DNA of 33,078 nt from Gammaproteobacteria bacterium (GTDB lineage Bacteria; Pseudomonadota; Gammaproteobacteria; Pseudomonadales; Azotimanducaceae): NCBI GenBank assembly GCA_009839505.1, contig VXPO01000077.1, positions 1 to 33,078 of the forward strand. The letters run 5' to 3'. Positions 1 through 33,078 of this stretch are shown here, piece by piece. Within the stretch, counting starts at the first letter, position 1, and every line of letters starts with the position of its first letter. The notes below the pieces were generated by a model. The model was not told the origin of the DNA. It ran no database searches and was given only the letters and a program-made list of their open reading frames with translations. A program made the translations under genes and the position numbers.

Positions 1-2
1 CG

Positions 3-1100
3 GCTGGCCCCCCCCCGAACCCCGCATTTGCATCCTCCCCCCCCCCCCTGGCGGCACCACGCCCGCCGGGGCGCGGCCGGGCCACCGCCCCACGGCCCGC
101 TGCCTGGGCGGCGCTGGAAGACAAGGTGCAGGTCGATGCCTTCTGGGATGCGGTGGGCGTGCGACGCGCGCCGTCGCGGATCGTCGCTGCGGATCACCAA
201 GCGCTCAGCGCCGCGGCCAGAGCGCTGGACCGAGGTCTCGGCACGGTCTGGGCGGCCGATGCCCGCGATGGCATCCACGGCGGCGGCCTTGGTTTGCGGT
301 GGGTAAGACACGGGGACGACGGTCGGCAGTCGTTCGAGTCGCTGCGGCGGATGGCGGACCGCGTGCGGGTCATGCCGTTCCTGGAGGGCATCTCGGCAAG
401 CATCCACGGCATCGTGTTTGCCGACTCGGTGGCCGTCTTCCGTCCTGTCGAGATGGTCGTACTGCGACCGAAGGCCGGGGACCGACTGCACTACGCGGGC
501 TGCGCTACGGCGTTCGATCCGCGATCGAGCGACCGCAAGGCGATGCGCGAGATCGCCTACCGGGTAGGAGCGGCGCTGCGTGAGAGGGTGAACTATCGCG
601 GACCCTTCGGTATCGACGGAATCCTCGCCGAGGAGGGCTACCTGCCGACGGAACTGAACGCTAGGGCGGGTGCCGCCCTTGGACCATTGGCCCAAGGCGT
701 TGGCCTGCCGATCGCGCCGTTGTGCATGGCTGTCATCGAAGGCGAACGACTCGACTACCGGCCGGATCTCCTGGAACGGGCGATCGTCGAGTCCGCTGAC
801 GCGCATCGCACCTGCGCTGGCTGGTCGGTCACCCCGCACAAGCTTGCGGAGAACCGGACATTGAGTGTCCTGCGGGACGGCGACGAGTACCGAGAGTGCC
901 GAGCGGACGAAGAGCCCCACGGTTCCTTGCAGATCGGTCCGAGTCCGGTCGGCGGGTTCGTACGCTTCACGCTTCTTCCCGACCAGATCGAGAGAGGAGC
1001 GTCGGCTGCCCCCGAGGTCGTGCGGGCATTCCGCTTCTCCGACCGGGTACTCGGTACGGAATTCGGGGAGTTCGAAGTCCCCCGCAACCTGCGACCGTGA
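3..1100 (+). CDS. ATP-grasp domain protein, 5'-truncated by the window edge
   Basis: The reading frame is open from the first bases of the window, so the start is probably outside it; the first internal ATG is at 126. The segment just before that ATG (WAALEDKVQVDAFW, from about 108) already looks like protein and argues that 126 is not the start. The ATP-grasp signature is the run MPFLEGISAS, then YRGPFGIDGI, then the metal/nucleotide-binding ELNARAG. Such enzymes join a carboxylate to an amine or thiol using ATP; the substrate cannot be told here. The first 100 bases encode an odd proline-rich stretch with C homopolymers, which may be sequence error. It converges on the ankyrin gene, with 13 bp between stop codons. 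Confidence 0.75.
   Translation, partial: AGPPPNPAFASSPPPLAAPRPPGRGRATAPRPAAWAALEDKVQVDAFWDAVGVRRAPSRIVAADHQALSAAARALDRGLGTVWAADARDGIHGGGLGLRWVRHGDDGRQSFESLRRMADRVRVMPFLEGISASIHGIVFADSVAVFRPVEMVVLRPKAGDRLHYAGCATAFDPRSSDRKAMREIAYRVGAALRERVNYRGPFGIDGILAEEGYLPTELNARAGAALGPLAQGVGLPIAPLCMAVIEGERLDYRPDLLERAIVESADAHRTCAGWSVTPHKLAENRTLSVLRDGDEYRECRADEEPHGSLQIGPSPVGGFVRFTLLPDQIERGASAAPEVVRAFRFSDRVLGTEFGEFEVPRNLRP
8..48. repeat. Two homopolymeric C tracts (9 C and 12 C)
   Basis: Positions 8-16 are nine C and 37-48 are twelve C, inside the truncated ATP-grasp frame. Such tracts slip during replication and are also error-prone in sequencing. Their place at the very edge makes an assembly or consensus error the simplest reading; phase variation is possible but unsupported. 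Confidence 0.6.
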
Positions 1101-1113
1101 ACGCCGCAACGCC

Positions 1114-1926
1114 TCAGTTTGACTCGCTTGCGAGCTGGGTTGCCACCGCGTGGAACGCGGGATCGCGCTTGCGCGACAGGATCGCCGCCGCCGTGCTGCC
1201 GTTGCGGTCGGGAATGTCGCCTCTGGCACCGAATGCCGCGAACATCCGGAAGTGCCGGAGATCGCTGTTCTTCTTCAGCATGTAGTGCAGGGCCGTCATT
1301 CCGCGCACGTCCCGGTAGTCGGGATTGGCGCCCGCCTCGAGCAATGCCTGGGCGCTGCCGAACCTGCTGTACTTGGCTGCGTGCAACAGCGGCGTCTCCT
1401 CCTCGGCAACGGCTTCGAGTTGCGCTCCCGCGTCGACCAACAGCGCGATCATGTCCAGATTCTCGCTATAGGCAGCGGCCCAGAGGCAGTGTTCCGGCGT
1501 CGATCCCGAGTCCAGAAGGTAACGCGCGAGATCGACGTTGCCGCCCCGGGCAACGGCGTACCACAGCGGCGTTGCCTGCCAGGTTCCCTCCGTGAACGCG
1601 GCGGCGTTCACATCGATGCCGAACTTGAGCAGTGCGGTGGCGAGCGGAATCGCGTCCGCCGGGTGCAGGTCGTGCTCGTGTGCATCGATGCTTGCGCAGA
1701 GGTGCAGCCAATTCCTGCCGCGCTCGTCGACGTGGTGCAACAGGTCGGGGCGTGCGTTCAACCCCGCTACGACCGCATTGGTATCGAACGCACGTACACA
1801 CGCGGTGAGGCGTGTCTTCGATGTCGGTACGAGGCTTCTGGTCAACTCCGGCCTCAGGCGTTGGCTGGCTACGGATCCGGACGACTGCGAGCGTATGGCG
1901 CGAACCCGGGTCGTCGCAAGCAGCAC
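1114..1926 (-). CDS. Ankyrin-repeat protein
   Basis: 270 residues from a GTG start at 1926, the only standard start codon in the frame upstream of the repeats. About four to five ankyrin units follow one another from residue ~65, each with the helix-turn-helix pattern: RNWLHLCASID, TPLWYAVARGGNVDLARYLL, LDMIALLVDAGAQ, TPLLHAAKYS with ALLEAGANPDYRD, and TALHYMLKK. Ankyrin stacks bind other proteins; no catalytic domain is attached. The frame upstream of the GTG encodes a hydrophobic run (PLALIVLLA) that resembles a signal sequence but has no start codon, so the true N-terminus is uncertain. It is transcribed away from the exported protein gene at 2068. Confidence 0.8.
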   Translation of the reverse strand: MLLATTRVRAIRSQSSGSVASQRLRPELTRSLVPTSKTRLTACVRAFDTNAVVAGLNARPDLLHHVDERGRNWLHLCASIDAHEHDLHPADAIPLATALLKFGIDVNAAAFTEGTWQATPLWYAVARGGNVDLARYLLDSGSTPEHCLWAAAYSENLDMIALLVDAGAQLEAVAEEETPLLHAAKYSRFGSAQALLEAGANPDYRDVRGMTALHYMLKKNSDLRHFRMFAAFGARGDIPDRNGSTAAAILSRKRDPAFHAVATQLASESN

Positions 1927-2067
1927 GATGAGCGCAAGCGGCTTGTGAGCGGCGGGTTAGAGCTCCCCCAAAAAGGGGCATATAGTGTGGATTTGCTGGC
2001 AGGGGGCTCTTGCATCGTGACACTTCAAACTCGTGCATCCGAACCTGTCTTGGGCAGGACGCCAAAG

Positions 2068-2640
2068 ATGATCGCAAGGATCCTCTTTGCAGTTTTCCTG
2101 GCTGCGATCTGCTCCGGCACGTTGGTAGCCGAGGAAGTGGTCAACGTCGGCAGCGAGATCTTCCACTTGGCCTTTACCGCGTCGAACGACGAAGGGTCCA
2201 TCAAAGAGTTCGTCCCCGAGGGCGAGACCATCCACAATTGGTCGACGTTGGTGGCCGTCAGGTACTTCAACCACCTGCACTCGCCCGAGGACTACATCCG
2301 GAACATGGCGGAGGACTACCGACAGTTGATGCCGCACATGCAGTTCGCCATGTCGCAGTTGGATCAGGCCGACGTGTGGGACATCGACTTCATTATGTAT
2401 GAGCGTGGGCGGACGAGTGGGTTCCTCGAGTGGAACTACTTTCGTGCCGAGCGGCCGGGAGTTGGCGAGGGAATCGTGGTGAACCAGTACGTGGTGCGAA
2501 GACCCTATTCGCGCTCCATCTCCGAAGCGTTTGACGACTGGGACTTGCCGTCGTTCCGGAAGCAGATGCTGCCAGTCCTCAAGCAAGCCGAATTCCGCAT
2601 CGTTGGCGGGGAATCGTCCGAACAGGAAGACGAGCAGTAG
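2068..2640 (+). CDS. Exported hypothetical protein
   Basis: 190 residues. The ATG at 2068 was chosen because it puts a clear signal peptide at the N-terminus: a short basic start, the hydrophobic core ILFAVFLAAI, and a likely signal peptidase site after LVA before EEVVN (residue ~22). The frame is open much further upstream but runs antisense to the ankyrin gene there, so that part is not credited. The mature protein has many aromatic and acidic residues and no family I recognise. Its stop abuts the stop of the convergent serine hydrolase gene (2640/2641). A small CCCC-A5-GGGG hairpin lies upstream near 1965-1980. Confidence 0.7.
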   Translation: MIARILFAVFLAAICSGTLVAEEVVNVGSEIFHLAFTASNDEGSIKEFVPEGETIHNWSTLVAVRYFNHLHSPEDYIRNMAEDYRQLMPHMQFAMSQLDQADVWDIDFIMYERGRTSGFLEWNYFRAERPGVGEGIVVNQYVVRRPYSRSISEAFDDWDLPSFRKQMLPVLKQAEFRIVGGESSEQEDEQ

Positions 2641-3879
2641 TCAGTCGATGATCGCTTGCCGCACGGCGTTTTCGAAATCGTACTGCGCACCACCGTGAGG
2701 CTGCTGCAACATCAGGACGCCCGCTAGTTCCTCGGCCGGGTCGGTCCATGATCGGGTACCGAACGCGCCGCCCCAGCCGAATGCACCCGCACTGCGCCGG
2801 CTGTCCGCGGCGACCGGGTCCAGGACGACCGCAACGGTATAGCCAAACCCCTGACCCTTGTCCGTCTGGGTAAAGCCGCGGTAAAGATCGCCCAGGTGGT
2901 TGCTGGCCATCATTTCGACGGATCGCGCCCCGAGCAAGCGGTGCCCGAAGAGCTCGCCGCCGTTGGCCAGCATCTGCTCGAAGTGGAGATAGTCCCTCGC
3001 GGTACTCGATAGCCCGTAGGAGCCCGAAAAGTAGGCAGTCTCGCGTTCCCATCGGGACATGTCCCGCCCTTGGATGGCGACGCGTCGCGACACCTTGGAC
3101 GGCGGCAGGTTGTAATGCGTATCGGTCATGTCCAACGGATCGAGTATCCGCGTCTGCACGAACTGGTCGTAGGGCATGCCGGAGACGATCTCGACGATGT
3201 GGGCGACGACATCGAGTCCGGTTCCGCCGCTGTAGGTCCAGCGCGACCCGGGTTGGAAATCCAATACCGCGGCACCAAGACTGGGAATGTAGCTGGCCAA
3301 CGTCACCCGCTCTGCGGGACGCGACTGCGCCGTTCCCAACCCGCCGCTGGCCAACCCGGAGGTATGCGTCAACAGGTGTTCGATCGTGATCGGCGTCTCG
3401 GCAGGCACGAGTCGGTGTTCCGGCAGGTTGCGACGATCGACCCAAAGCGGACTGATGTCCTCGTCCGCCGGTTCCTTCAACACGGCCACCTGCATATCGG
3501 CGAATTCCGGGATGTACTTCGATACGGGATCGTTTGGACGAATCAATCCCTCCTCGATCATCATCATCGCAGCGACGCCGAGAATCGGCTTCGTGGACGA
3601 CATCATGATGAAGATCGCATCCGGCGACATGGGACGTTCGGCCTCGACATCCATGAGGCCGTGCGCCTTGAAGTGAACCACCTTGCCGCGTCGCGCAACC
3701 GCGGTCACCGCGCCCTGGATATTGCCGGCGTCGATGTGGCGCTGCATCGCCGCATCGATCCGCTGCAGTCGCTCGGTCGACATGCCGACGGACTCGGGTT
3801 CCGCGACCGGAATCTCCGCTCCGCAGAGCGCGAACCCCGAAAAAGCCAGAAGTGCAGCAAGCCAGGTTCTCAATTGCAT
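2641..3879 (-). CDS. Exported beta-lactamase-family (class C-like) serine hydrolase
   Basis: 412 residues from the ATG at 3879, which has a strong GGGAGG site 7 bp upstream; the longer open frame to 4083 only translates a REP-like palindrome. Residues 1-21 are a signal peptide (TWLAALLAFSGFALCGA). The nucleophile motif SxxK is S94-S-T-K97. The second motif is Y216-S-G, and the third, in place of KTG, is GWGG at 368-371. This set is typical of the serine beta-lactamase-like esterase/peptidase family (COG1680) rather than true AmpC, so activity on beta-lactams should not be assumed. HTSGLAS (171-178) is also characteristic. It acts in the periplasm or outside the cell. Confidence 0.9.
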   Translation of the reverse strand: MQLRTWLAALLAFSGFALCGAEIPVAEPESVGMSTERLQRIDAAMQRHIDAGNIQGAVTAVARRGKVVHFKAHGLMDVEAERPMSPDAIFIMMSSTKPILGVAAMMMIEEGLIRPNDPVSKYIPEFADMQVAVLKEPADEDISPLWVDRRNLPEHRLVPAETPITIEHLLTHTSGLASGGLGTAQSRPAERVTLASYIPSLGAAVLDFQPGSRWTYSGGTGLDVVAHIVEIVSGMPYDQFVQTRILDPLDMTDTHYNLPPSKVSRRVAIQGRDMSRWERETAYFSGSYGLSSTARDYLHFEQMLANGGELFGHRLLGARSVEMMASNHLGDLYRGFTQTDKGQGFGYTVAVVLDPVAADSRRSAGAFGWGGAFGTRSWTDPAEELAGVLMLQQPHGGAQYDFENAVRQAIID

Positions 3880-4014
3880 CGTAGATCCTCCCGTCGTCAC
3901 GCGCAGGATTCGGGGACGGACGTGCTTTGTCAACCGAACGAACCTGGGACCCGGAGGAGCGGCCGCGCCATCGCAGGCAACAAATCCGCAACCCATTGAT
4001 TTCACAACAGAGTC

Positions 4015-4039
4015 GTAGGGGCGACCCTTGTGGTCGCCC
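4015..4039 (+). repeat. REP-like palindrome, copy 1
   Basis: Arms GGGCGACC (4019-4026) and GGTCGCCC (4032-4039) are fully complementary around the loop CTTGT; a GTAG tag precedes the left arm. An identical 25-base copy is at 32972-32996, and an inverted identical copy is at 4200-4224. Confidence 0.9.
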
Positions 4040-4072
4040 GCCAGGATCCGGGGCCACGCCACGCCACGCACG

Positions 4073-4098
4073 GGACGGGACAAGCCCGTCCGCTACGG
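4073..4098 (-). repeat. REP-like palindrome, variant
   Basis: Arms GGACGGG (4073-4079) and CCCGTCC (4085-4091) surround the loop ACAAG and are followed by GCTACGG. Loop and trailing tag match the 4200 copy, but the arms differ by compensated changes, as expected for a family conserved as a hairpin. Confidence 0.75.
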
Positions 4099-4199
4099 TC
4101 CGATTGTTACTTGGACGTCTGCGCCTGGCCCCGTGTTGCGGCGTTACGTGCGTTGCGGTCGCCCGTCCCGGCCAACCGACATACTACGTTCGACAGCAC

Positions 4200-4224
4200 G
4201 GGCGACCACAAGGGTCGCCCCTAC
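4200..4224 (-). repeat. REP-like palindrome, copy 2 (inverted)
   Basis: Exact reverse complement of the 4015 copy: arms 4200-4207 and 4213-4220, loop ACAAG, then CTAC. Together with 4015 it makes an inverted pair about 160 bp apart, the usual BIME-like arrangement of REP sequences. Confidence 0.9.
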
Positions 4225-4274
4225 GGCGGCATCCGCACCGCAGATCCGTCGTTCCGTGGGATAGGTTGGCGACA

Positions 4275-5192
4275 CTAGCGACCGGCCACCTCGCGCATAA
4301 GCAGGTCCATCGCCTCGAACTTCTCGGCGTGCTCGCCGAGGGTGGCGTCCGTGACGATGATCTCGTCGACGCCGACCTCCTCGAACTCGGCGACGACGTC
4401 CCGCAACTCCGCCGGCGTACCGACGACTATGCGACCGGGCGAGACCGGCGGCTCGTTGCTGCCGGAATACGCGGCCCAGCGCGCGTCCGCCTCAGCCTTG
4501 GTTCGGCCGATCAACAGTATGATCGCCGCTGTGCGCTGAATCTCCGCGGGATCGCGCCCGACCGTCGCGCAGTGTGCGTCGAGGATCGCGCCCTTCTGAG
4601 CCATCATGGCGGGATCACCCCAGTGGTTCCACTCGTCGGCGTACTTGGCGACGATCTTCAAGGTGACCTTTTCGCCGCCGCCGCCGATCAGCAGAGGGAG
4701 CGGCTGTTGCACTGGCTTCGGATCCAGGGTCGCGTCGGTGAGCTGATAGAAGCGACCGTCGAAGTTGCTCACGGGTTGGGTGTAGAGGGACTTGATGACC
4801 TGGCATGCCTCGTCGAGCCGGGCCAGGCGACCGGGCACGTCGCTGAATTCGAGGCCGTACTGGCGATGCTCGTTTTCCTGCCAGCCGGACCCTAAGCCAA
4901 GCACCACACGACCGCCGGTGATGTGATCCAAGGTCGACGCCATCTTGGCGAGCACGGCGGGATGCCGGTAGGTGTTGCCGGTCACCATCGTGCCGACCCG
5001 TACGCGCGGCACGCGGCCGGCGATTGCCGACAGGGTGGTCCACGCCTCCGGAACATGCCTCGGTGTGCTCCCCGCAGCCATAAAGTGGTCGGCAACCCAA
5101 ACGCCGTCCCAGCCGGTCGCTTCCGCGTGGGCGCATAGTTCCAGGGTCTCCGAGAACGGCGACCACATGGTTGGCCAGAAACCGAAACGCAT
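4275..5192 (-). CDS. LLM-class (luciferase-like) flavin or F420-dependent oxidoreductase
   Basis: 305 residues, normal for the family. The N-terminus MRFGFWPTM and WDGVWVADHF are the classic opening of the bacterial luciferase-like TIM barrel; GRVVLGLGSGWQENEH and PLLIGGGGEKV are the cofactor-binding signatures. The ATG at 5192 has a GGGGGAGAAGG site upstream. Proteins of this class oxidise small organic substrates with F420 or FMN; the sequence alone does not decide the cofactor or substrate. It is divergent from metY, sharing a ~110-bp promoter region. Confidence 0.9.
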   Translation of the reverse strand: MRFGFWPTMWSPFSETLELCAHAEATGWDGVWVADHFMAAGSTPRHVPEAWTTLSAIAGRVPRVRVGTMVTGNTYRHPAVLAKMASTLDHITGGRVVLGLGSGWQENEHRQYGLEFSDVPGRLARLDEACQVIKSLYTQPVSNFDGRFYQLTDATLDPKPVQQPLPLLIGGGGEKVTLKIVAKYADEWNHWGDPAMMAQKGAILDAHCATVGRDPAEIQRTAAIILLIGRTKAEADARWAAYSGSNEPPVSPGRIVVGTPAELRDVVAEFEEVGVDEIIVTDATLGEHAEKFEAMDLLMREVAGR

Positions 5193-5305
5193 GTCCTTCT
5201 CCCCCGTGTCCTGCTGTTGTCAGTCTAGCAGCCGCCTTGTCTCTCCATGACGAACGACCCGATCTTGCGGTACGTTGACGGAAGATGCGCACGCTAGGGA
5301 GCGCC

Positions 5306-6592
5306 ATGAGTACGGATCGCGAGTTCGGGTTTCACACCCGTTCTGTTCACGCCGGCGCACGACCGGAGCCAACCACGGGGGCGCGGGCCTTGCCGATCTA
5401 TCAGACCACGAGCTACGTGTTCGAGGATCCTGAGTCCGCCGCGGCGTATTTCAACCTGCAGGAGTACGGCAACACCTATTCGCGAATCATGAATCCAACG
5501 ATTGCGGCGTTGGAGGAACGCATCGCCAACCTGGAGGGCGGCGTCGGGGCTGTGTGTTTCGCGAGCGGCATGGCGGCACAGACCGCGGCCTTTTTCACCC
5601 TGCTGAATCCCGGTGATCACGTGGTTTCGTCGGCGGCGCTCTATGGCGGCACGATCACCCAGCTAAAACACCTGTTCCGCAAGCTATCGGTGGAGCTGAC
5701 CTTCGTTGATCCCGACGACATCGCGAGCTGGCGCGCCGCGGTGCAACCCAATACCAAACTGCTGTTCGCGGAGACCATCGGCAATCCCGGCGGCAACGTG
5801 CTGGACATCGAAGCCGTCGCCGAGATTGCGCACGATCACGGCGCGCCACTGATGGTGGACAACACGTTCGCGACGCCATTCCTGTGTCGCCCGATGACCT
5901 GGGGTGCGGACATCGTCGTCTACTCGGCGACCAAGTTCCTCGGCGGACATGGCACGAGCATTGGCGGCGCCGTGGTCGATTCGGGTGAGTTCGATTGGTC
6001 CAACGGCCGATTTCCAGTCATCGCCGAACCCTCCGAGGCCTATCACGGACTCGCCTTCCACGAGACGTTCGGCGTCTACGGCTACCTGATGAAACTGCGC
6101 GCGGAAACCCTGCGCGATCTCGGCGCGGCCATGAGCCCGTTCAACGCCTTTCTGTTCGCCCAAGGCATCGAGACGCTGCCGCTGCGGATGCGTCAGCATG
6201 TTCAGAACGCGCGTGCCATCGCGGAGCATCTCTCGCAACATGAGAAGGTGCTCGCGGTCAGCTATCCCGGGTTGCCGGACAGCCGGTACGCAGGGTTGGT
6301 GCAAAAGTACCTGCCTGGTGGTGCGGGCGCGGTATTCTGCTTCGATCTTGCCGGGGGTCGGGAGGACGGTCGGAATTTCATCCGGGCCTTGACGCTCTTC
6401 TCCCACCTTGCGAACGTCGGCGATGCGAAAAGCTTGGTGATTCACCCCGCAACGACCACCCATCGGCAACTGAGTGACGACGAACTGGCCGCCGCCGGTA
6501 TTGGTCCCGGCACGGTTCGTCTATCCGTTGGCATCGAGGACGTGGACGATCTCATCTGGGATCTCGACCAGGGCCTCGTGGCAGTAAGTTGA
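5306..6592 (+). CDS. metY: O-acetylhomoserine sulfhydrylase (aminocarboxypropyltransferase)
   Basis: 428 residues from the ATG at 5306; an in-frame ATG at 5285 would add seven residues, but 5306 follows AGGGAG and gives the usual start MSTDREFGFHTRSVHAG. It is a PLP enzyme of the Cys/Met metabolism family that joins O-acetylhomoserine with sulfide to make homocysteine. Visible signatures are YGNTYSRIMNPT (54-65), the cofactor-contacting D185 in MVDNTFATPF, and the Schiff-base lysine K210 in YSATKFLGGHGTSIGG. It is the first gene of a tight three-gene run with the CoA-binding protein (5 bp to its ATG) and the selenoprotein. No SAM riboswitch was seen upstream. Confidence 0.93.
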   Translation: MSTDREFGFHTRSVHAGARPEPTTGARALPIYQTTSYVFEDPESAAAYFNLQEYGNTYSRIMNPTIAALEERIANLEGGVGAVCFASGMAAQTAAFFTLLNPGDHVVSSAALYGGTITQLKHLFRKLSVELTFVDPDDIASWRAAVQPNTKLLFAETIGNPGGNVLDIEAVAEIAHDHGAPLMVDNTFATPFLCRPMTWGADIVVYSATKFLGGHGTSIGGAVVDSGEFDWSNGRFPVIAEPSEAYHGLAFHETFGVYGYLMKLRAETLRDLGAAMSPFNAFLFAQGIETLPLRMRQHVQNARAIAEHLSQHEKVLAVSYPGLPDSRYAGLVQKYLPGGAGAVFCFDLAGGREDGRNFIRALTLFSHLANVGDAKSLVIHPATTTHRQLSDDELAAAGIGPGTVRLSVGIEDVDDLIWDLDQGLVAVS

Positions 6593-6597
6593 GGACG

Positions 6598-7092
6598 ATG
6601 GAACTGGCCACCTATCAGAACCCGCAAGTCATCAGGGCCGCGCTCGACGAAAAGCGCATCGCCGTCGTCGGTCTATCGGCGAACGAACTGCGGGCGAGCC
6701 ATTTCGTTGGTTTCTACCTCAAGCGGCACGGCTATGACATCGTGCCGGTCAATCCCCGCGAAACTTCCATCCTAGGTTGCGAGTGCTACCCGAGCCTCAC
6801 CGACATTCCTGGACCCGTTGGGGTCGTGGACGTGTTCCGTGCACCGGAAGCAGTACCGGAGATTGCCCAACAGGCGCTCGATATCGGTGCCGGCTATCTC
6901 TGGCTTCAGTATGGGGTCATCAGCGAACAAGGCATCGCGCTCGCCGAGCAGGGCGGGCTGCATGTCGTCGTCGATCGGTGTCTGAAAGTGGAACATGCCC
7001 GCTATCATGGCCGGATGCACTGGTTGGGTTTCAATACCAACGTGATCTCCGCGGAACGCCGCGGTGTTTCACGACTGAACGGCCCAAGGTGA
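6598..7092 (+). CDS. CoA-binding domain protein (YccU-like, CoA_binding_2)
   Basis: 164 residues from the ATG at 6598; a TTG at 6589 overlapping the metY stop is an alternative start. The single Rossmann-like domain shows IAVVGLSANELRASHF (21-36), IVPVNPRE (48-55) and the C-terminal VVVDRCLKVEH, all typical of the small CoA-binding protein family. The biochemical role of the family is not settled. From general knowledge, members are often neighbours of O-acetylhomoserine sulfhydrylase genes, which fits this operon. The stop codon at 7090-7092 lies within the Shine-Dalgarno sequence AAGGTGAG of the next gene. Confidence 0.88.
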   Translation: MELATYQNPQVIRAALDEKRIAVVGLSANELRASHFVGFYLKRHGYDIVPVNPRETSILGCECYPSLTDIPGPVGVVDVFRAPEAVPEIAQQALDIGAGYLWLQYGVISEQGIALAEQGGLHVVVDRCLKVEHARYHGRMHWLGFNTNVISAERRGVSRLNGPR

Positions 7093-7097
7093 GCACG

Positions 7098-7976
7098 ATG
7101 AGACCGGAACCGACCGAGTACATCCGCCGGACCCGGGAGAGCTACGAGAAGCTCGGGTTCGAACCGTATCGGTGGTTCGATGCAGAGACCGAGCCCGCAT
7201 TTGTTACCCCGTCCAAACCGCTGGCCGAATCAAGGCTCGGAATGATCTCGACGGCGGGTGCCTACGTGCAGGGCCAGGTCGCCTATTACTACAAGGACGA
7301 CACGGGCGTCCGGGCGATCCCCAAAGACACGCCCATGGACAAGATTCGCTTCTCGCACATCATGGAAAACTACCTCGTTGAAGCCCGCCAGGATCCGGCG
7401 ACGGTTTTCCCCTCGGAGGTGCTCCGGAGCCTGAGCGCCGACGGCGTCATCGGCGAGCTTGCCGACAACTACTACTCGTGCATGGGCGGGATCTATTCCC
7501 AGAAGCGCGTGATCGCGGAACTCATCCCGCGCCTCACGCAAGCCATCGACAAGGAGGATGTGGACCTCCTGCTCCTCGTACCGCTGTGACCTGTGTGTCA
7601 CCAGACGGTGTGTCTGGTCGCAAGGCATTTCGAAGCGATGGGTCTGCCGACACTGATCCTAGGTAGTGCTTTGGACATCCTCCGGGCCGGTAAGCCGCCC
7701 CGAGCGAAGTTCGTCAACTATCCCCTTGGATTCGAGTCCGGCCGGTTCAGGGACCGGCAAAACCAGTTCGACGTGGTAGCCGAAGCGCTAAGGGGATTCG
7801 ACGAGATGACCTCTCCCGGCGTGGAGCTCCTGTCCTACGAATGGCGCCAAGGATGGGACATGGTCCATGCAAGGGAGAAGGGCAAGCTGGACCTCCGCAG
7901 TCCCCGGACCACGACCCCGCAGTACCAGACCGAGGAGGATCGGTTGATGGCCGAGGGGCAGGAGATCCAGGGGTAG
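7098..7976 (+). CDS. PrdB/GrdB-like selenoprotein, glycine/proline reductase family, in-frame TGA read as Sec164
   Basis: A conventional reading stops at TGA 7587-7589, yet the same frame continues with strongly protein-like sequence to TAG 7976: DLLLLVPL, TGA, then PVCHQTVCLVARHFEAMG. Read as selenocysteine, the gene gives 292 residues with U164 in a UxxC redox motif (U164-P-V-C167) and a further Cys at 172. Selenoprotein B-type subunits of glycine, sarcosine, betaine and proline reductases carry Sec in such motifs, and PrdB-like selenoproteins occur outside clostridia. A hairpin starting 11 nt after the TGA fits a bacterial SECIS. The start at 7098 follows AAGGTGAG. Downstream, FVNYPLGFESGR is also family-like. 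A Cys-to-stop pseudogene is the alternative; the hairpin argues against it. Confidence 0.85.
7587..7619 (+). promoter_or_regulatory. Bacterial SECIS element with the Sec TGA codon
   Basis: TGA at 7587-7589. Arms ACCAGAC (7600-7606) and GTCTGGT (7612-7618) pair perfectly over 7 bp around the loop GGTGT (7607-7611). Seventeen bases separate the TGA from the loop. Bacterial SECIS hairpins sit inside the coding region just after the UGA, and the E. coli fdhF element also has a GGU-containing apical loop recognised by SelB. Spacing, stem and GG loop all fit. Confidence 0.8.
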
Positions 7977-7983
7977 GGGATAC

Positions 7984-8370
7984 ATGCTGGACACGAACGT
8001 CGTGTGTGACTTGGTTCGTCAGCCGAATGGAAGCGTTGGTGGTCGCGTCACCGCGCTGGAGCAAGGATCCTTCAGTATCAGCGTCATCGTAGCCGCCGAA
8101 CTGCAATACAGCGCTGCGCGTAGCCGCTCCTCGCGTTTTAGGAAGCAACTCGACGCCGTTCTGTCTGCAATCGAAACGGTGCCGCTCGATGAGCCAGTAG
8201 ACACACACTATGGAACGATCCGTTCGGAACTTGAGCGGATCGGTCGTCCCATCGGCCAGAACGATCTGCTGATCGCCGCGCATGCCCGAGCGCTTGGTGG
8301 GACTCTCGTAACGAACAACACACGCGAGTTTGGCCGTGTCCCCGATCTAGACATCGAGGATTGGCGGTGA
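7984..8370 (+). CDS. vapC: PIN-domain VapC-like toxin ribonuclease, no antitoxin beside it
   Basis: 128 residues; the ATG at 7984 follows GGGGA. The PIN fold active-site acids are in place: D3 in MLDTNVV, E39 in VAAELQYSAA, D94 in GQNDLLIAAHA, and the C-terminal LVTNNTREFGRVP. VapC proteins are Mg-dependent RNases, usually cutting tRNA or rRNA, and normally follow a VapB antitoxin gene. Here only 7 bp separate it from the selenoprotein stop and no small antitoxin gene lies on either side, so it is an orphan or its partner is elsewhere. Confidence 0.9.
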   Translation: MLDTNVVCDLVRQPNGSVGGRVTALEQGSFSISVIVAAELQYSAARSRSSRFRKQLDAVLSAIETVPLDEPVDTHYGTIRSELERIGRPIGQNDLLIAAHARALGGTLVTNNTREFGRVPDLDIEDWR

Positions 8371-8535
8371 CGTACGGACCAGATGGCGGCTGAGGCGAGC
8401 GCATCCCGCCGCCTTGATCGTGAGTCCTGTCCAGCAGTACCGGTTGGTCCGAGCGCCGATACTTCGGCGTTGCAGGTTGCAAATGTCAGTTCAAGCGGCA
8501 AGGTTGGCGTCGTCCGTGGTCGATTGAGACTTGAC

Positions 8536-9537
8536 ATGCAGCCACCTGCCGCGTCAGCCGGGACTCCCAGCGGCGTCCGACCCCGAAGGCCGGCAATCGG
8601 CGGAAGTCCGAGAATCGCGACGACTCTGTCGGCCAGGCTCGTTGCGAGCGGTGCACTCACAGTCCAACTGGTTGCGGGAGCGATGCTCTCGGTGCCGGCA
8701 TTGGCTCAGAATCCGGAGGACGGTTTGAATACCCACCACACCCCCGGCACGCGCTTTCGGGACTGCCCCGCGTGTCCCGAAATGGTCGTTTTGCCACCAG
8801 GCACCTATCTCATGGGTTCGCCCGATACCGAGGAGGGCCGACGACCGAGCGAAGGTCCCGTACACCGGGTGACGATCGGTCAAGCCTTCGCGTTGGGCGT
8901 CTACGAGGTGACGTTCGCCGAGTGGGAAGCCTGCGTCGAGGACGGCGGCTGCAACGGCTACCGACCGAAGCGTCGATTCTTCGGCCGCGATTGGGGTCAT
9001 CCGCAGTATCCGGTGACGCGCGTCGATCCCAGCGACATCGAGCCCTATCTGGCGTGGCTCTCCCAGAAAACCGGGAATCGATACCGTCTGCCGAGCGAGG
9101 CCGAATGGGAGTACGCCGCGCGGGCGGGCACGACGACTCCCTACTACACTGGCAACACCGTGTCACAGGACCAAGCCAACTACGGCCGGTACTTCGTCGG
9201 CAGGCCGGTGGCAGTCGGCAGCTATCCACCCAATCCGTTCGGGCTTCATGACATGTTCGGCAACGTCGCCGAGTGGTGTGCGGACTGCTGGAACGCCAAC
9301 TACGCCGGGGCTCCCACGGATGGCAGTGCGTGGCGGTCCGGCAATTGTGATCGATACGTGCTGCGCGGCGGCCATTGGGCCAGCGACGCCGAAGGCTTCC
9401 GGACGGGCGTCACACCGCGAGACTTGCGCGCCGCCAGCCGCAGTTTCGGGCCGCCACCAACAAACTGGATTCGGCGGCGGGTCAAAGTCGGTGGCCGCGA
9501 CGTGGTGATCGGGTTTCGGGTTGCGCGGGACCTGTGA
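8536..9537 (+). CDS. Exported formylglycine-generating-enzyme (SUMF1)-like protein
   Basis: 333 residues from the ATG at 8536, with a long basic N-region, a hydrophobic core (ARLVASGALTVQLVAGAML) and a likely cleavage after A57 in ALAQ. The frame is open back to 8383, and neither start has a strong ribosome site. The FGE-sulfatase domain follows: MVVLPPGTYLMGS, VYEVTFAEWEAC, YRLPSEAEWEYAARAGT, NPFGLHDMFGNVAEWC and VLRGGHW. The C-terminal region does not show the cysteine pair of true sulfatase-activating FGE, so it may be a binding or regulatory relative of the PvdO/EgtB type. Expected in the periplasm. Confidence 0.85.
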   Translation: MQPPAASAGTPSGVRPRRPAIGGSPRIATTLSARLVASGALTVQLVAGAMLSVPALAQNPEDGLNTHHTPGTRFRDCPACPEMVVLPPGTYLMGSPDTEEGRRPSEGPVHRVTIGQAFALGVYEVTFAEWEACVEDGGCNGYRPKRRFFGRDWGHPQYPVTRVDPSDIEPYLAWLSQKTGNRYRLPSEAEWEYAARAGTTTPYYTGNTVSQDQANYGRYFVGRPVAVGSYPPNPFGLHDMFGNVAEWCADCWNANYAGAPTDGSAWRSGNCDRYVLRGGHWASDAEGFRTGVTPRDLRAASRSFGPPPTNWIRRRVKVGGRDVVIGFRVARDL

Positions 9538-9563
9538 GGGCAAGATTGCCAATTGACAAGATA

Positions 9564-9585
9564 TGGCGGAGAGAGAGTCCGACAC
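9564..9585 (+). repeat. att-like sequence resembling the island end
   Basis: TGGCGGAGAGAGAG followed by TCCGACAC differs from the island left end at 11724-11745 at only two of 22 positions (9574 and 9582). It also matches the tRNA-Ser 3' end at 13 of 14 positions. It may be an old attachment site. Confidence 0.45.
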
Positions 9586-9632
9586 CTACAAGCCGATTGG
9601 AGCGCCCGCGGAAAACCGTTCAGGATGAGCGG

Positions 9633-10343
9633 ATGGCCACCCCGCAGTTGCACATGCAAACGTTGTTCCGGTTGGACGCCGAGGGACGGATCGCATGTAC
9701 GCGCGAACCCGTCAGCATGCGCGGCCCGGTGTTCTGGCTCGCGCGGGGCCGCGTCGACTGCGCGTGGGCAGTACGTCGCGATACGCCCACCCACATTGCA
9801 CTTGAGTTGGCGAACTTGGCCCGGGCTGAGCCGGCCGGCACCGAGTTCCGTGCGCCTCCCGTGCATGAACGCCGCTACCGATCTCTCGTCGAGGGGGAGG
9901 TGGTGAGCGGACCGGCGTTCGACTTCCCCGCTTCTGTCACGGAACAAGCCGGCGTCGTCTTCGTCGACGACGTCGATCGACTGCTCACGCACTTCCCGGA
10001 CTGGCGTGAGGAAGAGGTGGCCGGCCGCATGCCTATTGCAGCCGTCGAACAGGACGGAAGCGCCGTTAGCGTGTGCTGCTGCGCGAGGAGTTCCGCACAG
10101 GCCGCCGAGGCCGGGCTGGAGACGGCGTCCGAGTTTCGTGGTCGCGGACTTGCCGCGCGCGTGACCTCGGCCTGGGCGCTCGCCGTGCGCGCGTCCGCCA
10201 GGACGCCGCTGTACAGCACGTCGTGGGATAACAAGGAATCCCTGGCGGTGGCGCGCAAACTCGGACTGGACCTCTACGCCAGCGCTTGGAGCATCAACGA
10301 TGGCGTCAGCCGCGAACCCCCGCGCGCGGCAGCCCCGTATTGA
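9633..10343 (+). CDS. GNAT-family N-acetyltransferase
   Basis: 236 residues from the ATG at 9633, preceded by AGGATGAG; the longer open frame upstream runs through the previous gene out of phase and is not credited. The C-terminal half carries the acetyl-CoA motif A around SEFRGRGLAARVTSAWA (R169-G-R-G172), and the motif B-like TSWDNKESLAVARKLGL. The N-terminal half (1-125) has no recognisable domain, which is common in FR47-like GNAT enzymes. It transfers an acetyl group from acetyl-CoA to an unknown amine. It converges with the homocysteine methyltransferase gene across 78 bp. Confidence 0.8.
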   Translation: MATPQLHMQTLFRLDAEGRIACTREPVSMRGPVFWLARGRVDCAWAVRRDTPTHIALELANLARAEPAGTEFRAPPVHERRYRSLVEGEVVSGPAFDFPASVTEQAGVVFVDDVDRLLTHFPDWREEEVAGRMPIAAVEQDGSAVSVCCCARSSAQAAEAGLETASEFRGRGLAARVTSAWALAVRASARTPLYSTSWDNKESLAVARKLGLDLYASAWSINDGVSREPPRAAAPY

Positions 10344-10421
10344 CGAGAGCTATGGGGCGTCAATGACTTGCGCCCAACGCACAAGCGGGCCGGTGCAATT
10401 TCCGGATTAACTGTGCTCGCG

Positions 10422-11417
10422 CTAGGAGGTTGGACCGGGGCGAGATCCAGGCCGTGCCGGGAGCTGGTCCACCATCGCGCGAATGTGGTGGACGGTGGTC
10501 CCGCAGCAGCCACCAATGATCTGAACACCACCGTCGACCCAGCCCCGGCAGTAGCCGGCGTACTCATCCGGTGGCACGGTGCCCCGGTGCTGACGGGTCT
10601 CGGCATCGAAACCGGTCGCTTCCGGATAGGCCATGACCGGGCCGCTCCAGCGGTCGAAGACGACCTCGAGCCCAAGGGTCGTGGATGGCATTGAACTGTG
10701 CATGATGCCGACGGCCTGGGGGCCGAGTGCGCACAGCGCGTCGATGATCGTCTCCAGCGGTTTGGTGGCGCCTTGCTCGTAGTCTTCCGAAACTCGGCCA
10801 TCCGCCTCCTCCCATACGATGTTCCAACCGACCATCTGGTCGTCGGGACCCCGACTGGTGCTGATGCCCGTCCACACCGGCAGACCAGTGGCCACTGCGG
10901 CCTCCATCGTCCGGCTCGCATTCTCGATGTCCGTCATCATTTCCATCACGAGGAGGTCGCAGCCCGCTTCGGCGAGGACGTCCGCCATTTCCCGGTAGTT
11001 CGCGGCCTGTTGTTGCGGAGAAGGCTCGTATGCGGGATCGGGTCCAACGGTTCCGGGCAGCCACGCGACGTGGTTCGACATCGAGCCCGCGACAGCCACC
11101 GGCCGGTCGGGCGCCACTCGATCCAAGGCTTCGCGTGCGAGTTCGACCGCGCGCCGGATGTTGGACACGGTCTGGTCACCGTAGCCAACGGCCTCCATCA
11201 CATGTCGGCAGCTCGCGAACGTGTTGGCGGTGATCACGTCGGCGCCCGCTTCGAGATAGGACTCGTGTACGCGCCGAACCGTGTCGGGATCCGTCAGGTT
11301 CGCCAACCCGCACCACGCGGCTTTATCCATCTTCCCGCCGATGCGGTCGATTTCCGAGCCGATCGCGCCATCGAGCACGATGACGTCGCCGGCGTCGAGT
11401 TTGTCGTCGAGAATCAT
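10422..11417 (-). CDS. Homocysteine S-methyltransferase family protein
   Basis: 331 residues from the ATG at 11417, behind AAGGTGG; the frame upstream to 11621 lacks family features. The TIM-barrel signatures are VLDGAIGSEIDR, GADVITANTFAS (58-69), GCDLLVMEMM and the zinc-binding pair C304-C305 in IIGGCCGTT. Family enzymes move a methyl group from a donor such as S-methylmethionine or betaine to homocysteine, and use three cysteines for zinc. The first ligand, usually in a GxNC motif, is replaced by GIMHSS with H240 here, so either zinc binding uses histidine or the activity differs. A link to the metY operon through homocysteine is possible but they are 4 kb apart. Confidence 0.85.
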   Translation of the reverse strand: MILDDKLDAGDVIVLDGAIGSEIDRIGGKMDKAAWCGLANLTDPDTVRRVHESYLEAGADVITANTFASCRHVMEAVGYGDQTVSNIRRAVELAREALDRVAPDRPVAVAGSMSNHVAWLPGTVGPDPAYEPSPQQQAANYREMADVLAEAGCDLLVMEMMTDIENASRTMEAAVATGLPVWTGISTSRGPDDQMVGWNIVWEEADGRVSEDYEQGATKPLETIIDALCALGPQAVGIMHSSMPSTTLGLEVVFDRWSGPVMAYPEATGFDAETRQHRGTVPPDEYAGYCRGWVDGGVQIIGGCCGTTVHHIRAMVDQLPARPGSRPGPTS

Positions 11418-11869
11418 TGATGTTCCACCTTCGCCGAACCCTGTGTTGCGACGGGCCCCGTCTGAAAGCGCTCGGCGAGTAGGCAACGATACAGCTTGAG
11501 CGCAAGGTCTGGCCGGTTCGCCTCCCGATGATGCCGGGTTGCGGTCGACAGGACCATGGACTGTCAAGGTTCCTCGGCGACGACGATGGCAAGGCGTTCC
11601 TCCGAGGCACCTGTCAGCCAAACCGCGTCGCCGGGCGCCTACTGGTTGAGCCGCGCACCGGTAGCCCTGTACGCGGAAGCATGACTCGATATTAGAAGGT
11701 GCAAGCCTGCGCGCGTTGACACCTGGCGGAGAGGGAGTCCGTCACTGACACTTTTCACTGAGCATCCCTCGGCCCCGTCAAGTAACGTTAACATACTGAT
11801 AAATGGACCATATTAAGTCTCACGAATACGCTTGACCTGTCACATGGCTTCCCCCAAACTGGCGCTGAT
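11418..11869. other. Gene-free stretch at the left island junction
   Basis: About 450 bp between divergent genes. It contains the 14-bp att repeat at 11724. To the right of it the DNA becomes visibly AT-richer (around 11770-11840, with GTTAAC and several TA-rich words), as is usual for attP arms and the integrase promoter. No gene is supported. Confidence 0.7.
11724..11737 (+). repeat. attL, left direct repeat of the island
   Basis: TGGCGGAGAGGGAG is identical to 29794-29807, the 3' end of tRNA-Ser (CCA, discriminator base, acceptor strand and three T-stem bases). It lies about 145 bp upstream of the integrase start in the same orientation as the tRNA copy, as expected for site-specific integration. 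Confidence 0.8.
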
Positions 11870-13030
11870 TTGGGTACGACTTTGGCAAAACTCACGGCGC
11901 GAAGGATTGAGACGGCGAAGGGTCCCGCGAAGCTGACTGATGAGCACGGATTGTACCTCCGGGTGTCGCCGAGGGGCGCGAAGTCCTGGATCCAGCGGCT
12001 GAACATCCAGGGCCTCCGGACGGACAACTCAATCGGCCACTACCCGGCGGTGGGCTTGGCGGAGGCGCGCGTCACCGCTTTCGAGCGTTGGAAGATCGCC
12101 AAGGCGGGCGGTGACCCGCGGAAGGAGAACGGCAAGGCGGTGCTTGCGCCGACGTTCGCCGAAGCGGCGGAGGCTGTGATCGCCATGCACACGCCTACCT
12201 GGCGCAGTCCCAAGTCGGGGCTACAGTGGCGGGCAAGTCTCGAGACCTACGCATATCCGAGCATTGGCGAACTGCCGATGTCGGAAATCACGCCCGGGCA
12301 CGTCATGGCCGTGCTACTGCCGATCTGGAACGACAAGCGCGAGACGGCGCGGCGCGTTAAACAGCGCATCTCGGCGATCTGCCGTTGGTCGGTTGCGCAG
12401 GGTTACCGCACCGACGATCCGGCTGGCATCGTGGTGGACGCGGCGCTGCCACGCAACGCGACCAAGCGGCGGCCCATGCCCGCGCTTCCCTACGACGAGG
12501 TGGCGGATTGCCTCGCGAAGGTGAAGGCGAGCCACCGAGCGAGCGCGTCGTCGAAGCTGGCGCTGGAGTTCCTGGTGCTGACGGCGGCACGGTCGGCCGA
12601 GGTGCGCAAGGCGACCTGGGACGAGATGGACGTCGCGTCCGCGACTTGGACGGTGCCGGCCGAGCGGATGAAGGCGAACCGGGAGCATCGCGTGCCCTTG
12701 TCGCGACGCGCCATCGAAGTGCTGGCGGAGGCTGCGGGGCTGTCAGACGGCTCGGAGTTGGTGTTTCCGGGCGTCCGTCAGGGCCGCCCGCTGAGCGAGA
12801 ACACGCACGCGAAGCTACTTCGCGAGCTTGGGTTCGACGCGGTGACGCATGGTTTTCGGTCAAGCTTCCGGGACTATGCCGCAGAACGGACGCACACGCC
12901 TCACGCGGTCATGGAGGCAGCGCTCGCGCACACGATCAAGGACAAGGCCGAGGCAGCGTATGCCCGCAGTGATCTCTTCGAGAAGCGGCGACGGTTGATG
13001 GAGTCTTGGGCGGAGTACCTGAGCGGCTGA
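11870..13030 (+). CDS. int: P4-type tyrosine integrase (DUF4102 arm-binding domain)
   Basis: 386 residues from TTG at 11870; a second TTG at 11882 gives the family-typical MAKLTARRIETAK and may be the true start. No ATG is in frame. The N-terminal arm-DNA-binding domain (1-85) shows KLTDEHGLYLRVSPRGAKSW. The catalytic domain has R241 in TAARSAEVRKATW, H327-x-x-R330 in THGFRSSF, H354 in LAHTIKDKAEAAYARSD and the nucleophile Y364, all present. The family cuts and rejoins DNA at tRNA 3' ends, which fits the tRNA-Ser repeat flanking this island. The gene looks intact, so excision may still be possible. Confidence 0.92.
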   Translation: MGTTLAKLTARRIETAKGPAKLTDEHGLYLRVSPRGAKSWIQRLNIQGLRTDNSIGHYPAVGLAEARVTAFERWKIAKAGGDPRKENGKAVLAPTFAEAAEAVIAMHTPTWRSPKSGLQWRASLETYAYPSIGELPMSEITPGHVMAVLLPIWNDKRETARRVKQRISAICRWSVAQGYRTDDPAGIVVDAALPRNATKRRPMPALPYDEVADCLAKVKASHRASASSKLALEFLVLTAARSAEVRKATWDEMDVASATWTVPAERMKANREHRVPLSRRAIEVLAEAAGLSDGSELVFPGVRQGRPLSENTHAKLLRELGFDAVTHGFRSSFRDYAAERTHTPHAVMEAALAHTIKDKAEAAYARSDLFEKRRRLMESWAEYLSG

Positions 13031-13129
13031 GCGGGATTGGCCTCGGAACTCATCGTCAGCGGCGAAGCATCTCCCCCTCGTTCCGCTTGCACCGACAGTC
13101 GTGTGCGACGACTGAGCGAACGCCGGCTA

Positions 13130-13159
13130 CCAATCAGGTAACGCGCCGGTTACCATTGG
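13130..13159. promoter_or_regulatory. Palindromic operator upstream of the toxin-antitoxin pair
   Basis: Arms GGTAAC (13137-13142) and GTTACC (13149-13154) around GCGCCG, extended after a 2-nt bulge by CCAAT (13130-13134) and ATTGG (13155-13159). It ends 3 bp before the toxin start. Toxin-antitoxin operons are typically self-repressed through such palindromes; that role is inferred here. Confidence 0.6.
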
Positions 13160-13162
13160 CCA

Positions 13163-13489
13163 GTGGTTCAAGTCACCGAGTATGTTGATGCCCAAGGTCG
13201 CCGTCCGTTCGAACGATGGTTCAATCGCCTCGATGGACAAGCCGCGATCAAGGTTACCGCGGCGTTGGACCGCATGGGACGAGGCATGGTGTCCAATGCG
13301 AAGAGCGTTGGAGCGGGAGTCCTGGAATACCGCATCGACTCTGGTCCGGGATATCGAGTCTATTTCGGGCGGGACGGCGCGACGTTGATCGTGCTGCTCG
13401 GGGGCGGTACGAAGAGACGCCAGCAGGCAGACATTGAGACGGCAAGGCGGCTTTGGCGCGACTACCGACGCAGGCAGCAGGAGGAGTAA
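13163..13489 (+). CDS. RelE/ParE-superfamily toxin (HigB-like addiction killer protein)
   Basis: 108 residues from a GTG at 13163 with only a weak ribosome site, which would keep toxin synthesis low. The compact basic fold of the phage Gp49/HigB type is seen in RPFERWFNRLDGQAAIKV (14-31), VLEYRIDSGPGYRVYFGR and LIVLLGGGTKRRQQADIETA. Family members are mostly ribosome-dependent mRNases. Toxin first and antitoxin second, 4 bp apart, is the higBA order. The palindrome just upstream is a likely operator. Confidence 0.85.
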   Translation: MVQVTEYVDAQGRRPFERWFNRLDGQAAIKVTAALDRMGRGMVSNAKSVGAGVLEYRIDSGPGYRVYFGRDGATLIVLLGGGTKRRQQADIETARRLWRDYRRRQQEE

Positions 13490-13493
13490 GACG

Positions 13494-13811
13494 ATGGCAT
13501 TGACCCGGGATTTCAAGGTGACGGTGCGGGAACGGCTCCAGCGCGACCCGGCATTCCGCGAGGCGCTCCTTACGGAGGCGGTGGACTGCCTTTTGTCCAG
13601 CGACGTGGAGACAGGCAAATCGCTGCTGCGCGACTACGTCAATGCCACTATCGGCTTCGGCGAACTCGGAGGACTCACGGACAAGTCGCCGAAGAGTCTG
13701 ATGCGCATGCTCAGTGCGACCGGCAACCCTCACGCGCGCAACCTTTTCGAGATCATCGACTGTTTGCAGCAACGGGAAGGCGTGCACCTGAAGGTGCAGG
13801 CAATCCGTTGA
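13494..13811 (+). CDS. HigA-like addiction-module antidote (HTH antitoxin)
   Basis: 105 residues from the ATG at 13494, behind a very strong AGGAGG site, so it should be translated better than the toxin. The C-terminal half is the helix-turn-helix of the addiction-module antidote family: LTDKSPKSLMRMLSATGNPH, then NLFEIIDCLQQREGVHLKV. The N-terminal VRERLQRDPAFREALLTEAV is also family-like. It should bind and neutralise the upstream toxin and repress the operon at the palindrome at 13130. The Mod gene starts 55 bp later in the same direction. Confidence 0.85.
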   Translation: MALTRDFKVTVRERLQRDPAFREALLTEAVDCLLSSDVETGKSLLRDYVNATIGFGELGGLTDKSPKSLMRMLSATGNPHARNLFEIIDCLQQREGVHLKVQAIR

Positions 13812-13866
13812 CTAAGGCGATGGGGGCGTCCCTGCCTGCCGGGGACTGGCACGAGGGAGACCACGA

Positions 13867-15420
13867 ATGCCGACTTTGAACTGGCTGACACGGGAGGCGG
13901 ACATCCGCGCGGCGACCCGGGTGGAGTATCGTTTACTTGAGGAGGTCGCGGAGCATTCGAGCGGCGAAGGCAAAACGGCGAACATGCTCATTCATGGCGA
14001 CAATCTCGACGCCCTGAAAGCGCTGCTGCCGTTCTACGCTGGACGTGTCAAGTGCATCTATATCGACCCGCCGTACAACACCCGGTCGGCGTTCGAGCAG
14101 TACGACGACAATCTCGAGCACACGCGTTGGCTGGCCATGATGTGGCCAAGGTTGGAGCTACTGCGCGAACTCCTGAGCGAGGATGGATCGATCTGGGTAT
14201 CCATCGACGACAACGAGGCACACTACCTCAAGGTCGTGATGGACGAGGTGATGGGGCGAAGTTCCTTCGTGGCGGACATCGTGTGGCAGCGTACGCACAC
14301 GCGAGAGAACCGAACGGACATCTCGAACGTCCATGACAACATCCTGGTGTATGCGAAGAACCGTGCGATTTGGCGTGAGATCAGGAATCCGTTGCCGAAG
14401 TCCGAAGAGCAGCTCCAGAGGTTCAAGAATCCTGATGGAGACCCACGCGGTAGGTGGGCGTCGCTGCCCATCCACGCGAAGGCTGAAAAGGGACGAAGGC
14501 GCGAGCAGTTCTTCACCATCACGTTGCCTTCAGGCCGCGAACTCGACCCGCCGCCAGGAAGATGCTGGCTGTACACGGAGGATCGGTTCCTCGAGATGTG
14601 TGCCGAAGACCGGATCTGGTTCGGGGAGAACGGGAACAACGCCCCGCGGCTTAAGAGCTTCCTGTCGGAGGTCCAGAGTGGGCTAGTACCGTCAACTCAT
14701 TGGTCACACAAGGAAGTCGGAACCACAGGGACGGCCAAGAGCGAAGTCGTGAGCCTCTTTGAGGGCGAAACGCCGTTCTCGACGCCAAAACCCGAGGCGC
14801 TGATAGAACGCGTGGTCCACATCGCCACGAATGCCGGCGATCTAGTTCTCGATTCCTTCCTCGGGTCAGGGACAACGGCGGCTGTTGCACACAAGATGGG
14901 ACGGCGCTGGATCGGGGTGGAGATGGGGGAGCACGCAGTCACGCATTGCGCTCCTCGTCTGCAGAAGGTAATCGACGGCGACGAGGGTGGTATTTCCGAA
15001 CGCGTGGGGTGGAAAGGCGGCGGCGGATTTCGGTTCTACAGGCTCGGGCCGCCTGCGTTCGACGCGGATGGGCGGATTCGTCCCGACATCCAGTTCTCGG
15101 CACTCGCTGCTCACGTGTGGTTTTCGGAGACCGGGACCCCGTGGGATGGTGACGGCTGCTCCCCGCTGCTTGGAATTCACGATGGGAGGGCATGGGCGCT
15201 GCTTTACAACGGAGTGCTCGGGGACAGGCGCGAGGACGGCGGGAACGTGCTTACGCGAGGAACGCTCGCCCTGATCCGCGAGAAGGCCGCCGAAACTGAG
15301 CAGGGATTCGCCGGGCCGCTAACGGTGTACGGTGAGCAGTCGCGCCTGGCGACGGAGACACTTGAGGGCGAGGGCATCGTCTTCAAACAGACGCCCTACG
15401 ACATTGAGTCACGGGCCTGA
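13867..15420 (+). CDS. mod: Type III restriction-modification DNA adenine methyltransferase (Mod)
   Basis: 517 residues. Motif IV D67-P-P-Y70 (in IYIDPPYNTRS) comes before motif I FLGSGTT (331-337), the beta-class order of N6-adenine/N4-cytosine methyltransferases, and STPKPEALIERV (305-316) is the matching conserved box. The N-terminal NMLIHGDNLDALKALLP is characteristic of Mod proteins. It methylates one strand of a short asymmetric site and gives the complex its specificity; the site cannot be read from sequence. The middle region (150-290) would hold target recognition. It is coupled to Res, whose GTG starts 6 bp after this stop. It is somewhat shorter than classical EcoP1-type Mod. Confidence 0.92.
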   Translation: MPTLNWLTREADIRAATRVEYRLLEEVAEHSSGEGKTANMLIHGDNLDALKALLPFYAGRVKCIYIDPPYNTRSAFEQYDDNLEHTRWLAMMWPRLELLRELLSEDGSIWVSIDDNEAHYLKVVMDEVMGRSSFVADIVWQRTHTRENRTDISNVHDNILVYAKNRAIWREIRNPLPKSEEQLQRFKNPDGDPRGRWASLPIHAKAEKGRRREQFFTITLPSGRELDPPPGRCWLYTEDRFLEMCAEDRIWFGENGNNAPRLKSFLSEVQSGLVPSTHWSHKEVGTTGTAKSEVVSLFEGETPFSTPKPEALIERVVHIATNAGDLVLDSFLGSGTTAAVAHKMGRRWIGVEMGEHAVTHCAPRLQKVIDGDEGGISERVGWKGGGGFRFYRLGPPAFDADGRIRPDIQFSALAAHVWFSETGTPWDGDGCSPLLGIHDGRAWALLYNGVLGDRREDGGNVLTRGTLALIREKAAETEQGFAGPLTVYGEQSRLATETLEGEGIVFKQTPYDIESRA

Positions 15421-15426
15421 GGCGGC

Positions 15427-18063
15427 GTGGACCTTAAGCGATATCAGACCGAGACACTCGACGTCCTTCGCCGCTTCTTCGAGGAGGCACGGATCGGCGG
15501 GCCAAAGAACTCCTATGAAACCGTGACGCGAGAGCCAGAGCAGGCCGGGCGCCTTGGTAGCTATGGTGGCAACTACCGGCCATTGTCGGGCTTACCTGAG
15601 GTCCCATACGTCTGTCTACGCTTACCGACAGGTGGCGGCAAGACGATCCTCGCGGCGCATGCAGTCGCCCTAGCCCGCGACGCCTGGATCGAGAAGGACT
15701 GGCTGATGGCGCTATGGCTGGTTCCGACGAAGACGATTCGGCAGCAGACAGCAGAGGCGTTGAAGAATCCGCGCCATCCGTACCGACAGGTGCTTGATGA
15801 AGCGTTTGATGGGCGCGTGCGCGTGTTCGACATCGCGGACTTTGCCACCATTCGTGCGCACGACGTGCGTGGGCAATGCTGCATCGTCGTCGGAACGATC
15901 CAGACTCTGCGTGTCAAGAGCACGGAAGGTCGCCGGGTCTACGCACACAACGAGGATATGGAACCGCACTTCACGCAACTGGCGAATGCTGCAGGGCTGG
16001 AGTTGCTGGCTGGGGGTGGCGGCCCGAAGTACTCGTTCGCGAACCTCATGCATCTTCATCGGCCATTGATGATCGTCGACGAAGCCCACAACGCTGTGAC
16101 CGGGCTGACGCGAGAGATGCAGGCACGGGTGAACCCTTGTGCCGTCGTTGAGTTCAGCGCGACACCGCGGGTGAACTCGAACATCCTCCACAACGTGTCG
16201 GCGACCGAGTTGAAGGCGGAAGAGATGGTCAAGCTGCCGGTGATGCTCTCGGAACACGACACGTGGCAGGAGGCGGTGAATGGGGCAGTCGCTGCGCGAA
16301 AGGCATTGGCGGAGGCGGCGGCGCATGATCGCGACGGCATCCGCCCGATCGTTCTTTTCCAGGCGGAAAAAAGGAACGAGGAGGTTACGGTCGCCGCTCT
16401 GAAGCGCCACCTGAATGAGGTTGAGCAGATACCGGGCGAACGCATCGCTGTGGCCACAGGCGACCAGCGCGAACTCGATGGAATCGACCTGTTCGATCCG
16501 GGCTGCCCGATCGAGCATGTCATCACAGTCGAAGCGCTGAAGGAGGGTTGGGACTGTTCCTTCGCCTACGTGTTCTGTTCGGTGTCGCGGATCCGGAGCG
16601 CGGTGGACGTCGAGCAGTTGCTTGGGCGAGTGTTGCGGATGCCTTATGCGAAGCGTCGCGAGATGGATGAACTGAACAGGGCCTACGCCTATCTCTCGGA
16701 GCCCTCCTTCGGTGAAGCCGCGCGAGCGCTCGTCGACAAGCTGGTTCAGATGGGTTTTGACGAGGACGAAGCGCGCGACAGCATCGAGCCAACGCAACGG
16801 GAACTGGGTATCGAGGATGATCTGTTCTCTCAACAGGACGTATCCGAGCCTACGTTCAGATACACGATCCCTGTTGATCCGAGGGTGACGTCAGACCTAG
16901 AGGTGCGTGACGGCGTTGCGATTCGTGAGAGCCCAGGCGATAAGGTCGAAATCGTCGTTGTTGGCCACTTCGATGCGCAGCTCGAAACGAGGATCTTCGC
17001 ATCGCTGCCTGAACGCGAACGTGGCGAGTTTGCCAAGGCCGTGGCGGCGTATAGAGCACAGACGCAGCAAATTGTCTCCCCTGCAGGAATGGGCGAGACC
17101 ATTCTCGTTCCCCGTCTGATGTCGGAGGTTCAGGACACGTTGACATTCGCTGACACCGACGTGTTGATGGAGTACCACGACTGGTCGCTTCTCGATCATC
17201 CGTGGAGACTGGGCAAGGGCGAGTTCGAGATCCGCACCACCGCCCGCAGCTTTGAGATCGATCTGGACGGAAACCGCATCTCCTACCAGTTCGCGACCGA
17301 GGTGGAGCAATTGCAGTTGGACGTGCAGGTCGAGGGATGGACACAGCAAGCCCTAGTGCTGTGGCTCGACCGCCAATTGCGGCAGCCGGACATCGCTCAA
17401 GGCGAGATGCTGGGCTGGCTCAGTCGCCTCGTGAGTCATCTGGTCGAGGTGCGCGGGATGCACATCGCCGCGTTGATGCGTTGCAAGTTCATCCTTGCGC
17501 GTAAGGTGCGGGAGAAGATCGCTGCGGCCCGCCGTCGAGAGCGAGCCGGGGTCTATCAGCGGCAGTTGCTGGCACCGGGAGCCAAGACGGAAGTCTCGTT
17601 CGAGCACACCTTCGTGTTCGAGGACGGGATGTATCGGGACCAGCGGCGCTATCGTGGAAGTTGGAAGCCGACGCGGCACTTTCTCGGCCCGGACCGGGTT
17701 CCGGCCTTTGATGGCGCTGAGGACGGCGAGGAATTCCGTTGCGCCCAGGCGATCGACAGCCTGACCAGCGTGAAGTTCTGGGTCAGGAATGTCGCTAGGC
17801 ACCCCGCGTCATTCTGGCTGCCCACCGCGAGGGGCAAGTTCTACCCGGACTTCGTGGCGCTGCTGGAAGACGGTCGGTTGATGGTGGTGGAGTACAAGGG
17901 GTCGCACATCGCGGAAGGTCCCGACACCGCCGAGAAGCGGACCATTGGCGAATTGTGGGAACGAAAGAGCGACGGGACGTGCCTGTTCCTGATTGCGGAG
18001 AAGCTAGTCGACGGTGCCGACACACGGACGCAGATTCTCGCGAAGGTCGGGCCGAAGGTCTGA
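15427..18063 (+). CDS. res: Type III restriction endonuclease, helicase-nuclease subunit (Res)
   Basis: 878 residues from a GTG at 15427 preceded by GAGGCGGC. The superfamily 2 helicase core has Walker A LPTGGGKT (66-73), DEAH (218-221), SATP (244-247) and motif VI EQLLGRVLRMPYAKR. The C-terminal PD-(D/E)xK nuclease is complete: P807-D808 in FYPDFVALLED, then E822-Y-K824. Res with Mod cleaves DNA after ATP-driven communication between two unmethylated sites. All motifs are intact and the gene is not interrupted, so the system looks functional. Confidence 0.92.
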   Translation: MDLKRYQTETLDVLRRFFEEARIGGPKNSYETVTREPEQAGRLGSYGGNYRPLSGLPEVPYVCLRLPTGGGKTILAAHAVALARDAWIEKDWLMALWLVPTKTIRQQTAEALKNPRHPYRQVLDEAFDGRVRVFDIADFATIRAHDVRGQCCIVVGTIQTLRVKSTEGRRVYAHNEDMEPHFTQLANAAGLELLAGGGGPKYSFANLMHLHRPLMIVDEAHNAVTGLTREMQARVNPCAVVEFSATPRVNSNILHNVSATELKAEEMVKLPVMLSEHDTWQEAVNGAVAARKALAEAAAHDRDGIRPIVLFQAEKRNEEVTVAALKRHLNEVEQIPGERIAVATGDQRELDGIDLFDPGCPIEHVITVEALKEGWDCSFAYVFCSVSRIRSAVDVEQLLGRVLRMPYAKRREMDELNRAYAYLSEPSFGEAARALVDKLVQMGFDEDEARDSIEPTQRELGIEDDLFSQQDVSEPTFRYTIPVDPRVTSDLEVRDGVAIRESPGDKVEIVVVGHFDAQLETRIFASLPERERGEFAKAVAAYRAQTQQIVSPAGMGETILVPRLMSEVQDTLTFADTDVLMEYHDWSLLDHPWRLGKGEFEIRTTARSFEIDLDGNRISYQFATEVEQLQLDVQVEGWTQQALVLWLDRQLRQPDIAQGEMLGWLSRLVSHLVEVRGMHIAALMRCKFILARKVREKIAAARRRERAGVYQRQLLAPGAKTEVSFEHTFVFEDGMYRDQRRYRGSWKPTRHFLGPDRVPAFDGAEDGEEFRCAQAIDSLTSVKFWVRNVARHPASFWLPTARGKFYPDFVALLEDGRLMVVEYKGSHIAEGPDTAEKRTIGELWERKSDGTCLFLIAEKLVDGADTRTQILAKVGPKV

Positions 18064-18076
18064 CTTCGGAGTGAGT

Positions 18077-18850
18077 GTGGGCAGGGGGCCGAAAGGTAGC
18101 GAGGTTGGAGTCGAACAGTGGTTGCGTCGTCGACCAGGGATTACGGACGTGCGCTTTGTCGGCGACGAAGGCGAAGGGCCTCCCGACTTCCTTGCTCGTT
18201 TTCACGGCTGTTGCGTCGCCGTGGAAGTAACGAAGATGGCACTCGAGAGTGGGTGGCCCGAGAAGTACCGCATTGCGTTCGAACGGGAATTGTGCGCCGT
18301 GGTCCAATCGGTGAAGGATGACCCACGGGCACCGCGGTGGCATGTGGTTTGTTCATATGACCCCGACCAGCCGAAGCCCCCGAGGCGGAACGGCGATTGG
18401 AAGCGGCGTCTCAGGACAGCTTTGATGAGGGCGAGCGGCGGCGGAAGCCTCCAACTCATCGAAGAGAGGTTGCGAGTCGGCGATGGCGTGGTGGTCGAGT
18501 ACTTCCCGGCAGGAAACGACGGGAGTCTACCGTTCGTCAACGAAGACGGTGCGTACTACGTGGTAGGTGCGGCCTCCGAGCGGATCGCGGAGGAGGTTCG
18601 CAGGAAAGCCGCCAAGGTCACGTCCTCGCCAAGTGCGCGCAGTTTTCAGGGGCAATGGTGGCTCGCTCTCGACGACGAGGTCGTGTGGGTGCACTCCGGG
18701 CTAGACGAACGCGAGTGGCAGTCGATCCGAGAGTCCGTAGGCGTCGCCAACGAAGATGTCGGGGTTTGGAGCAAGGTCGTCCTAGTGAGCGAACGGACCG
18801 GCAATTGGACGACGATTTGGGAGCGGCAAGGCGAACGAGAATTGAGGTGA
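18077..18850 (+). CDS. Putative PD-(D/E)xK-like protein, function unknown
   Basis: 257 residues from GTG 18077, placed 5 nt after GGAG; GTG 18071 is a close alternative, and the frame is open back into res. I do not recognise a named family. The N-terminal third has GEGPPDFLARFHG followed by CVAVEVTKM: D37, then E50-V-T-K53 on a hydrophobic strand, resembling the PD-(D/E)xK nuclease core with a shifted lysine. Later, ALDDEVVWVHSGL and VWSKVVLVSERTG look like beta strands of an alpha/beta fold. It starts 13 bp after res in the same direction, so it is likely co-transcribed with the type III system and may be an accessory. Confidence 0.6.
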   Translation: MGRGPKGSEVGVEQWLRRRPGITDVRFVGDEGEGPPDFLARFHGCCVAVEVTKMALESGWPEKYRIAFERELCAVVQSVKDDPRAPRWHVVCSYDPDQPKPPRRNGDWKRRLRTALMRASGGGSLQLIEERLRVGDGVVVEYFPAGNDGSLPFVNEDGAYYVVGAASERIAEEVRRKAAKVTSSPSARSFQGQWWLALDDEVVWVHSGLDEREWQSIRESVGVANEDVGVWSKVVLVSERTGNWTTIWERQGERELR

Positions 18851-19147
18851 CGATGTTGGGGCTTCGCGAAGTAGCAGACGGCAGATCCGGCGCTCGCTCC
18901 GTGAGTATGCGAGCGTGTCGCGGGTTGGGTTAATGCGCGCGCGCCCGTCATTGCCGATGGCCCTCACGACCTCCTCCAGGCGGAAGGAGCATCCGCGGTA
19001 GGGAACTAGCGACCAATCGTCGGACGGTTCGGAAGGTCTAGCCGACAGTGGTGCGCCCGAGAAAAAGGGTGTTTTGCGTTGCTACGACGTTCTAGAAGCG
19101 GCATGTGCCGCGTCATGCAACTGGAACGACACCAAGGAGGTTCTGCA

Positions 19148-20194
19148 ATGACTACACCGACGAGCAAAGAGCGCGAATGGTTCACGATCTTCCGCACTGA
19201 CGAGGGAAACCGTTGGCTGTACGACGAAGTGGTCAGCGGACGGCTACGGCAGGGATGGGGTGCGCCTGGACTGGGTCTCCGCAGCGACAACGGCGCGGCG
19301 GTCGACAAGCGGGATTGGGAGGCGGCCTACCGGGAACAAACCGACTGGGGCGAACCGAGTCCCATGCGCTTTGCCATCCTGAGCCGAATGCTGGAACTGG
19401 ACGACGGCGACATCGTCGCGATGCCAAAGATGCCGGCTTGGGACCGGTTCACCGTCGCGCGGGTGAGCGGTCGCTACAAGTTCGAAACCGGCAGGGGCAT
19501 CCAGGACTTCAGGCACGTCGTCCCGGTCTATCCGGAGAGCGTGCGGACGTTCGCCCATCGGGCCAACGAACACGCGTTCCTCGTGTCTGCGCTTTTCGCG
19601 AGGGCGAACCATCGTCCGGCGGTGTCGTTTTGCGTCGGCGCGGAGCAGGTCAAGGCGGCGCGACGGTTGCTGGAAATCCCGGGGAGCGTGGCCGAGAAGC
19701 CGCAAGAGAGTCTGGTCGCGGCGGCAATGGACGACGCGTTCCGGGCCGCTGCTGAGTTGTTCGCGAAGACGGTGGCGGGCTGGAACGGAACGCTGTTCGA
19801 GAACGCGGTTCGGCAGCGGTTCATCGACCAGGGCTACGAGGTCAAAGAGACCTACAGGCGCTACGACGGCGAGGGGAGCGACATGGACATGGTGGTGTCG
19901 CCGCCGCCCAGTCGGCACGGACCGTTTCTTCCCGCGGAGATTGCCGTACAGGTCAAGTGGAAGCAGGGGATCGACAAGGGCGACGCGAGGGCGGTCGCGC
20001 AGATCAAGCGTTGGGCGGAATGGCAAGGTAGCACCGCGACCAAGTACGTGATCAGCTCGGCGTCCGGCTTTACGGAGGCGGCACGGGAGGAAGCGGCAGC
20101 GAATGGCGTGGAGTTGATTGGTGGACTGCAGACAATGTGCTTTTTGCTCGGGCTGGCTGACCGCTACCGGGCGGACTGGGAGAAGCCGTCGTGA
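19148..20194 (+). CDS. Mrr-like restriction endonuclease with reader-like N-terminal domain
   Basis: 348 residues; the ATG at 19148 has a perfect AAGGAGG 7 bp upstream. The C-terminal domain (215-330) is Mrr-like: E218 in LFENAVRQRFIDQGYEV, D247 in GSDMDMVV, and Q268-V-K270 in IAVQVKWK, followed by KYVISSASGFTEAAREEA and VELIGGLQ. The N-terminal domain (10-130) shows EWFTIFRTDEGNRWLYDEVV, GRLRQGWG and DDGDIVAMPK, a pattern resembling EVE/PUA-type modified-base readers and the central domain of the McrB in this island. A modification-dependent (type IV) restriction role is inferred. It is preceded by a ~300-bp gap, so probably has its own promoter. Confidence 0.78.
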   Translation: MTTPTSKEREWFTIFRTDEGNRWLYDEVVSGRLRQGWGAPGLGLRSDNGAAVDKRDWEAAYREQTDWGEPSPMRFAILSRMLELDDGDIVAMPKMPAWDRFTVARVSGRYKFETGRGIQDFRHVVPVYPESVRTFAHRANEHAFLVSALFARANHRPAVSFCVGAEQVKAARRLLEIPGSVAEKPQESLVAAAMDDAFRAAAELFAKTVAGWNGTLFENAVRQRFIDQGYEVKETYRRYDGEGSDMDMVVSPPPSRHGPFLPAEIAVQVKWKQGIDKGDARAVAQIKRWAEWQGSTATKYVISSASGFTEAAREEAAANGVELIGGLQTMCFLLGLADRYRADWEKPS

Positions 20195-20242
20195 TGGCCA
20201 AAGATTGCAGAGACGTCCCTGCGTACGATGGCCTAGCAGGGT

Positions 20243-20333
20243 GCGCTGTCACTACCTCTGCGGCCGGTCGCAAGAAGTCTCGCGTATAGCGCCGACGAAG
20301 TTGGTTGGCCGGGGAAGTAGGTAGTGACAGCGC
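20243..20333. repeat. 15-bp perfect inverted repeat, 91-bp unit
   Basis: GCGCTGTCACTACCT at 20243-20257 and its exact reverse complement at 20319-20333, 61 bp apart, 48 bp downstream of the Mrr-like gene. Spacing is long for a simple terminator, and there is no T run. It could be the ends of a tiny non-autonomous element or a recombination/regulatory site. Confidence 0.75.
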
Positions 20334-20381
20334 GCCAAATCGGCGTTGCGGCCAGAGGCGGCGGGGCTGATAAGAATTCTC

Positions 20382-20420
20382 TTCTGGTGCCGTTTTGGTG
20401 CCAGATGCTATTCTGGAGCC
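20382..20420 (+). repeat. Three GGTGCC-type direct repeats, candidate integrase arm sites
   Basis: TTCTGGTGCC (20382-20391), TTTTGGTGCC (20393-20402) and TTCTGGAGCC (20411-20420). Clustered short direct repeats of this kind are commonly found as arm-type binding sites beside tyrosine integrases; the dead integrase begins 780 bp further on. Function is inferred only. Confidence 0.5.
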
Positions 20421-20428
20421 ATCTTTGA

Positions 20429-20500
20429 GCCGCCCTTGTGCGGCATGGTCGGAGGGGACTCCGGCAGACCGGGAAACCGGACGGCAGGCGGAAATCCTGC
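20429..20500 (+). ncRNA. Candidate structured RNA: three short hairpins
   Basis: Three hairpins lie within 72 bases: GCCGC/GCGGC with a 6-nt loop (20429-20444), CCGG/CCGG with a GAAA tetraloop (20469-20480), and GCAGG/CCTGC with loop CGGAAAT (20484-20500). A GNRA tetraloop and clustered stems in gene-free DNA suggest an RNA, but in GC-rich sequence short stems arise easily. It matches no RNA family I know. Strand is a guess. Confidence 0.25.
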
Positions 20501-21202
20501 GTGAGGGCGCGGCGGTCAGGCATGGCCACCAGCGTCCAGGTGCCGCTTCCGGGATGCTAGCGCATTCCGGAGTTCGCCGGGGAGATGCACCGGCATTCGG
20601 GCACGGATTCGCTACGTCGCTCTGTGGGGCGGCGGGAGCGGATCGGGATGCGCCGCTACTTTGACGGGCGGCATAGACCAACATCCCGAACGCGGCAGCG
20701 CGGCGGCTTCGCGAGACCTTCCGATGGTTCGCGGGGCACGACGGGACACGTTACTGTCCTTGATCGAGGCCGACACTGTCGCGGCGACCGAGGCGGTCGC
20801 GGCGGCCGGGGAGGCATCCTTGGCGTGGGTGGTTGAAAAACACCGCAGCCGCGGCACCGTTGGCGCCGAACAAGAGGCCGCCGGCCCATGTCGCAAGACA
20901 CGCCGCGGCCGCCGCATGCGACGGCACGGCAACTGCATCTTCGGGCCTTGCGCAGAAATGCGGGTCCGCAATGTCCTCGTCGAGGGACGGCGGATCGCCC
21001 AGCAAAACTGACCTCGCACGCCGGCCCGGCCCGCAGACGCGGCGCCGGGCGCGGCAGCTTCCCTCCGGCACCCGCTGAAAATAACTCCAGAGGCGCAATC
21101 GGTGCTGCTCCGGCGCACGGCGTTCCGAGCGGTCTCCCGCTTAGCGGACTGCTAAACACGGGGTCGTAGACCCGGTGCGCGGGCAGGCGTATATCGTCTG
21201 CG

Positions 21203-22066
21203 ATGCGTGACCTGAACTACGACCTGAAGCGCCTGCAGGCGGCGCACGACGACGGCTCCCACGGCACGCGGACGGTGCGCTCCTACGCGCTGGCGCAGAT
21301 CGCGGACGCGCTGCACGATCTCGGCTTCAAGGGGCTCAAGGCCACCGGGCTCCGGCGCAAGCACGTCGTGGCGCTGGTCAAGGAGTGGAAGCGCCAGGGG
21401 CGCTCGATCGGCACGATGAAGAACCGCACGGCGCACATGCGCTGGTGGGCGGAGCGTATCGGCCGACCGGGGGTAGTGCCCTCCAACGGGGAGCTCGGCA
21501 TCGCCAATCGCGAGTACGTGACCAACGAGGACAAGAGCGTTGTGCTCGACCCGGAGAAGCTGGCGCTGGTGAAGGATGAGCACGTCGTCATGGCGCTGCG
21601 GATGGAGGCGGAGTTCGGCTTGCGCCGCGAGGAGGCGATCAAGTTCACGCCCTCGAGGGACGACCGGGGCGACCGCATCCGGCTGAAGGGCTCGACCACC
21701 AAGGGCGGTCGCCCGCGCGAGGTGCCGGTTCTGAAGGACAGCCAGCGCCGCCTGCTCGACGAGGCGCGCAGGCTGGCCGGAGGCGGCGCGCTGATCCCGC
21801 CGGACCGCAACTAAAAACAGCAGCTGAAAGTCTACGAGAACCGGACCCGCGAGGCGGGTCTGTACCGGATGCACGGTCTGAGGCACGGCTATGCGCAGCG
21901 TCGCTACGAGGAGATCACCGGGTGGAAGTCGCCGGCTGCCGGGGGACCGTCGCGGCGGTCGCTGACCGGGGCGCGGCGGAGGATCGACAGGGAGGCGCGC
22001 AGGACCATCGCCCGCGAGCTAGGGCACGACAGAATTGCGGTAGTGGCCCAGTACGCAGGTAGCTGA
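21203..22066 (+). pseudogene. Second tyrosine integrase (Integrase_1-like), interrupted by a TAA
   Basis: An open frame from ATG 21203 stops at TAA 21812-21814, and the same frame continues at once with integrase sequence to TGA 22066. Joined, it is 288 codons. The N-terminal half binds DNA (YDLKRLQAAHDDGSHGTRTV); the catalytic residues are split: the first R in EFGLRREEAIKF is before the stop, while H-x-x-R in MHGLRHGYAQRRYEE, H in RELGHDRI and the nucleophile Y in AQYAGS come after it. The stop follows PPDRN, where a tyrosine codon (TAC or TAT) mutating to TAA would suffice. The truncated product lacks the active site. This is a different integrase family from the one at 11870. Confidence 0.85.
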
Positions 22067-22118
22067 AGTGTGCCGAACCGGGACGCGGCGTGGCGCGCCC
22101 CGGCGGCGACAGGCGGGA

Positions 22119-22589
22119 TCAACTGCGGGAGTAGCGCCAACCCGAATCGGTGAGAGAGGTGCGCCAGAGCTGCTCGGACTTTGGCTCGGGATCGGGCAGC
22201 GGCGACCAGTATGCGGCGCTCGGTTCCTTCTTCCGCCTGGCGTTCCAGGGCGATATCCCGCCGTCGAGATTGCTCGCCTTGTGCACCTTGTCGGGCGTGG
22301 CCGCGAACTCGTCGATGACGGCGGCGTCCAGGACGTCCTGGCGCTTCTGCGCGCGCTCGATGTCACGGGCGTCGCGGCACCGCGCGCAGAGGAAATCGCC
22401 CTCCAGCCGCTTGCGGTACGCGCAGCGCCGACAGCCGCCTTCCGCGACGAGCGCCGCGCGTCTTCTGCGGCAACTGGCGGCCCGGCGGTCGAGGCACGGC
22501 TGGCAGCTCGCGTACCAGCCACCGTTGGCCTTACGGGCGCGTTTCCGGCGACAGCGCGGCTGGCTGCACGTTTCGGGTTCTTCGCCCAA
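22119..22589 (-). CDS. Cysteine-rich putative zinc-finger protein
   Basis: 156 residues from a TTG at 22589; no better start is in frame and the ribosome site is poor, so the N-terminus is unsure. Cysteines occur as spaced pairs: CSQPRC (8-13), CQPC, a single C in AASCRRRR, CRRC and CARC, all within the first 75 residues and mixed with many arginines, a pattern of zinc ribbons binding nucleic acid. The remainder is helical then unstructured. No family name is recognised. It is convergent with the dead integrase, and similar Cys-rich small proteins are often carried by integrative elements. Real coding is likely but not certain. Confidence 0.5.
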   Translation of the reverse strand: MGEEPETCSQPRCRRKRARKANGGWYASCQPCLDRRAASCRRRRAALVAEGGCRRCAYRKRLEGDFLCARCRDARDIERAQKRQDVLDAAVIDEFAATPDKVHKASNLDGGISPWNARRKKEPSAAYWSPLPDPEPKSEQLWRTSLTDSGWRYSRS

Positions 22590-22811
22590 GACGGCGTGCG
22601 GAACGAAGCCCGGTGGCAGTCTGCCACTCCACTGAGCGAGATGCTGGGTGCTTGGTCGCTGACGGCGAATCGTGGAATCGCACCGGTCGCATCATTGGGT
22701 TCTATTGGCGAGAGGGGCGCTTGACCGGCGACATAGGTCTGAGAATTGACTGCGTCGCATTGACTTCACCGCATCAATCTCGGAACCTCCCCGACGATTT
22801 GAGGGGGGTGC

Positions 22812-25046
22812 ATGAGTCGCACTTCAAGGGCCGCAGCGGTACTCGATGCTGCCGAGCGGTGGAAACAAAGGTGTCTGGGCGACGGCCGCTCGCTCTTCGG
22901 CGAAGAAAGGCTCTGGACCAGCGAGCATTTCGGCGAATTGCAGACGTACTTCGTGGAGCAGCCGGATGAGAGCAAGAACCGGTCGTTCCTGGAGAAGCTC
23001 CGGAACCAGCTTACGCCGGCGCCGCCCGAGGCCAAGCGGCTGTGGGCGGAAATGACGTGGGCGTACTACCTGATCGTGAATTCGGTCAGAGGCGTGACCA
23101 AGTTGGACCGGATCAGGACGGTCTGGGAATGGTCGGAAACCGCGTTGCCCGAAGGCCACTGGGCTTTGGCGTCGGACGTCCTCGACAAGGGCATCGTCCA
23201 CCCGGGCCGGGGCTACTCGGGCCACCAATGGCGCGAGTACCGATTCGTCGTGGGCACGATGTTGGACTGGTGTGCACGGTCTGCGGACGAACGAGAGTCA
23301 CTGCTGGGCGATCCATGGCGCTTCGCGGAGTTTCTCGACGGACAGGGGGACCGCCGTCGTCAGATTCGGCATGCCCTGCTGTACCTGCTGTTTCCGGACG
23401 AGTTCGAACCGATCATGGCGCCGCAGCACAAGCAGGACATCGTCAGGGCGTACGGGGGCGAGTCCGATGGGCTCCTTGATTCTGGCGACGTCGACCTGAT
23501 CGGTCTGGACAAGGCGCTGCTAGAGGTGCGGACACGGCTGACGGAAGAGCGACCCGGCGAGGAAGTCAGCTTCTACGACGAGGGCGTGCGCAGCGTCTGG
23601 CAGGCTGGAGTGCAGGAAGGTGGTACGGACGGCGGGCCGGGCGAAGACGGTGAAGCGGACGACGACGGGTGGTACGCAGATCGCTTCGGTACTGTCGATG
23701 TCTGGGTGATCGCGCCCGGCGAGGGGGCGCGACTGTGGGCGGAATTCCTTGAAGCCGGCGTTGCAGCGATCGGTTGGGACTATCTCGGGGATCTGGCTGA
23801 GTACGAGTCGCGGGAAGCCATCCACGCCGCGTTGATCGCAAACGGCGCGGGGGAGAATCCCACCATGCAGTCGCTCGCGGCCTGGGAGTTCGTTCACGAG
23901 GTGGCAGTCGGTGACATCGTGCTGGCCAAAAGGGGGCGAAGTGCGATCCTCGGTTGGGGGAAGGTCACCGGCGACTACGTCCACGACCCGGAACGCGCTG
24001 AATACCTGAACATGCGCTCGGTGGAATGGCATCCTTGCGACGAGGCGGTCGAGCTCAAAAGCCAGATCACGACCAAGGCGCTGACCCGTTTCACCCCGTA
24101 CAAGTACTGGCTGCGCCACGTGTTCGAGTCGATCGACGCCGGGACGGGCAGCAGCGGGCCGGAAGACGATGGCGCGGGTCAGGAGTCGTACGATCTGGCG
24201 GAAGCGTCGAGCGATCTCTTCATGGACGAGGTCCAGTTGGGGCGCATGGTCGACGCCATCGCGCTGCGGAAGAACCTGATCCTCCAAGGGCCGCCGGGGG
24301 TCGGCAAGACGTTCATCGCGCGGCGGCTCGCATGGTGCCTCATGGGCTGCAAGGACTTGAGCGCGACCGAGATGGTCCAGTTCCACCAGTCGTACGCCTA
24401 CGAGGACTTCGTTCAAGGCTGGCGTCCAACCGAGACGGGTGGCTTCACACTCCGTTCGGGCGTCTTCCTCGAGTTCTGCAAGCGTGCGGAGGCCGATGGC
24501 GACAGGCCCTACGTCTTCATCATCGACGAGATCAACCGCGGGAACCTCTCGCGGATTTTCGGGGAGCTGCTGATGCTCCTCGAGGCCGACAAGCGGGGCC
24601 GGGACTTCGCCATTCCGTTGACGTACAGCCCGACGGGGGAGCGGTTCGCCATCCCGCCGAACGTCCACGTGCTGGGGCTCATGAACACGGCGGACCGTTC
24701 GCTGGCGATCGTCGACTACGCGCTGCGGAGGCGGTTCGCCTTCGAGTCCCTCAAACCCGCCTTCAGCACGCGGCAGTTCCGGGAACACCTGCTGGAAGCG
24801 GACATGGAGACGGGCCTGGTGGACCGGATCGTGCGGAACATGTCGGAACTCAACGAACGAATCCGCGGCGACAAGGACCTGGGCCCCGGATTCGAGATCG
24901 GCCACAGCTACTTCGTGCCCGAAGAGTCGGCGGACGAGGAGTGGTACCTGAACACCGTGGAGACGCAAATCGCTCCGTTGCTTCGTGAGTATTGGTTCGA
25001 CAAGCCGGAGCACGTCGACGAGCTGCTGGAGAAGCTACGCCGTTGA
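22812..25046 (+). CDS. mcrB: McrB-like AAA+ GTPase with reader-like domain
   Basis: 744 residues; the ATG at 22812 follows GAGGGGGG. The C-terminal motor is McrB: Walker A GPPGVGKT (493-500), FIIDEINRGN (569-578) and the diagnostic MNTADRS (624-630) with VDYALRRRFAFE. Upstream, residues ~294-440 form a candidate modified-base reader: VDVWVIAPGEGARLW, AAIGWDYLG, VGDIVLAKRG and GWGKVTGDYV. Residues 1-240 form a further N-terminal domain with WKQRCLG and LLYLLFPDEFEPIM, of unknown role. The McrB ring translocates DNA and drives McrC to cut near modified cytosines or another mark. It overlaps mcrC by 4 bp. Confidence 0.9.
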   Translation: MSRTSRAAAVLDAAERWKQRCLGDGRSLFGEERLWTSEHFGELQTYFVEQPDESKNRSFLEKLRNQLTPAPPEAKRLWAEMTWAYYLIVNSVRGVTKLDRIRTVWEWSETALPEGHWALASDVLDKGIVHPGRGYSGHQWREYRFVVGTMLDWCARSADERESLLGDPWRFAEFLDGQGDRRRQIRHALLYLLFPDEFEPIMAPQHKQDIVRAYGGESDGLLDSGDVDLIGLDKALLEVRTRLTEERPGEEVSFYDEGVRSVWQAGVQEGGTDGGPGEDGEADDDGWYADRFGTVDVWVIAPGEGARLWAEFLEAGVAAIGWDYLGDLAEYESREAIHAALIANGAGENPTMQSLAAWEFVHEVAVGDIVLAKRGRSAILGWGKVTGDYVHDPERAEYLNMRSVEWHPCDEAVELKSQITTKALTRFTPYKYWLRHVFESIDAGTGSSGPEDDGAGQESYDLAEASSDLFMDEVQLGRMVDAIALRKNLILQGPPGVGKTFIARRLAWCLMGCKDLSATEMVQFHQSYAYEDFVQGWRPTETGGFTLRSGVFLEFCKRAEADGDRPYVFIIDEINRGNLSRIFGELLMLLEADKRGRDFAIPLTYSPTGERFAIPPNVHVLGLMNTADRSLAIVDYALRRRFAFESLKPAFSTRQFREHLLEADMETGLVDRIVRNMSELNERIRGDKDLGPGFEIGHSYFVPEESADEEWYLNTVETQIAPLLREYWFDKPEHVDELLEKLRR

Positions 25047-26083
25047 GCGCTGAGCGGATCCCGATCTCGAACGTCTACTACCTGCTGTGCTATGCCTGGC
25101 GTCACGTCGAGGAGCGCGACCTTGTAGGGGTGGACGCTTTGGACGAACTGGAGCGGGTGCAGGATCTGCTGGCCACGGTGTTGGTCCAGGGCACGTTCCG
25201 GCTGGTCAGACAAGGGATTGATCGCGGGTATCGGGACGTGCAGGAGGATCTTGCGGGCATCCGGGGGAAGGTGGATGTCGGCGGGACGGTGAAGCGGGCG
25301 TTGCGCAGCCGCGGCCGGGTCGCGTGCGCCTTCGAGGAGTTGACTCTCGACGTGCCGCACAACCGGATCCTGCGGTCCACCCTGTCCGCGCTGCTGCGTG
25401 TTCGGGATCTGGATCGCGATGTGCGGGCGAGTGTCCGAAGCGCCTACGAGAAGCTCGCCGGCGTGACGGTCGTGCGGGTGACGCGGCGCCTGTTCGACCA
25501 GGTGCAACTGGACGGCAACCGGCGGTACTACCGGTTTTTGTTGTCCGTGTGTCGGTTGGTTCACGACTTGTTGCTGGTCGACCCACGGTCCGGGGAACAC
25601 CGGTTCGCCGGCTTGACGGACGCAGTTATGTGGAAGGTGTACGAGGATTTCGTGATCGAGTTCTACCGGCGCGAGCAGGACCGCTACGGCGTGAACAGGC
25701 GTGGACGAACCATTCGGTGGGCTCGGGAGGGCACCCACGAGGACCAGCGGTCGAAGCTGCCTCGGATGGTGGCGGACGCCATCCTCGAAGCGGACGACCG
25801 CCGGATCATCATGGATGCCAAGTACTACCCCGAGGCCCTGGGTGGCCCGTACGGCGGGAAGCTACGCTCGGACCACCTCTACCAGCTGCTGGCCTACCTG
25901 AGGAACCGGGAGGCCACGGAGGTGCCCGGAGCCTTGCACGAAGGCATCCTACTGTATCCAACCGTGGGAGCGGCGGTTTCCGCCAAGGTCCGTCTGGAGG
26001 GGTACCGGATCCAGGCACGCAGCATCGACCTCTCCAAGGACTGGAAGGACATCCACCGCGACATGCTGCGGATCATCGCCTGA
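25043..26083 (+). CDS. mcrC: McrC-like nuclease subunit
   Basis: 346 residues from the TTG at 25043, which overlaps the mcrB stop as TTGA and so suggests translational coupling; earlier in-frame starts lie inside mcrB. The N-terminal IPISNVYYLLCYAWRHVEE is the hallmark of McrC. The PD-(D/E)xK nuclease core near the C-terminus is D245 in RMVADAILEADDRR and D258-A-K260 in IIMDAKYYPE. It should be the cleaving partner of the McrB ring. All motifs are present, so the pair looks functional. Confidence 0.9.
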   Translation: MSAERIPISNVYYLLCYAWRHVEERDLVGVDALDELERVQDLLATVLVQGTFRLVRQGIDRGYRDVQEDLAGIRGKVDVGGTVKRALRSRGRVACAFEELTLDVPHNRILRSTLSALLRVRDLDRDVRASVRSAYEKLAGVTVVRVTRRLFDQVQLDGNRRYYRFLLSVCRLVHDLLLVDPRSGEHRFAGLTDAVMWKVYEDFVIEFYRREQDRYGVNRRGRTIRWAREGTHEDQRSKLPRMVADAILEADDRRIIMDAKYYPEALGGPYGGKLRSDHLYQLLAYLRNREATEVPGALHEGILLYPTVGAAVSAKVRLEGYRIQARSIDLSKDWKDIHRDMLRIIA

Positions 26084-26400
26084 GTGGAATCGCGATGCTC
26101 GAACCTGTTCGCGAACCGCGTTGGGTCAAAGGCCCCAGCGGGCTGGTCACGTCGCGCCAGCGGGGACAGGAGCGTTGCGGCAGAACGCAGGGCCGCGTGT
26201 GGGGCGGCTCGAAAAGGCGAGCGCCTGGAGCCCGTTGGTATCTCGATCCCTGTGCGCATCCGCTATCGGTGGGCGGCTCGCTGGATTGCGTTCCCGGACT
26301 CGGCAGCGCCGGGGACCGGATGACTGTGACGCGAGTGTCCCGAGGACGCGGCACCGCTGGGGTGGCCGCCAGGCATGGGCGTCGCGTGAGGGCAGGTCGT
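26084..26400. other. Gene-free stretch between McrC and the HEPN gene
   Basis: 317 bp between convergent genes. I see no supported gene, RNA or repeat; the short frames on both strands have no recognisable content. Confidence 0.5.
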
Positions 26401-27766
26401 TTATTGAAACGAAAGGACGTGCGGTTCGAGGTCCTGACCGCCGTTTTCCTGGATGATTTTCAGGATTGCTTTGCGGCAGATTGAGCGACCGAATACGAGC
26501 TGCTTCCGGTTTTTGGGTGTATCTGGGATAGCGCCGCCGTGAACGACGCCAGAAGCGGCGTTGTAGAACTTCCTCACTTGATCGAACAATTGCTTGCGAT
26601 TGCTCATTCCGGTGGCGAGGTGTCGCGCACAACGTGAAGCGGCTCGGTACGTAACTTCAGCTCCCCCGTCCGATGCGTAGAGTGATTCCAAGGCGATTCG
26701 CAAATCGATGAAGCCGTCCAGCATCCCCCGGTCCATGCTCTGAATCCACCTGCCAAGCGCCACCTTCGTTCGTTCGCCCAATCCATTGTCGGCGATCTGC
26801 TTGATGAGCATACAAGCACCGTGGAGTTTCTCTTCCGTTAAGATCGGTGGGTTTTGAGCGTGACCTGCGCCGCCATAAAGCACGGTCTGGAAACCATGCA
26901 GGCGGGAGTGCGGTACAAAGGATTTCGACTCTAGTGAAATGTGTCCCCAAGTACAGGACGCTGCAACTGGCGACTCGCAGTACAAAGATAGGCCGCAGCG
27001 AAACGGCGAGTCCACCCCAGAACGGTATGCGCCAAAGGTCGCACGATCTAGTGGAGCGCCATCTAGCAACAATTCGGTAGCGTATTGAGAACTGGCGTGC
27101 GCGTAGAATGCTGGGCCGGAAGTGACGTGCATGACCAGCGCTGGTGAGCCGCTGATGTCTGGACTCCCTAGAGGCGGGAAATCTGAAAGACCCCGGTGGC
27201 CGACCCACATTTCAGGGGCATCGATCGCGTGCAAACCAGACTGATTCTGGGGAAGGGATTGGACCGTAAGCTCCTGTGAGTGAGGAAACTTCAGCTGGGC
27301 ATTAGGCTCAAGGCTGAAGCCCGAAAGGACGAGGTATTTCGTGAACTTGATCGGTTCGCCATCTAGCCATTGGCGCAAAAGCTGAACTGAACGTTCCGGA
27401 CCGATCAAGACAGCGGACGTCAGTAAATCAAGAGCAAAGCGACTTAGCGAGGTGGGGAATCCGGTTCCGGCGACTATACATGCTTATGTTCGTATTGACC
27501 GTCTCGACACCGTTGGAATCGACACATACGAAGGAACCGAGCATTTCGCGTAGGTGAGCAAGTAGGTCACCGAAGCCTGGCGGTGGACGCGCTTGAGACG
27601 AGAACCAGCTGTAGGACAACTGCGGTATAGGTGAATTCCAGACGTTGCGGAGGTCCTCCGAAGAAATGGAGTCGGTCCTGTTGCGACGGGGAGATTCGTA
27701 CCGAGTCATAGGTATCAAGGTGCGTAAGATCTTGACCACAGTGGCGTCCGGGGGGGTGCTACCCAT
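26401..27766 (-). pseudogene. Apea-like HEPN-domain protein, apparently frameshifted
   Basis: The 3' part (26401-27408, TTG-opened) ends in a HEPN-like region: DLRIALESLYASDG, then VRKFYNAASGVVHGG, close to the RSxxVH box of Apea-type HEPN domains but with A in place of the usual R. Its frame is open further upstream and reads AGTGFPTSLSRFALDLLTSA to 27483. The region before that continues in another frame, from ATG 27766 with a good GAGGTGAT site (ILRTLIPMTRYESPRRNR, to VNTNISMY). A one-base shift near 27470-27485 would join both into one ~450-residue protein. HEPN domains are often RNases in defence. Either a real mutation or a sequencing error explains the break. Confidence 0.6.
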
Positions 27767-28595
27767 TATCACCTCTTCTTGAATCTGGATGGCGGCTGAC
27801 GAATCCGTGCGGCTGAGTGGCCCACTGTAGAAAAGCTCGTGCACGCGGTCGAATGCGATCGACCTCTTCGCGCAGGCTCCACAGCATAGTGGGACAGTAG
27901 CCTTGCGGCATCCGAAGGGCGTCTAGAAACACCGTGTCGGGAAGCGACGAGACCTGCTGGCAAAGGCGAATGGCCTCCTGTAACCCTGCGGAAATGACGC
28001 GCCCGGAGCGGTCTGCGACCCATGGCGAGTGGCGAAGATCGGCGCCGGCGTGGAGGGAGAACATGAGCTCGTTGTCGATTTGGACGAAACGGTGATCGGG
28101 CGTAAAAAGTCGACCTGGGGGTTCGTGCATCTCGGACAGCATTCCCAGCATCTCGCCTCTGGGCCAGTCTAGGATGTTTGGAAACGGCGACGTCCTCAGT
28201 AAGTCGATGTCGTTCGGCCGCTTGCGAAACTGGTCGTTGAGTGTTGGGAACGGGCAGTTGTCGCAACGCGAGGGATGCGGATGTTCGTCGAGGAACCGGA
28301 TCGCGCCCTGACAATCGTCGGTCGACTCATGGGTTTCGGGCACAAAGGGCCAGTGACTGGGTTGCGGAGGCATCCGTAGGTACGTGGAACTCTGGCAGGA
28401 CAGTCCGAGAGCCTGGGCGATGACGGAGAAGGCGCGCTCCCGAACCGCCCTGAACCCGCCACGGAGCTTAACGAGCCATCGGACTCCGTCGGAGTCGACG
28501 CAGGTCCGAAACGGCATGCCATCAGCAGGCGGCAACCATGTCAGGTCGTGTGCTTGCAGCAGTTCGGGTAGCTCCAGGCTGAGCGGAACGGTCAT
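27759..28595 (-). CDS. Putative HipA/PI-kinase-like protein kinase paired with the HEPN gene
   Basis: 278 residues from the ATG at 28595. The N-terminal VRWLVKLRGGFRAVRERAFS (38-57) looks like the nucleotide-binding lysine strand of HipA-type kinases (K43), and RFVQIDNELMFS (169-180) resembles their metal-binding IDxE/IDHG motif (D174, E176). LDWPRGEMLGMLSEMHE (142-158) would be the helical region between. CDNC at 111-114 is an insert. Similarity is weak, so the kinase call is tentative. Its last codons overlap the start of the HEPN gene by 8 bp, making a two-gene operon on the minus strand, opposite to McrBC. Confidence 0.5.
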   Translation of the reverse strand: MTVPLSLELPELLQAHDLTWLPPADGMPFRTCVDSDGVRWLVKLRGGFRAVRERAFSVIAQALGLSCQSSTYLRMPPQPSHWPFVPETHESTDDCQGAIRFLDEHPHPSRCDNCPFPTLNDQFRKRPNDIDLLRTSPFPNILDWPRGEMLGMLSEMHEPPGRLFTPDHRFVQIDNELMFSLHAGADLRHSPWVADRSGRVISAGLQEAIRLCQQVSSLPDTVFLDALRMPQGYCPTMLWSLREEVDRIRPRARAFLQWATQPHGFVSRHPDSRRGDNG

Positions 28596-28933
28596 GGCGG
28601 CTTGGCTACGGCCATACGGCCCCAGTCTAAGAGACAGGCGCCAACCTAGCAGACGCGTAGGAGAGGAGTCACGCTTGTAAGCTGCAAATCAGCTTCGGCC
28701 GACAGGGGTTGCAGCGCATTAGTGGTTGATGGATGTCGAAGAGCACGTCGACGAGAGCGACGAGCAGCTACTGTGCGCGGGCCGATTCGCCCGGCCGGGT
28801 CCGCGGACGCGCAACGGCGGGATCAGCTTCGGGAGAACCGACAGCCCGTGTGTCGTGAAACGATGTCCTTCTCGACAGTTCGGTCATGGGCGCGGGAGCG
28901 GGCATGGCGTTCGGGGCGGCGAATGGGTGTCAG
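28596..28933. other. Gene-free stretch upstream of the kinase-HEPN operon
   Basis: 338 bp between genes on the minus strand. It should carry the promoter of the kinase-HEPN operon near 28600-28680. Short plus-strand frames here have no recognisable content. Confidence 0.5.
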
Positions 28934-29515
28934 CTAGCTGAGGACGGCGGCCCCCACCCACTTGATGCGCGCCGGCAGAAGGCCCGCGAGGTCGTTCGAT
29001 AGCGCGTTCCGCACGCAAAGTCCGGGCCGTGGCATGACGCGGTAACCGGAGTCGCCTATCTCACCTTGCGCCGTGATGCGCCAGAGGTCCTTGACCGCTT
29101 CCTGCAGCATCGTCTCGATCTCGCCCAGCCGCGGTCCGCCGCACTCCGCGTAGCAGAACCAGGTTTTCTGGTGCACAGCCGCCATGATGGACTTCCGATC
29201 AGGCAGCCTTTTCGCAAGGTCACCGTTGTTGATGGCAGCCACGGGATCGGACAGGAAGCTGTCAGCACTTGTGGGGATGGTGTACTTCGGACCGGGGTTC
29301 GTGAACCAGTCGCGCCGGTGATCCGACCAGCGACCGCGCAGACCGCTGGTCCGGCCGACGTAGAACGGAGTCACCACATGCTTGGTGGTGGGTCCACCAA
29401 GGCGCTTGGCTATGGCCAGTGCGTACACGCCTGGTACGTCAGAGGGATTGGTGGGGGGGCCGTCAACCATGGTCTCGTGGTGCCACTCAAGCAAAAAGTC
29501 GTCTGCGCAATCCAT
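28934..29515 (-). CDS. GIY-YIG nuclease-like protein
   Basis: 193 residues from the ATG at 29515. The GIY-YIG core is visible: GVY (29-31) in VPGVYALAIAKR, YVG (52-54) in TPFYVGRTSGLRGRWSDH, with the expected arginine and histidine after it, and a candidate metal-binding glutamate in RLGEIETMLQEAV (E132 or E134). There is no second DNA-binding domain, so it is a compact single-domain protein. GIY-YIG enzymes cut DNA as homing, repair or restriction nucleases. It is the last island gene before the tRNA. Its role is unknown. Confidence 0.75.
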   Translation of the reverse strand: MDCADDFLLEWHHETMVDGPPTNPSDVPGVYALAIAKRLGGPTTKHVVTPFYVGRTSGLRGRWSDHRRDWFTNPGPKYTIPTSADSFLSDPVAAINNGDLAKRLPDRKSIMAAVHQKTWFCYAECGGPRLGEIETMLQEAVKDLWRITAQGEIGDSGYRVMPRPGLCVRNALSNDLAGLLPARIKWVGAAVLS

Positions 29516-29740
29516 GGGCGAGTCTTCAACGATGGGGAGTTGGTGCGAGGAACGTGACGTTCGCGGTTTCGTTCAAAGGTTGCGGCAGGACGCTGCGGGG
29601 GCTGTCGAGAGAGGAGAACGAAAAGGGACCGGTGCCAGCCGACGCCGAGGGGAGGCGGGTTGCTCGCCGGTCGGTGGCTGCCCCGGACGGTATCGAGGGT
29701 CCATAAAGAGTCATGGAATTGCGCTTAAGCCCGGCCATTC

Positions 29741-29764
29741 TGTGGTACGAATTGTGGTATGAAT
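29741..29764 (+). repeat. Tandem 12-bp direct repeats near attR
   Basis: TGTGGTACGAAT (29741-29752) is followed directly by TGTGGTATGAAT (29753-29764), one mismatch apart, and GTGGTATGA recurs at 29913-29921 beyond the tRNA. P4-type integrases bind short GTGG-containing arm sites near att, so these are candidate arm sites; this is inference. Confidence 0.55.
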
Positions 29765-29793
29765 GACGTAAGTTATTATTTTTATTGTTTTAT

Positions 29794-29807
29794 TGGCGGA
29801 GAGGGAG
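29794..29807 (+). repeat. attR, right direct repeat of the island
   Basis: TGGCGGAGAGGGAG, identical to 11724-11737, forms the 3' end of the tRNA-Ser gene on the other strand. The island side is sharply AT-rich (29769-29793). The repeat keeps the tRNA complete after integration. Confidence 0.8.
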
Positions 29808-29884
29808 GGATTCGAACCCTCGATGGGCGATTAACCCATACTCCCTTAGCAGGGGAGCGCCTTCAGCCGCTCGGCCACCTCTCC
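29794..29884 (-). tRNA. tRNA-Ser(GCU)
   Basis: 91 nt, read on the minus strand. Acceptor GGAGAGG pairs with CCTCTCC, followed by discriminator G and an encoded CCA. The anticodon stem CTCCC/GGGAG holds CTGCTAA with anticodon GCT, reading AGC/AGU. A long variable arm (ATGGG with its CCCAT partner) marks it as class II, and the T arm GAGGG/CCCTC carries TTCGAAT. Every stem pairs, so it should be functional although it is the island's insertion site. Confidence 0.97.
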
Positions 29885-30035
29885 TGGCTGGCCGCCCTCT
29901 TGGGACCAGACCGTGGTATGACGATTGGCGTGGCGGCATACGGCCAGCCGCGCCGATCACGGCGTAAGATACTGTCAAAGTTGAGTCCCCGCCAGCGAAC
30001 ATTCTCGTCGTGCCTTGCCGTTGGACTGACGTTGG

Positions 30036-31274
30036 TCAACTGGCGGGTGCCTCGGACATATCCACATCGCGATCCGGTTCCGACGCTGGTTCAGCACCGA
30101 CCGTCGGCTTACAACCTTCGGTAAGCATGGCCATGGAAGCTCCATAGGATTGAACTTCGAAATCCGGTCTGGGTGAGGCGACGACTACGAAGGGATACGA
30201 CCAAGTCTTGGGTTCCTTGCAGTCTGGCATGTTGACAACGACGTAGCCAATGACGCTCATGTACTGGTGCCGGGCGCGGTACTCGATTTCACGGATGTAC
30301 ACCTTGCCGTTCGCGGAATCGACTGCAGCGAACCGCATCGCGACAATGGTCTGGTGCTGAAAATCGACCTTGTCGAGAAGCTGTTGCAGTTCGGCTGGCG
30401 CGATGACACGACTCAACCAGGAGTCCAGCGCTTCGGCCCGCGACTCGAAGACATCCAAGGTCGTGCCGGTTCCTGCCTCGATGCCGTTGAAGGCGGCGTG
30501 GAGCTCTACGAAGTCGGCGTCCGGGTTCGGCCTGTAGTGGACCAGAAGTTCCTTCGGTAGAGGCGGCTCGGGCACGCTTGGAATGGAGCTCCTGATGATA
30601 GCTGCCATGCGGTCGAGTTCCTGGATGCGATCCGCATCCTCGGTGCCCGTGACGGTCCTCGAGTTGCCTTGGGCGAGTATCTCCTGGCGCTCCTGCTGGA
30701 TCGCGTAGTAGCGGTCATCCTGGATCAGGTTCCGGTAGCTTTCGAGTTGGGTTAGGCGGGTGCGGATTGAGTAGTCCGCCATCAACCGGTAACGGTCGCC
30801 GTCAACAGGACGCTCGTAGTTCCAGCCGGGATCGTAGCCGTCCGTTAAGGAAGGTCGCCACGAACGCAGACGTCTGAGCATCTCGGCGATCCTGTCGGCA
30901 TCGCGGTACATGTCGTCGGGCCCGGCTCCGCCATACGTGTAATACGACGCCCCGTAGAGTTCGGCAGCAGCGTCTTCATCGAGTTCGGACCGGGGTTCGA
31001 GAACGGACATGTCGGCTATAGCGCGGACTTGCCCGACCACAAGGAAGAACACGGCATCGTCCACGCGTTCCTCACGGGCGCATGCCTCGGCGGACTTGAA
31101 CAGCTCCATTCCGTTCAGCGATGTCGATTGCTCGATTGCCTGGGCGCAGGGGATGTCAGTCGCGTTCCGCTGTGTGGATTCGGATTCCGCACTCTCGGTC
31201 TCGGCGCACATGACGGAACGCGTAGTCGTCATGATGGCGAGCAGGAACACTGCAGTTGATGGACCCCTCGTCAT
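30036..31274 (-). CDS. Exported hypothetical protein
   Basis: 412 residues from the ATG at 31274, which gives a signal peptide (TAVFLLAIMTTTRSVMCAE). An in-frame ATG at 31328 would add 18 residues and lies 2 bp from the transporter stop, so either start is possible. I recognise no family. The middle is strongly charged and helical with many arginines and tyrosines (GDRYRLMADYSIRTRLTQLE, YYAIQQERQEILAQ); the C-terminal part is beta-like (YMSVIGYVVVNMPD, WSYPFVVVAS). It sits directly downstream of the SLC13 transporter on the same strand and is probably co-transcribed. Confidence 0.75.
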   Translation of the reverse strand: MTRGPSTAVFLLAIMTTTRSVMCAETESAESESTQRNATDIPCAQAIEQSTSLNGMELFKSAEACAREERVDDAVFFLVVGQVRAIADMSVLEPRSELDEDAAAELYGASYYTYGGAGPDDMYRDADRIAEMLRRLRSWRPSLTDGYDPGWNYERPVDGDRYRLMADYSIRTRLTQLESYRNLIQDDRYYAIQQERQEILAQGNSRTVTGTEDADRIQELDRMAAIIRSSIPSVPEPPLPKELLVHYRPNPDADFVELHAAFNGIEAGTGTTLDVFESRAEALDSWLSRVIAPAELQQLLDKVDFQHQTIVAMRFAAVDSANGKVYIREIEYRARHQYMSVIGYVVVNMPDCKEPKTWSYPFVVVASPRPDFEVQSYGASMAMLTEGCKPTVGAEPASEPDRDVDMSEAPAS

Positions 31275-31330
31275 TGCCCTGTTCGCGGTCGCGGTGAAGG
31301 GGTGTCCAAGGATAAACGCCCTGAGCATGC

Positions 31331-32902
31331 TCAATGGTCTCCGTCCGCCAAGGTGTGCGCCCAGTCCGGGACCACGCCCGGTTCGATTCCGAACACAACG
31401 AGGCCGATGGTGTACACGGCGGTGGCGATCACCAGAGTGCCAATGAGGTTGAGAACGATGCCGGCGCGGGCCATCTCGGCGATGGTCAGCCGGTTGCTGC
31501 CGAAGACGATCGCGTTCGGTGGGGTGGCGACGGGCATCATGAAAGCGCATGAGGCGGACATGGTCGCGGGGATCATGAGCATCAGGGGATGCGTGCCGGT
31601 GACCACCGCCACGGAAGCCAGAATCGGCAGGATCATCTCCGTCGTCGCGGTGTTGCTGGTCAGTTCCGTGAGGAACGTGAGCGCAAGGCACACGAGCAGG
31701 ATGAGGACGAAGATCGGCAGTTCGCCCGCGGCGGCGAACTGGCCGCCGATGAGCTGGGCGAGGCCCGTCTGGACGAACGCGGCCGCGAGGGCGAAGCCGC
31801 CGCCGATCAACAGTACTACGTTCCAGGGCAGGCGCGGAATTACCTCGAGCCCCATGAGCCGGGTGCGTTCCCCATCGGCTTCGCGCCCGGGAATGAAGAA
31901 CAGCAACGACGCCATCGTGATGGCCACCGTGCCGTCGTCGACGAAATGAGGCCACGGCAGAAGTCCGGACCAGCCGGGCAGGGTGAAGGCACCGAGGGTG
32001 AGGTCGACGCGAAACACCCACAGCAGGGCGGCGCCGGCGAATACCGCGAGTACGGCGCGCTCTTCGAAGGTGATCGGACCCAAGCGCGCGAGTTCCTGCT
32101 CGACGACCGACGACTCGACCTTGACATTCGGCGGTGCGCGGTAGAGCACGCGGGTGATGAGAAACCACGCCACCATGAGCATCACGATGCCCACCGGCAG
32201 CGCGACGATCATCCACTGGCCGAAGGCAATCTCGGGGCCCTCGGGGAAGAGGATCTCGAAGATCCGCACCAGGGACAGGTTTGGAGGCGTCCCGACCAGG
32301 GTCGTCATGCCGCCGACGGAGCAACCGTAGCCGATGCCGAGCATCAGACCGACGGCGAACTTGTGGGTGCCCGGATCGTCCGCCCCCATCTGCTCCTCGA
32401 CCTGCAGCACGATGGCGAGGCCCATGGGCAGCACCGTGATCGCCGTCGCGGTGTTCGAAATCCACATCGACAGGAACGCGGCGGCGATCATGAAACCCAG
32501 CACGATGCGTGCGGGACCGCCGCCCACGAGGCGGATGATGTTGAGTGCGATGCGGCGGTGCAGGTTCCAGCGCTGCATGGTGAGCGCGATCATGAAGCCG
32601 CCGATGAACAGCACGATGGTGCTGTTGATGTAGGACGGAGCGAGCTCCTTGCCCGGCATGATGCCGAGCAGGGGGAAGAAGACCAGCGGTAGCAGTGCCG
32701 TGGCGAACAGCGGGATCGCCTGCGTGATCCACCAGATGGCCATCAGCGCGGCGACGGCGGCCAGGCGGCTCGCAGGCTCGTTGCCCGGGTCGATGGGGAA
32801 CACCGTCAGCACCGCGAACGCGATAACGCCGAGGGCGAGCCCGGTCGTCCGCGTTCTCTCCGAGGTGTTGGGGCCCACCGGTGCGGTGGCCTGAGTCTCC
32901 AT
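31331..32902 (-). CDS. SLC13/DASS-family sodium-coupled anion symporter
   Basis: 523 residues from the ATG at 32902, preceded by TAGGGACG; an upstream ATG at 32950 lacks support. The two SNT sodium/substrate motifs of the family are present as ISNTATAI (149-151) and TSNTATTEM (416-418), each with its partner: VGTPPNLS (203-210) and VATPPNAIVFG. About a dozen hydrophobic segments span the length. DASS carriers import dicarboxylates, sulfate or similar anions with sodium across the inner membrane; the exact substrate is not readable. It is likely in an operon with the exported protein downstream. Confidence 0.92.
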   Translation of the reverse strand: METQATAPVGPNTSERTRTTGLALGVIAFAVLTVFPIDPGNEPASRLAAVAALMAIWWITQAIPLFATALLPLVFFPLLGIMPGKELAPSYINSTIVLFIGGFMIALTMQRWNLHRRIALNIIRLVGGGPARIVLGFMIAAAFLSMWISNTATAITVLPMGLAIVLQVEEQMGADDPGTHKFAVGLMLGIGYGCSVGGMTTLVGTPPNLSLVRIFEILFPEGPEIAFGQWMIVALPVGIVMLMVAWFLITRVLYRAPPNVKVESSVVEQELARLGPITFEERAVLAVFAGAALLWVFRVDLTLGAFTLPGWSGLLPWPHFVDDGTVAITMASLLFFIPGREADGERTRLMGLEVIPRLPWNVVLLIGGGFALAAAFVQTGLAQLIGGQFAAAGELPIFVLILLVCLALTFLTELTSNTATTEMILPILASVAVVTGTHPLMLMIPATMSASCAFMMPVATPPNAIVFGSNRLTIAEMARAGIVLNLIGTLVIATAVYTIGLVVFGIEPGVVPDWAHTLADGDH

Positions 32903-32971
32903 GGGCGTCCCTATTGGTAGGCCATCCGGCCTGCTGCACGGTGGCGTCAATCTACGATAACAAACACCCGC

Positions 32972-32996
32972 GTAGGGGCGACCCTTGTGGTCGCCC
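32972..32996 (+). repeat. REP-like palindrome, copy 3
   Basis: Identical over 25 bases to the 4015-4039 copy, 29 kb away, in the same orientation, located upstream of the SLC13 gene. Confirms a dispersed family. Confidence 0.9.
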
Positions 32997-33078
32997 TCTT
33001 TGGCCGACCGACACCGTGCGGTGACAAGGTCGGCGTGGCTGGGCCGGAGGCGAACCCCGGGGCACAGCGAAGCGAAGC

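Follow-up and report, generated by a model that had tools for sequence, protein, structure and literature searches.

Does the TGA that interrupts a long coding frame in this 33,078-nt stretch of DNA (hereafter the window) end a gene or specify selenocysteine (Sec), and, in the second case, what kind of enzyme would the gene encode? When TGA was translated as U, the frame at 7098-7976 gave 292 residues with a single TGA, codon 164 at 7587-7589, confirming that this codon is the sole interruption, as a preliminary description of the locus had claimed. Under translation table 11, the upstream frame stops at 7589 and a GTG-started ORF of 127 aa covers 7593-7976; standard annotation would, as had been anticipated, give two fragments of what we argue is an intact gene. 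The relevant features are as follows.

7098-7976, + strand: predicted gene for a GrdB/PrdB-like selenoprotein of 292 aa, Sec164 included; terminated by TAG at 7974-7976
7587-7589, + strand: in-frame TGA, predicted Sec codon, U164 of U-P-V-C; TGA kept in relatives
7596-7598, + strand: codon of Cys167, predicted resolving residue of UxxC; invariant in 22 proteins, Asp in 14 UPLD paralogues
7600-7618, + strand: putative apical hairpin of a bacterial SECIS, 7-bp stem 7600-7606/7612-7618, loop 7607-7611; supported by covariation and folding

The close relatives of the gene comprise 15 loci in named genome records (59-94% identity by alignment), the titles of which read Gammaproteobacteria, Pseudomonadales, and one K189A clade. 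TGA is present at the site in all 14 that reach it, while the match of the 15th (L051) stops short. Among 398 genomes of the phylum, 16 contained a match, i.e. the window's own genome (G000), G139 with two copies and TGA in both, and 14 genomes with Cys codons only. In the bacterial family to which the window belongs, 54 of 61 genomes yielded a total of 138 matches, one to six per genome and including the window gene and its paralogue. All 138 sites were read (49 in one locus set and the other 89 fetched afterwards), giving TGA in 137 and TGC in one (G439:C181, L114); three of the 137 have one further stop inside the match (G463:C173, G432:C97, and G461:C2). Because the named loci and the family genomes overlap, with at least three loci (L041, L050, and L053) being the same contigs, duplicates were removed before distinct sequences were counted. 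The only alternative to TGA seen at the site is a Cys codon, TGC or TGT, found in 16 sequences; the in-frame UGA is conserved at a Sec/Cys position and none of the homologues examined carries any other residue there. Values of dN/dS against four relatives were 0.11-0.15 before the TGA and 0.07-0.19 after it, and those against a fifth relative (L043), for which silent sites are saturated, were 0.06 and 0.07. A pseudogene or a sequencing error, with the TGA as a nonsense change, would account for the broken frame under table 11 but has a negligible probability and was rejected based on the 147 distinct site sequences that share TGA at this codon, the purifying selection on both sides of it, and a hairpin that covaries in sequences with the TGA but not in those of Cys copies (below).

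The genome of the window (4.7 Mb in 181 contigs, 96% complete) encodes the whole Sec pathway. Specifically, selA (C150:7427-8743, 517 bits), selB (C150:8782-10611, 371 bits), and the gene for tRNA-Sec (C150:10704-10793, 69 bits; anticodon TCA according to ARAGORN) are consecutive on one contig, tRNA-Sec directly after selB, and selD is on C129 (256 bits); all four scores are over the respective cut-offs. With selA, selB, selC, and selD present and no codons other than those for Sec or Cys at the homologous site in the sequences examined, the Sec residue proposed in the preliminary description is strongly supported. More widely, selA was found in all 16 searched genomes for which the site was read as TGA (G000, G139, and 14 named genomes) and in the genome of L051, compared to only one (G289) of the 14 genomes in which only Cys copies were found. 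The two genes upstream of the selenoprotein gene are also informative.

5306-6592, + strand: MetY, O-acetylhomoserine sulfhydrylase gene, the first gene of a tight cluster; ends in TGA; start chosen by homology, with an in-frame ATG also at 5285
6598-7092, + strand: CoA-binding protein gene (CoA_binding_2); its TGA stop is separated from the start of the selenoprotein gene by 5 nt

Because both genes terminate at TGA, there is no wholesale reassignment of UGA. A GTG codon lies one codon after the TGA and could give the downstream part its own start; nevertheless, such an internal restart, or decoding of UGA as Trp or Cys through a variant code or by readthrough, is highly improbable, and we rejected these possibilities because TGA stops the genes upstream, the Sec pathway is complete, the hairpin resembles a SECIS in position and shape, and the homologues examined encode Sec or Cys, and none of them Trp, at the site.

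The hairpin consists of ACCAGAC (7600-7606), the loop GGTGT (7607-7611), and GTCTGGT (7612-7618) and is, thus, the 7-bp hairpin originally noted; the distance of 17 nt from the TGA given for it is correct for the start of the loop but not for the start of the stem, which is 10 nt from the TGA. The bacterial SECIS of the E. coli type (fdhF) is a short hairpin just 3' of the UGA with GU at loop positions 2-3. The window hairpin has these same properties but, as a point of difference, its loop starts 17 nt after the UGA in every one of 60 aligned sequences. Taken alone, the hairpin is weak evidence and could occur by chance in 33 kb because a pattern rule built on it matched 2 of 757 TGAs on the two strands, with 0.51 matches expected per simulated window. 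Single-sequence folding energies are also weak evidence: -15.3 kcal/mol for 36 nt was reached by 3 of 200 shuffles and -17.1 kcal/mol for 49 nt by 11 of 200 (z-scores of -1.9 and -2.6; -1.5 and -0.1 for two paralogues).

Conservation and covariation lift the hairpin above chance. In a gapless alignment of 60 distinct TGA sequences over 51 nt, the seven pairs were formed in 92.9% of cells (75.2% in shuffled alignments and at most 35.7% in slid controls, a control that favors a structure derived from one of the sequences, as here), both sides were changed in 70 cells compared to a shuffled mean of 16.4, and the covariation score was 0.456 compared to 0.124; none of 500 shuffles was as high on all three of these measures, a contrast that relatedness of the sequences tends to inflate. 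Two further measures were less striking: pairs changed on both sides numbered 5 vs. 3.6 in shuffles, a value reached by 14 of 500 shuffles, and further pair types numbered 10 vs. 9.8, a value reached by 296 of 500. The 16 Cys homologues had no pairing excess at the hairpin site (69.6% vs. 71.1%). Comparing the 147 distinct TGA sequences with these 16 homologues, GT at loop positions 2-3 was present in 143 vs. 1, the closing pair in 146 vs. 3, at least six pairs in 125 vs. 2, and all seven pairs in 72 vs. 0, demonstrating that the lower stem is looser. One paralogue (L115) has the loop GGTCT. The SECIS-like character claimed for the hairpin is strongly supported by this conservation and covariation among TGA sequences, which indicate that an element directly 3' of the UGA is under selection as RNA. 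Based on these sequence comparisons, we consider it very probable that 7098-7976 is one intact selenoprotein gene of the GrdB/PrdB superfamily, in which SelB with Sec-tRNA would bind the hairpin just 3' of the UGA at 7587 for Sec to be inserted at residue 164.

The name PrdB comes from an anaerobic clostridial enzyme, and the preliminary description had called the protein PrdB/GrdB-like. The best curated match is indeed the D-proline reductase subunit PrdB (TIGR04483), with 101 bits over residues 32-251 and an equivalog cut-off of 300, and the UxxC motif of PrdB is shared in the form of UPVC. Matches to selenoprotein B of glycine/sarcosine/betaine reductase were lower, 28.7 bits for TIGR01918 of NCBIfam (cut-off 65.45) and 21.5 bits for PF07355, the Pfam GRDB family (cut-off 22); this homology is around the Sec residue (residues 94-189), and the model has 431 positions compared to the 292 aa here. 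Other types of the family also scored below the PrdB cut-off (L069, 155 bits; L036, 98 bits; L115, 110 bits; and L109, 142 bits). Judged by the curated cut-offs of these sequence models, the window protein is a remote homologue of GrdB and PrdB and a member of neither.

We also considered the partner proteins. The pyruvoyl partner PrdA/GrdE (PF09338) was not found in G000 and was found in only one of the 61 family genomes (G427), leaving 53 of the 54 family genomes with PrdB-like genes in which no pyruvoyl subunit was found; these genomes are drafts, 57-100% complete, so that a single absence is not proof. GrdA was not found in G000 either and, in the search of the family genomes, exceeded the GRDA cut-off in G427 only, with a sub-threshold match in G434. 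Searches without a positive control, which are uninformative by themselves, gave no PF09338 match in 10 genomes and none in 369 genomes of the class. That the partner searches work is evident from G427, a sister genome in which GrdE-, GrdB-, and GrdA-type genes were found together. One contig of this genome (G427:C195; L244 and L246) carries all three, i.e. a gene resembling GrdE/GrdG, one of the GrdB type, and one for GrdA that contains a single TGA. The PF09338 match has an E-value of 1e-140 and its protein scores best as sarcosine GrdG (346 bits, cut-off 780), while the adjoining GrdB-type protein scores 555.7 bits with TIGR01918, which is over that cut-off and below the glycine-specific one. 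This protein reads UGTCTRC, whereas the window protein has one UxxC.

Is the window protein, then, PrdB proper, i.e. the Sec subunit of D-proline reductase that acts with the pyruvoyl subunit PrdA? The best curated match, the shared motif, and the name used in the cited parts of the marine surveys (PMC1088965, PMC2398784) favor this, but it is very unlikely given a score far below the equivalog cut-off and the distribution of PF09338 in none of 10 genomes (no control match) and one of 61. We conclude that PrdB/GrdB-like holds as a description of remote homology while PrdB as a functional name does not, given 101 bits compared to 300 and no PrdA, GrdE, or GrdA found; proline reductase, as such proteins are usually called, is probably a misnomer here. 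According to the cited part of the literature, D-proline reductase acts on a pyruvoyl-proline adduct (PMC10298544). For GrdB and PrdB, amino-acid substrates are prepared by a pyruvoyl subunit and, because none was found here, the substrate of the remote homologue is probably other than D-proline or glycine.

For the mechanism, we took advantage of alignments and of an AlphaFold model with Cys in place of Sec (mean pLDDT 86.4, pTM 0.89). Sec/Cys164, Cys167, His168, and Gln169 are invariant in 22 aligned proteins, and Sec164 is predicted at the start of helix 165-180, following strand 157-161. The fold gave no function because a Foldseek search of the PDB with the model returned no match at E ≤ 0.001; a search of solved structures by sequence also returned no match of note and, because neither route led to a solved structure, the chemistry is one that we infer. 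Our working hypothesis, which we somewhat favor, is a dithiol-dependent reduction with Sec as its nucleophile: the selenolate of Sec164 would attack, Cys167 would resolve the Se intermediate as a selenenylsulfide, and a dithiol would recycle the enzyme. Alternatively, Sec164 could have a chemistry unlike that of GrdB and PrdB, e.g. that of a general nucleophile, with Cys167 serving as acid/base, in a two-domain fold resembling that of racemases. A weak Foldseek match to an atypical asparaginase (8uor, E 0.068) and the paralogues with UPLD, which keep Sec without the Cys, point in this direction; all Foldseek matches, however, fall short of E 0.001 and the remote homology points to GrdB/PrdB, and we regard this alternative as unlikely, if less so than PrdB proper.

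UPLD replaces UPxC at 14 of the 147 distinct sites. Because these paralogues have Asp for Cys167, the selenenylsulfide of the UxxC motif cannot be general, and at least some members do without the resolving Cys; in 12 of the 14, a Cys is present 11 residues after the Sec. The subclass reads UPLDHQTVGLV, with Sec and the SECIS-like hairpin kept and Asp in place of Cys at the third residue after Sec. It comprises the following loci.

UPLD loci: L109, L164, L171, L174, L178, L186, L188
UPLD loci, continued: L195, L197, L198, L200, L202, L207, L208

In a tree of 76 sequences (60 Sec and 16 Cys), the window is in a clade of 24 (support 100/99) that is sister, with weak support (91/70), to another Sec clade, which has 16 members. 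The distribution of Sec and Cys on this tree needs three changes, at least two of which are forced by well-supported branches. A type-1 match (at least 59% identity) was present in 14 family genomes and a type-2 match (39-47%) in 23, and no genome has both; 16 of the 23 type-2 genomes are in the tree and the other seven were assigned by identity and HQSVGL after the Sec site. G449, which is of the same genus as the window, had no match of the window's clade. Among the further paralogues, most of which share ~30-38% identity, is a longer type with roughly 400 residues. G000 itself carries a second gene for a GrdB/PrdB-like selenoprotein (C47:63339-64073, L036), with an in-frame TGA, a SECIS-like hairpin, and 36% identity. 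Separately, a Cys copy in G217 (L022:1672-1722), the tree neighbor of which is a Sec copy (L037), has kept the SECIS loop as CGTGA and the closing pair and has lost one pair; this region is likely a fossil SECIS after a Sec-to-Cys change.

In the cited part of the Sargasso Sea survey, proline reductase PrdB with UxxC ranks third in abundance among the known selenoprotein families, with 42 Sec members and 1 Cys member (PMC1088965); the corresponding part of the GOS survey has 235 Sec and 110 Cys members (PMC2398784), and that of a later GOS survey gives proline reductase as 6.4% of selenoprotein genes (PMC9402790). As far as these parts go, the marine PrdB sequences resemble those analyzed here in having UxxC, in Sec being commoner than Cys, and in coming from marine bacteria (PMC1088965, PMC2398784), and differ in being metagenome sequences without genomes, whereas the genomes here reveal no PrdA partner, several paralogues, and a UPLD subclass. 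The window gene is probably a member of this marine UxxC family and, thus, of a kind of selenoprotein already known from the oceans. What the present analysis adds is up to six paralogues per genome, the UPLD subclass, and the cluster with MetY and the CoA-binding protein; our literature search found nothing on selenocysteine with UxxD or on sponge-symbiont selenoproteins. We give even chances to the broader proposal that marine PrdB proteins of the window's kind are partner-free selenoenzymes other than proline reductases, with up to six Sec copies per genome in one gammaproteobacterial family, and that in their UPLD part Sec would act as the lone nucleophile. That no PrdA match was found in 60 of 61 genomes, in a group with as many as six of these genes per genome, renders the functional question concrete and testable.

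In the window, the order metY, CoA-binding gene, selenoprotein gene is maintained with 5-nt gaps, and 7 of the 16 loci of the window's clade, the window included, have this order. The named loci among them come from records whose isolate codes, e.g. IRC, RHO, and COS, we take to be sponge names. In G463, the same three genes are rearranged to selenoprotein, CoA-binding, and MetY. Because the MetY/CoA-binding pair is general in the bacterial family, its link to the selenoprotein is weak: MetY adjoins 22 of 30 CoA-binding loci in the family, some of which are cut by contig ends, and the pair is away from the selenoprotein in most genomes having it. The neighbors, therefore, hint only weakly, and as a guess, at a role in thiol/homocysteine metabolism. 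Clustering of neighbors at 54 loci, with a few genomes counted twice (27 loci of the window clade, six type 2, 11 type 3, nine type 4, and one Cys), revealed no neighbor common to all 54 among the 45 largest clusters listed. SDR, CoA-transferase, and ligase genes recur 2-6 kb from selenoprotein loci.

The window has several other features. A VapC-like PIN toxin gene (7984-8370) starts 7 nt after the selenoprotein stop, leaving no room for VapB directly upstream; it was not found at the other 15 close relatives, in some of which the sequence ends soon after the selenoprotein gene. The palindromic 26-nt repeat GGGCGACCACAAGGGTCGCCCCTACG is present in three copies (4014-4039, 4200-4225, and 32971-32996), and a shorter core of it is also found in L019, L039, and L042. 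Finally, 11870-29884 is an island-like stretch with the following genes.

11870-13030: tyrosine integrase
13867-18063: DNA methylase and ResIII helicase
22812-26083: AAA_5 and McrBC genes
29794-29884: tRNA-Ser gene
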